Of a stretch of DNA of 64,000 nt, positions 1 through 64,000 are shown one piece after another. The notes below the pieces were generated by a model. It was given only the letters and a program-made list of their open reading frames with translations, searched no databases and was not told the DNA's origin. Position 1 is the first letter of the stretch. Each line of letters begins with the position of its first letter. The stretch lies in the NCBI GenBank assembly GCA_036924285.1, contig JAYKYS010000012.1, positions 2,976,001 to 3,040,000 of the forward strand, read 5' to 3'. This DNA is from Asterella californica. Its lineage: Eukaryota > Streptophyta > Marchantiopsida > Marchantiales > Aytoniaceae. The position numbers were made by a program, and so were the translations under genes.

Positions 1-460
1 GGATTGAGTCGGTGGCATTATCAGACAAGGCGAGTGAAGTAACAATGTATGCATTCTTAGATCGAGTGTTGAGTCGTTTTGGAGCATCAGATGAAGTGCT
101 GACAAACCAAGGTACAGAGTTCCTTGGTGAGTTTCAGGCCTTGTGTGATCAGGCGCTGATTGATCATCGGACTACATCTCGAGATCATCTTGAGACGGAT
201 GGTTTGATGGAGAGGGTAGTTCAGATGGTGAAGAGAGGATTGTGCAAGTATGGCTTGCAGAAAGGACACTTGGGAGATTGAGATGTGCAATTACCACGGT
301 TGACCATGGACTACCGTTTTAGCCGACAAGCATCTTTGACTTTTTTCTCATCGTATTTTTTATTGTATGGCCGAGATCTAGATCTATCTTCAGTCATTCG
401 TCGTGATTGTACTGAGGTGCTGAACCTTGATGACCCGGATATGTGAGTGAGAGCATGTTC
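1..460 (+). pseudogene. Integrase catalytic core remnant (DNMT-family Ty3 element)
   Basis: Positions 12-281 encode the second half of a Ty3 integrase core. It shows the motif VLTNQGTEF, where functional copies have VLTDQGTEF, so the second catalytic Asp is lost; the region of the catalytic Glu (LMERVVQ) is kept. An in-frame TGA at 279-281 lies exactly where the younger copy has one. The frame stays readable beyond it to a second shared TGA at about 443-445 (ATG TGA GTG AGA). Reading then stops at the solo LTR inserted at 461. This is a decayed fragment without a start codon. Confidence 0.8.
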
Positions 461-1292
461 TGTAACGACTTATGTTACACATAAGAAGTTAGTCTATTAG
501 TAAGGTGTTTAGTTATAACTAAGTGTGGAGAATATTTATTTGCTGCCCAAGTACTTTAAGGAGGTATCAAGTTAGTCATGACTAGCTAAAGTTAGTTATG
601 GTTAAACTTAGCTGCACTTTTGGATAGAATTCAGATATTTCCTAAAGAGTGAGCACTACTATCTTGTCATCTTGTCTAAAAGATAGAAAGGAGGTATAAA
701 TTATCCCTTATGTCTATTTTGACTTGATATTAGTGGTGGGATTAAAGTTGTGGACTTTGTGGGTATTAAAAACAAGAAGAGATTCCACATGTCTCTTTTT
801 CAATAGGTCCTAGTGTAGAAGGGGGGTGGAAATTTGAGATTCCTTGAGAATATTCCAGAATCTTCTAAAAGTTGTTGACTTTGAAGGAATAAGCCCATGT
901 GAAAAGGTAAGAAGTCCATGTGATTAATGCTTTTATCTTGAGTAATATCTTAGTAAAACCCGGTAAAAATAATTACTGCTGAGTTACTAGAGGGTATCAA
1001 AGTAAAATCCTAGAAAATATAAATAGAAGAGTAGACACATCCTTGTTTTCACATCTTCATGTGAGAACTTGAGAGACATCGTTAGAATGGATAAGTTTTG
1101 ATTGAGTTTACAGGTGAGTGAATGATTGAACTTAGCATTTTCTCTTCAAGTTCATGGTGTGCTTCCATCAAAGCCATCAGAGCTGACCTCTGAGTGAGAG
1201 ATATGCCTGACATGTTGCAAATTCATCGATGACTGTCGTGGAGGTTGAGAGATTGAAGGGTAGTTGATCGATAGGACTGCGGAGGGTTTACA
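461..1292 (+). repeat. Solo LTR inserted in the integrase region
   Basis: An 832-bp block beginning TGTAACGACT and ending GGGTTTACA, with 5-bp inverted ends TGTAA/TTACA, separates two parts of the integrase that are contiguous in the copy at 36017-37324. Flanks are gttc (457-460) and attc (1293-1296), a 4-bp target duplication with one mismatch. No coding region lies inside, so this is a solo LTR left by LTR-LTR recombination. The element family is not recognised. Confidence 0.75.
1018..1026 (+). promoter_or_regulatory. TATA box of the solo LTR
   Basis: TATAAATAG stands about two thirds of the way into the solo LTR, preceded by an AT-rich stretch and followed about 30 bp later by a C/T-rich segment. 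This is the usual place for the U3 promoter of a plant LTR. The assignment rests on sequence and position only. Confidence 0.5.
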
Positions 1293-1791
1293 ATTCTCAA
1301 CGAGCAGAGACATTTCAAAAGGTTATGCCTATGACTTTTGAGAACCTAACGATTGCTCAGCATAGAGACACGTTGCGATATGGGACTATTCGAAGAGGAG
1401 GTTATCGATCATCGATTCGCATGTTTCATCCTGACGATTATATCTATCTACAGCAGACCGCACAGACGACATTGACCGCATGGCGCACTATTTTATGAGT
1501 GCGTGAGGTATTACCTTCTAGATTACTCATGTTAGAGGGCCATGATGGTGTTGTTTGGAAGGACCATGTGCGTAATTGCACGCCATGTCATCTTTCCAAC
1601 ATCGATGGGACGTTGACCCAAGCTTAGCAATTGTACGTGCGGGCTTGAGATGTATGTTGTGTGAGTCTGCTGGTGGAGCAGCCCGTATGTTGATGTGTGA
1701 TGATTGTTCGAGAGATTGACACATGTCATGTTTGACTTCATCTCTCAGTGTCATTCCTATTGGACGGTGGGTTTGTCCTCGATGTATATAG
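1293..1791 (+). pseudogene. Integrase C-terminus with PHD finger, decayed copy
   Basis: This continues the integrase after the solo LTR. The barrel-like C-terminal region (QHRDTLRY, then a YIYLQQ block) is followed by a PHD finger with the cysteine pairs CMLC, CDDC and CPRC in the expected order, ending at TAG 1789-1791. The Trp before the HMSC motif is changed to TGA, a stop is also present near 1497, and there are small deletions. The younger, better copy is at 36017-36697 on the minus strand. That the PHD finger occurs in a clearly diverged copy shows it belongs to the family and is not a single chance capture. Confidence 0.75.
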
Positions 1792-1964
1792 CAGGGATAG
1801 CTGATTAGATCTTTGCGTGATATGGATTGCAAATAGACGACTAATGATGAGATGATGTAGCACCCGGACTCTTGATCCTTACACCCATGAAGGTGTATAT
1901 CACGTAGTTGGAATATAAGGCTATCTGGAGTTAGAGTGATCTAACCATTAGTTAGGGGAGCGAT

Positions 1965-2471
1965 TGTGGTACACTTGTGTATGTGTATGACATCGTCCAT
2001 GTGTTATGTGTATATGTAGTGTACTTCTGACAGCGATGTATGTTGTGTAGCGATGTGTATGCGCACGACAGCTGTCACGTCAATTAGCACCTCGGCTAGG
2101 TTGACCGAGTGCAGAGTGGCTAATCCCGGTAGGGCCGTTAGTGCTCTTATGGCGAGTTCTTGGGATAACCCACTAGGGGTATACTTCGAAGGTAGGGCTT
2201 GGAAGCCTTAGTTCTTCGAGTTGAGCCTTCAAGCTCCTGGCTATGGTGGATAGTCTTGGTGAGTGCAATCTAGATTCTCTGCGAGCACATAGTGAATTTG
2301 GCTCGACTTTAGTGATTATTTAGTGCCGATCGACATGGTGGAGTGAGTACGTACCATTTTATCATTGTGGTCCACTTTTGTATGTGTATGACATCGTTCA
2401 TGTGTTATTTGTATGTGTGGTGTATCTTTGACAGCAATGTATGTTGTGTAGCAAAGTGTATCCGCACGACA
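1965..2471 (+). repeat. 3' LTR of the left-edge DNMT-family element
   Basis: It starts TGTGGTACAC just after the purine tract GTTAGGGGAGCG and ends GCACGACA. About 107 bp at each end are direct repeats of each other (1965-2071 and about 2364-2471), here differing at about 14 positions. The same layout (terminal unit A, core B, second A) is found in the young copy at 35324-35843, where the two A units differ at only one base. Confidence 0.7.
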
Positions 2472-4560
2472 GGCTTGCTCTGATGATTCGATGATTCATG
2501 ATAACTCGACGAATCGCACGGCCTTTGTGTTGGTGATGTTTCATTCAAATTTCTGCCCTATCAACTTTCGACGGTAGGATAGAGGTCTACAATGGTGGTA
2601 ACGAGTGACGAAGATTGATTCTGAGAGAGAGCTTGAGAAACGGCTACCACATCCAAGGAAGGCATTAAACGCATTTTCTTTTAGCGGGTAATTCGAGAGA
2701 GTTTCTCAGTGGTCTGCATGGAGAAGTGAAGAACTACGAGAATGATGATTATGGACGGAGGTTTGATACCAACTCCGGATCTTCCTTCTCCAAATCCATT
2801 TCACATCAAGCTTCATTGCATCCACCGCGACTACTTTAGATAGTGGTTAGTTTCATATTTTGGTGACGAATTCATGACGAGAGTGATGGACTTACAGCTT
2901 CTGATGATCTTTACGATTATTACATACGGATAGACTTGAGATCTAACAATATACATCTTGCTGTGAAGAAGAACTGATCTCAACTATCCAACCAACGTTC
3001 TTTTCAACGTCTAGGTCGATATTCGATGTCATTACAGACCAAAGATCAATCATGGAGCATGGATCGTGATAAACTTAGAGAAAGAGCATTTCAATCGAGT
3101 GATAGCTTTACTATTTGTTTTTGTCGTTTCTTTCATTATAGATCATTTTCAGGTTGTAATATTGACTATGCATTAGCTAACGACTCAATTGTCTCATTCT
3201 AGTTGATCGATCTTATGTATGTACGTTTCGTACAAAATCCTTCAACATGTCTCAAGAAATTTTATGATTTCTTGTAGTCTTATTGATGTCTAGTGTTTCT
3301 TTAGGCGTTACAGTTGTTCTAGTGGAAAAAGTTGAGTGAAGAAAAACAAAATTAGAGCTCTTTTTGCTCTCATTTGTCTACTTCTGGACCAATGATGTTT
3401 TAGTTGTTCCTCACGATATTTTCTATGGTTTTGGAAGGCTTTTGATGTCCATTTGAGCGAAAAATGATATATTTGGAAATCTCTCAACAAAAGCTACAAT
3501 TTGGGCTGAAGAATCGAGGGATTTCATGGAGGATTGAGGATGCTATGATCGATAGAGTGGAGAGGTGTGAGATTCATACCCATTGCTACATTTTTTATTG
3601 TTTCTAAAGACTTATGAGGGGTTTTGATGAGTTGTGAGTTAGGTTGAAGAGTTGACGACGAGTTGATCATTTTGATATCAAGATCAATATATTCTTGATT
3701 GTTTTGGATTGTCAATCAATCGACTGAAGTTGAATGGTGTAGACTTGACATGACGGATATCGCGAACTATAACAATGATGAGATTTTAGCTATTTCTTGA
3801 ATTCTGGATCAAATTTCTAAGTGAAAGTTTCCAAGATTGAGAGATGCCTTATCAATAAGACATCTGGAAAGTTTCATCTTGAATGGTCGAATAAGTTGTT
3901 AAGGGTCTTGGATGAAGCCTACATGGATATGTAAATTTCTTGAGTTAGCACAGATTAGATGTGATCCATATATGAGAGTTGGATTCAGGTTCCGACTTGA
4001 AAATTATTTAGGATAAGAGTTAAGAGTCCAATAAAGTTTTTTGTGTGTTTGATCATCATTGGTTGACTGATTTGGGAGAACTGAGGTCTCAAATTTTGGA
4101 GAAGCTTTTGTTATTAGCGGTTCGAGTATCAATCATATTTATTGTCACTTTTTGGTTCTTTTTGAACAACTGGAGAGAAGTTTGCTGCTGAAACTGCCAT
4201 GCTAGCATACAAGTCTTCATTGTGAAGGTGTGAGGTTGATTTAAGCTCTATGTGACGAAAGAGCAACGAGTTTCGATGAATCAAAAGTTGTTGTTTAGAT
4301 TTTTGGAACTACTAGGTATCATTATGTTATGAACTGAGTATTGCCTTGAGACGTGCATGCTTTACTTTGTTGGAATGCTTAGGAGATCAAGGTGTACAAC
4401 AAGTTATATTAGGACTCGATTGGTTTACAGACATGGATACGAAGTTTGGTTGAGCAACACTATAGCATCATTTGATTATAATAGAGAGAGTTGTGACGAT
4501 TGGATTAGCGGATATCTTGCGTCGTTGAAAAGCTATTAATTCGTGCTTCTAGTGATGTAG
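2472..4560 (+). other. Decayed retroelement DNA; protease tail motif at 4403-4453
   Basis: No intact gene is visible. At 4403-4453 the plus strand encodes VILGLDWFTDMDTKFG followed by a stop, which looks like the C-terminal flap (ILG.DWL type) of a Ty3/retroviral-like aspartic protease. Upstream, at about 2560-4400, short broken reading frames with many stops fit an old gag-protease region, but I cannot align them to a known family. It is AT-rich like the surrounding intergenic DNA. Treat this as a likely but unproven Ty3 remnant. Confidence 0.35.
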
Positions 4561-4753
4561 ACTTACTATCAATTAAACTCGTAACCAAACATGGTTGGGT
4601 GAATATGCATGTTTCATAATGTCTGGTGTGTGGAGAAATGAAAAGGAGGATTCCACGTTCATGAATTACCTTAGAACTCGAAAGTTATAGCCGTTTGTAT
4701 ATTTACTGTGTAAAATAATGAGTGAAATTGCGAGACTGGAAAAAAAATACGCT

Positions 4754-5203
4754 TGCAGTTAGCAATTAGTCCAGTTCGGTCCCAAACTGAACTATTTTAG
4801 ACAGAACTGAAGAATTGAACCGAGACTAGTCTATTTTCAAAATAGAACTAAACCATTTTGAACTAAACCGAATCGTTCAAAAATGTAATGAAAAATATTA
4901 TTAATAATTTTTAGATTTATTTGATTATAATCTAATTAACTTAATACTATAATATTTAATTATATTCTAAATTTCAGTATTTATATAATATGATCAAAAA
5001 TCATTATTTTTAAATTATAATAAAATTTATATGAGACCATGGAACCAAACAGTATAAAGACCATCTACTTTGCGAACCGGAACATCTCAAAACCATTCAT
5101 GTCAAATATCGAACCATTTACAAAAGATTGATATGAACCATTTCTGAACCGTTTTCGTTGCTGGACAGTTCGGGACTGAACAGGGGAGGACTCCTAGTTG
5201 CAT
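4754..5203. repeat. Foldback repeat / MITE candidate rich in AACCG-type words
   Basis: The left end (about 4770-4792, containing GTTCGGTCCCAAACTGAAC) and the reverse complement of the right end (about 5163-5181, GTTCAGTCCCGAACTGTCC) are imperfect inverted repeats. The interior carries many scattered copies of gaaccg/aaccatt/aaccgaa words and no reading frame. The shape is that of a short non-autonomous foldback element. No target duplication was established. Confidence 0.45.
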
Positions 5204-6350
5204 GGCTGTACGTTAGCGATTTATTTGGATCTAACCTAAAAAGTCCACTACGTGTGTTAATACAACAAAATATGCTACAAGACAAAACATTCTATTTCTT
5301 TCTTGTTCTCACAATCTAAGTACGACTACGCTAACGCATAGCAGAAATGTAATCATCCTGTACTAGGGATGCATTTTATTATGAGAGCGCGCATATATAT
5401 CTACCTGTCCTAATATTTAAGCTACAAGCACACTCATTAATTTAAAGTTTGTTTGGTGACACCTATATTGTGAAGATCTATACTTTCTGAGGTATGTTTC
5501 GGTGCACTAGCCTTAAAGGGTTTTGTACGGAGAATCTGCAATTGTGCTTTGCGTTAACACTTAAAAGCTGCTCTATTTCAAATTGTTTTTTAACTTGTTT
5601 AAAGTTTATATTAGAAAATTACATATTTTCTAATAATACAGAAAAACGTTTATTTCTCTCATCTACGAACCAACTCGGACTCCTCATATCGTAACTAGCG
5701 CAAATCCGCATCTGCAGTTTCTGTTTTATTTCTTTGCTTGTCCTCGTCCTTTTCTCGGGGAAGAAGCTCATTCTGCATGCATTTCTGTTACAAAAGCTTT
5801 TTAAAAACGACTGAGACGTATTATACTTTTTCAGTTCTTTATAACTCTACGATAAACTGTAAACTGGTATAATGCCTTAGAATACGGTTTGTAATGCTCA
5901 TCTTTCATTTCTTATGGTAGTTGTATAAATGTACAAGAGTATGTGTATGCTTAAATGCACTTAAATGTTGTAAATGTGTTTAGTAGATTACAAAACTCAC
6001 TTGGCTTAGTACATGTGTTTAGGCACTTTCGTTTGCACTTCAATGCTAATTGTCCTAAATTTTATAATATACAAAATTTTAGTAGTTTGTAAGGTAGCTT
6101 GGACCACCACAATCTTCTGGTAATGTGTCAATTCGTAAGATTTCCGTTCGAGCAGTTTCACTGTTTCGGTTAGTTAAGTGGATTTAGCATAATCTGTGAT
6201 AAAGCGGAGATCTGGTCCACCATAGTGGAAAACCAGTCATAATGAGATTGAAAGGGATCCTACTAAAGAGATGTTCCTTATTGTAATCAGAAGTTCAGAA
6301 CCATCCTACCTTGTTGGTCGCACCATCAGGGGAGTCTGTCTTTGAAAGGA
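5204..6350. other. Intergenic, no supported feature
   Basis: AT-rich single-copy-looking DNA with only short, unrecognised reading frames. I see no RNA gene, repeat border or coding region in it. Confidence 0.5.
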
Positions 6351-6391
6351 CATCAAGTCCCGGTGTGGGACTTGATGGGAGCCCCACACCG
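6351..6391. repeat. Two overlapping, mutually exclusive hairpins
   Basis: An 11-bp perfect stem (catcaagtccc 6351-6361 with gggacttgatg 6367-6377, 5-nt loop) overlaps a 9-bp perfect stem (cggtgtggg 6361-6369 with cccacaccg 6383-6391). The two cannot form together. The words agtcccac/gtgggact resemble sequences common in plant MITE/SINE copies near genes. It lies about 720 bp beyond the 3' end of the ABCG gene. No function is claimed. Confidence 0.6.
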
Positions 6392-7109
6392 TAAATCGCG
6401 TAAAATAGCAGCATTGTCTCGCGTTTTAAGATTGAAGTTCAAACCATGCTGGCTCTTAACTCGCCCTGGGGGATGGTAGCCACAATTGAGTTACGTCCGC
6501 TTGCACCCGTATAGCCACTACGGGCATGACATGGGGCTAACATTTCTGAAGTAGATACAGTATGTAGATGCATACTGTAGATACTGTAGACTCTAGGCCA
6601 GAAAATCGCAGTTCGTGCCATCACCAGACGCTCACATCCGATCTTATATCAAGAGAAAGACCCAAATCCCAGATTAGTGAATCAGTACATTATTCTGAAC
6701 TGAACTGCTTTCCATCCCTACCTGTCCCGAAGACCCGCAGCCTGTCAGAATATTCGAAAACTGGCTATGTATTTAACAGGGAGCTTAAACTGCTTTTAAA
6801 CATGCTCAGCATGATGCTACGGTTTACTTACATGACTCAAACTCATCTTTCAACTTGATTAGACACCCTACAGCTACGTTTACGAAAAGACACTGCTTTT
6901 ACCGGCAGTACAGCGTCCAGCTAAGTGAAGGATTTCACGGTTATGTACATGACTCTCGACGAGCAGTTGTATAGCTACTGTAGTGATTCTTCTACACGCT
7001 AAATACCTCCGGAACCTGGATAACCCCCAGTGTGCGTTACCACCATGATCAAGAGCAGCATCGACAACGGAGGAGAAAATTGATTGAGGACTTGAGGATA
7101 ATGATCAGG
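6392..7109. other. Intergenic, downstream of the ABCG gene
   Basis: Only short unrecognised reading frames. Part of this stretch is probably the 3' UTR of the minus-strand ABCG gene, but no clear polyadenylation signal could be assigned. Confidence 0.4.
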
Positions 7110-10100
7110 TCATGTGGAGGAGAAACAATGTAGTTTATGCCAGAAACTTCGCTCATTCCATCTTGAGCGCAGTTTCTGGCACAGAATCAGGGATATACAA
7201 AAGAGGATCCGATAAGCAAGAGCCATGCCGGCAAGGACTAGCAAGATATTCCATTTCCCGATATTCGTCACAGCAAAAGGATAATTCTTTTCAATTACTT
7301 CTACACCCGATATGGGTGGAGAGCGTCGTGATGCACCGTTGAAAGTTGTAGTCTCATACTCATTAAGTAATAATCCCTGCACGTGACAGTCCGCATTAAC
7401 CTCAGACAGGTTGACCAGCAAGAAAATATTCAACTGTTTTGAGCCTGTTATCCTTCTTCGATAAATGAATGATTGATTGGAAATCTGTACCCACAGACAA
7501 CTCCATAGGACAGGCTAACATCCTATTATTGAACAAAACTGCCCACTTCTTGAACACCTCATGCTTGTGAACATGCCAATGATTTGTATATGAGACAACG
7601 CAACAAAACCAGTATGCCTTTTCAGTGCCAACAGCTCCAATCCAATCACTAACTGAACAATTCCAACACCAGACGTTTACCTACCTCAATGGAGTACGCA
7701 TGGACTGGAAGATAAGATGCAGGGTACTTCCATACAGGATCCGGCATCTCTCCTGAAATTTGGTAATATCCCGCCAGTACGATCATCAGCACCTGCCGCG
7801 GCAAATCCAACGAAGCACGCTTCAGTACTAGCATATCTCGGCAGTGCAGCAGTTCGATGCAAGAACTACCCTCACACGTTCACCTCAGTACTAGCATAGT
7901 GTCTTGACATACTAGTTCATAATATGCACGACACTTAAAAGCTGTGTACACTACGTTCCTAGGCTTCTGATCTGCAGATCTAGTATACAGTGGAAGAAAC
8001 ACAATAGTTTGAAGTAAGAACCACTAACTTCTCTGCCTCTAAACCTCTAAACCTCTAACCTCTAACCTCTAATGAAGAGGACGCTAACTGAGATCGCTCT
8101 AATAGGCCTGGGGATACTTTGGCGTTTATGTGCTGCCGCATCGTCTAGCTTACTTGTCACAGCATATTTACCTGGATCACCACAACAGTGAGGAGTCCTT
8201 CCAGAGCCCTGGGCAACAACGAAGCTACGAGGAGCATCAAACCTTCGATGGCTAGGAGGCATAAAAATATGTTGACTATAAAGTATACGAAAGGGCTAAA
8301 GGCTGTCTGGAGACCCATCAGAAAGTAACCGACTGAAGTGGATGTTATTGCTATTAGGAATAAATAGAGTGCTGAAGAGAGCAGATTCCCTGTAGTGTAC
8401 ATTAAGACTCCCGTGTAGCCAATCTCTCTTTCGTGCATGTGAACCTGCAAGAGCAATAAAATTAGATTGACCTTTCACGAATTTTAATCGAACAGTTTAG
8501 ACAGACAAAGACGGTTCATATACTGTTCAACGGTCAGAGCAATAACCCAAGTAACAGGATAAAAACTAGCGAGTAGGTCGCTTACGAATTCAAGCAGTCT
8601 GGTCGTGATGAATCGCGCAATACGTTCTCTAAGGCAAGCTCAACTGCAATGTGTAAACAAAAGCTAGTTCTGGGAACTACGAGATAAAGTGTTTTTGACG
8701 ACAGCTAGATTCAGGATTTTACCTTTATGTCCTTCAGTATGGATGGAAATCCAGAAATAGCAACGAGTGACAGAGACGAGACAACTGAAAAAATAGCTGC
8801 AGTTCTACCCTGCAAAAGCCCACACATGCCACGGTGTCGTCATGGTTCGGTAGCACGGACGATGTTGGTCGTTCACGATGACTGGCGCGGCTGAGATACA
8901 ATGCCGGATGTGAACCTCTGAAACTGGTAACCATTACGCATGATAGACATATCTAGCGATAAATTTGTAGCCACCGAGGTGAAAGGAAATAAAAGCAGAT
9001 TACTAGTAAGTTAGTTCATTTACAGGGATAGAGTCGTAAGAGTGTCCGTTCTTGGAAGCCAGAGAACCAATACACAGAGTGAGCAGCATAGAGAAAATCA
9101 GCCTGAGCCAGATGTAGTCGAAATCCCTCCACATATTCAGGAACGATCGCCAAGTAACTATTCCGAGTCTCACAAAAAGATTAGCACATCGTCCTGTGTC
9201 AAGAATTGTCTTCTCCTGAAACAACAATAACATTCATCTCATTCAGTGGTGATAAAAGAACGTTTCTTTCTCTGCCAGAAAATGAAATAGATAAGCTCGT
9301 TTAAATATCGATATATCAAACCAAAAAGGTCCCCAAAAGTACCAGCTCCACTCGCCTGCATTCATAATTGCAGATTACTGCAGTTCCGGTAATGCGGACT
9401 TCAGCAGTGTGGAGCAATACTTAGTCTGGTTCCTGGACCCTACTTCCCGGTTTCGGCTGTAGGAAATCTGGATAGTTACCTTTTCTGAGAGATGGCTAAC
9501 CATCGACTGTACCAGGGCTGCGTCACCGGAAGACTGATACATCGTCTCTAATGTGCGTATGATTACAGTCGTGTCCATTTGACCCCACATCTCTCCATGT
9601 TCTGAATCCTGAGTTTAATTGAAAAGCACATGATCAATTAGTCGAAGCTCATAGTAGAGTTATTATATGCAGAGCTCAGCAGTAAAAATCTAGATACTGA
9701 TCCTTCCGGTGAGACAAGGATGACACTGAATCTGTGTACTGTGAACAAATATCCCAGGATAACAGCTAAACAAAAGAAATAAGAATACAATGTCACACCT
9801 GGGCAAATCTGAAGGGAGCGTTGACACGATCGTAATCTGTGTTGATAGCCCGCAGCAAGTGATCAGCAGGGTTGTACATTGCTGGGCAAGGCATACCGAC
9901 ACTAGCATAGTGCTGCGGGTGATAGAAAGTTTGATTAGAGCCGGAATCACACACACTCAAGGTAACCCGTGAATTTGACCCCGCGCCCTGGTGAACGGTG
10001 CTAACCCGGCGAAGTATACAGCAAGAAGAAAGATGGGTGAACTTTCGCTAAAAGTCGTCTGCCCTGTTAGCGATAGTGTTCTTAGCAGTTACAACTATCT

Positions 10101-12754
10101 GTAGGAAGGCTTTAAGTCTATCGACGTTCCACCGAGCGATTTCCATTTCGTATGGTGTTGAATCAAGACTGTGGTCTCTTTCACATGGATCAATTTCCTC
10201 AGCAGTGGTTGACGTTCTACTTTCCATAACGAGGAATCCACTTCCATTCGAGTAAGAGCATAAGGCTACTGAGAGAAGGCATCAGCAAATTTAATATGAA
10301 AGTGAATATTGTGGAATATAATGAAACTGTTTTAGAAAAACGCGGTAACAATGCGATCAAGAATGCGGTGTCTTTACCTCAAGAGCAGCAGAAGCCCGGC
10401 CAAAAAATATTGTTTTACCAGATGAAAGGAGGCAGACTTTGTCGAGTAGATTGAAAACCTCACTGGTCATTTGCTCAACAGAGGTTATAACTGTACATCC
10501 TTCATTCGTCAGCTTCTTCAGCATGCCCATTATCACAAATGCTGATACACTGGACCAAAGAAGGCAATCAAATGTTTATTATCATTATACCCCCGCTGAC
10601 AACAAAATGTGGAAACAAAGTGGGGTAACACCAGGACTTCACGCAAGCTACTCATATTCGTATTACCATGTATCACAGTCATGCGTTAGTTTAACGAGGA
10701 AATTTAGATCTAAGCGCCTTGAACTGTATTTACTTGGCGTACTTTCTAGGTGTTGAATGTAAATTCCTACGAGGAGAAAATTCCATACCTATCTACGTAG
10801 TCAACTGGGTGATCCACAAAGACCATCCAGGGTTTCGTCAGGAGTTGCAAGGCAATACTAACACGTCTCCGCTTCCCTCTCGGCAGAGCTCCACTTTCGC
10901 CGAATCTTCCAATCCGTGTGCGAGATAGATCTTCAAGATCCATCTCTGAGATCAAGGAATCTACTCGCGCTAACTTCTCGGAGCATGGAAGGCTGTGAGG
11001 AAGTTGTAAAAGAGCAGCATAGAAGAGGGTTTCACGAACAGTAAGAGTTTCTATGAGTGGATCCTCCTTCGTCACATAAGCCTGCACTCCAGGACATCGT
11101 TCATGCAGGTTAGACGTTGCTACGCAAAATTAAACGCGAGACACTGATCTTACTAAGACTCTCCGTTCAATGCAGGCCACGTAAAATGACCCCCGTCGAG
11201 AACGAGAACGAGAACTAATTGCAAGTCTGCTTACAAACCAGTAGAGGCGTCGAAGAAAGTAGGCAAGAGGGTAAACTTCATACAGAGCTAAGTTAAGCCT
11301 CCTACTGCACAACTTCCTGGGTAATCCGTGGAGAGCGGAAGATAAATTACGTAAGCCCGATTTCTGCATTTGCGAGGGTGGCCGTTGAGAAGAATTTCAC
11401 CATAAACTTTCGCAGTGGACGGAAGCTTTCCTGTCAAAGAGAACCAACTTAAATCAACAGAAGCCTGGCAAAGAGCTGCTCTTGTCCAAATAATGAGTGC
11501 TACCAGTAATCCTTCCTTCCGATACGTCCGCCGACAAAAGCTGAGACGAATGACCAGGGAGGAGGTCTCCGGAATCGTATGCAGAGGCAATCTTATACGT
11601 CAAACTGGAGGGTACGCGGCGGTTTAAGTGGCTCAAACTATGTTGAGCTGCTACATGAGGCCAGAGATCATCTTTACGAGCTTTCATTTTTCAGTAAGAC
11701 TGAGGTTGGTGAACTGTCACCGTCATGGCCACTATCTCTTCTGAAGGGAGCAGCAATATTTCAAACGTACATATAAGATGTTCAGTGACCACCATTGAAC
11801 GAGCGGACACCGACATTTTGCTGGCCTCCAAAGACGTCTACTTAGTACCTCATATACTGACAGGGGAGTAAAAGAACCCAATCAGCTTGACCACAGGGCG
11901 CCTGAAGATAGAATACTGGCAAGGTGGGCCAAAATTTAAACAGAGATATGTATCTTTCGTTGGTGCTAAATGCAGTCCGCACAGTGGGTGAGATGGTGGA
12001 GCGGAAAATCAACTCAAAATATACTATCAAAGTTCTATGTAATGTACTACCGTTCAGCTTTCCTCTGTCCCGAATTTAATCATGCTCTTGCGTATCGCAG
12101 ACTGGTATTACTGTGGCTATCCTGTAGCGCGACCTACTGGTTCTATACGCTTCAGCACTAGCACAATGCCCTTCGTAGTACTACGATCTAGACGAATATA
12201 ACAAATCCAGCTGCTTGCTCTGTGAGGAGTATAGAATACAAACCTGCTAATGCTTGTAATAGCGTTGAAGGTCCAGAATCAGGTGACCCCATGAAAGCCA
12301 ACAAAGAGCCGGGGCGAGCATAGCCTGTGACTCCGTGCACTGGTTTACAGACGATTCCTTTCTTCTCAGAGACGGTTACTGTCAGATCCCTCCACACAAT
12401 GGTCGCTCCTTTCTCGAATGTTTTAGATACTTTTCGGGAAAGATGAGACTTCAGAACACCATTCGCATTCGATGGACTAGCTTCCGAACTTTGAGACGCG
12501 CTTAGGCTCGTTTTGCTACTTTTAGTAGTTTCGTCCCTGAGCTGGCCCATGATTGACTTCAACGCCGGAATACCTTCCGTAAATGATTTATTCTTCATAG
12601 GCACCGGCTGGACTGAGTTCACCGATGCTGCTCGCTGATTTCGTATCATGGAGAACGGGAAGGAGAAGTGCGCAGCATTTTCAGAGTTTGGCGGCGCTTC
12701 TGACATCGTACTCTCAGACCCTGGAGACTCGGAGAATACTGCAACGGATGTCAT
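7110..12754 (-). CDS. ABCG (WBC) half-transporter with degenerate nucleotide-binding domain
   Basis: Eleven exons join to 741 codons plus stop with canonical GT-AG borders and no stop or phase break: 12754-12244, 11430-11351, 11081-10789, 10549-10378, 9912-9799, 9608-9480, 9215-9024, 8809-8723, 8444-8172, 7792-7685, 7376-7110. The start is the first ATG after an upstream in-frame TAA. Residues 1-110 are Ser-rich and not conserved; 115-350 match an ABCG ATPase domain; 351-433 the linker (motif PADHLLRAINTD); 440-741 the membrane domain with hydrophobic segments. ABCG proteins move lipids, hormones or surface-layer precursors across the plasma membrane as dimers. All ATPase motifs are altered: Walker A GSPDSGPST (Lys to Pro 162), Q-loop Gln to Lys 202, signature LPRGK (263-267), Walker B VDHP (Glu to His 288), H-loop Glu 320 for His. 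The gene is intact, so it is either a non-hydrolysing partner or an early pseudogene. The exon 2/3 join gives AYAY, two residues more than relatives. Confidence 0.82.
8035..8073. repeat. Short CTCTAA(A)C tandem repeat in an ABCG intron
   Basis: About five copies of a 7-8 bp unit (cctctaaa/cctctaac) lie in the intron between exons 9 and 10 of the ABCG gene. It resembles, but is not, the plant telomere unit CCCTAAA. Confidence 0.7.
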
Positions 12755-15517
12755 ACCCACACAACGATCTTGGGGAGTTTCCTGTTATGTCCTCCCACTG
12801 TATACCCTCCAAAAATGTCTCTTAATCAGCGGCGTTTAAGTACGAGCACCTCTGATTTCTGCGACGACAGGCTGTGAGTATTCGGGTTGGTTTATGTTCC
12901 TCAGAGCGCTCTACAGACGTACCGGCGTTACACTTCGTATCTGAGAGCTAGTAACAAGCTATCGCTATCGTATAGCTATCGCGAAACATCCTTGATCATC
13001 AGCGCGCGACTGCGATGTCGCCCCAAATTTTCCTCCTGAAAACTTGTATCCCAGACGAATAACGGCGAAATGAGGCCAGAAGAAGGGACCAAACTGTCAT
13101 TCCCAATGCTCGGTTCATGCCTGCAAGAAATGGGAAAGACAATACTCAGACATCTCCACCCTGAGAGCAATACTTTCATTCGCCTGCAACGGATTCCCTC
13201 AAATTGCTGTATTTGCATGCAAAACGTGTGCCTCGACATGTTCCAATGGCTGACAGAACCTGGACTGAACACTCAACTTTGTGTGGCGAGTGTTGCGAGA
13301 GTTTAAACAGCAGCAGATCTACCGCTAACTCACACCTAAGCACTATGGACTAGCAATGCATAGGAATATGCGGGACCTGGTAATACGAAGATCTAGAGCA
13401 GTAGTGCCAGCGTGCCATTCTTCCGCTTCAAGACTTAAAAGAAGAATTGTGGCTGATCATCTCAATGAAGAAATATGCCTGTGTACACCAGGAGACCTGA
13501 CTACACCAAGCTCTGATCACCTGTCCAGACAGGGGATGGAAACTGATCGCACGCTCATCCGCATGGTGGGAAGAGACTTAGGGGCTATACTAGGTGCATG
13601 CGTAGCGTATGCAGTATGCGGTATGCGGTATGGCGTGGAATATATAACTAAACACTTATCCACAGATAGTCGGGGAAGCGACAAGAGCATGAATTCGGTA
13701 GTAGTTGCCTCTAGGATCCTTACTGCGGCATGCTCGAGGGTCACAGAGCGGAAAAGCGCTACGCGGAACCACTACTAAATAACTTAACCTAGACCAGCAC
13801 GGCCAGCATGTTGGGCTGGCCCTCGACCTAGGAAGTCCAGGTCGAAGGTTCAATCCTCCTGCTAGCGGGGTGTTGGCTTGTGGAAGTTACAGGAAATCGG
13901 GTGGTGTTCTCCATGTGGGACCCGGGTTATTGCGAACGTGGAACTGCAGGAAGTGGTGCCATTCGCGTAAGAGCTCGACGGCGGGAAGAACTCTCAATTC
14001 AAATCAAACAATAAAGGATGGACATTTCACCTCTGAGTTGAGTAACCCCGTCTACATGCTAGCAGTCGTAGTAGAAACTCTGCTTAACACAAACACCAAG
14101 CAACGGCTACCTTCCTAAGTGCTGGGATATCACTCTTAACAAGTTTGAAAAAAAAGTTCTAAAGTAGGAAGTGAACTGGTCCACGGTATTGCATCTCTAT
14201 GTTTTGTGACTGCATTCTCGACTCCAGGCACGAAATGCTGGTTCCTTATTGTCTATATAAGACCTCTTATTGACGTTGGTGACAGGAAGTATGTTCAAAC
14301 CGGTAAACCACGTGAAGCGACATCACAAAGGTTTCTAATTTCAATTCTCCCCTCTCTTACACTAGCATCCACGTTGAACGTGCAGTGGTCCTTAACACGT
14401 TGAAATTAATAGGAGAATTCGTTGAGCTCCATGCGGAAAGTTACTGTAATTCTCCTACACACCCCCGCAAGTTTGAGCATTCTTCGTAGCCTAGTTCCGT
14501 GCCAGGATCACTAGAGCTACTGTAGGAGAGTCCAAGCTTCAGTGCTGAGAAAGAGTAACACATTCATACCCAAAGATACAAGAAAGCGCGCACGAAAATA
14601 GCTCCTGCAACACGAGGTGAACTATTGCCGTAGTCACTCAAATTTCTCACGCGCAAGACGATGACTTGTACGCTACAAAGACGCTGAACCAGACTCTCAC
14701 AGTACTCTCTCCCTGTAGGAACATGAGAAAGACAGCTTACTTACATGTCGGCGAAGTGAGGTTGAAAGTGACGAGGTAGCGGAGACTCGCCAAAACGCTC
14801 TCAGAAAACCATCTGGTTCGTCCCGCTGCGTTCAGGCGTGAACTTCAGAGAGGAGTGCCGCCACCGTGTTCATAATCCGAATGAGGGAGGCAACTCAGGG
14901 GCAGAAGTAGCGGCGGGAAAAGACTTGCAAAATGAACCCTTCAAATGCGAATCCTCCGCCAAATTCGCATAATTTCCCAAGAATGTTGTCCCGGGTGTGT
15001 ACGTCGACGTCGCTCCGAGCTGCTGCTGTTGAAAGGCTGGAACGGAGCAAGAGTCTCAGAAAGAAAACGACAAGAAGATCTGCAAAGTACGTCCAAGCAT
15101 CAAGGATTAACTCCCATCACTAGCAGAAGCTACAGATTCCCCTACAGTGAACAAAATCGCCCTGATCTGGAGCTCGCTCCGACCTTGACCAGCTGCAATG
15201 GGCTGCCAACAATACAGTAGGAGAACTCTTGCCAACCACGCGCAGTGAAATAAAAGTAAAATGATCCATCTGCACTTTTTCCTCACCATGCAGCGCGCTC
15301 GAGTACGATAAGATTTGGCCGTGTTACTCGGAGTGTGACTGCAAGGAGCACAAGAATCCCGACAGCCGCTTCCACCCGCCCAGGATTCTACACCTTCGCG
15401 TCGCGTGCGGTTCCAGCTACGCTACTGAACTCACCTTCAAGGGGAAGGGGAAGGACAAGCAGACTTGTCAACCCGCGGCAAACCCAGAAGAGTACAGTAC
15501 AGTACGTAGTGGATATC
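12755..15517. other. Gene-poor stretch upstream of the ABCG gene
   Basis: This presumably contains the ABCG promoter and 5' UTR (near 12755-13300), but no TATA box or transcription start can be assigned. The longest plus-strand frame (13356-13778) has no recognisable domain. At 13804-13875 two short stems and a GGTTCAATCC word resemble a tRNA-derived SINE B box, but no matching A box or acceptor stem was found. A TATATAAG word at about 14253 has no gene behind it. Confidence 0.45.
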
Positions 15518-15904
15518 TGACGCGTCACAGAAATTTACTTGACCCCACGCCTAATACGTTTTTCGGACATGACCCCACCTCTAGTAACGTTGTGTTACTT
15601 GACCGCATCGTTGACTGGCTATAGCAGGTTTAACAAGTTTACTGTTATGTAAAGAAAGTGCACTAAGTGACATAAGATATAATCTGGGTTGATAACTTCA
15701 TGTAAAAATATTTTAAATTAAACTTTTCATGTAGATATATGGATGACGGTTAACATGCACTTATTGTATTCTGATGATGTGACATTTTGACCTACTGAAC
15801 CTGCTTTAATCAGTCGAGGGTATGGTCAAGAAATATAACGTTAAGAGAAGTGAAGTCCGACAAACGTATTAGGAGTGAGATCAAGTAAATGTCTAGACGT
15901 GTCA
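15518..15904. repeat. MITE with long terminal inverted repeats
   Basis: The ends are inverted repeats: TGACGCGTC at 15518 and its near-complement at 15904, then atttacttga...cctaatacgttt..cggac read inward from both sides (about 31 of 36 bases match). The match continues past a gap to gactggctatagcaggttt (about 15613) and gactgattaaagcaggttc from the other side. The whole 387-bp unit could fold into one hairpin. It has no reading frame. No clear target-site duplication is visible. Confidence 0.65.
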
Positions 15905-16052
15905 ACCTTGTACAAAAGGCTAGGGCGGTATTTCATGTCGTCGTATTCATCTTCTTCATCGTAACTTATCAAGCGGCTAGCTTTGACAATCCAAAAATTT
16001 ATTGGACCGCATCTTAAAATTTTTATCAGACTTGACCTTATCTCTTCTAATA

Positions 16053-16330
16053 TTACTTCGCCGCAACTTTGACCAAAAAATGTAACTTATATGCCATCAG
16101 ATCTAGCTTTTTCTCAATCAAGGATGATCTTGCCCACTTGGGAAGAAGTTTCTTGGCTAAGTTCACCTTAGATGGTATTCTTAAGTTCTTGGTTCGTAAC
16201 CAAACTCTCTCTCCTTTTTCAAATTGCACATCTCGTCTATCACGATTTGCATACTTAGCATACCATTGTTGTATCTTCTCCATGTGTTTCTTTATCTCTT
16301 GAAACTCACTATCCTGAACTCAAATGAAAG
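16053..16330 (-). pseudogene. Ty3 chromovirus-type integrase C-terminal fragment
   Basis: Codons from about 16283 down encode a peptide with NRDRRDVQFEKGERVWL and then LPKWARSSLIEKKLDLMAYKL. This corresponds to the GPY/F module of Ty3 integrases (usual pattern GD.VWL....., LAP.WIGPF.V....AY.L). The catalytic core and polymerase are missing on the upstream side, and the frame is lost at about 16053. It is a small remnant in opposite orientation to the chromodomain scrap at 16400-16745. Confidence 0.65.
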
Positions 16331-16399
16331 TCTCTAGATTTGAAAGATCTCGATTTGACACTTCTTGTGTTTTCATGTCCCTTGGTAGCTAAAGCTATA

Positions 16400-16745
16400 G
16401 GAGTCTAATGTGCATGATATGAAGCATTATCATCATATCATTCATGTATCTAACTTGAAAGCGTTTCGTGAAGAACTATAATCATTATCAAAAAAATATC
16501 AGAAACAACCAAGTTAGAAGCTTTACCAAAGACGGATGATCTTGAGTTAATTAAGATAGTAGAGTATCGAGCAGCATCGAATCCATATGGAGCTAGAGAA
16601 CCCGCTACTTAATATCTGTGCCATTGAATAGATTCGAGAGTTCTGAGATTGGTAAGTGAAGCTTGGGAGTTCTTGGATGATTTAACGCTTTACAAGTTCT
16701 ATGAGTCACTGCGGGCGATACTTTGTGAGCCGATAGATTGTAGTG
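16400..16745 (+). pseudogene. Integrase end and chromodomain remnant of a chromovirus
   Basis: The plus strand encodes HVSNLKAFREE (the HVS.LK.. motif that follows the integrase GPY/F module). After frame breaks come VEYRAASNPYGARE and SEAWEFLDDLTLYKFYESL, which fit the first strand and C-terminal helix of an integrase chromodomain. Several stops and frame changes are present. It lies about 450 bp before the LTR-like repeat at 17190 and could be the same old element. This remnant carries a chromodomain, where the element at 35324-45298 carries a PHD finger. Confidence 0.5.
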
Positions 16746-17189
16746 GTCTCCTCCAGCTAAATGATGGATTGAATCGAGTCAAGAGAGTCATGTTGAAGGA
16801 CCCTTCTAGGATAATAAAATCGAGTAGATCTGACCAATCTACTCGTCTAAAGATGGAGTTGTGGTCTGCTGAATGCTATGATTGTCAGATGTCAATCAGT
16901 TTTAGGTTGAAGCTACTATGATGTATCATAGTAAGGAGGTGGATAAAATGAAACTGATGAGTTCACCATATAGAAGCTAGGGTTCTGTCTCGCTCGAAAG
17001 CTTCGTTTAATGTTCGGTAATGGAGCATAGCTCAAAGATTGAGCTAGATGTAAAAACTCTAAGAGAGAGCTTGATATTACCTTGGATGGGGTAGTGTTTC
17101 TCGGAGTTAGGAAAGTGTTTTGTTGCATAACATTGTCTTGCAGGTACCGTAGTTCAATGGAAAAACTGCTCTTTGTTAGTTGAGACGGT

Positions 17190-18180
17190 TGTAACAGTGT
17201 TTACTTTAAGTAGTCCCAAACCCTCGAGCTATGATTAATTAACAGACGGTTAACATTATGCAAAATGAGAAGCCAAAGTCTGAAGCAAAACATGAAGTAC
17301 AAAGGGGTCGCGAATCCTAGTTCTGCCATAAAGAGAAGGAGGGTAAGAGCTGGAGCCTAGAAAACCCTAGGAGAAGACTGACGCACATGCAGAGAAAAGT
17401 GGTTTTAGCTTTAGAGCTTTGGAGAGAGAATTTTCACATAGAATATGAATCATGAAGAGTGGTACAGTGACTCAGTGAGATTAAACAATTCAAATCATGT
17501 TTACTACTCTTGAGTGAGAAATCAAGACGACAAATAAGAAGTTAGATTTTTTTAGAGATTTCTGCATGGAAGTTCAGTTCTTGAACTATGGCTTTAGAAG
17601 CAACATAGTTTATTGGCTCAAGAGCTTTTTCCGTTCCACGTCAACAAACAAATGCATTGTAATGTTTATGAGCTCTTCATTTTACCGTTAGTGTGAGAAT
17701 AAAGTTTGGATTTGTGTGCCAAAGTTGAGTAGGAAACGCTTGGTGTGGAGTTTATTTTATTTCTCTACAGTTACCTGGCTTTTCTATTTTCAAGTGCTCA
17801 TTAGAGATTATAATCTTACCAGTTGTTTTGATTGATCTCTTGCGTTTTGACTTTACCACTGATAGTGGAAGCGTAGTCCAAATATCTTCTAATCCAAAGC
17901 CAGAACAGTCCCGTATGTGTTCTAAGTCCTCAGATTAAGAACCGAGAAACGCAAAAGACTAGTCAATTTTTCTAAATCAGTCCAATGGTTGTCAAACCTG
18001 TTGTGTTTATTACCAGAAAGTTTAATTAACTAAATCTGGAGACAGAAAATGTATAAAGATCTTCAAAGAGATAACGTTCTGCAAATAGTTCGTTACAAAC
18101 AAAAGATTCTATTCTGAGAATTGCAATCTAACGTTACAGATACAATGATGGATAAGGTTTAACAAGTTATCTATTTTGAA
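17190..18180 (+). repeat. LTR-like repeat, copy 1
   Basis: It begins TGTAACAGTGTTTACTTT and is related along about 1 kb to the reverse complement of 23870-24812 (roughly 70% by eye, e.g. gtgagaataaag, tttctattttcaag, gtccaaatatctt, aaaagattctatt). It follows the chromovirus remnant at 16400-16745 in the same orientation, so it may be its 3' LTR. The right border is where the similarity fades and is approximate. Confidence 0.5.
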
Positions 18181-21100
18181 AAATATTCATTCAGTTAAAA
18201 ATATATTTTAATATAACTATCATCAGAACATATTTTAGAATAACTATGATCAGAAATAAAATTTTCTAGGTGTACTAGAAAATGACAAAGTATGTAATGA
18301 AGTAGATATATTATACAAAGTCTCCTTTAGAAACGAATTTTGAACTTTTTGAGTATACTCTAGTGTATATATCTTAAGACACAAACTTTTATTGGTTACC
18401 AGAATTGACAGGTTATCGGTTATAGCCTATGGAACAGAACGGTGGATCCAATTTTGTATCAATTTCGAAAGATAATCAATTTTAAAAGATCGGTATTTTC
18501 CGAGTAAACTGTATTTCTATCATTCTCGGCTCTGCTACTGTATACTCCACATTCCAATAAATATTCATGATTGTATACAGCAATGAAAATTCCTCGTTAC
18601 CTGCTGCGGCTTTGTCCGGTAACAGGGTCGGTTTAGGGTTAGATCAAGATTACCTGAAACGGACACAATTCCCTTTGAATCTGACGTAAATAGTTGGTAA
18701 GGAGTGAAAACGCAGCAGTAAAAATGAGAAAGTGGTAAACGCCTTGGACGTCGAACGCGTGATGCTGTCAGGACTCAGGACTCAGCATTAGGTGGCAAAT
18801 TATTACACGAGCAACGGGAGGAAGTTGTTGACTTCGTTACCCCGCAACTTATCGATCGTATGAACTTTTAGAGCGAGTGATCACGTTCACCTTTCACTAC
18901 CTGAGGAGTGCCGTAGAAGTTTGCGAATTGGACCAGAGCCAAGGGGATGATGATTCACATTGATTTGAATCTCACATGTCATACCATGTTGCGATCTGAC
19001 CTTCCGGAATAGAGCTTCTCGGTGAAATCAATATCCCCAGTGTGGAGTCAAAGCGACGGTCGAATGTTGCAGAAGCTCTCTAGATAGCCTATTGGCAGAC
19101 TAGTCACAGAAAGATTATCCGAAACTTGAGAGTCTCCATGAAGGTCGAAGAAGTAAACAAAGTCACCAATCTATCTTAGGAGTACCGGGTAGATGATTAA
19201 ACGTGAGTGTATGCCACTAGTTTATCTCGGTCCAGGAAAGCTCTCGTCGCGAGTGACAAGATCATAGCATCGGCATCCTGAACTCAAGGCCCAGTCATTT
19301 GGTTTTGGTGCTATGTTTTGTATGCAAGAGTTTTGATTTACCGGTGTGATATTTTAGGAGCGATAGCGACTTTAGAGCTATTGATAGCGACTTTAGAGCT
19401 ATTGATAGCGGGGCTTATTCTTCCTCCCTTCGGGGACGTTCGTTGCTCGGCTCTTCGGGTACCTCTTTCCCTTGTAAGGCTTGATGAGGTATTTCCATCC
19501 GTTGGCTATTCATTGCGTCGCGTGTCTGACGTTTTGATGCTAGGACTCCGCAGTCGTCGGCGTAGACCTGAAAAGCAACAAAATGCTCTGAAAAGCACCG
19601 TATATTTTTCATGGAGTTGATCTTTCTGTAGTCTTGAGTCCTCAAACAGCAGACAAAACTGAAAAGCCCTAGACCACGACAGACGGGACTCAAATCCAGA
19701 CCAGATCTAGATCTGCTGCAGACGAACACATGTACATTCCGGATTCGGATTAGTTACCTTTTCAAATGTAGCTTGCACTGAAGCACAGAAACTGTTCTAC
19801 TACCTACTGGATGAGCCTACCATGTCATGCTCTCGGGGAAAGGGAGTGCGCTTTAAGGCCGTTACCTCGGGATGCCATTTGCAGCTGGAGCAAGAAAAAA
19901 GTCGGTACATTGTCCGATTCTCCTCTTAAAAGTACATCCGATGAAGTATAAACTAATCTACTCCACTCCACATCCCTGTGGAGCAGTTTTAGGCAGACTC
20001 CCCCAAACCGTGGCGATTCCCAGCAAAGGTCATCGCTTACGAGGAAGCGCGACAGCTGTGGACAGCTTGGTAAATGCTGGTGCTCATGGAGTTTGCCCAA
20101 CGAACCCTTAGGAACGACAACTCGTGATGTCTGAACTTCCTCCATCTACACCGACCTTTCCTCTCGCCGGAGTACGAGTATGCAGGTAACGTGAGGACTT
20201 TGTGACCGATGAACCAAACCTTAAGCTTAAGAGTGTCATCAATAAACAGAGGTGATAGAGAATGAGTGTCCAAGGCCAGTTCTAAGAGGATGGCTATCTG
20301 ACCTACTCTCCCATCTCGTCTTCTCTCTGGATTTGAACATGAGTGAACCCTGCTGAAGCATCCATAGGCATGAGGAAGCAACTTGACCAAAACGATGTTA
20401 GAGCAGCTTGATCTGCCTAACTGTGGGTTGTCATGATGAGAAGTGATGGTGAGTGTGTCATTCGTCCTTCCTGCAGAGAGCCGGAGTCACTTCTCGAGTT
20501 CCCAGGACTATGTAGTTGACTTCCACGATATACTTGATGACTATGGTTCAAATTCCTCAAAACGAAAGGATCTGAGAGAACTTATAACTGTTGTCCTAGT
20601 AGGAAACTCCATGTTTCACCTTTCAGCTGACACCTGAATCAGCAAAAACCTACTTCTGAGGACCTCACACTTACAATCTTACATTGTGGGGAGAAATGAT
20701 TGCTGTTAGTTTTCAATCAAAGCAAATCGATATCAAGTTCCATGCACTGTACAGTCGAATGAATGGAACACCCAAGCGGAGAATACAGATGACTCTTGCT
20801 TGAGCATGTTCAGCTCAAACCTGTGAAACACAACAATTCTAATTTGTTCATATTGGCGGGAGGCTGATCATGACGAAGTTTCTATGAAGTATACTTGCAA
20901 ACTCGTTCGCTACAGTTTATTACTGCAACCTTACATACAATCTGATGCGAGGCCCCAGAGAATCACTGACTGTACGTATCAGCAGAACACGTGGGTTCCT
21001 CTGCAAATTTTGATCCTTCCTTCATTTAAATATGTATCTTCTATGTATGAAGCTGCAAGAGGCTCACTAAACCACGAATCAGTCCCTCGCAACAGCAGTC

Positions 21101-22984
21101 GAGTGGAGAAATCATAGAGGCAAAATATCAGCGAGAGAATATATGATACTCATCGGCTGATATTGATGGTCATAAGGCTATGAGAAACGGAAAAGAGTTC
21201 AAGCCACCAAAAACGTTGAACTGTTTGTAACTATACTAGGAAGTAGGAACAGGCTACCCAATTATTCAGTCATAATGCTTGGTGTACTAGAGCATTGTAC
21301 CATCATTTCAGCCTAACAAATTAGCTGAGGAACAATAAAACTGGACCATGTTGATTCTGCTGCGCAAGTGTTTTTAACAGCGTTGTTATTGCACATGTAA
21401 TACCCGTTGTCTTGAAGGTCATTTAAACGTCGTCAACAATCCAGTCTAGATGATAGATAAGATAGGATTGCTATTGCATAGAAGCACCATTACATCTTTA
21501 TGACAACTGAATGATATAACTCGATGGAAGTCCTTCCAGGTAGTTACCTTTACATCATCCCCTTAGACCCCTTAGAAAAGAAAGGAGAGCATAGAGATTC
21601 ACAGTATCAGTTCAGCTTTGCTATTTCAGGATCCACAGTATCACTGTGAAAGAGCCCATGTCCTGAAAAGAGTGAGTGTTAGTGTCATCCTTTGCATTTA
21701 GTGAAGCAATCTTCCTGAATCCTTGGCATATGGTGTTGGAGGAAAACGGGGAGTTGGGATTCTCCATGATACACAACTCGATTGTCGAGAGGAAATTTGG
21801 TAAGGAATCAGCACCTATCTGCTTACAATGATGACCTGAAGACCATGATAATGACCGGCAATATGATATAAAGCTCAACCAAGAAATGAAATCTTGAAAA
21901 GGTGAAGCACATCAGAAGCAAGTGCAGCAAATGAGTCTCACATATTATGCATTTGCTTTAATGAGTTATACAAAAAAAATCTTAGCATGAAATACAAACA
22001 TGATTACGTAGTGTTTAAGGTAATGTAAGATATATAATTTCACTAGGAAAGGAAAAGGTAACATGAATGTTACCTGAGCTTCCGACCAGAGGGAAAGAAG
22101 AGGACAAGAGAGAATAGAGAGAAAACTCTTGATGTAGATCGGATCGGGTTTGGACGGGAGGAATAGGAATTGGTCCTCGCAGGAGAAAAATCTTTTCTGT
22201 TTTATGTTATAAAAACATATGTAAATGTTAAGTTTAAATCTCAGATAACGTAATGTAAAAACTAAATATTTTTTATAAGTATTAAATGTTAACAAACCAC
22301 AATGCAGCGGATTTTCTGAACATAACCCATAAAGATAGCACACAGGAACACGCTTTAGGAAGTATAAATCTGAGATCCGGGTCACAACCTATATTGATTT
22401 TAAGCTTAATTAACCTAACCTTTCCCTTTAAATCAATTAGCATGCCACCCTCCTCCCTCACTGAAAAAAATTGAATATGCACGTTTTCCAAATTTATACC
22501 TACGTCAGATGATCTTGTATATGCTAAATATAATATATATCTCTTTATCTTTAAGATAAGAACTTTTAGAAATTAAGATCTAGTATCATGATTAACCTGG
22601 TACTTCATGATTAAGAATGATAAAATTCAAGCAAAATACGTTATAGAATGCACAAGTCAATAAAAAATAAAATTCAAACGGTATTTAAGAAACGAGATGA
22701 GAAACACTCTGGAAGCTTCTCACTTCTGTGAGAATCGTCAGTAAGCTGTGCTAATGAATAGCCAAAATCTACTATAAGATCTGCATGATCTTCTGAAGAC
22801 AAAGCCAGACTCATCATTCCCAAATAATCCGTCGTACAAAGTTCTTCAGCTCTCCGTAGAAAAGATATAACAGAAGTGTGGTAGATCTGGACATGAACAA
22901 CCTGTCAGTTCAAACATTATCAGGCAGTGCGAAACGGCCTAGAAGATAGCAAAAACCATGCAATTGAGATGATAAACCAATATA
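18181..22984. other. Long stretch without recognisable genes
   Basis: I checked both strands. Reading frames are short and none shows a known domain, including the overlapping minus-strand frames at 19825-20390. The only structured part is a small tandem repeat at 19362-19410. It lies between the two oppositely oriented LTR-like copies. Confidence 0.5.
19362..19410. repeat. 21-bp tandem repeat, 2.3 copies
   Basis: The unit gatagcgactttagagctat plus one t is repeated exactly twice (19362-19382, 19383-19403) and followed by gatagcg. Confidence 0.85.
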
Positions 22985-23190
22985 CGTGTCCCAAGTGGGT
23001 TAGCTCACCGTCACTGGAAACTCGTGGGTTCGAGTTCTAATAGACTCGGTTGGAGGTGAATTCGCTGCTTAATGATAATGACGTTTTTGGGCCCCGCTGT
23101 GGTGGATTCCATGTAAAGGAGGCGAGCAAATATGGCCCCTATATACACTCAGTGACATTTCAAGAGTACTCAACACCAAACTATTCCAGT
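22985..23190 (+). repeat. tRNA-derived SINE candidate
   Basis: A box-A-like word TTAGCTCACCG (23000-23010) and a box-B word GGGTTCGAGTTC (23026-23037) lie about 26 bp apart, the order and spacing of a type 2 RNA polymerase III promoter. About 150 bp of non-coding body follows. No cloverleaf or CCA-adjacent acceptor stem is present, so it is not a functional tRNA gene. The 3' end is uncertain. Confidence 0.5.
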
Positions 23191-23869
23191 CCCGTGAGGA
23201 AATCTTTCCGGGCCTAGTCGTTTAGTAAAGTTGTAACTCCAAGCTAAACTTAAAGAAATGGTGTTTTGTGAAGAAAACGAAGGTCCAGTTTTGGATCCCA
23301 ACAACTTAGTCTAACGACACATATATATAGCACAAATCTGTAACTTTTCACCTCGGTTAAGCACATTATGTCACCCTCTTGACAGAATGTTCGTAATCCT
23401 TCATATATAGTCATTAATCTCTCCCATCGATTCATAACTATGTAGGATAAAAAATGCAGTGTAAAATAGATAAGATCCATAACTTAGGAACTTGGATAAA
23501 ATACTGTGTGAGATAAACTTCAACACTTGAACATGGATTTACAATCTAGAATGTGAGTACTGGGTTTTAGTTCTAGAGCCAGGTCTCACAGTTGCAAGTT
23601 AGGATTGAAATACGACCACTAAGGATCCACGCTTGTCCACATAAGCTCCACAGGCACCATAGCTGTTTGAGTTGAGACTAGTACTCCAGAGTCCAGACTG
23701 TTTATGCGAAGAGAACATGGTCCAAAACATCATACTACTAAATGGTTACAATTCACGTTATCTACTTTCGAGAGGAGTTTGACGGAGGGTGTAATTTTTT
23801 GGATGTGACCCCTAAATTCCAGCCGTTTATCTTCTCCACAATAGTTTCTTCCGATAATGACAAATAGAT

Positions 23870-24812
23870 ATAATGTAGATAAGTATATACTTATGATGAT
23901 ATGTGAAAATGTTCAATCGCAGATCTTGGAATAGAATCTTTTATTTATAAAGAATTAGTCATCAAATGTGAACTTCTTTGAAGACCGTTATACTTTTTTG
24001 TCTTCAGATCCAGTTCTTTTAACCTTCCGTTAATAAACACAGGAAGCTTGATAACTCCCGCACTGTTGTAAGATGACTGATTAGTCTGTTGCGAGTCTTG
24101 GTTCCGAATCTAGGGTCTTAGAACACAAATGAAACTGCTCTGGCTATGGATTGGAAGATATTTGGACAGCACTTCCGCTACTGGTAGTAAAGTCAGAATT
24201 CTAGAGATCAATGGAAGCAGCCGGCAAGACTATCATCTCTAATGGACGCTTGAAAATAGAAAAGTAAAGTAATTGCAGAGAAATAGAGCAAACCAGTTCA
24301 ATTTGACACAAAAATCCAAGCTTTATTCTCACACCAATGATACAATCAAGAGTTCATAAATATTACACGACATTTGTCTGCTACATAGATCGTGGAGAAC
24401 CCCCGAGTTGACAAATTGTCTTCTTCTTCAAGTCGTACTACTAGAGTTTGATTCTCGATCCTCCGTCTTTTTCTGGAAACAAATTGTCTTTCACGCTTTC
24501 TGTCTCTCACTCAAAAGTCCTATATCTGAAATCAAAACCTACTTTCTCTCAAGAGCGTTTAAGACTATAACCATCCACCTCAAGCGACCAGATCCCTCTC
24601 TGATTCTAAGACTTCAGTTCTTAACCTCCAATCTCAGTTACTGTGCACTTTGCTCTCCTCTGGCTCTCGGCTTCACTTCTTCTTTTTCCATTAGGATTCA
24701 CGACCCTCATTTCTTTTCCTTAAGTTTGAAGGTTCAGCCTCTTCTCCTTCACCTCGTGTACATGTAATCACTGCCTAGGTGCTGGAGTTTAAATAAAGTA
24801 AACAGTGTTACA
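23870..24812 (-). repeat. LTR-like repeat, copy 2 (inverted relative to 17190-18180)
   Basis: On the minus strand it begins TGTAACACTGTTTACTTT at 24812 and runs parallel to copy 1. Neither copy encodes a protein. Together they form an inverted pair spanning 7.6 kb. They could be two independent solo LTRs or the ends of one large foldback element. Confidence 0.5.
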
Positions 24813-27219
24813 ATCTGTCTTTTTAACAACTGTATATATCATATTTCTAGATTGTACGTAGGCGTGCATATATATTCACCCTCTTCCAAGTTCAAAAGAG
24901 GAGGAATATGTACTCCATTTAATTTTATGTCCTAACTTGATTAGGCTATAAATTAAAGTTCTTAAATTTAAAATATGTTTACTCATGCAAAGTAGATGTG
25001 TTTATACCGAGATAGAGATAAGTTTATGTACCTTGCGTATGAGTTTTGTGACTTCAGCGACCATATGTAATCAAGCTAACTAAGCTCATTTATAGATGTT
25101 TAATTTTAGTATTTTAAATTTAATAAAATAATTTTTTACAAAGATATCTTTTATTCTCCTCTTGTCTAAAATGTATTGAATAAAATCATTAGAGCATCAG
25201 TCTTTCACTGCTTCTTGTAACCGAAACAGCGATCGCCAGTCCCCACTATCAATTTAATCTTTATTATAATGCTTGTCGTCTTCTTTTCCCCTGCTAGAAG
25301 TTAATCTTGTATATATATTGGTTATACATAAATCATTTTACACTTTACCTTAACATTCCATGAGGAGTAAGATATTCGTAATCCTTGAGTAAGGGCCGTG
25401 CTTTGTCATGTTGTTCAGTGTCCGCTGTATGTCAAAAGGTTTCTTTGCTCTTATTGTGAACGCTAAACTCGAACGGAAGTTCTCTCGAGGAATTGCATTA
25501 TATAAATGACTGAACTAGTCTAAACGATATATTTAAATTGAAAGCTAATGATCATGAGATCTCGAATCCGAGGATTTCTAGTGTGTTGTGTTAACACTTC
25601 CACACACTTCTTGTGAACTTACTAGCTACGACGATTCATACATATTTTGCTCTTCTTCCTCTTGTCTCGTGGCTTTCGCTAGGAACACAAAAGCAAAACG
25701 TCACTACCTTTCCAGTTTTGTGATTGAGAGTTGCATGACAAGAGAATAATGAAAAGATAAAAAGATCGTGACGACTGCAAATTTCAAGTGTGTTCCACAC
25801 ACCTCAAAGTCATTTACAGTCTTCCAGGTGAAGTATGTTGTACTTCTGTTATTATCAAGGTGATGCAGTAGCGTATCAACAAGTAGTCTCGATTGAGAAT
25901 CAGAAGTCGCAGGTTTGAATTTTTTGAGTTTAGTTTTGTCCAGCCGGAAGTTGCAGTTTAAGGTACTTGTTGCATCCTAAGTACGTCCGAAGGCCGCTAT
26001 CTTAAGGTTTGAAACTAGGAACACAAGAGGTTTATGAGATAACTTCAGGAATGAAGCGATAATTATCGAGGCAGTACAGGAGGGCAAACAACAAACTCAC
26101 ATACACCATAAGATGGTAATCACGAACATGAAATGTCATTTTTTCCACGAATTTCATAACGGAGATAAATCGCCAAGTACAATGGAATGACTCATGCATC
26201 ACCAACAAGGGAAGTCGATGGGACGGAAGTGAGAATACAACGGATGAAAGATATCGACGCCCCAAACTCTATTCATCTCCGTCGTCTGATCTCGATTGAG
26301 GCCTGAGTGAAACACGGAACCCCACGCTTTCCCTCGGGTGTAAGCCGAGTTGAGCGTTCCTCGAACCTCTCCCGGGAAAAACATCTGTCTTCCCGTTAGA
26401 CATAGAGCAACTCTCCGACCTCTTCCTTCCCCAAAAACGCCTGTCCTCACAGGCGATCAGAGCAATCTTACACACTTAGCCGGAGTGCTGCCCCGCACAC
26501 GAAACCACGCGGAAGTCTTTGACAACCCCCGAATGGAAACAATCCCGGGTTTACAGACACCAACCGGAGAAACACTTTTCCGTTACTTGTTTTCGACGGG
26601 AACTGAGTAAACCATTACCTTTATGTGGTACCTGCAGGAGATCATATAACCTTTTGTGTTGTGTAGTCATGGTCTCGTAAAATAACAGATGTGAATTCCA
26701 GTGAATACTAGAAGTCGAATTCCAGCCGTTTGGTAGACACATTTATGGGATGGCAATATATCTTATGGTAAAGAGAAAATGGAGATAAATTTCCTGAGAG
26801 TACAGAATCAAGCTCAGTAGAAGTGACCGAAGTAAGTCAGAATCCGACATGGTGATGACCACCAAATTCGTGGACAAGTCATTCATTCATTCTCTACTCT
26901 GAAGGACACTCCAACAAGATAAATTATACATAGATGAAGGAATGCGCGTCTTTATTGATTCGATAAGGACTACACACAGCAAAAAGGAAAGTACAACAAA
27001 AATACTGCATACAACCACCTCACCCACTTGATAGCAAACCCCAACTCCTGATTTATTTTCTTTACCTTATACATGTTCTTTACTATCTTCCTACTAGCTT
27101 CCTCTTCACAAGCTTAACCAGTCGATCTTATACTGTATCATGGCACTTCATCATCTCCTTGGAAGATATGCACAAATACTACTCTCCACATCATAACTTT
27201 TCTTTTTCCAGTAGTCCTA
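24813..27219. other. Intergenic, no supported gene
   Basis: AT-rich DNA. A hairpin-bearing repeat at 24866-24960 resembles units at 48.7-49.9 kb. A degenerate B-box-like word (gcaggtttgaat) stands at about 25908. The reading frames at 26199-26610 on both strands have no recognisable domain. Confidence 0.45.
24866..24960. repeat. Hairpin repeat (family with copies at 48.7-49.9 kb)
   Basis: A first small hairpin (cctcttccaagttcaaaagagg) is followed by aatttta...gattaggctataaatt. The order, a cttcc/ggaag-type hairpin and then an AATTTA..GGATTA..TAAATT palindrome, recurs at 48971-49082 and more weakly at 48820-48870 and 49870-49925. Confidence 0.45.
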
Positions 27220-29060
27220 TCAATACTTTTGGATACTCTTAAGCATGTACCACAGATATGGTGTTTCAGAAAACATAGGGCCATGGTCACCGTTCTTGAG
27301 AATAAAATGCATTTTGGGTGGGTTGTCGTCGCATATCTTTTGCTGCGTTATAATGTTTATCAAATTGTCTAATCCACATTTTATGTAGAAGCGAGGTATT
27401 GACCCATAGCGTTCGTCCGTCAGGGTTATACTCTCAGCGAACGGTATAAAAGGAACAGGAGTTGACAAGTCACGAATTAAGATGATATCCTGCAAAGATC
27501 AATCACCCAACATAATATTATTAAGATGTTGCTAACGGAGTGTTACAACCGAATGAAAACTCTTGTACGATTTCGTTCATGTCGTTAAATAGTCGACTAT
27601 AGAAATAAAGCACAACGATAAACTGATGAATCGCATGGACTTCTTGTGTGAAAGAAGCTCTCTTATTACTCTCCTGTGAACTGAGGAAATCCTAAAGATT
27701 CTTCGGAGTGTGTAAGAAAGATATGAAGAACTTGGGATAGCATTTACTGGTGCTTGTAAGAGTGTAAGACGTACAAGCACAAAAGCTGTACCCTTCTGGT
27801 CTGGAACCATGCAGAGCATATGATTTCACTTTGTACTTCCTACTAGCTTATCCAAGAATGGAAGACATCCTAATAAAGACTTCTGAGCAGCTGACAAAAG
27901 ACTAAAGCCTAAAATGTCTGTTCAGGAAAAGAGCGGAAGCTAACCTCATTAGGGCATCTGGGGTATAAAACCATGTGAGCAGCTGTAACGTTGGCTTCAA
28001 TCGATGTAGGCATGGCCAACGAGCCATCACCATACTTGAGATGTAAGACGCCTGCATCCACAAGTTGCTGAAACTTCTGCAGAGCGAATCATTCAACAAC
28101 AAATGAACATACCATCAGATTCGACTTCAGAAGACTAGATGATACATTTATTAGAATCATTGTAGACATTTCCTGTTTTTAGATCAACGAGCACCTCTCC
28201 TCGACTCTCCTCGGCTACAAAAGTCCGCACTTGCACACGTTGAAAACTGATTACGAAACTCACCTCCACAAAAGGTCCGCTAACAGCTTCGCCATTCTTG
28301 GGCATAACTGCTGCTAGAAACACAGCCTTTGCTATCTTCTCCGGGTACTTTTCCATGGCTAATGAGACTGCTGCTCCTCCCAGGCCGTGCGCCACCAGAA
28401 TCACCTATTGTTTAACAACAAGCAAGCAAGCAACTGTAAGAAAATGTAAAATGTTCACCTTCACACAATGTCTTGCATAATTCTTTAGTATGTGCATACG
28501 CTCGTATTTGTGAACGCATTATGAAACAGCAAGATTTAACCTTTTTTGTCATGTTCGATAGGCAGGCGAAAAGTGGCGAGGCCCAGTCCTCAAGTGTTCG
28601 TACGCTGTCAGCAGTTCTGTCGTCTAGAACTCCATGGGAAGTAAGGTCAAGTGCGCGTACTGGGAAGCCTTCTGACTCGAGCAGAACTTGGATCTTGTAC
28701 CACATCCATGCTCCTCCATAAGAACCGTGGACTAGCACGTGAGTAGGAAGGAACCGAGCCTCTGAGTCATCTGTTGATTGTACCTGCACGACTTTAAAGC
28801 ATATTTCTTCAGAATCTTCCACCTCCGGAAGCAGCGCCCCGGCCAGCACATTTTTATGCACGTTCTTATATCCGTGATACAGTCAGTTCTGGGACCCAGT
28901 TTATATTCAGGAAAATAACCATCAACCTTTTTTGTGTTCGAAGGCAAAAAGGAGTAGAATTCTCAGAGCTTCTCACCGGATCTGCAGCGATGCTGGTCGA
29001 TAATGAAAACAAACAAAAGCTGACAAGCACTCCGGTTGCGATCCATCGGGTGATCATCAT
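27220..29060 (-). CDS. Secreted methylesterase-like alpha/beta hydrolase (MES family), copy A
   Basis: Five exons (29060-28977, 28783-28541, 28404-28264, 28076-27945, 27489-27220) join in phase with GT-AG borders to 289 aa. Exon 1 encodes a signal peptide (hydrophobic stretch VLVSFCLFSL, cleavage probably near SIAADP), so the product should enter the secretory pathway. The fold matches plant methylesterases/hydroxynitrile lyases, which hydrolyse methyl esters of hormones or cleave cyanohydrins: oxyanion segment VLVHGSYGGAWMWYK, nucleophile elbow VAHGLGGAA, catalytic Asp in GLDN, catalytic His in NGDHGPMF. The nucleophile position of H-S-x-G-G is Gly, so classical esterase chemistry is doubtful; Arabidopsis MES11-15 also lack this Ser (Asp there, from memory). 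The paralogue at 30948-33481 has the same exon plan, with identical third-exon length (141 bp). Confidence 0.85.
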
Positions 29061-30947
29061 TCTCTTCTTGTAGTACTTCAATTTTCTTTCGAAGAGAAGA
29101 AGGCGACTTCCCGTCCACTCGTGCCAAAAGGAGAGACAAATCACCTTGAAACGGGTTTGAATCTCGCTCGAAGAAGTAAAAGCCGGTCGGTCAGTTTTGG
29201 ACTCTGTATGGACAGGCTGAGCTATACGAGGTTTTATACGCTGGAGCTTGCAAGGCCGTCGGCCCACAGGAACAACCGCTCGCTTTCCCAACTATCAGAA
29301 AAACCTCATCACAGCTGTCACTAGTTACTCGTGAAATCACCTCATCTACGCCAAAAGACTTTCCATCCTCAAAGAACTGCAAAAGCACAACGTCAACAAC
29401 TTCACACCTAAATCTGTTATATTATTCCACCACATTCTCGGCCCACTTCTCATGTTTTTTGAACAACCATGCCGACGTTCATAGGACAGTCCAAACTCCG
29501 ATTATCGAAGGATCGATATCGTACCATGTCATCATTTCAGCGTCACAGGTGTAGAAGTCCTGGCGTGTGCTGGGGTACGTATTCCTTCTCTCGCTCTCAA
29601 ACGTGTTTTGATCTGAAGTGGGTGAAGAGCTAGCTGCTCGTGTGCTCCTCACAGTGACTTGACTCTAACGTAAGCAGGACTACTGTACTTCAGGTCGATG
29701 GTTTCCAGAAATATAACTACAAACTCAATCAGGATTCTTCTTCTGTAAAACTCTCTGAAAATTCCGAAACTCGGCACTTAGAAAGATGCACATAATAATA
29801 GCCAACAGCTCGAGGTGTGTGCGAATGGTATAAGTCACTCCTCCCAAATTCCCAGGAACTTCACGTCACAAAACTCAACTCAGCACACGGTTCTGGACAG
29901 GGCTGTGGTTCAGGTAGGCAGATACTTCGTTCGTTCTCGAGCTACATTGTTCTGGTACTAATTCTTCTGGAGTTAGCAATAGCCTTCTCTTGGGATCCAG
30001 TACTCTGTACCGGTGGCTCGTACAGTGATCAGGATTCTGTAGTTCAAGGATCAATCAATCAGGAATGCTGCTCACCAGCAATCGTATCGGGTTGTTGGGC
30101 CAACCAGCTACCTATCGTTAGTTCAACCTTATACTCCGCATGACATATGGATATCCCAGTACCATCATCCCTTTAGTAGTTTGTTTTGAATTGCACCATC
30201 CTCGGATTTACTGGATTCTGAAACTTTGCTGAATCTGCAGAGTGAGAAGGTTCTGCTGATTTGATGCTCATCCTTCACTCGATGTAATTTTTTACGTAAA
30301 TCTTACACTAAGTTTTCTGCTCCAGGCACGCACTTCTATAATCACTGAAGCTTCGGGAGGGAGTAGAGCCACCAAAAGAAGACTTCAAGAGAAAACATGT
30401 CTGGGTTTGAAACTGAAAGATTACTCTATCCAATGGTGAAACCGTAAAACATCGAAGTCGTGACAGCCGCTTCAGATACTTACTACTCGATGTATATCTT
30501 CTTCGAAATCACATGACTGTGAAGGACGAATATTGTTTCTGTTTCTGTGTCCGAGTCACTGGCCAACAAACTGTTGTTCACCGTCAGCCCACGTGCCAGC
30601 CATCATTGTTAGATTGTTGTAGATTTACCCCTGACCCAATTCTGCATGTGTCCAAAAGAGAAAAATGGCTGAATCTAGATAAAACTGTTCTTCAGTGGGT
30701 AGGACGACAATGATCCATCTCTCTGGTCCGGGTTTCAACACTGGAATACGACCTTCCCTTTCAGTGGAAGTAGTCATCTGAAAGTGAAGATGATCGCTTC
30801 GGCGATTTACATAGATTTAGGAAGGACTCAGTACACTGCTAGCTTCTACTGCTTCCTATAAGAGTCCAAATAAAACTGTACATGGCCATTCAAGCTTTGG
30901 TATTGATTCATTGACTGAGTGATACTGGAGCCTCAAGCTAGAAGAAG
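29061..30947. promoter_or_regulatory. Shared upstream region of two divergent methylesterase-like genes
   Basis: This 1.9-kb interval separates the start codons of two head-to-head paralogues, so both promoters and 5' UTRs should lie here. No TATA box can be assigned with confidence. The reading frames in it (e.g. 29817-30143) are unrecognised. Confidence 0.5.
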
Positions 30948-33481
30948 ATGGAAGGAAAGATGATGAACCGAATGATCGCCTCCGTTGTGCTTCTTCTGAG
31001 CCTTCCTCTGCCTTCGCTGGGAATCCAGGCCAATGAATCGCTTGCTTCGGTGAGAAGCATCTCTCAGCCCGAATACTGTATGTAGTGAAGAGAAAAGAAG
31101 CTCTGAAGTGAAAAGAGGATGAGAAGTTGTGCGCCTTCTTTCCTGTATATCTAGCACTTTGCGAAGAAGAAAAGGGAGAGTGTGGATTTGATGAATCTCT
31201 ATCTGAATAACGCTTGCTTGTTGTCCTAGGACCCTCATGGTACTGCAGATGTGTGACTAAATTCCAGAAGAAGGCACGATTTCTTTTAAATTGTGCGAGT
31301 TAGTAGTTCTGTGTGTTAGTAGTTCCGGCCAATGTCAGCTCACTCTCCACATCTAGGGTGTTACCATTTGAGCCAAGATCATCAAAAGTGATTATGTCAC
31401 CATAGACATTTCTACACACTTTCAGGGGCAGAGGAGATTGCTTAGGTCCATCCAAGGGTCTTTTTGACATTTTGACCACTTTCCTCGTCTTTTCACTCTA
31501 GTTCCATGCTTATCGAAGGAGAAAAGCGTAACATTCTCCATCTTGACCTCCGGACTGAAAAATATTTTCATCTCCAAGAATATAACATGTCAATCTGCGA
31601 GGTGAAACCCAGAATTCATGCGTGCATGCTGATGCCCATCCATGGTTGTTGATTTTTTTGCTTGCGTGCAGGTAGATCCGAATGCTAGAGTACCTGTAAG
31701 CGATACCTACGTGTTCGTCCATGGTTGTGGTCAAGCATCGTGGTCTTGGTACAGGATAGAGGCTATGCTTCAAGAATTAGGTTTCAGCACAATGGCTGTC
31801 GACCTGACTGCCCACGGGAAAGACAAAACAAACGCCGACACCGTCAGAACCTTGTCGTTCTATGCGAAGCCACTCACGGACTACTTGGCGCTACTGAATA
31901 AGAAGGTTCCTGCACTATATCTCCCCACAATTTTCTCTGCAACATTACAACATATTAACAGCCTCGACACGTCTGCCTTTGCTGCAAGTTGTATCTCGTT
32001 TTTTCTACCCTCTGAAACTCCTGTATATTCAAGGTCTGCAAACTCTGCGTACTAGTTTCCCTGGATCTATGAACGGCGTAGGATTTCCTTGAAGGAAAAG
32101 CTGCGCGACAGAGCTCCCACTGAAAAAAAGCTCTGAGTCTACAAGACATGACATTGTGCAAAACTGAACAGCCTGGCTCGTCTAAGACTATTGTACTGGA
32201 CTTAAGTGTTTGCCTATGGCTTGTGGGTTTGTACGTGATTGTAGGTTATACTGGTGGCTCACGGCATGGGGGGTGCTCCAGCATCTTATGCCATGGAAAC
32301 TTACCCCGAGAAGATCGCGAAGGCTATATTTCTATCAGCAGTTATGCCCTTAAATGGTGAAAGCGCACTCGACATGATCAGAGAAGTATGATCTTTCTGA
32401 ACATTTCTGACCGACCCACCGATCGATTCTTGGTCTGCGAAAACCTCACGTTCTGGGTCCAGTTCCTCAGGCCAGCCAAGCCCCATGAATGTCATTTGGA
32501 CCCTGCCAGTGAAACGAGTGTTTTCATTTGACAGTACTTCGCTAAAATATGCCTCGTCAAAGTGGTGTTGCATGTGTTAATAGAGCCCACCAAAGCCTCT
32601 TGTTTTCGTTCGTTCTTTTTGATACTCTTCGTGTATGTATGTTCCACAGAAAAAGTCTTTTAACGTTTCAGAATATCTACCTCAGCTTCTGATCGCTTAC
32701 TTCGATTTGCAGACTCTTCCAGTTCTGGCAAACAACTGTTATGTCGTCAATTACAACGATCCAGGAAGTGAACACCCTACCTCAGTCAAAATTAACATGA
32801 CCAATGCTAGATACTTCTACTACAGCAGGAGCCCCGTACAGGTAAAGTGTTTTAGCAACCTCGTTGCTAAACCTGATTCATCTATATAGTCTGACCAACA
32901 TTTTTATTTCTCCAGTAAAGGGGAATCTCTAGTGTAGGGGATCTTATACTCAGTTTGTGACTATTCTGATGTGGAGAGCTGTAAACAGCGGTCATCGTGG
33001 TTAAAGTCAAGGAAAAACATAGTTGGAAAGGTTCGAGCAGGTGTTTGTCCTTTCATGGACTGAATCAAAATTTCAAAAGCACCACTCGTTGTCATCACAA
33101 GCATAGCTTGATCGTATGCTGTTCAGACTCCACAAGGTTGTTGCACAACTTCCTCATTCTGACCACAGACAGACACTCAGATGTTGTTGTTGATTGCTCT
33201 GGCAGGACTTCACTCTGGCTGAGCATATGATGGAAGACACTCCTTGGGCCGTTTTCTACGACAACATGAAGCTCACAGATGCCAACTATGGATCGGTTGA
33301 AAGATACTACATTAGAACTGGACTGGACAAAATCATTCCTTGGAGTGTTCAACAGAAAATCATCGACCATAACCCACCTAAACAAGCGTATACTCTAAAA
33401 GACGGGGACCATTGTCCTTTTTTCTCTGAAACACCATGGTTACTCAAAATTCTCAAGGAGATTTCGTATCTCCGAGACTAG
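30948..33481 (+). CDS. Secreted methylesterase-like alpha/beta hydrolase (MES family), copy B
   Basis: Five exons (30948-31049, 31672-31905, 32245-32385, 32713-32841, 33206-33481) join in phase with GT-AG borders to 293 aa. Exon 1 gives a signal peptide (MIASVVLLLSLPLPSLG). Motifs: VFVHGCGQASWSWYR near the N-terminus, elbow VAHGMGGAP, Asp in GLDK, His in DGDHCPFFSETP near the C-terminus. As in copy A, the nucleophile Ser is Gly, while the Asp and His are kept. The 5' splice site of intron 1 (GTGAGAAGC) is identical to that of copy A, and exon 3 is 141 bp in both. The pair therefore arose by an inverted duplication. The start chosen is the first of several in-frame ATGs. Confidence 0.85.
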
Positions 33482-35323
33482 AGAGCTTGTCGGTGTTGCA
33501 TCTACTCGTAGCTTCCATTCGGTTCTTAACGCGTTCACAATTTATATTTCCTTATAGCGGACCGTCTGTCCTTTCTCTCGCTAGGTAGAAATCTTTGAGG
33601 TCACACAGAAGAGAGAGAGAGAGAGAGAACGCAAATAAGGTGATGATGTAGTCCGAGTTGCAAAGGGAGTGATCGATCAGTTGCTGTACGGTATCATGAT
33701 GTGCAAGATTTAGTGTTGTACCCTGGCTTTGCATGTGTAGAGTAATAAAGGATGTCAAAATCTCGTTTTCTATGCCTTAAATGACGCTGTAAATGGTACC
33801 TTATAGCTGAATCTGTTTCTTGCTGGCTTGGAGCTCGCAGCTGGCCCAGCCCTCTTCTTGATCATCACCATCAGATTGAAACTTCATTGAGTGGAAACAA
33901 CTACAATGTATCTTCATGGTTACTGCAAGTGCTAATTCGTGGGAAGATATTTCAAACTACCGTCCATCAGAGAGTACGAGCTCCACCCAAGAGGATCTTT
34001 GCTACAAGGTCAATAATAAGTGGGTCGAGTAACAACTAACAATCTTAGTTCAGCAATGATGTGAATAGTAATGTCTTCAGAAGGGTGAACAACTTGTGAG
34101 GGACCGTATCCTAGAGAAGAAGGCGAATGAATCCATACACTGCTTGGGTGGATTCTTACCTTTTACTCCAATAAACTCCTCCGGAGTCCTGACCTGTGTC
34201 CTTATAGTACGGATCAACTGATCATGAATCATGACTTGACCTATCAAGACACTTACTTACTTGGCTCAGAGCACTGGTAGAAGGGTATGGATCAGCAAAC
34301 TCAAACTGATGTCCGTATGGACTTGACCTCACAACCGTTACCAAACAATAACCTAAACCCTAAATATCGCGTGCTAAAATTCTAATCTCCTTGCATCGCA
34401 ATCGCATTCTCCATGAATCACAACTCCTTCAATCACCCTACAGATTTTCCCTTCAGAAAATTCTGCTATTAAAACTCTTGAAAAGTAGGGTAAAGAACTA
34501 AACATTCTCCTTGTATACATATATGTGCTTGAACATACCCCCAGTATGTTTATTGCGCTTGATAATACTCCTCTTAACAATGTTTTCTTGATCACACCCT
34601 TGATGGACTATCGTGAAACTAGTTACTCTTTCTTGTTGGTGTTAACGATGTATTTTTCATCACACCTCTGATTGACTCTCGATTGTGAAACTAGTCACTT
34701 TGTCAAGGTTAGTGATATGTTGGACTGGACAACTTTTTGAGCATGTATAGTCTGATGCGTATATTTTAATAATGAAACGATTTGAATTACATAAGTATTT
34801 AATCACTATCAAAAATAGTGAAATACTGAAAAAATTGACTAGTTTTACCCACTGTTGTTAGTCAAGGGTGTAATCAGAGGTAAATACGTGCTGGGGGTTT
34901 CATCAAGCAGATTTCTGCCTTGTATACATATGTATATCTTCTTCTACAAGGTATCTGGCGGCGCAGTTATTTACATGCACAATGATAAGTTAGTTTATCG
35001 TCTTTCATGTGGATGGCAGACCCTTTTTAGCATTTATGATCTGGAAAAGACGTTAGAGCCGTTACCTCAAATCTTGAATCATATATGACCAATCATCATT
35101 AAAAGCTCTGGTCAGTTTCTCTCTAAACATACCAAAGTATTCAGTCCACTACCAATCTTCCAATTGTTCTTTGCTGGGTTCTTGGGCATAAAGCGGATTT
35201 TCAGTAATGAATTAGTAAATTTCGAGTAAGGCTGTATATTCACCCATGTACACTTACAGAGTGTACATGGGTTATAATTTAGAGCTAACTTTTTTTTTAG
35301 GAAGGGTTAGTTTTAAATTATGC
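33482..35323. other. Intergenic between gene B and the DNMT retrotransposon
   Basis: It contains the probable 3' UTR of gene B, a (GA)n microsatellite at 33609-33628 and otherwise AT-rich DNA without recognisable genes. The last four bases (atgc, 35320-35323) are the target-site duplication of the following element. Confidence 0.55.
33609..33628. repeat. (GA)n microsatellite
   Basis: About nine to ten GA units lie just downstream of the stop codon of methylesterase-like copy B, probably in its 3' UTR. Confidence 0.9.
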
Positions 35324-35843
35324 TGTCGTGCGCATACACATCGCTACACAACATACATCGCTGTCAGAGGTACACCACACATACACATAACACATGGACG
35401 ATGTCATACACATATACAAGTATATCACAATTCATGTACCACAATCTGAATACAGAGATTACCATCTCCAACACCACAACAAGGACTACTCACAAACGGT
35501 CAAGCCAAACCCACTCTAAACGCAAAGAGAATCCGGGTTACACTCAACTAGACTATCCACCATAGCCTGGAGCTTGAAGGCTCAACTCAAAGAACTAAGG
35601 CCTCCAAGCCCTACCTGCGAAGTTTACCCCTAGTGGGCTCTCTCTCCAACTCGCCCTAACGGCACTAACGGCCTTACCGGGATGCGCCACTTCGCACTCG
35701 GTCAACCTAGCCGAGGGGTCCAAACTGACGTGACAGCTGTCGTGCGCATACACATCGCTACACAACATACATCGCTGTCAGAGGTACACCACACATACAC
35801 ATAACACATGGACGATGTCATACACATATACAAGTGTATCACA
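35324..35843 (-). repeat. 3' LTR of the DNMT retrotransposon
   Basis: On the minus strand it reads TGTGATACAC at 35843 to GCGCACGACA at 35324, 520 bp, directly after the purine tract. It is composed of unit A (35738-35843), a gc dinucleotide, core B (35443-35735), a 13-bp link and a second A (35324-35429). The two A units match at 105 of 106 bases. The A-gc-B join (GCACGACA gc TGTCACG) looks like an LTR-LTR junction. Confidence 0.75.
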
Positions 35844-35845
35844 AT

Positions 35846-35857
35846 CGCCCCCCTAAC
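35846..35857 (-). other. Polypurine tract of the DNMT retrotransposon
   Basis: GTTAGGGGGGCG on the minus strand lies two bases before the LTR start TGTGATACAC. The left-edge copy has GTTAGGGGAGCG at the same place. This is where plus-strand DNA synthesis would be primed. Confidence 0.65.
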
Positions 35858-36016
35858 TGACGGTTAGGTCCCTCTAACTCCAGATAGCTCCATATCCCAA
35901 CTACGTGATACACACCTTCATGGGTGCAAGGATCAGGAGGCCGGGTGCTACATTGCCCCATCGTTAGTCGCCTGTCTGCAATCCATACCACGCAAAGATC
36001 TAATCGACTATCTCCG

Positions 36017-36697
36017 CTATATACATCGAGGACAAACCCACCGTCCAATAGGAACTACACTGAGAGGTGGAGTCAAACATGACATGTGCCAACCTCTCGA
36101 ACAACCATCACACACCAACATACGGGCTGCTCCACCAGCAGACCCACACAACATACACCTCAAGCCCGCGCGTACAACTGCTAAGCTTGGGTCAACAGTA
36201 CCATCAATGTTGGGAAGATGACATGGCGCGCAATTACGCACATGGTCCTTCCACACAACACCATCACGGCCCTCTAACATGAGTACTCCAGAAGGTAACA
36301 CCTCACGCACTCGTAAAATAGTGCGCCTTGCGGTCACGTCCAACGTCGTCGGTGCAGTCTGCTGTAGATAGATATAATCGCCAGGATGAAACCTACGAAT
36401 CGACGGCCGATAACCTCCTCCTCGGATAGTCGCATACCGCAACGTGTCTCTATGCTGAGCAATCGCTAGATTCTCAAAAGCCATGGGCATAACTCTCCGA
36501 AATGTCTCTGCTCGTTGAGAACATGCTCTCACTCACATATCCGGGTCATCAAGGTTCAGCACCTCAGCAGAATCACGACGAATGACCGAAGGTAGATCTG
36601 GATCTCGACCGTATAATAGAAAATACGGTGAGAAGGAAGTCAAAGACGCTTGTCGGTTAAAACGGTAGCCCATAGCCAACCATGGTAACTGCACATC
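36017..36697 (-). CDS. pol: integrase C-terminal domain with C4HC3 PHD finger
   Basis: This is the 3' end of the element's single reading frame; it has no start codon of its own. After an in-frame TGA (36700-36698) it continues DVQLPWLAMGYRFNR and LLYGRDPDLP, meets a second TGA (36535-36533), then runs 171 codons to TAG. Part one is the integrase C-terminus (QHRDTLRY; FHPGDYIYLQQ; a barrel-like region to about codon 100 of the last segment). Part two is a PHD finger with C126, C129, C141, C144, H149, C152, C167 and C170 of that segment and the canonical Trp two residues before the last Cys pair (RWVCPRC). PHD fingers bind histone H3 tails; on an integrase the likely role is choosing chromatin targets, as chromodomains do in chromoviruses. 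Role inferred, motif seen. Confidence 0.85.
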
Positions 36698-37324
36698 TCA
36701 GTCTCCCAAGTGGCCTTTCTGCAAGCCATACTTACGCAATCCTCTCTTCACCGTCTGAACTACCCTCTCCGCCAAACCATTCGCCTCAGGATGATCTCGA
36801 GACGTAGTTCGATGATCAATCAACGCCTGATCACACAAGGCCTGAAACTCACCAAGGAACTCTGTACCTTGGTCTGTCAGCACTTCAGCTGGTGCTCCAA
36901 AACGACTCAGCACTCGATCTAAGAACGCATACGCCGTCCCTTCACTCGCCTTGTCTGGTAATGCCACCAACTCAATCCACTTGGAGAAGTGCTCCACCAT
37001 CACCAACACATACCGATGATGACGTACCGTCAACGGTAAGGGTCTCGCAAAATCCAAACTCCAACGGTAACCCAACCCCATAATCGATAAGGGGTGTAGT
37101 TGTGGAGTAGGAGCATTAAACAATGCTCGTACTCGATCACAAACCACACATCGTGCGACAAATTGTTGCACATCGACGTGCATACCACGCCACCAATACT
37201 GTCCTTGGAGTAAGCTATGCGTGCGCTTCACTCCAAAATGTCCCGAATCCTCATGAGCATGTCGTACTAATTGTGTCCTCTGGGATGGATGTGGCACTAT
37301 CCGTACTCTCCCATCATCCCACAC
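36698..37324 (-). CDS. pol: integrase zinc-binding and catalytic core
   Basis: The segment is 208 codons between two in-frame TGA codons, in the same frame as RT upstream; the GTG at its start is not a real initiator. It has an HHCC zinc module (H24, H29, C59, C62 of the segment; HEDSGHFG and CVVC) and a DDE core with D91 (WSLDF), D151 (VLTDQGTEF) and E186 (LAERVV). These are the residues needed to cut the target and join LTR ends. The TGA at 37327-37325 follows CTT and could derive from CGA by deamination of a methylated CpG. With all catalytic residues present, the stops are the only visible defects. Confidence 0.88.
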   Translation of the reverse strand: MWDDGRVRIVPHPSQRTQLVRHAHEDSGHFGVKRTHSLLQGQYWWRGMHVDVQQFVARCVVCDRVRALFNAPTPQLHPLSIMGLGYRWSLDFARPLPLTVRHHRYVLVMVEHFSKWIELVALPDKASEGTAYAFLDRVLSRFGAPAEVLTDQGTEFLGEFQALCDQALIDHRTTSRDHPEANGLAERVVQTVKRGLRKYGLQKGHLGD

Positions 37325-39112
37325 TCAAAGTACATGTCGTCCTTCTCGTCGAAATCTCTTCGTTCGTTGAAGGACACGATCTCGCTCCTTGGCACTTACT
37401 GTGTCTACCACCACACCAGTACGTAGATATTCCATCACGGTCACATGGTCATGGATATCTCGCTGGTTTGGAACACCATCTCCACCCTCAGGATCTGGAG
37501 ACTCGTCATCTATTCTCTCACTTGAGAAAGATACGACTTGACCCTTCATACTAGAGTTCATGACCAAAACACAAAGAAAGGCAGATGCATGCCACCCTGG
37601 CACTATCTCCTCATCAACCTCATCATGCCATCGAGCCCCAGTCTGATCCTGCTGACTCGTGCACGGGTTGCGACTCAACCCATCGGCATCTAGGTTTGCA
37701 ACTCCAGGTCTATGCACTACCTGAAATTCATACTCTTGTAAGATCAGAGCCCATCGTGCAAGCTTCCCTGTAAGCTTGTCGGACTCCATCAACCACTTGA
37801 GCGGCTGATGATCAGTGATGAGAGTAAAGGGGTTCCCAAACAGGTAACATCGGAAGTGTGCAACAGCCCACACTGCAGCTAAACACTCCCTCTCGTACGA
37901 ACTGTACCTCGCCTCCGCCGAATTGTTGGAGCGACTGGCATACGCCACCACAAACTCCTTTTTCTCATCATCATGCTGAGTCAGTACTGCTCCAAGTCCC
38001 AACATACTCCAATCGGTGTGCAGTTGGAAAGGACGCCCCCTAACGGGTCTCCTCAAGATGGGAGCAGATGTCAACCTATCCTTGAGCTCTACAAAAGCTC
38101 GCTCTTGCTCATCTCCCCATTGCCACTCCTGGTCCACCTTCATCAGCTTGGTCAATGGCTTCGCAATTGCACTAAATCCTTTCACGTATCGACGATAAAA
38201 GTTTACCAAACCAACAAATGCTCGAACTCGACTCACATCTGTGGGGCGTGGAATACGTGCAATGGCCTCGACCTTCGTCTGTTGAACACCCAACCCGCCT
38301 GGGTAGATGGTGTGACTCAAATACTCTACCAACTCCTGGAAGAACTTGCACTTCCCAGGATGTAACTTCAATCCATGAGCTCTCAACCGCTCGAACACAT
38401 CCCGCAAGTATCTCTCGTGCTCCTCCACTGTAGCACTATAGACCAAGATGTCGTCAATATAACATCTGACAAAATCCAATCCTGCTAGGATCCTATCCAT
38501 CACTCTTTGGAATTCAGCAGGGGCGTTCTTCAACCCAAATGGTAAGAACCGCCATTGATACAAGCAATCCTTGCCGTGAGAGTCAATCCCCCAGAATGCT
38601 GTCTTGGGCTTATCTTCTTCTCTCACTGGCAACTGATGATACCCTGCTCGAAGATCCAAAGTACTGAAGACCTTCACATGTCCCACTGCATCAAAGATCT
38701 CCTCAGGTGTCGGCATGACATACTTATCGCACTTCGTCTGTCGATTGATAAGACGATAGTCTCCACAGATGCGCCTATCCGTGTAGTTGCCATACATATC
38801 CTTCTTTGCTGGCATCACTGTGGCAGATGCATACTCTCCATGCGACATCTCCACCAACCCAGCTTCCACCAAGTCTTGAGTCCTACTCTGGATCAAGGTT
38901 CTCTCCATGTCACTGTACTTGTAAGGACGTCGAAAGATTGACGTGTCATTAGCCAAGTCGATCCGTATACCTGGTCCCTTCAAGGTACCCAAATCCTTCA
39001 TACTAAAGGCAAAACAATTCCTGTAGCTCTTCACGAATCTCTGAACTCTTCGTCTCTCCTCTTCTATAAGCTTGGGTCCAATCTCTGGCTCCCAAGTATC
39101 CTCTGTCACCAT
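37325..39112 (-). CDS. pol: reverse transcriptase and RNase H
   Basis: The segment is 595 codons, in frame with the Gag-protease-methyltransferase part from which it is separated by one UAG and ten sense codons. RT occupies about 50-330: catalytic D152 (STLDLRAGY) and Y217-I218-D219-D220 in CYIDDILVYS, with LPFGLKNAPAEFQ before it. RNase H spans about 360-480: D367 (LHTDWS), E409 (YERECLA), LITDHQPLKWL and the HRPGVANLDADGLSR end. The order RT-RNase H-integrase defines the Ty3/Metaviridae type. The ATG at 39112 could start a separate product, but readthrough of the UAG fits better, since a retroelement polymerase is normally made as a minor fusion. Confidence 0.92.
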   Translation of the reverse strand: MVTEDTWEPEIGPKLIEEERRRVQRFVKSYRNCFAFSMKDLGTLKGPGIRIDLANDTSIFRRPYKYSDMERTLIQSRTQDLVEAGLVEMSHGEYASATVMPAKKDMYGNYTDRRICGDYRLINRQTKCDKYVMPTPEEIFDAVGHVKVFSTLDLRAGYHQLPVREEDKPKTAFWGIDSHGKDCLYQWRFLPFGLKNAPAEFQRVMDRILAGLDFVRCYIDDILVYSATVEEHERYLRDVFERLRAHGLKLHPGKCKFFQELVEYLSHTIYPGGLGVQQTKVEAIARIPRPTDVSRVRAFVGLVNFYRRYVKGFSAIAKPLTKLMKVDQEWQWGDEQERAFVELKDRLTSAPILRRPVRGRPFQLHTDWSMLGLGAVLTQHDDEKKEFVVAYASRSNNSAEARYSSYERECLAAVWAVAHFRCYLFGNPFTLITDHQPLKWLMESDKLTGKLARWALILQEYEFQVVHRPGVANLDADGLSRNPCTSQQDQTGARWHDEVDEEIVPGWHASAFLCVLVMNSSMKGQVVSFSSERIDDESPDPEGGDGVPNQRDIHDHVTVMEYLRTGVVVDTVSAKERDRVLQRTKRFRREGRHVL

Positions 39113-39136
39113 GCTAGAGATAGAAGACGAAGTCGT

Positions 39137-39145
39137 TGACTGCTA
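39137..39145 (-). promoter_or_regulatory. Probable stop-codon readthrough site (UAG CAG UCA)
   Basis: The Gag-protease-methyltransferase frame ends at TAG 39145-39143, followed by CAG TCA. This fits the CAR-YYA context known from plant RNA virus and some plant retroelement leaky stops. The downstream RT is in the same frame. The older copy at 50595-51151 keeps the same nine bases. It would set a low ratio of polymerase to Gag. Predicted from sequence, not shown. Confidence 0.65.
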
Positions 39146-42100
39146 TCTTGCAGTCTCTGGAGCAGTTTCCTTCTGCTCACCACCAACAACCTCCACCGCT
39201 ACTGTGCGAAAAACTTCTGCAGTTCTAGCTGTAAGCTCCACACTCTCTCCTACGACATCCCATGATGTCCAAGGATGACGAACTCCACGTGCCTCGCCCC
39301 CAGCCTTTACCTCCACCGACCCGGTAGGCAAAGAGCTTAGGAGTGTCCGAGCAGTAACACCCGTCAGTCGCATCCGACGCTGCTCAGCCAATCCAAGACT
39401 AACAATCCATGTCAAGCAGTTCAAGTCCATTGCTTGACCCAACACTTGACGACGTGAAGCCTCTGACACCGAAGCTACTGCAGTCGTATCCGTAGAGAAA
39501 CCCATCGCTCTCTCTCTCTCGTCGGCATTGGACTCCACCAACTGTTGTAACCGAGCATCCCACACAAGCCCAGGTCCTCCATCTCTGTAAGCATGTGACG
39601 CTAGAAAGCTCACCAAAGTGGGTAACGCTGTCATAGGTTGTCCCACTAGGTTCACAACTGCCGTGGGTGACCTATCGACGACTCTCACTACTTGAGATCG
39701 TCGTCTTGCATCCAAGATGCCATCCACGGTGAGGTACGCTGGTCGTCTCACTGCATCGTGTGCGCGCTTGAGCACCTCTCTTGGTAACAAGTTCGTCCAC
39801 CACAACCGTGGACGATGTGCACGAGATCCCACTCTCCCTGCATCTGCCGGTCCGACCCAGGACCGCACTTGGTGCACACTCGTCATCATATGTGCACGAG
39901 CATCACCCAACAAAGGAACGTTCTCCAAGATGTACGCTGGAGAATCCACTTGATGCATCTGGAAATGTCGTAAGATCCGTACCATCTCCCAGAACATCCT
40001 AGATCGCGGGTCATGTAAACCCTGACCTCTCCCAGCACGCGTGTGACCTTGACATGGCCACCCGGCTATCACCAAGTGAATGGTGTCAACAAACGTGAGA
40101 TCCTGCGCCCCCAGCAGCGAAATATCTGACGGTAATGCTTGCTGGTATCCTCTAACAGCTGATATAGGCAACAACTCAGGATATCTCTGCACCAAACGCG
40201 CCACGTGACGCAATGAGACACGTCTTGTGACCTCATCTCTCTCCACATACAAGTATCGCTGTACTTGTATGCCTGCCTGCAATACCGCAGCCAAACCTGT
40301 GCTGATCCCTCCAAACAGCTCCACCACACACACATCCTCTTTTGGATACTGCCATGCAATGGGAGTCGTATCCAACGGTGTTAAGGTCACAGGGCCAGTA
40401 ACAGGAACACCCCGATGTTCTTCTACTGGCGGTACAAAGGCTTCACTCCAAGCTTGCTGTACCAACCGATCGACATACTGCTGCAACTCTCCACTCGAAC
40501 TCCAAAGTGGAACATCCAAAGCAGATGGTACTAACATAGACATGCTAGGCATGTCCTCCACCTCCTCAAAGACCGGAGTATCCTCCGCATGGACATTACC
40601 CTCCAACAACTCGTCCGACCAAGTGATGATCGAACTGAACCTTGCAACGGATGCCATCGTTCCTGGTGTAGGCTCCGTCGTCCCAACTCTAGCACTGAAC
40701 CGCACTGGTAAGCGGCTCACTCGTCCCTCACCGGACTGCCAACCTGGTCTGTAAGATGCTGTCTCTGCCCAATAGTCAATCACGAACCCCATAGGATACA
40801 ACACAGCACCTCCCACCAATACATCATAAGACTCTGCGGCTGTAACGATGGCCTTGGCCTTCACCATAGAGCCATCCGTGAGGTGATCTGGCCGAACTCT
40901 CACCGTCAACATCTCACGTGTCATGTGCAGAGCCGTACCTCCTGATCCCCCTAGAGATGTCTGCAACTGGAATGGACATCTCTCTATCTCGGACTTCTTC
41001 AGACCCAAACCAATACACGCCGTCTTTCCCAACATCAACGGTTGGGCTCCAGAGTCTAACAACACTTTCTGTGGTCGATACACCTTCCCTGAAGGTGCCA
41101 TCAAACAGAAGATACCACTTTTGTTGTCCAACAACATCACACCTGGTGCCAATCCAGCACGGTCAATTGCCGGTCTAGCTGGTAACTCATCTAGCCTAGC
41201 AGCCGCCGCTTGCCAAGTACCACTAGTAGCTGTCCTGATCTTCGATTCCATGGACACACCTACCGCCTCTTGCTGAACCACCTCAGCACTAGAGGTAACC
41301 ACATCCTCGCTCTCACTGAACGTGGCTGCCAACTGGAACACTGGAGTCAAGCTGACTCCCAATGCCTTCATATCCGTGGCTGAAAATAGTGGGGCTCGCA
41401 AGACTACGGTAGTCGTCCCCAACATCGGGTTCGACGTCGCATCCATAGACGTCGAGGGTTGACTCACATTATCCTCACTCTTGGATGTCGATGTCTCCAA
41501 CTCCACTGCACCATCGGTAGACCGTTTAGGAACCATAGAAGTGGTCCTCAATGCCTCTGATAGCGTGAACGATTGAGGAAGTCTGGTCTGTCTACCAGCC
41601 TCCCCGCGTTGTGGATCCAACTCCACTGACGCACCCCGTGGCTCAGATATACGCACTGCACTCCGAGTCACTGCCGCAGATGCCTCAATCTGCGCCACAC
41701 CAGCCATGAAGTCAAAGTCACCTCCTTCTCCTCCATAAGACGTGGAAGCTTCTGTTCCACCAGATCTCCGCTGAGCCATAGCCATACTAGCTATCCTCTG
41801 CTCCAACTGCTCAATCCGAGCAGCCATACCTGCTTCTGACGTCGTAGCAGGCGGTGGACCAACTGGTCCTCTCCCAGGTGCTGGACCTCTACCTCCAGCT
41901 CGACCACCACAGCTTCCCTGAGCTCCTCCGCCTTGTCCACGATCAGTCTTCCCGTGCCGTAGCTCCGGATGGAGATCAAAACAATGGTCACTACTGTGAC
42001 CTGGTCGTCCGCAGTGCTCACACTGCCTAGGCACCGCTTGAGACGTCACAGATGTCTCATAACTACCTCTCTTTTGTGGACAATCCTTCTGCTGATGAGG

Positions 42101-43252
42101 ACCATCACAAGTCCAACAAGGACCTGCTTGCTGCTGACTAGAGAAGGACGGCATGGGCTTCTGCCCACCAGATCCTCCAGCACCTCCATGGGATCGTGAG
42201 TGCTCAGCACGATCCTTACCACCACCACCACCACCTCGCTGTTGCGTAGCCTGTGATCCTCGAGAAAAGGAGGTCGCCCCATGTGATGCGTCTCTGCTGA
42301 ACCCAGCAGTCACCACACTCTCCTCTATCATGTTGAGCTCAATCCGCTCAGCCAAACCAAAGACAACCGTCAATGTCGGAGCGGTGTCTCTAAGGAGAGT
42401 GGCATCTCTGACTCTCCTACGCAGCTCCCGGTCTAGTATCCCATACCAGAACTGGACTGCCTGTGCTTCCGTCACTCCTTGGGTAACGCTGATCAACCGC
42501 CTCATGCGAGTAAACGCCTCGCGTAGGCTCTCTCCAGTCTTCCGCTGGAACTCCTGCAGACTCTTCAACTTGTCGGTCCGTACACCCTGATAATTCTTCC
42601 TCAAACAGTGGAAGAACTGAACCACAGGGTTAAACTCAGGTGGTATCTCGCTCGCACTACCACCTGCTCCACTACTAGTGGACGCACCGCTGGTAGTAGG
42701 GACTCCGCCACCCGTGGATGTACCACTACTACTGGCACCTGACCTCGAAGGTGCTACGCCTCCCGAAACTGCACCAGTAGTGATAGAAACGTAGTTGGGA
42801 GACCAATGTTGTCTCCACAACTCAATCTCAACACCGTAGTCTCGCCTGAACTCGTGGTAATCGTCCATCGGCGGTCCCTCCAAGTGCTGAAACAAACCCT
42901 TCCACGCCATGAAAGGTGTGAACAACTGTGGGTTCCTCATCTGTTGCAGATCGCACCAACTGTCAAACTCCTGGATGAAGTCATCCAGCTCAATGGTACC
43001 CACCGTACCCGAGTAACGTCGAGGTCCTTTCGTGGCCCCATAGATCTCGTCCATGTCCCACAACAACAATGTGGTGACACTAGTCTCACCAGCAGAAAAC
43101 GCACTGTCTGCGTTTGACTCGTCCTCTGGAACAACCAACGGCAATGGTGTAGGTAGTCGGTACCTCACCCCACTCCGTGTATACCCACTATCCGAGAAGT
43201 CCCCACCAGAACCTCCCGAGAACTCCGTGGTGATAGAATCTCGCGAACACAC
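39143..43252 (-). CDS. Gag - protease - C5-cytosine DNA methyltransferase polyprotein
   Basis: The reading frame is 1369 codons. Gag capsid-like region about 65-310 (LREAFTRMRRLISVTQG); Gly/Ser-rich linkers; zinc knuckles 379-391 (CWTCDGPHQQKDC) and 411-424 (CEHCGRPGHSSDHC); aspartic protease about 700-830 with D733-S-G-A and the flap-like VLVGGAVLYPMGFVIDYW. A methyltransferase fills about 973-1290: motif I VVELFGGISTGLAAV; motif II YLYVERDE; motif IV GWPCQGHT with nucleophile C1067; motif VI YILENV (E1110); motif VIII SRAHRPRLWW; a short recognition region about 1160-1235; motif X ERERAMGFSTDTT ending SRRQVLGQAMDLN. The motif X pattern and short recognition region are closest to DNMT3/DRM enzymes. 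All catalytic residues are present, so it may methylate its own cDNA or nearby chromatin. No relation to a host gene could be tested here. Confidence 0.92.
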   Translation of the reverse strand: MCSRDSITTEFSGGSGGDFSDSGYTRSGVRYRLPTPLPLVVPEDESNADSAFSAGETSVTTLLLWDMDEIYGATKGPRRYSGTVGTIELDDFIQEFDSWCDLQQMRNPQLFTPFMAWKGLFQHLEGPPMDDYHEFRRDYGVEIELWRQHWSPNYVSITTGAVSGGVAPSRSGASSSGTSTGGGVPTTSGASTSSGAGGSASEIPPEFNPVVQFFHCLRKNYQGVRTDKLKSLQEFQRKTGESLREAFTRMRRLISVTQGVTEAQAVQFWYGILDRELRRRVRDATLLRDTAPTLTVVFGLAERIELNMIEESVVTAGFSRDASHGATSFSRGSQATQQRGGGGGGKDRAEHSRSHGGAGGSGGQKPMPSFSSQQQAGPCWTCDGPHQQKDCPQKRGSYETSVTSQAVPRQCEHCGRPGHSSDHCFDLHPELRHGKTDRGQGGGAQGSCGGRAGGRGPAPGRGPVGPPPATTSEAGMAARIEQLEQRIASMAMAQRRSGGTEASTSYGGEGGDFDFMAGVAQIEASAAVTRSAVRISEPRGASVELDPQRGEAGRQTRLPQSFTLSEALRTTSMVPKRSTDGAVELETSTSKSEDNVSQPSTSMDATSNPMLGTTTVVLRAPLFSATDMKALGVSLTPVFQLAATFSESEDVVTSSAEVVQQEAVGVSMESKIRTATSGTWQAAAARLDELPARPAIDRAGLAPGVMLLDNKSGIFCLMAPSGKVYRPQKVLLDSGAQPLMLGKTACIGLGLKKSEIERCPFQLQTSLGGSGGTALHMTREMLTVRVRPDHLTDGSMVKAKAIVTAAESYDVLVGGAVLYPMGFVIDYWAETASYRPGWQSGEGRVSRLPVRFSARVGTTEPTPGTMASVARFSSIITWSDELLEGNVHAEDTPVFEEVEDMPSMSMLVPSALDVPLWSSSGELQQYVDRLVQQAWSEAFVPPVEEHRGVPVTGPVTLTPLDTTPIAWQYPKEDVCVVELFGGISTGLAAVLQAGIQVQRYLYVERDEVTRRVSLRHVARLVQRYPELLPISAVRGYQQALPSDISLLGAQDLTFVDTIHLVIAGWPCQGHTRAGRGQGLHDPRSRMFWEMVRILRHFQMHQVDSPAYILENVPLLGDARAHMMTSVHQVRSWVGPADAGRVGSRAHRPRLWWTNLLPREVLKRAHDAVRRPAYLTVDGILDARRRSQVVRVVDRSPTAVVNLVGQPMTALPTLVSFLASHAYRDGGPGLVWDARLQQLVESNADERERAMGFSTDTTAVASVSEASRRQVLGQAMDLNCLTWIVSLGLAEQRRMRLTGVTARTLLSSLPTGSVEVKAGGEARGVRHPWTSWDVVGESVELTARTAEVFRTVAVEVVGGEQKETAPETAR

Positions 43253-45005
43253 TCTCTAACCCGAATGTCGAAATCCCCGTCACCACCGTAACTACAACTT
43301 GCCTATCCCCGCTCCTACTGAGCTCATCTATCCCTTACTAGGACAGTCAAGGTAACTGCCATCACCACAAGCAGCCTCTCACGGTTTGTTGGTCGTCACT
43401 CCAACTGCACCGTGAGAGAAACAAAGGTAGTCTGACTGGTCATCACTCCAGCCTCACTACCGACAGCACACTAGAGTGAACTCACTCTGGAAATCAAGCG
43501 CCAACACAAGCAAACACGGCGAACAAACAGGAAGCAGAATATGGAGGGGTTCCAACCACAAGAAGTCCAAACGATAACCCTCCACATTCAAACATTCACA
43601 TTAAGAGAAACCCAGCCCCACTCGGACTGACGCGTCTTCTTCGGTGATCACATGCATAATATATGATCACCGATTGTCATAACCTGCACCTAAGGTCACT
43701 AACTAGCCGTCCACACTTCTAGTAGCTCCAAAATATCAATGTGATAGCTCTACTAGCTCATCCAAGATAACTGCTACCAACTGCCTTCATACGCGTCTTT
43801 TCGGTATAGACAAACACTACCACAACAGCAGCTTCCTCCTAGTACTATGGGGTCGCCCTACCACTCTTCTAGGAACGTGCGAGCAGGTCTTCTACTACCT
43901 TAAACCAGCCCCTAAGTACTTGCACGCATCCCTGTAAGACACCAAGAGCTATTGGTCTAGTGGTACAGCCAAAGTTGAGGCTACAGAGTTAAGCGTCCAA
44001 GTCCAGAAATAGTGTTGGGATGGGTGACCTACTGGTTTTACACTTCTCACACAACTGAAACTTGGATACCTCTCTCACGCACGCCAGCAAGCTGGCTTGC
44101 AGCGGACGCGGGCGCGGGCTCGGACTCCGCCTCCGCACTCTCGCACTCCGCTCTCACGCCTCCGCACTCACGCACCTCTGCTCCTCGAAGCCTCGAAGCG
44201 CCTCCTAACACGCAACTCCACACCTCGACACTCCCGCTCACTCTCCGCCCCGCTCCGCTTGGAGAAGAGTACCCGGGCCAAACACCATAAAGAAGGACGA
44301 GTACGACGAGAAAACACCCGAAACAGCAACTCAGGGTCGAAATTGCACCAAATTGTCGAAATCAGCCAATTTGGAACTCGCAGACGGGATTTACGTCAGA
44401 TTTTGGTCAACCCGCGACCTTCTTCGGCTTGTAACTTCGTCGATCCTTCACCAAATCGAACGATTTTGGTTGCGTTAGAATCGTCTTCCCGGCGCGCACC
44501 TACTGCACTCCTCAGATCCAAAAATTATCGACCCAATCCAACCTGACACTCCCCGACGCACTTCGGCCGACCTAAAACTCGTCACCAAAATCCGTCACCA
44601 GAAATTCGACTTCCCATAACTCGCAAACGGCTCGACCAAACTTCGTGAATCTTCTTGCACTAGGACCGTCTTCCCAGCGCGCTTCCAACGAGCCCACATT
44701 GGTCTGACATTGTTGACTATTTCGTCTGCCACGCCCAAATGCGCACTTCAGCCCGAAAATGGTCACTTGAACACATTCCGCGAAATTTCAGCAGCGCTTC
44801 CGCACGACAGAAATCTCCACTCGACCCCAACAACAGCAAATCGATCTGCGACCAGCAATGTAGCACGGCGTCCACACACCTCGATCACAGCTCCAAACAA
44901 TCAACCACGAACGGCAACGCCCGAAGATACCAGCAGACGATTTCTGATTTCAGATCTGCGAGCTCTTACTGAACTCCGCCTCGACCTGCACTCAGTTCTT
45001 TGAGT
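43253..45005 (-). other. Untranslated leader of the DNMT retrotransposon
   Basis: About 1.75 kb between the 5' terminal repeat and the Gag start, without an open reading frame in the element's sense. On the minus strand, 44047-44290 is a GC-rich, purine-rich stretch with repeated gtgcggaggcg-like words. A Pol III-like block is embedded at 43950-44040. Leaders of plant Ty3 elements often carry packaging and dimerisation signals; none can be named here. Confidence 0.6.
43950..44040 (+). ncRNA. tRNA/5S-rRNA-like Pol III promoter block, antisense to the retrotransposon
   Basis: 43987-44035 aligns without gaps to the internal control region of plant 5S rRNA: AGTTAAGCGT (box A, 10 of 10) and GGATGGGTGACCTACTGG (box C, one mismatch), with the natural 49-base span and about 36 of 49 matches (plant 5S from memory). 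Just upstream, TTGGTCTAGTGGTAC (43952-43966) looks like a tRNA D-arm/box A. A TTTT follows at 44036-44039, as for Pol III termination. The 5' half of 5S rRNA is not recognisable, so this is not a 5S gene. It could be a SINE inserted in the leader or an element-borne antisense promoter. Confidence 0.55.
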
Positions 45006-45298
45006 AATCTGAATACAGAGATTACCATCTCCAACACCACAACAAGGACTACTCACAAACGGTCAAGCCAAACCCACTCTAAACGCAAAGAGAATCCGGG
45101 TTACACTCAACTAGACTATCCACCATAGCCTGGAGCTTGAAGGCTCAACTCAAAGAACTAAGGCCTCCAAGCCCTACCTGCGAAGTTTACCCCTAGTGGG
45201 CTCTCTCTCCAACTCGCCCTAATGGCACTAACGGCCTTACCGGGATGCGCCACTTCGCACTCGGTCAACCTAGCCGAGGGGTCCAAACTGACGTGACA
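45006..45298 (-). repeat. 5' terminal repeat (core B) of the DNMT retrotransposon
   Basis: 293 bp identical to 35443-35735 except for one base (t/c at about 45224). On the minus strand it begins TGTCACGTCAG directly at the target duplication and ends CTGTATTCAGATT, after which the leader diverges from the 3' end. It lacks both A units of the 3' LTR, so either the 5' LTR is shortened or the family uses an unusual terminal layout. Confidence 0.85.
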
Positions 45299-48200
45299 AT
45301 GCCTTAATCATTCACTTGACTTGTAAAGAAAAATTGACTTATACCTCGATACGTTCCAGTTCTGTCGTTACGCTTATGGGTTTTTCTGGTTCTCACAAGT
45401 CATGTGTTTCGCTCACAAGAGAAGTTTAAATTAAGTGTTTTAATTTTAGTATATTAAATTTAGCACATTTGACTTGGACGTTTTGACGTGAATTTAAATT
45501 TAGCACAATTTTACTTAGATGTTTTTACAAAACCGGGCGTGATTTTCATTGTATACATCGCACCCCCTTCACTGCACCTCAGTAAAACAAAATGTATTTA
45601 AATTTACACTGTATCCCCTGCTTCTTTCACTGTACTCCAATAAAACAGAAGTATTTAAATTGACACTGCACCCCGGCTTCTTTCATGTACAAGTCCGTGG
45701 GAAAGAATATTATGAACTAATTGATCAACATATGATAATTAATTCATTTTGCCATGAGCCAATAATTTTATCATATGTAAATTTCAGGAGTCTTGACAAA
45801 GGGGTAAGGAATTACGCGCATGCATAAAAAGATTAATTATGTTTCGCGCTGTGAAAAATGGTTTAGTTCTCCTTTTTCGACATTTGACTGAGTTGTCATC
45901 TTACCTGCCCGACTACTTGCCCTTTTGGTTGAGCTGTCATCCTACGTGGCTTGTTTACATCCACATGACGAGTCCGCTTCCTGAACTGTTTGACTACTCA
46001 ATTTGCCACCTGCCGTTTTAGCACGGAACCTGTTTTAGCATCCTATGAGAGATATTGAATATCATTTTTATCTCTTATTTCTATTTTATATCAGGACTAT
46101 AACAAATTTCCGGGGCCTTATAATATAATGGATATCATATTATTTACTTTTATCATTTTTATATTATAAATCTAGTTTTTACACATATAAATAATAAATC
46201 TATCATCAACCAGACGTGGCATATATATCCATTTACTTCTATTAACTTTTTAAGATTATGTAATAATCATGTACTTATCCTATTTGATATATTTATTTGA
46301 TCGTACATGGTTTAGGAATAGAGCGAAGAATGACCTCCCAGAACCTATTATGAAACCTTTTCACTTTTCAAATTTATGTGGTGAGTTTTAGCGCATACCC
46401 TTACGGAGAATAATTTCAGAGTGAACTGAACTGAGAGTAAGCTACTCAACTACCAATGGCTCCTGACTTTAGTGTCCTCACTTTCCTAGGTGTCAAAGAA
46501 GTTGATCAATATTCTTATTTATATATTTTTTCTAGATGACAAAACCTTTACACGCACCTTATGATTTTTACAGTTTTCCAAGTTATGTAGTTATTGGATA
46601 TTATTGGATCATGTAGTTATTGGATATTATTGAATCACGTATTGGATTATATAGTGATTGGATATTATTTTCGAAGATGTTTTCGATAACATGTCGCGAT
46701 CTCTTGTATTAGATTTTGTCGTTTAAAAGAAGAGACATGTAGTCACATTATTGGAGAGATTGCTTAATGGCAAGCTTTTTCAATTAGCGATCATTACGGT
46801 ACCTCCGACCTACGGTTTGTCCCTAAACTTAAAAGTTAAGTTATTAGATTCTTTCTCCTCATCAACTCTTATATATATTTTTTTACGTTTCTTTCTGTTT
46901 TTTCTCTATCTGCTTTGATTTCTCATCTTCCCATTTACTTCATTCTCGCAACTCTTTAATTTTATCCATAATTGCTTTTCTTTCTAGCCTTCTTACTTTC
47001 TTTTCTCTGTCTCCTTTCCGTTTCTATCTGGCATGCTTTTGGCGTCTTAGCCATGGTAGGTTTGCTATTACTTTTTTACGCAAGCTTAATATATTATCTA
47101 AATTTTTAGTAAAAAAGAATTAGATAATAAATTAATTAAATTATTGTTTTTAATTTTTAAACTGCCGCACTTGTACTCTTGGAAGCATTGGTCTACGTTT
47201 CACTTATGGATTTTCTTTAAATTTTTCTTCAATTATAAATACGACTATTATTGAACATTTACATATAAACTGTGATTTTCGTTTGAACATACTATGTTTA
47301 TGCATGCGTTTTCTGTTAATAAAAGAGGAGCAAAAGTTCTCCAAAGGTGGTTGAGCATGCTTGTTTTATTAGGCTGCATCGACCCCTTGAGAGACACACT
47401 TGCATCCATTCCTTGTGCATTGCTGCTGGCTGTTTGATCTAGTGAGTGGAAGATTGACACAGAAATGACACTAACTGATCAAGTTATACCATAGTAAGAT
47501 AGAATCCAAGTGGGTTATACCCGTGTTAATGAACGAGTATGAATTGTACCATGAAAGTGTTTATCACTCGTCCGTGTTCATCGAAGACTTAATGTTAAAT
47601 ATCAAAACCCATTAAAACAGACACACTGTAAGAAACTGTCCGTTGAAAAATGACAAGTTACTTTTAAAGTGGATGCACGACCTAAAAAGTCTTTGCTATG
47701 CAAGAATTGCCAAGATTTAAAGCCCGGCTAGGCCCATGTATCATTCCAACAGTGAAGAAGGAAGACTTGCATCGGTATCTCTCTCTCGGTCTTTTTCACA
47801 TCAGTATAGATCATTTTTGTCTGTTAACTTAGCAATTTGTGAGAAGGAAAAGAGTAAAAGCCAGTTGTTGAACATGATATTAAAGTTGTGTAGGATCAAC
47901 AACATACGTTGTGTATGTGAAATAATATGCATTCAACATTAACTTTTGGGGAACTTTTGCCCGGTTGCTGTTATCGAGAAAGACACAAGTGTTAAAGCAT
48001 AAATTCTATACTAAACTTAAAGGAAAATGTTAGCTGGACCTGGAAATGCAGAAAGATTCAACATAATCCACAAAAGAAGCATAAACTCACGCGTTCCAAG
48101 AATTACACGTGTGACTATCTACTGATAAACTTTTTAATTTATTTAATCAACAGATTAATTTAGTATCTAATCCTTGCATATTTACCTCCTCTATCAGAAG

Positions 48201-50549
48201 ATAAAAGAGGTGAATATGCAAGGAGTTAGCGTAAACTACAGTAATAATTCACCTGATACACCTAACGTTTCCTGGCGGAAGGGATAGTTGAAATACTAGT
48301 TTTCTCGGTAGTCTCAAGATTAACTTGAACAAGTAATGAATCAAACAAATACAAGAATTAATCAAGTCCAGTACTACGGTAGCTTCATTGATACTATAAT
48401 GAATGGAAAACCAGGATGAAGTGGATCGAGCACTTACATATATGGAGGTAGCGTATAAAGGTAATTCTCGATGGTAAAGGTATCTGAGAAGCGGTTTACG
48501 GGAACCAATCACCAACTTGTACGCTAAAAAGGCAAATGACAAAGCAAAAGAAGGCTCTTGCCAAGACTGAACCATCACTCAAGCAATAGGACAAGTTTGT
48601 TACACATTCTCAGACTTATCAACTAAATGATAAAAAGTGCCAGAAGAATACGCGAGCTCCATGTTCAGTTAGAGGTTGGAGGTGACATTATTATGGGTAA
48701 GGACTATCTTCTACACTCGCATGGAGTCACATATAAATGTACCTTGTCCTCTTTGTTCCTTTATCATGAAGTATATGAGCCTGGCTTCTACCCGAAGATG
48801 GAAGGAGGAAGCTACTATAGCTTTAATTTATTATTTAACTATTCCATCAGGGTTAGGTAATAAATAAATAATTAATTAATTTTATCATAAGCCACCGCAT
48901 TAGTAGTCTCATAGATGCGTTTGAACGCGTTAGACTTATGAGTTCTATTTGTTTTGCGAAGAGTCATATTTTTTCAAGCATGTATATTCACCTTCTTCCG
49001 AGTTCGGAAGAGAGGGAATGCATGTTCATTTAATTTAATATCTACCATTCCGACAGAAAGGATTAGGTATTAAATTAAACACCTAGTAAAGTAGTGTGTT
49101 CATGAGTACAGGCTCCCGGTCTTGTACCTTCTGAAGTGTGAGAGCCGACTCAATACGTATGGGTTTTTTCTTCTTCTTTCCGTGTTTCCAGGTATAGGTT
49201 AATAAATAATATTTATAGAATTTTGTAATTCTTTATATCGACTTAATATATTTTTTATTTAACATTTATATATTTTTTAATAACAATAAACGAACAGAAG
49301 TTCCTCGAAGTTCATCGAGCATGCATATTATTCACAGCAATTCGAGTTGAGTAAAGATAGTTGAGAATGCAGTAAATCTTGTGGGATGGGTAATTCCGGA
49401 TGACCAGGAACTGCTCAAGTCAAGTTAAGTAAAGACAGTTGAGAATGCAGACGGGAATAAATTAGATGAGTATAGTATATGAGTTCCGGTTGATGAGAGT
49501 TGCTGAAATGAAGTTTAGCAAAGATGATTCATAATGCATACTACGTGAATAAATTTAGAATGCATAATATGTGATTTAATTGAGATAAAATATTGGATCT
49601 TGTGTCACAATAAATGATAAAAACATCTTCCTTTAATAATGTGTGCTTAGTACATAATTATAGTATAGTACATAGTTCTCCTGGGTAGTGCAGTGATTCT
49701 TCCGAAGTTAGTCTATTGACTCTAGAACCGGAAGTATATTCATTATAAACGCTGAAAATAGAAAAGAAGAAATGCACTCTTGGAACCGGATAGCGCTTCA
49801 CCAATGTACTATAGTTTCTCTGCCTTCTGCAGTGTAAGAGGAGATCTTAAGAAGTACATGTATATTTTATCTTTAATTTATTATCTTATTCTTTCAGCGA
49901 GAAGGATTAAGTAATAAATTAATATTAGTAGGAGTCAATATTTTTTTAGTACATAGGGCTCCGGTCTTGTAGTTTGGAGAGCGCGTATTTGTATACATTG
50001 CTTATAGATTATGTCCGGATCGAAGTATATTTCTCGATTGATTTGTCAATTAATATTTAGATAAAATATTAATTTATTTTGTTAGTATAGATATTTTATA
50101 ATATATATAAACCTAATAGATACCAAAAAGTATATAAATAATCACTACAACAAAACGATACAAAAAACTTTTAAATAAAAATCATAACTTCCAAAAATAT
50201 CAATCCAAACCGATCCGACCCTCCCATCTCTTTTCTCCATTTTCTCTCTCGTTCTACGCTTTTCCTCTTCTCGGACTATATGGACCAAAGCACTTTGGAT
50301 GCAAATTTGACTTTGAATCAAAATATGCATGCTTCCTGCACTTTTTTGGCAAGAGCAAAGGAAGACGACAAGAGAGGAGAATGGGAAGAACTCTTCCGCT
50401 AAGAGTGATGGTGGAAAAAAAAACAAGGTAGTGATGGTGCTTTACAAATCAAACAAACTTGAGGATTAACTAGAATATTTTGTGAGAAGAAAGAGGAAAG
50501 TAGACAAACTTAATCGAGAAATGAGAAGGTGGACAAACTTACCATAGAT
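45299..50549. other. AT-rich intergenic region with many hairpins
   Basis: No gene is recognised on either strand. Structured items: a region of imperfect tandem copies with ttattggatatta words at 46595-46670; hairpins at 47093-47128, 48172-48223 (17 of 19 bp) and 50048-50074 (perfect 11 bp); a recurring hairpin repeat at 48820-48870, 48971-49082 and 49870-49925; and imperfect tandem copies with gttgagaatgcag words at 49340-49460. Confidence 0.5.
48971..49082. repeat. Hairpin repeat, best copy
   Basis: CTTCCGAGTTCGGAAG forms a short stem, followed by taatttaatatctaccattcc and aaggattaggtattaaatta, which pair as a second stem. Related units stand at 24866-24960, 48820-48870 and 49870-49925. 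No coding capacity. It looks like a small non-autonomous repeat family with conserved folding. Confidence 0.45.
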
Positions 50550-50594
50550 AAGCTTAACAAAGAGCTTATCTATGTTAAGCTCTTTGTTAAGCTT
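50550..50594. repeat. Perfect 19-bp hairpin at a retroelement breakpoint
   Basis: Arms 50550-50568 and 50576-50594 (aagcttaacaaagagctta) pair perfectly around a 7-nt loop. The left arm also pairs with upstream sequence: catagataagct (about 50543-50554) with agcttatctatg (about 50563-50574), so two structures compete. The right arm ends exactly where the DNMT-element fragment begins. Confidence 0.8.
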
Positions 50595-51151
50595 GTATGA
50601 CAATAGTAGTTTTAGTGTCGGAGGTTTCATTTCATCAGGTGTTGGATCAAGCAATGGACTTGAACTCCTTGACTTGGATTGTTAGCCTTGGATTGGCTGA
50701 GCAGCGTCGGATGCGATCGACGAGTGTTACTGCTCGAGCACTTTTGAGCTCTTTGCATACCGGATCGGTGGAGATAAAGATTATAGATGAGGCGTGTAAA
50801 GTTCGTCATCCTTCCACATCATGGGATGCAGTAGGAGAAAGTGTGAAGCTTGCACTAGGACTGTAGGAGTTTTTTCGCATAGTGGAAGTTGTTGGTGGTG
50901 AGCAGAAGGAAATTGCTCCAGAGACTGCAAGATAGCAGTCAACGACTTCGTCTTCTATCTCTAACGTGGTGATAGAGGATACTTGGGAGCCAGAGATTGG
51001 ACCCAAGCTTATAGGAGAAAAGAGGCGAAGAGTTCAGAGATTCCTGAAGAGCTACATGGATTGTTTTACCTTCAGTATGAAGGATTTGGGTACCTTGAAG
51101 AGATCATGTATACAGATTGACTTGGCTAGTGACACGCTAGTCTTTTGACGT
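50595..51151 (+). pseudogene. Fragment of a DNMT-family element: methyltransferase motif X to RT start
   Basis: The plus strand encodes the end of the methyltransferase (VLDQAMDLNSLTWIV), the spacer, the stop TAG followed by CAG TCA, and the beginning of the RT part (VIEDTWEPEIGPKLIGEKR to IQIDLASD). Compared with 39143-43252 it carries an extra stop (after VKLALGL) and many substitutions, and the ATG opposite 39112 is GTG here. That argues against a separate RT start in this copy. It is cut at about 51151 by the LTR of the next element. Confidence 0.85.
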
Positions 51152-51354
51152 TGTCGCACTACATGACGACTACATGTTACACTTCTACTCCAACACTTGA
51201 GTTTAGTAGTTCTAGAAGTTAGCTAAATATTACTTCTAGTATTTTATGCATATATTTGACACCTTTGCATATGATGTTAACACTATTAAGTTATATATTT
51301 TGAGTCCTAATAGATTTATAGTATGTTATTTATCTTGTTCAAGCATTCGTACGA
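51152..51354 (+). repeat. First part of the 5' LTR of the plus-strand Ty3 element
   Basis: It starts TGTCGCACTAC right at the end of the DNMT fragment. The segment ttatatattttgagtcctaatag matches the minus-strand reading of the neighbouring LTRs (tatatattttgagtcttagtag), which shows it is LTR sequence. The LTR resumes at 60267 after the minus-strand element inserted into it. Confidence 0.6.
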
Positions 51355-52668
51355 TATTGAATTGAGAGTTTTTCTCGGGAAAGACGGAACCTTTTGGCTG
51401 TGATATGAGCTTGAAGGATGTGTTCAGTCTACTTAGGGAAGCACTAGACTCCTGGCTGTGACTGGTTGGCTCAAAGGATAGGCTTCAGGTTACAAGGTGA
51501 TACTGAAAAATGCCATACAAGTCTCTTGGCTCTTCTGATATGTTCAGGAAGCAAAGTTCAGGCTTAACTAGCAACGATAAGATCTGACGGCGAACTTTGG
51601 CACTCAGGATTGAGAAATATGTAAATTTTTAGACTTCAGAACTTCTCCTACATGTAAATGAGGTCTTACTGGATACACATATGAAGTTTCAGCTTGAGAT
51701 CAGTTCAGAGCACCGAGATATGGGTAGAAACTTTCTGAACAGAGAAATTACGGTAATTTCTGGTACCCAGATAGCTATTTCGACCTATAACAGGAAATTG
51801 GCTCGATCAACTTCGAAGTTTATTACAGGATTTGCAGTACACAGCTTGCTGAACACTCCTGTGAAGTTGGGTCTCCTGATTGTACGCAGAACTCCAGATC
51901 TCGCTCTCTGAAGTTGCTGCTCCAGATTGAGAGCTTTTCAGACCCCCTCAGCTTCAGCGGCCGCCCTGAATTACTCAGTCACTCAAATGATATGAAAATT
52001 TTTGGACAGTCATAGCCCGGCTGACAGTGAACGCAACCTTGAAGGTTTGAAGCGATTTCGTCGATTCCACTGCAATTGACACTCAAAACACCCCAAAATC
52101 AACAAAAGTGATGCAGTTTTGGCACAATCCGAACTTCAATTGGGCATAACTCCTTGTTTATTGATCCAAATCGATCAAGAATTTCACTGATAGTGCTTGG
52201 CACGACGAGCTCTATCTCCTTGTGCTCTCAGATTTTGCAGTGCCCTCACCAATTGCTCGAAATCCACTCTAGAGCTCTGTTCCTAAACTTAGAGTTTTAC
52301 AAAAGACAAAAATGGACCAATGGGAGTTCATAGCTCCACTTGACTGTCCTTTTGTGCCTTAAACTACCTGGTAACTTATCTACACTCATAGGCTACCACG
52401 TCAAGCCCCCTCGAGTATCAACGTAAAACTTAAACTACCTAAAATGACACGCAGCCCCGAAAAGTAACTTAAATTAGCGTGCATGGGCGAGACGCAAATA
52501 CAACCCATGAGCTTTAACCCTATCAACATGGCTATCAACCTACTAAGACTCAAAATATATAACATTTTTCAAAAATGGACTTCTCTGAGGTCTTAACTTC
52601 ACTTCGAGAGACTAACGCCTGACAGAGAAGTGAATCATTTACTATGTGAAATGATTCACATCACGACA
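51355..52668 (-). repeat. 3' LTR of the minus-strand Ty3 element
   Basis: Minus-strand start TGTCGTGATGTGAATC at 52668, directly after the purine tract. It is homologous over its full length to 58959-60266. An unrelated-looking plus-strand frame inside it (51681-51911) is present in both LTRs and is not considered a gene. Confidence 0.85.
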
Positions 52669-52682
52669 TCCACCCCCTCCAA
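52669..52682 (-). other. Polypurine tract of the minus-strand Ty3 element
   Basis: GGAGGGGGTGGA on the minus strand is immediately adjacent to the LTR start TGTCGTGATG, the expected primer site for plus-strand synthesis. Confidence 0.75.
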
Positions 52683-52714
52683 ACCTGCACATCCTCCGGT
52701 ATGTGCCAATCTCC

Positions 52715-53650
52715 TCAGTCTTCTGTTTGATCTTCATCATCATCGCTCTCCTCTGCCTCAGCTTCATCAAACACTCCGTCTCTTGTTGTCCTCAGCTCTA
52801 ACTCCAGAAATTTGAACAAATCTACTGATCCTCCACATTGTTTGAACAACTTCACTCGCTTGCCGGTCACAGATAGTTTCAAAGGAGTACCATCTAGCTC
52901 TCGTAAACTATAAGTGGCATTCTCATACACATCTAGCACAACATAAGGCCCGAACCATCTTCGAGAGAACTTACGAAGTGTAGAATGCTGATTCTCCAAC
53001 GTGCTATCATATACCAAAACCCAATCACCAACATGTATTGGCTTCGATCGTAGTCGGTGAGTCTTGTCAAAATGTTCCTTGTTTCTGACTCGAGCCACCT
53101 TCAGCCTCTCCTGTGCATCAGCAAGATCCTCCTCCCTTCGCCCCAACTGCCTAATACGTAAAGCAAGGAGTGAAGCACGATCTATACCATCTTCCCATAG
53201 CGTAGCCCATGTAGGAAGGTACTCCCCAGCAGGCATGATCGGTTTCTGCCCTAGCATAAGCTCAACTGGCATATAGCCAGTCGTAGTACAGTGTGTAGTT
53301 CTATCAGCCCACAAAGCAAATGGAAGTAGTCTCGGCCATTCTCTAGGCCTACCATCACATGCTTTCACTAAAGCGTGAACGATAGAAAGGTGTCCTCGTT
53401 CACTCTTACCAATGCCCTCTAGATTCATAGCAGTGGTAAGCCGAAGCTTTACTCCATAACGAGCAAAGAACTCCTTCACTTCAGCGCCTCTCAACTCGCC
53501 TCTATCTGCCCGTAATCTCCCAATCGATCCATAACGACAGATGATATCTTCAAGCACGAACCTGCAGATATTCTCTGTAGTCTTGGTCCGTAGTGCTTGT
53601 CCCTCCACATAGTTGGAGAGATCCTCTCGAGCCAACACCAAATAACGCAT
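52715..53650 (-). pseudogene. Integrase core and C-terminus, minus-strand Ty3 element
   Basis: 311 codons: MRYLVLAREDLSNYVEG, second catalytic Asp region RLRADRGEL, Glu region GIGKSERGH, then a C-terminal module GDWVLVYD...FSRRWFGPYVVLDV (GPY/F type) and an acidic tail (EESDDDEDQTED). It is in frame with 53654-55000 but separated by one TGA after MMPPGL. No chromodomain or PHD finger follows. It is part of a broken pol, so no active product is expected from this copy. Confidence 0.8.
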
Positions 53651-53653
53651 CCC

Positions 53654-55000
53654 TCATAATCCCGGTGGCATCATCACAAGATCAAGAACCCATTGAAAAT
53701 GAATACTAGGTGGATAAGTAGGTACAAGTCCATCTCTGTAACGGACCTTAGAGTAGAATTGGCAGTGCAGACACGACCCAACAAAGTCCACCACGTCTTG
53801 ATACAAACCCTTCCACCAATAACGCTCCTTCATCTTCATGTAAGTAGCCCATACTCCACGGTGTCCAGCCCACAAGGTGTCATGAAACTCCTTCAGCAGA
53901 TTCAGCTTCGTCGGTTGATCATCCACCACTCTAGCAAGCATCCCGTCTCTTCTCTTCGGACGTTTCCACAGATAACCTTCACGTAGGAGGTAGCTGTACG
54001 CCTTCCGTCTGATCTTCTTGAACTCTGTATCACTCCATCCTTCTCTCCTGGATAACGAACTCAGATAAAATCCAATATCACGGAACTTATTCGTGTAGAA
54101 CTCCTCGTTGAACGGCAGTGGTTCCAAGTTTGAAGTCTGCTGATCAACTTGGCACCAAACGTCTCTCCTCTCTTCATTCTCCACCTCTGCAAACATCTCA
54201 TCCTCATCTGTATAACGAGCCCTAGACAACATATCTGCAACTGGATTGTCCTTCCCTGCTATATGCTTTAGCTCAGGGTTCAGACTCCGGACATAAGCAA
54301 TCCATCGTAGCATTGCTATGTCTGGTGTATTGCAGTTTGCTATCATACTCAACAAAGGCAAACAATCTGTTTCTAGTATCACACGAGCTCCTATCAAAAA
54401 CTCTCGATCTACCTTCATAGCAGTAACAGCTCCCCACAACTCACGCTTCACTTGAGGATAGTTACGCTGTCTATCTGTTAAGATCCGAGCTCCAAACCTT
54501 GAAACAAACCGCACACCTTTTGCATCTTCTTGGCCAACTGCCCATCCAATCGCCTTTGGACTCGTTTCAACAGTCAGTACCATAAGTCTCCCGCTCTCGT
54601 AGCTAAGCCTCCTTAGTATAGGTGGAGATTTCAGAATCTCCTTCAGCTGCTCCATCGTCTCATGATGTTCTTGCCGCCAAGTAAACCTCCTTCCCTTTCT
54701 CAGAAGTGCATACAGAGGCTCGACAATGTGTGCATAATGAGGAATACTCACACGAAAGAACACACAAGCTCCCAAGAACCGTTGAACCTCAGTGATGTTG
54801 GTGCAGTCAGCTATCCTTGCTATAACATCTACCTTCTCTGGTTCGGACGCCTCCCAAAAGTACCACACAGATGACCTACCACCACAATCTCTAACATCCC
54901 AAAGCGAGATTTGGTACCTGACAGAGTGAGGTGTACCTCCTCCAAACGCATCAGAATCTTCTCCACATCCCGAATGTGGTCTGCAACAAACTTTTTGCAT
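53654..55000 (-). pseudogene. RT thumb, RNase H and integrase N-terminus, minus-strand Ty3 element
   Basis: 448 codons. Early part: ITEVQRFLGACVFFRVSIPHY, the RT thumb/connection. RNase H: LTVETSPKAIGWAVGQ to LETDCLPLLSM and AGKDNPVADMLSR. The integrase zinc module follows with the pairs HDTLWAGH and CLHC, and the first core Asp in WVLDLVMMP. The frame differs from the RT palm segment upstream (54829-55521), which indicates a frameshift within RT. Confidence 0.8.
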
Positions 55001-55521
55001 CCATCAGAAGTCACAGCTTCGTCTTTGTCTTCCACCGGACAGCCTTTCATGAGAATATCATCCAAAAACGGGATAGTGATCTCAGGTACAAACTCTCGTA
55101 ACACCTTATGCATCGCATTCTGCATATGGGCTACTGAGTTTGTCGCACCCTGAGGAAGAATACACATCTGCATCAATCCCAAAGGTGTACGCATGGTAGT
55201 CAAGTCTCTACTCTCCAAAGCAAGCTGAAACTGATCATAATCTGAAAACAGATCTCCAATAGAATAGATTGATCTTCCAGCAAACGTCTCAGCTACTTCA
55301 TCAACCACAGGTCCTGTTCCAACGTTTCGAATCGTGATGTTGTTGGTAGGCTGTAAGTCTTGGATGAAGCGCAGAGCTCCTGTCTTCTTAGATACTATGA
55401 ACCATCGGTTAGAGTACGGAGCCATAGATGGTTCAAGAATACCCATCCGCATCCTCTCTTTCAGTAACTCAATCCCTTCGGTAGCAAGACACGAGGGACT
55501 GGAATCGGCTTCAAGTCCCAA
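54829..55521 (-). pseudogene. Reverse transcriptase palm, minus-strand Ty3 element
   Basis: RT fingers and palm: RMRMGILEPSMAPYSNRWF, LRFIQDLQPTNNITIRN, YSIGDLFSDYDQFQLAL (first Asp), TPLGLMQMCILPQGATNS and the catalytic box PFLDDILMKG. FLDD replaces the usual Y-x-D-D, a form I remember from certain Ty3 lineages; not checked. Frameshifts on both sides disconnect it from the protease and thumb parts. Confidence 0.8.
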
Positions 55522-55997
55522 GGTACGTGAGGACCAATGAAGATAACCATCGGAGCTATCATACTAGGATCCACACAACCAATCTCCTCAGCTGAGAAAG
55601 AAAATGTCTTACCATGGCTAACTATCATCTGTTCAAAAGCTCGTTTCTCCTCTTCAGTCAAGAAGCCACCCCCTCCTATCTGGAGTTGCTCGAGTGTCTC
55701 TTGAGTAAACTTGTGCCCTACTTGTGTAGGATCTCTAAGCACAGGTTCAGCAGCCGCTAACTCCATCTGCAGCTGAGAATCAACATATAATTGGGTCGCC
55801 ACAGGCTTTACCTTCCTAGCTGTAGCGAGGAAGGTAAAGCCTGTGGCGTGTACTTCCGCTTCTTGCTGAGAGCCACACCAACAGACTGCATCCTTCCATC
55901 CATTATCCAGTCTCGGATGAGGAGGATATCGCAAGTACGAGATAATCTCCTCATAGACTTCCCGAGAATGGATGGGGATCACCACCGTACCTCCCAT
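55461..55997 (-). pseudogene. Protease-RT linker with internal 21-bp inverted repeat, minus-strand Ty3 element
   Basis: 178 codons, ending VPWDLKPIPVPRVLLPKG, which is the lead-in to RT; the RT palm continues in another frame. No catalytic domain of its own. It contains EVHATGFTFLATARKVKPVATQ, encoded by a perfect inverted repeat at 55797-55848. Confidence 0.6.
55797..55848. repeat. Perfect 21-bp inverted repeat inside the pol-like frame
   Basis: Arm 55797-55817 (cgccacaggctttacc + ttcct) and arm 55828-55848 are exact reverse complements with a 10-nt loop (agctgtagcg). The reading frame passes through it without a stop. Confidence 0.9.
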
Positions 55998-56099
55998 TTA
56001 TTCCATCGACCTATCTACATCATCCAGCCAACGAACAAAAGACTGTACACTTACAAACTCCTCATAAACACCAGAAATCATCTCATCTTCCTTCAGAAC

Positions 56100-57029
56100 T
56101 CATGTACAACGCAGATTTGCTGCACACCCCTCCATCTGCCTTCTACTCTTCTCAGTCAAATCCTCTATCCGCGTGAACTCACTCCAATCATCAGAACTGA
56201 AAGCCATCAAACCAGATTTCCAACTATGTACAGTGCAACTACTTTCTGAATCTTGAGCAGCCTCTCCATCAGCCTCCTGTGATCCCTCAGGGTGCTCAAG
56301 CGGGATCATAGTAGCAGTAGATCCTTCACTCTCGCTATCCCTTTCTACGAGAGTGGTTTCTGAAAACCCTTACTCCTACAGATAGGAGAATCTCTCAAGG
56401 TCTGCCGGTTTCGTTCGTGGTTCATACGAACAGTCAAAAACTGCACAGAACGTCTATCATCTGGACTACGGATCCTAGCGTAATGAGATCCGTCATCCAT
56501 TACCTTGGTCTCCATTCGAACTGCAGTGATATAAGACTGACCAAGAATAACAGGATATGAAGTAAAAGACTGCACGAAGAAATGTTGATCCACATCACCT
56601 ATCTTCACCTTCACGGTTAGGACAAGCGCCGCATAACTCACCCTTCTGGTTGTTTGCAGCTCGTAGCACCCAACCATGGTTCAGCTCGATGGGCCACTGA
56701 CCTCTCTCGTACACCTCCCGTGACATGATGTTGATCTCAGATCCGTGATCAACTAAAGCAGCAACAGGTTCAGCCAAACTTCCAAGACAAACTCGTGTAG
56801 CAGTTGTAGCACAAGCCCAATGTCTCCTTCTGAAATCACTATCAGTAGCTGGACTCTCCTTGTCAACTTCCTCATCATCGAACTCAATAGTGTTGGTACC
56901 AGCAACCGACGCTTCTTGCTGATATCTCTTGTCATTAACTTCTTGAAAATGCACCTTTCCAAACTCTGCATCATTCACAGAAGCTCCTACCACATCTATC
57001 ATTTGGCTTTCTACCTGCTCGGACATCAC
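56100..57029 (-). pseudogene. Aspartic protease region, minus-strand Ty3 element
   Basis: Segments 57029-56595, 56677-56345 and 56309-56100 in shifting frames. The protease is seen as LAEPVAALVDHGSEINIMS (D-H-G-S in place of D-T/S-G) followed by NHGWVLRAANNQ and a flap-like YPVILGQSYITAVR. The plus-strand relative at 63370-63880 has SEINLMSKELYKRGRW in the same place. Frameshifts make it inactive here. Confidence 0.65.
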
Positions 57030-57116
57030 CTGTCTCTTACGCTTGATGATGTCGATGATCAGTTCGTAAAACTCCCTCTTTGCAATACCAAGAACTTCCC
57101 GAAGAGAAAACTCGAT

Positions 57117-57731
57117 TCACGCGTCTAGTATCCTCTGCTCCAAGATGCTCTTCAGATCAGTAGAAGTTTCAATATCAGCTGCCAACTTGTAAGCTGGTCC
57201 CTTCTCTTTCTCTTGGGCAGTAAACCGCCTACCAGCAGTCATTGGCTCCTGCTGGGATCTCTGCACGTCCTCCATAGGACCTGGTGCAGGTGGAGGAGTT
57301 GCAGAAGTAGACGGGATGTCCTCAGGAAGAGCCGCTCGTCTCCTTGTGATTCTTCGTCTATCCCCAGTCTCCTCAAGAACTCTAGTATCAAGTTCAGAGG
57401 CTTCTCGTCGCCTCTTTTCCTCCACAGAAGCATCCTGCCAATGAACGTGTCTATCTACATCCAAGAATGCTCTGATAGAAGCAGCATCTACAGGATCTCT
57501 CCATCCTGTGACCCTACGAATAGACTCGGCTCCTCTCTTCAGTATCTCAGAAGGAATTGGAGCCACACTCTTCTCAGCAGTCTTATCTAACAATGTAGGA
57601 CTAGAAGAGACCTCAATATACCCAGCATATACATCAGAATTTACCAGCGGTGCCATTAACGCAGTTGTTGTTGCAGCCGCAGCAATCTGAGGTAGACTCC
57701 TCATGCCTCCTCGCCCAAACTGCGTGCTCAA
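57117..57731 (-). pseudogene. Gag-protease linker region, minus-strand Ty3 element
   Basis: 204 codons, rich in Arg/Glu and Pro/Ser/Thr, with no catalytic motif. The plus-strand element encodes a related stretch at 62698-63018 (AYKLQSDI against AYKLAADI), so this is a real part of the family's polyprotein rather than a chance frame. Function unknown, probably structural. Confidence 0.55.
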
Positions 57732-57737
57732 CGATTC

Positions 57738-58349
57738 TCAAGTAGAAGATATGTGCAGCCTACCGTTCTGATAGCGAACCACACCATCTCGCAAAGCAGT
57801 TGTGAGCTCTTTACAATCTCCTCGGAAATAATCAGGACTGTCACACCAAATACATCTACGAACCGGAGCTCCTCCTGGACGTGCAGCAGCAGACGCCGGT
57901 GGCTGCTCTCTCTGCAATCCAGCTAGCTCTACCTTCAGCTCTCGCATCTGTCGAATCAGGTCTTCAATCTAGTTTTGTTGACCATGGTTCTCCGCAGATC
58001 TCTGAACAGGTGCCTTTTGTGCCGGAGCTGGCACAATTGGCATCAAAGGAACTGCAACTGGGACAACAAGTCTGGGAGCAGGGGCCAAAGGCTGATGTAC
58101 TTGAGGAGCAGCATAGGACGGAGTGACCACTTCTGCAAGCGGACGTCCTCCCACAGCCACTCTTCCCCTCCTCTGCCTTGTCAGTACAGCCACAGCATCC
58201 TCAACTCTCCCCCAATCCATAGTAACACCTCCCTCAGCAGATCGATCGGCCAACATAAAACATAACCGATCTGCCGTAGCATCATCGGTAGCTTGCAGAA
58301 AAAGCTCTGTTCTCCTAGCATCTAGGGTTATTCGCTCTAGAGTTGAAAG
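57738..58349 (-). pseudogene. Gag C-terminal part with degenerate zinc knuckle, minus-strand Ty3 element
   Basis: Segments 58256-57969 and 57947-57738. Contains TELFLQATDDATADRLCF-like sequence and MDWGRVEDAVAVLTRQRRGR. Near the end is CIWCDSPDYFRGDC, a zinc-knuckle spacing in which Phe or Tyr replaces the His. Two adjacent stops (TGA TAA) separate it from the N-terminal Gag part. Confidence 0.6.
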
Positions 58350-58352
58350 TTA

Positions 58353-58889
58353 TCAGTATCTCCGATCAAACTCTCTCAGCAACTCACTCAGGCTCATCAT
58401 ACGACCAGGTTGCTGCTCAACCCAATCTAGAAATGTCCTTCTAGTAACTCTCTCTGAATCCTCCTCAAGAAACTCCTCTCGAAGAGATCGCTCAAAACTC
58501 ATCCAGATTCTAAGATTTCTTCTCTGTACATCCCTAACTTGGTCCCGCAACTCAGGAATGACAGCTAACTCAAAACTTCCTATCATCTCAGCATCAGTAA
58601 CCCTAACCAGCTCCATCTCTCCTCTATACTCACGCAGATATCTAGAAATATCTCTACCTTCAAACCTTCCACATCTGTTCACTATCGCTTGCAAAGCCTT
58701 GGTGGATTTTAACTCACCCCCTCCAACGATCGGATGTTGTTGGACCAAGGCCACAAGCGTCTTCAGAATCTCAGCCGTATCCAGACCAGGTACAGAGGTC
58801 GCTGCAGTCACAGGTGCTACAGAAGGTGCTGCAGTACACGTAGATGCAGCAGCCGCAGAAGTAGCAGCAGTAGCGCTCTTGTGATCCAT
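58353..58889 (-). pseudogene. Gag N-terminal part, minus-strand Ty3 element
   Basis: Begins MDHKSATAATSAAAAS, with an Ala/Thr-rich head, then a capsid-like region (STKALQAIVNRCGRFEGRD, YLREYRGEMELVRV, SERVTRRTFLDWVEQQPGR). The related Gag of the plus-strand element at 61517-61990 has ERVTKRTFLEWVVK. It ends at a double stop, where the relative continues. Confidence 0.7.
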
Positions 58890-58958
58890 CTTCTCTCCTT
58901 GTAGTAAACTCAACCTTCTCAATCAATCACCCCAAGAGCTCTCAGTGGAAGCATCAGA

Positions 58959-60266
58959 TGTAGAGTTGAGAGTTTTCCTCGGGAAGGGCGGAACTTTCTG
59001 GCTGTGATATGAGCTTGAAGGTTGTGTTCAGTCTACTTAAGGAAGCACTAGACTCCTGGCTGTGGCTGGTTTGCTCAAAGGATAGGCTTCAGGTTACAAG
59101 GTGATACCGAAAAATGCTCATACAAGTCTCTTGGCTCTTTTGATATGTTCAGGAAGTTCAGGCTTAACTAGCAACGATAAGATTTGACGGCGAACTTTGG
59201 CACTCAGGATTGAGAAATATGTGAAGTTTTAGACTTCAGAACTTCACCTACATGTAAATGAGGTCCTACTGGATACACATATGAAGTTTCAGCTTGAGAT
59301 CAGTTCAGAGCACCGAGATATGGGTAGAAACTTTCTGAACAGAGAAATTATGGTAATTTCTGGTACCCAGATAGCTATTTCGACCTATAACAGGAAATTG
59401 GCTCGATCAACTTCGAAGTTTCTTACAGGATTTGCAGTACACAGCTTGCTGAACACTCCTGTGAAGTTGGGTCTCCTGATTGTACATAGAACTCCAGATC
59501 TCTCTCTCTAAAGTTGCTGCTCCAGATTGAGAGCTTTTCAGACCCCCTCAGCTTCAGCGGCCGCCCTGAATTACTCAGTCACTCAAATGATATGAAAATT
59601 TCTGGATAGTCGTAGCCCGGCTGACAGTGAACACAACCTCGAAGGTTTGAAGCGATTTCCTCGATTCCGCTGCAATTGACACTCAAAACCCCAAAATCAA
59701 CAAAAGTGATGCAGTTTTGGCACAATCCGAACTTCAATTGGGCATAACTCCTTGTTTATTGATCCAAATCGATCAAGAATTTCACTGAAAGTGCTTGGCA
59801 CGACGAGCTCTATCTCCATGTGCTCTCAGATTTCGCAGTGCCCTCACCAATTTCTCGAAATCCACTCTAGAGCTCTGTTTCTAAACTTAGAGTTTTACAA
59901 AAGACAAAAATGGACCAATGGGAGTTCATAGCTCCACTTGACTGTCCTTTTGTGCCTTAAACTACCTGGTAACTTATCTACACTCATAGGCTACCACGTC
60001 AAGCCCCCTAGAGTGTCAGCGTAAAACTTAAACTACCTAAAATGACACGCAGCCTCGAAAAATAACTTAAATTAGCGTGCATGGGCGAGACGCAAATACA
60101 ACCCATGAGCTTTAACCCTACCAACATGGTTATCAACCTACTAAGACTCAAAATATATAACAGTTTTCAAAAATGTACTTCTCTGAGGTCTTAACTTCAC
60201 TCAGAGAGACTAACGCCTGATAGAGAAGTGAATCATTTACTATGTGAAATGATTCATATCACGACA
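58959..60266 (-). repeat. 5' LTR of the minus-strand Ty3 element
   Basis: Minus-strand start TGTCGTGATATGAATC at 60266 and end CTCAACTCTACA at 58959. No primer binding site beginning TGG follows the end. Homologous to 51355-52668. Confidence 0.85.
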
Positions 60267-61500
60267 ACGCTTATGCAAATGATTTCATACTTATCTATGT
60301 TGTTCAAAGTACATAACTTTAGATTTATCATGTGGATAGAGTTTAAGCTCATGGGTTGTGCTTACATGTCGCTCATGCATGCTTTCTAGCTTGTTTAAGT
60401 TATCTTTTAGAGTTACATGTCATTTTACATGTCTTCATATGTAGTTTAAGGTTTACGGTGACACTCTAGAGGTTTGACATGTAACATGTGTGTGAAATTA
60501 AGTTGCCACGTGGATTGGGGGCAAAAAAGAACAGGGAAGTGAAGCTATGAATTCTCATTGGTCTTTTGTGAAACCCTAAACTTTGAAGCAAGGGTCTTAG
60601 GGGTATCTTGAGCTTTTGGTAAGTGAATTCTAAGATTTGAGAGCATAGGGTGAGAGAGCTCGTCGTGCTAATCACGGCCAGTGTAAATTTTGATAGATTT
60701 GGGCAATAAAGAGGGAGTTATGCCAATTTGAAGTTCGGATTGAGTTGAATTGCATAACAATTGTTGATTTTGGAATTTTTGATGTCAATTGTAGCAGAAT
60801 AGAGATAATCATTTCAAACCTTCATGGTTGCATTCAATGTCAGCAGGGCTACGATTGTCAAAAAAAAATTCATGTCATTTGAGTGAGTGAATAATTCAAG
60901 ACGATCGCTGAAGCAAAAGAGGTCTGGAAAGCTCTCAATCCAGAGCAGCAACTTCCAAGCTCGAGATCTGGAGAACCGTGTACAACCAACAACTGAAATT
61001 TTGCAAGGTTGTTCAGCATGCTGTAGACTACAAATCTTGTAAGAATGAATGAAAGTTATTGAGCCAATTTTCTGTTCTAGATCGAAGTAGCCATCTGGGT
61101 GCTAGAAATTTCCATAATTTCTTTAATCAAAAATTTTTGCTTTTATCTCAGTGCTTAGATTTGATCTTAGGCTGAAATTTTGTATGTGTGTTCAGTAAGG
61201 CCTCCTTTACAGTTTGAGGAAGTTTCAAAGTCTACACCCTCATATGTTTCTTATTCTTGAGTGTTAATGTTCACTGTCTGATCTTATTACTACTTGATAG
61301 ACCTGATTTTCACTTTTTGAACATATTTGAGGACTCAACAGACCTGTGTAAATGCTTATAGTGCCAAGTTATAACCTGAAGTTTACCTCTTGAGTAAAAA
61401 ATCATAGCCAAAAGTGCAGCGATTTCTTAAGTAGACATATCACACTCCGACATACTTCTTTTTTGGTGAACACCTAGGGTGGGAGTTATCTTGAGAGTGT
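60267..61500 (+). repeat. Second part of the 5' LTR of the plus-strand Ty3 element
   Basis: From gtttaagctcatgggttgtg (about 60330) onward it runs parallel to the reverse complement of 58959-60266, with many substitutions (e.g. agctcgtcgtgctaatcacgg, gggctacgattgtca, cagagcagcaact-type words). It ends a few bases before the Gag start; the exact border is uncertain. It is the continuation of 51152-51354. Confidence 0.65.
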
Positions 61501-61516
61501 TGCTAGATAAGAGATC

Positions 61517-62275
61517 ATGGCCAACCAAGGATCATCAAGTCGAGGTGCTGCTGCTACTCAGCAACCTATTCAGTTTGATGTTGCTATAATGTAGATGTTA
61601 TAAGCTTTTCACATGTTTATGCAGCAACAACAGAGCATAGAGAGGAAGGATGTGTTAGCAACCAAGGCATTGCAATCAGTGGTGCACAAGATGGACCAGT
61701 TCAGGAGGAGAGATATTTCCAAGTACGGGCGGTACTATGCTAGGGAGATGGAAGTGAACAAGGTGTCTGAGAAGGAGATGATGGAGAACTTTGAACTTGC
61801 TATTGTCCTTGAGATTCGTGAGCGTGTGAAGGAGCTCAAGCAACATCAAGGACAGAGTTGGGAGAGCTTTATGCGCGCCTTGAAGGAGGAGTACTATACT
61901 GAAGATTCGGAGAGAGTGACCAAGAGAACATTCTTGGAGTGGGTGGTTAAGCTCAACAAAGATTTGTCTGCAAATGAGTTGTTAAGATAGTTTGATCGTT
62001 AGTATGCTCAGCTTTCCAAGACAAAGAAGCTTATGCTAGAGGTGGAGAAGACAGAGCTTTTCTTACAAGCAGCAGACGTGGCTATTCAGGAGAAGCTTGA
62101 GTTGTTGTTGAAAAACAAGAGTGAGGAGAGAGAATTAAAGACTGATTGGAAGGAGGTTGAAGAAGCTGTCTCTTTGTTGACCAAGAGACAAAGAAGAAGG
62201 GACAAAGTGGTGATAAGTGAAGCAGTACCTTTGATAATTCCTGTCAAGCAATTGTCTATAAGCCCACCCTGGTAG
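61517..62275 (+). pseudogene. Gag, plus-strand Ty3 element
   Basis: ATG 61517 (MANQGSSSRGAAATQQPI), stops after about 25 codons, then readable from 61613 to 61990 (KALQSVVHKMDQFRRRD, YGRYYAREMEVNKV, ERVTKRTFLEWVV) and from 62033 to 62275 (LEVEKTELFLQAADVAIQEK). Single-base stops (TAG, TAA) interrupt it. It matches the Gag at 58353-58889 domain by domain. Confidence 0.7.
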
Positions 62276-62697
62276 TTGCTAGAGAGGAAGACTGATCACT
62301 AGATGAGTTGATCAAGAGTATGAAGGAGCTTAAGGTTAAGCTCACTAAGCTAGAAGAGAAAGAACACAATGTACATCATGCTATGCAGAGACCTCAGATG
62401 AGAGAAGACTTTGTTCATTGCGCGATAGTCTAGATCAGGTAAGAAGAGACTGTGGAGAGTTTACAGATGCACTAAAGAAGGATTCATTCAGATTCATTGA
62501 GAAAGACTGAAATGATGCTTGGAACCAACTTTGGCAAGGGTGGTATGAAAAGACTTGTAAATGAAATGTCAGCATCACATGATGTTTCTCTTGTGGATGC
62601 TACTACTTGTGGAGTGAAAGTGGAAATGGAGTGGACAAGAGACTAGGTTGTGACTTAATGTAGTGAGATCTGAGCTAGAACAGAGCTAAACAAGGAT

Positions 62698-63018
62698 GTG
62701 CTACAAAAGGTTGGCAACTCAATTCAAGAAGCTATAGGATGGGATGACCATGTGGATACTATGTCTGTGCATACTTATGTTGCACGGACTCATCATGAGG
62801 CTGTACTAGAAGAAAAACACAAGAGGGAGGATGCATGTGTCTACAGCCAACGATCTACCACAAGGAGTGAAAGGACTAGACCAGAGACAAGACATGAGAC
62901 AACACCTACTCGAGAGAAGACTATGGAGGATGTATCACCTACAACACCAAAGGAGAAGGAGAAGGATAAGACACTTGCATACAAACTTCAGTCTGACATT
63001 GATTTGCTACAAACTTGA
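62698..63018 (+). pseudogene. Gag-protease linker, plus-strand Ty3 element
   Basis: 106 codons (VGNSIQEAIGWDDHVDTMSV, then a charged stretch ending KEKDKTLAYKLQSDI), matching the linker at 57117-57731. No catalytic motif. Frame lost on both sides. Confidence 0.55.
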
Positions 63019-63369
63019 GGCAAGTGTTAGAAAATTGAATCTTGAATGGGAAGGTTTAGTTTACTTTGGGTGAGATTCTTGGGATAGCAAAGCGTGAGTT
63101 CCATGAGGTTATCATAGATATCATCAAGTGAAAACGTCAGATTTTGGATGAAGCAGCTACACTTACCACTCTAGGGACCAAACTGTCGAAAGATAGGGAA
63201 GATGAGATTGCTAGATACTAGTTTCAAGCATCAGAGGGGAGATCAGATCAGCATGTGAGGTTTGAAGATGAGGTGGAAGCATCACAGAAGAGTCATTACT
63301 CTCGCAACCAGTGGGCAAGAGCAACCTTATTGAAGCTGAGAGATCTAGAAGAACATGTGATAGCGTTGA

Positions 63370-63880
63370 TTGATTGTGTCAGAGATTAATCTAATGTCTA
63401 AGGAGCTGTATAAGCGTGGAAGGTGGTCCATCAATACTGACCATGAACGGCTTATCCATGTTGTCAACAACCAGAGGAGAGAACTCTATGATGCTTGTCT
63501 CAACATCAAGATAACTGTGGGTGACATCAGTGATGTTCCAGGATTTATTTGTACAAGGTATGTCAATGTATCCTATCATTCTAAGACAACCTTACATTAC
63601 TGCTGTTAGAATGGAGACATGAGTTATGGATGATGGTTCAACATATGCTAGGATATGCAATAGAGATGACAAAAGAGCAGTTAAGTATTTGATTGTTGCT
63701 GCAGAACATGAGAGGAATCATGATAGCTTGAGAGACCGTTCACTATCTAAGATTACTCACGAGTTTAGAGAGTCTAGGGGTTTTCGCAGAGTGTCATTGA
63801 AGAGCGAGACTTCATTATATATTAGATTAGAGTTCTCATCTGATCCCATAGAGCTGAAGCTCTATCCACTAGCTTCTTAG
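63370..63880 (+). pseudogene. Aspartic protease region, plus-strand Ty3 element
   Basis: 63370-63609 encodes SEINLMSKELYKRGRW and HERLIHVVNNQRRELYDACLN, which parallel the protease region of the minus-strand element; the catalytic D-H-G is replaced (DCV). A further frame at 63626-63880 (MDDGSTYARICNRDDKRAVKYL) matches MDDGSHYARIRSPDDRRSVQFL of the relative. Inactive. Confidence 0.6.
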
Positions 63881-64000
63881 GATTGACAAGATGTGGATCT
63901 GTATGTTATAAGAAGGTTGAGAATCTAAAGAGGTTTGAGAGACAATATGTGAAGTATGTACAACAATCTCTGTGGGATAGTGGAGAGTTAGCAAGAGATG

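Follow-up and report, generated by a model that had tools for sequence, protein, structure and literature searches.

REM1 of Chlamydomonas is a green-algal Gypsy element with a methylase signature and a PHD. Retrotransposons joined to a cytosine methyltransferase were described by de Mendoza et al. in 2018 (PMC5890265, main text): SymbioDIRS-Dnmt3 and SymbioLINE-Dnmt in dinoflagellates, and KnitGypsy-Dnmt3 in Klebsormidium nitens. KnitGypsy-Dnmt3 has Gypsy domains, an unrearranged DNMT3-type domain, and DIRS-like repeats, and the authors regard its capture as a separate event of the K. nitens lineage. In yeast, SymbioDIRS-Dnmt3 was CG-active, and the Klebsormidium domain, the nearest tested, produced no methylation, a result the authors call inconclusive. 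According to another paper, which cites this work, some streptophyte and dinoflagellate DNMT3s are located in LTR ("Copia") and DIRS elements (PMC12344493, in part). Titles and abstract openings in the open-licence literature showed no gypsy element with a DNMT reported from a bryophyte or chlorophyte, and such elements are unmentioned in the sections consulted of PMC3542737, PMC6317226, PMC6453930, PMC9516144, PMC9861306, PMC10952607, and PMC8616336. The gypsy case in the literature searched comes from one charophyte; the same design is now seen in bryophytes, among them the genetic model Marchantia. All these elements pose a paradox: DNA methylation silences transposons, yet the element keeps a de novo methyltransferase.

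The window, meaning the whole 64,000-nucleotide stretch of DNA analyzed, contains a Ty3/gypsy retrotransposon, LTR-type, with split repeats. Its features lie on the reverse strand, and coordinates refer to that strand unless noted. The Pfam scan and ORF map gave the gypsy order of protease (PR), reverse transcriptase (RT), RNase H (RH), and integrase (INT), with an rve integrase. Across four element ORFs, the Pfam scan detected no tyrosine recombinase, the mark of DIRS/PAT elements, the rve integrase being present instead; it also detected no chromodomain, the chromovirus mark, at the integrase end, where a PHD finger is found. Repeat A1 (293 nt, 45006..45298) forms the left end and starts with TGTC, and the other repeats follow one another as B1 (110 nt, 35736..35845), A2 (293 nt, 35443..35735), and B2 (110 nt, 35322..35431), with a polypurine-tract-like AGGGGGGCG (35846..35854) abutting B1 upstream. 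A1 and A2 differ at one position in 293. An ordinary LTR pair is out, the repeats being split as A1 ... B1-A2-B2; the preliminary description was right in naming an LTR-type element, and the split repeats refine it. Split direct repeats are a DIRS/PAT-like trait, found here, and two plain LTRs are a usual, non-defining trait of gypsy elements.

The element is flanked by a short target-site duplication, a gypsy trait, seen in this one copy of the element as GCAT on the left (45299..45302; a 3-bp CAT is the alternative) and on the right (35320..35323). The element probably ends with GACA at 35324, within B2. Directly behind A1 lies ACTCAAAGAACTGAG (44991..45005), a predicted primer-binding site that pairs with CTTAGTTCTTTGAGT within A1 (45148..45162), the predicted self-primer, over 15 pairs, 14 of them Watson-Crick; none of 500 letter shuffles of A1 matched this. 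The 15-nt match points to self-priming, and a self-primer is favored over a tRNA primer because the self-complementary site adjoins A1.

ORF1 (39143..43252, 1369 aa) encodes Gag, protease, and a DNMT3-type methyltransferase, the complete enzyme that the preliminary description had placed in the Gag-protease frame. Read by eye, the Gag part has CCHC knuckles and the protease region (residues 691-850, 40703..41182, the segment used as protease query) has LLDSGAQ, which we take to be the protease motif. By ORF convention the first codon is GTG. The likelier start is the predicted ATG at 43052-43054, residue 67, because the Marchantia proteins P0001, P0002, and P0004 begin there; on the contrary side, the Marchantia gene models P0009 and P0031 align from residue 5.

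The methyltransferase domain occupies residues 972-1290 (39383..40339). The Pfam C-5 cytosine methylase profile (PF00145) matched residues 1043-1119 with 36.4 bits against a 22-bit cut-off, and every motif claimed earlier was located: I at F980-G982, II at E1004, IV at PC1067Q with the catalytic Cys1067 (40052..40054), VI at E1110-N-V, VIII at R1147-x-R1149, and X at G1272-x-x-M-D. The profile match together with motifs I, IV (PC), VI (EN), VIII (RxR), and X identifies a C5-methyltransferase, and by profile and predicted fold it is nearer to DNMT3A/B than to DNMT1, DNMT2, or bacterial enzymes. The domain resembles animal DNMT3A/3B in fold and motif order, with about 20-24% identity in structural alignments; it differs in having PCQ where DNMT3A has PCN in motif IV, and the Pfam scan detected neither PWWP nor ADD in the window chain. 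DRM enzymes carry motifs VI-X ahead of I-V (PMC9861306, in part). Of the earlier label "DNMT3/DRM-like," the first half stands on the profile and predicted fold; the second fails because the motifs are unpermuted, running I-IV-VI-VIII-X over residues 980-1276. The best 50 fold matches include no DRM, which has no bearing on a permuted fold.

ORF1 ends at TAG 39143-39145, and RT runs on in the same frame, in agreement with the UAG first noted before RT. The stop lies in TAG CAG TCA (39137..39145), read in RNA as UAG-CAG-UCA, and this context fits the type I leaky stop, UAG-CAR-YYA (PMC3542737, in part), so that readthrough is predicted. At the DNA level the stop was confirmed in two copies, the element itself and a decayed third-copy fragment on the forward strand (50605..51151) that holds the end of the DNMT domain, TAG-CAG-TCA, and the beginning of RT. 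The 70 bases surrounding the stop were selected for being the best among all stretches of that length. Downstream, RT and RNase H (37325..39112) run up to an in-frame TGA at 37325-37327, and the integrase, with H2C2 zinc and rve core (36698..37324), up to another at 36698-36700. A third TGA, at 36533, lies directly upstream of the C-terminal part of the integrase (36017..36532), whose PHD finger (about 36017-36163) is similar to those of MLL3, CHD4, KDM5B, and DPF proteins. The pol of this copy is broken by these three in-frame TGA codons. A decayed second copy on the forward strand (1..2472), cut by the window start, retains the integrase-PHD part followed by B1-A2-B2 in unchanged order. Neither further copy spans the whole domain: the second is cut before the DNMT region, and the fragment covers only its end.

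We searched proteins with scoring limited to the 7988 candidates sharing most words, and classified the 120 relatives listed among 489 matches. A domain at the matching place was found in Marchantia, Sphagnum, Klebsormidium, Closterium, and many further proteins, so that neither refuting condition of the preliminary description, a missing profile match or copies lacking the domain there, came true; a partial Klebsormidium protein, P0177, has PR-DNMT-RT-RH-INT, the order of the window, with EHV as motif VI. The nearest named kin of the window protein are Marchantia and Sphagnum proteins, so a land-plant host, raised conditionally before, is likely. The host is likely a liverwort. Identity was 65% to Sphagnum P0015 and 58-64% to nine Marchantia proteins (columns shared with P0015), so that a moss, or a liverwort other than Marchantia, is a candidate as well. 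No relatives were found among viral contigs with six peptide patterns. This is not an isolated capture: its kin span chlorophytes, charophytes, and bryophytes, a spread that suggests long-kept use, no accident. A recent chance fusion in one broken copy, functionless, would fit the three further stops in pol, but it is most improbable, being contradicted by all these like-placed domains.

In the bryophyte and green-algal relatives, the enzyme probably descends from an old capture. A single capture would have occurred at the PR-RT junction, and the other group's domain would later have shifted to the RH-INT junction. We regard as rather unlikely the alternative that the PR-RT and RH-INT domains were captured independently from related cellular DNMT3 genes. 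The two groups do lie largely apart on DNMT trees (129 domains of at least 300 aa, from 128 of 142 proteins plus the window, and a DNMT3A fragment; short search with SH-aLRT only), on which the window falls just outside its nearest kin, eight Marchantia rows; the sole cellular DNMT3 serving as outgroup is the DNMT3A fragment, whose branch is very long, which leaves room for two captures. The protein searches yielded no cellular plant DNMT3. The position label is less clean on the larger trees: P0041 and P0139, with DNMT before RT, fall on the RH-INT side. Against two captures, Pol and the PHD finger are common to both groups, and the RT tree unites all 72 other rows on one branch (support 100) against six pseudoscorpion gypsy proteins, five of them named as outgroup and the sixth clustered with them. 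That tree covered 78 of 175 eligible rows, the RH-INT group being randomly thinned with named rows retained, and required five label changes for PR-RT, two for RH-INT, and six for rows without DNMT. In a comparison of 56 rows (20 PR-RT and 36 RH-INT, 30 of the latter random), DNMT and RT distances disagreed within the RH-INT group (r 0.04, 340 of 999).

Methylation of the element's own DNA or its surroundings, the role first suggested, is a reasonable putative function. Our leading account, to which we give a little less than an even chance, is that this gypsy element uses a leaky UAG behind a DNMT3-type domain in its Gag-protease frame to make the enzyme at Gag level. In that account, enzyme made in this amount would likely be packed in the particle and would methylate the cDNA ahead of integration. 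The new copy may then reach the nucleus pre-marked as host-like DNA, shielded from sensing or cytosine damage, and the PHD finger of the integrase may read target chromatin. The PCQ motif, where DNMT3A has PCN, and the broken pol of the window copy run contrary to this account. So do EHV as motif VI of P0177, the lack of methylation by the Klebsormidium domain in yeast, the less clean position label on the larger trees, and the disagreement of DNMT and RT distances in the RH-INT group. C-to-T changes in the two decayed copies gave a weak signal without strong CG preference (second copy: CG 17/122, CHG 13/80, CHH 39/380; fragment: CG 9/48, CHG 8/49, CHH 22/176), and the element has no CpG depletion (0.80, versus 0.77 outside).

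Released after entry, the enzyme may instead methylate host loci or insertion surroundings, guided by the PHD finger, and thus steer chromatin or damp expression, letting host and element live side by side. We consider this unlikely. It draws on the similarity of the PHD to fingers such as those of MLL3 and CHD4 and on the company the two domains keep, PHD accompanying DNMT in 162 of the 181 proteins with both DNMT and integrase, out of 238 fetched; de Mendoza et al. also consider insertion-site chromatin effects and reduced transposition (PMC5890265, main text). In the window, however, DNMT and PHD sit at opposite ends, with a stop and a possibly cleaving protease between them. Still less probable is that the domain serves without DNA methylation, by binding nucleic acid or having a structural role within Gag, or by acting on RNA. 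A Gag-adjacent place suits genome binding, the Klebsormidium domain was inactive in yeast, and some volvocine relatives, Chlamydomonas P0207 and Pleodorina P0163, retain a DNMT-like stretch in which the catalytic cysteine is absent. A structural part needs no cysteine, yet catalytic residues are retained in 188 of 197 domains and in 42 of 44 of the DNMT-before-RT group. Methyltransferase activity is nevertheless not indispensable, because 10 of the 120 listed relatives (of 489) bear a PHD without DNMT and because the volvocine stretches lack the cysteine.

A broader history joining self-marking of cDNA to a single capture is more doubtful than the leading account. The DNMT-PHD gypsy elements would form one ancient green-algal and bryophyte lineage equipped with a writer, the DNMT3, and a reader, the PHD finger, the writer having been captured once and inherited with pol. 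In bryophytes a leaky stop of the tobamovirus type would supply the enzyme at Gag level, and each particle would methylate its own cDNA, giving the new copy a self mark on arrival; in algae the enzyme would have moved to Pol, and in some volvocines decayed to a dead domain. With the DNMT on the Gag side and a leaky-stop motif behind it, there is a clear, cheap prediction on dose and packaging, and the paradox becomes testable because Marchantia offers mutants, methylomes, and transformation.

Compared with known systems, SymbioDIRS-Dnmt3 and SymbioLINE-Dnmt belong to other classes, DIRS and LINE, and other hosts. Tf1/Sushi and plant Tcn1 self-prime without a tRNA primer (PMC6317226, in part), as predicted here, but are chromoviruses with a chromodomain, whereas the window element has a PHD finger and DNMT. 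For REM1, the Chlamydomonas relative P0207 is a candidate link; unlike in the window, its domain stands after RNase H and ahead of integrase, and the catalytic residues are missing from it. KnitGypsy-Dnmt3 has its DNMT in the Pol ORF (PMC5890265, whose main text does not use the words PHD, Gag, or chlorophyte), whereas the window has it in a Gag-protease ORF ended by TAG. P0177 presumably belongs to this published family, and it shares with the window element a DNMT3-type domain between protease and RT.

We found 1,369 open codons in the minus-strand frame at 39143-43252, a Pfam C5-methylase match within it, and conserved methyltransferase motifs at the residues where the preliminary description had placed them, which bears out its claim of an uninterrupted ORF carrying a C5-methyltransferase (DNMT). 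Past the TAG at 39143, the same frame continues through RT-RNase H, integrase, and an integrase tail with a PHD finger; in the window copy, this pol region is interrupted by three in-frame TGA stops.

The TAG between DNMT and RT lies in the context TAG-CAG-TCA, which fits the tobamovirus readthrough motif UAG-CAR-YYA (PMC3542737). In the window, CARYYA follows 7 of 1,851 TAG triplets, two of which are the element's site and its decayed copy. Around the stop, 69 of 70 bases are kept in the decayed copy versus 86% over 554 columns, which is suggestive only, the 70-base stretch being the best of all such stretches. We also compared the protein ends of 22 relatives that lack RT, RNase H, and integrase and whose DNMT domain spans at least 330 aa. 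Four from the Marchantia group end 63 to 69 aa past the domain and 14 from a related unnamed group end 73 to 133 aa past it; the window protein ends 64 aa past the domain cut used. The remaining four, outside both groups, end 469 (P0037), 157 (P0132), 84 (P0133), and 5 aa (P0138) behind the domain. Some gene models from Marchantia and Sphagnum have DNMT and RT or integrase in one protein. Among these, P0004, P0007, P0010, and P0015 lack the residues around the stop, as though the annotation had bridged it with an intron; P0011 and P0013 lack larger pieces. The deposited proteins P0032, P0177 (from Klebsormidium), and P0230 (from Closterium) run uninterrupted into RT. Given these protein ends, models, and uninterrupted relatives, the break looks like a trait of the window's branch; at the DNA level it was seen just in the window copy and in its fragment (50605-51151, plus strand).

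The break puts the enzyme on the Gag side. The methyltransferase would thus be produced with Gag, in many copies per particle; RT and integrase, by contrast, would depend on readthrough, and cDNA would be the nearest substrate. Because of the Gag-side location, we consider methylation of the element's cDNA by the predicted methyltransferase most likely, ahead of two rivals: action of the enzyme on host chromatin and a non-catalytic role for the domain. De Mendoza et al. (PMC5890265) proposed methylation of cDNA and report CG methylation for two dinoflagellate retrotransposon domains; the Klebsormidium domain that they tested showed no activity in yeast, a result that they call inconclusive.

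Identity between the window and P0032 is 45% in DNMT, 52% in RT-RNase H, 60% in integrase, 56% in the PHD finger, 27% in protease, and 23% in Gag. Of 197 domains, 188 keep all four catalytic residues. The nine that do not are P0002, P0004, and seven domains located between RNase H and integrase; these seven include Chlamydomonas P0207, which has lost all four, and Pleodorina P0163, which has lost three. Klebsormidium P0177, too short for this count, keeps PCQ and RxR, with EHV replacing ENV. The enzyme is thus constrained in most domains seen and has been abandoned in some. In P0207 (Chlamydomonas reinhardtii), P0163, P0165, P0169, P0181, and P0198, the catalytic cysteine and EN motif are lost and the domain is retained within the polyprotein.

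Our first protein search returned 42 proteins (many from Marchantia polymorpha, one from Sphagnum fallax, many unnamed) and the second 113, Monoraphidium and Cymbomonas among them. The third, with RT-to-PHD of P0032 as query, gave 489 matches, of which the 120 listed include Klebsormidium, Closterium, Chlamydomonas, Pleodorina, Tetrabaena, and Haematococcus. Among those 120, DNMT lies between RNase H and integrase in 84 and before RT in 18, and none is recognised in 18. The latter comprise eight from the pseudoscorpion Cordylochernes and ten with a PHD finger; four of these ten retain a protease, so a missing N-terminus cannot account for their DNMT absence. Among all 238 fetched proteins, 162 of the 181 holding DNMT and integrase carry the PHD finger. 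Members P0042 and P0108 are attributed in the database to bacterial metagenome-assembled genomes (Spirochaetia, Minisyncoccia), which is probably binning contamination. P0034 and P0035, with a trace in P0207, have an extra Rossmann-like stretch C-terminal of the PHD finger (DPWAGTGTI...TSPWF in P0034) that by eye looks like a second methyltransferase of N6-adenine type. The elements P0041 and P0139 have diverged strongly and carry a DNMT-like domain upstream of RT; motif IV of P0041 is SPC.

On the 130-row DNMT tree, the window adjoins eight Marchantia rows, and a branch with support 91 (under the starred level) sets apart the 97 rows with DNMT between RNase H and integrase (RH-INT), which are adjoined by the long branches of P0041 and P0139. 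In trees of the same 56 rows, one change separates the two DNMT positions for DNMT and RT alike. Over these rows, DNMT and RT distances agree within the group with DNMT between protease and RT (PR-RT; r 0.82, 0/999) and show no agreement within the RH-INT group (r 0.04, 340/999). On the 78-row RT tree, a single branch (100) holds everything except six pseudoscorpion rows; PR-RT rows are scattered towards its base, RH-INT rows are nested within, and rows without DNMT occur in several places. For these trees, which contain no cellular plant DNMT3, the simplest reading is a single capture at PR-RT together with one move and several losses, with two captures as a possible alternative.

Elsewhere in the window, a second LTR retrotransposon (51353-59984, minus strand) has repeats at 51353-52386 and 58957-59984, about 7.6 kb apart, with pieces 92 to 98% identical; its Gag and Pol ORFs are broken, and by eye they contain no DNMT. 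Exon-like ORFs at 28412-32055 on both strands resemble by eye plant methylesterase-type alpha/beta hydrolases and are probably host genes, and another at 12188-12760 resembles, also by eye, a PDR-type ABC transporter.

The DNMT-bearing element has two repeats, A (293 nt, 45006-45298 and 35443-35735) and B (110 nt, 35736-35845 and 35322-35431), each with one mismatch between copies, giving the layout A1-body-B1-A2-B2; the order B1-A2-B2 recurs in copy 2 (1-2472, plus strand). The termini are TGTC...GACA with GCAT flanking both sides, in line with the DDE integrase encoded by the element. The right end of copy 2 reads GACAG followed by different bases, so a 3-bp target-site duplication is possible. 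Immediately behind A1 lies a 15-nt stretch complementary to repeat A, from which Tf1-like self-priming is predicted; none of 500 shuffles of the letters of A1 equals this complementarity, and of 192 windows slid along the element, a set that contains the site's own window, one reaches it. With this primer site and a purine tract immediately upstream of B1 as its limits, B+A would make up the LTR unit. The arrangement after integration resembles a two-LTR circle that was opened at its inner palindrome GACAGCTGTC, an opening step that we infer.

Elements of this kind are already known from KnitGypsy-Dnmt3 of Klebsormidium nitens, for which DIRS-like repeats are described too (De Mendoza et al., PMC5890265). 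Relative to the open-licence papers searched, the novel features are the members in bryophytes, the wide spread among green algae, the two DNMT positions, the Gag-side ORF with its leaky-stop motif, the accompanying PHD finger, and the predicted self-primer.
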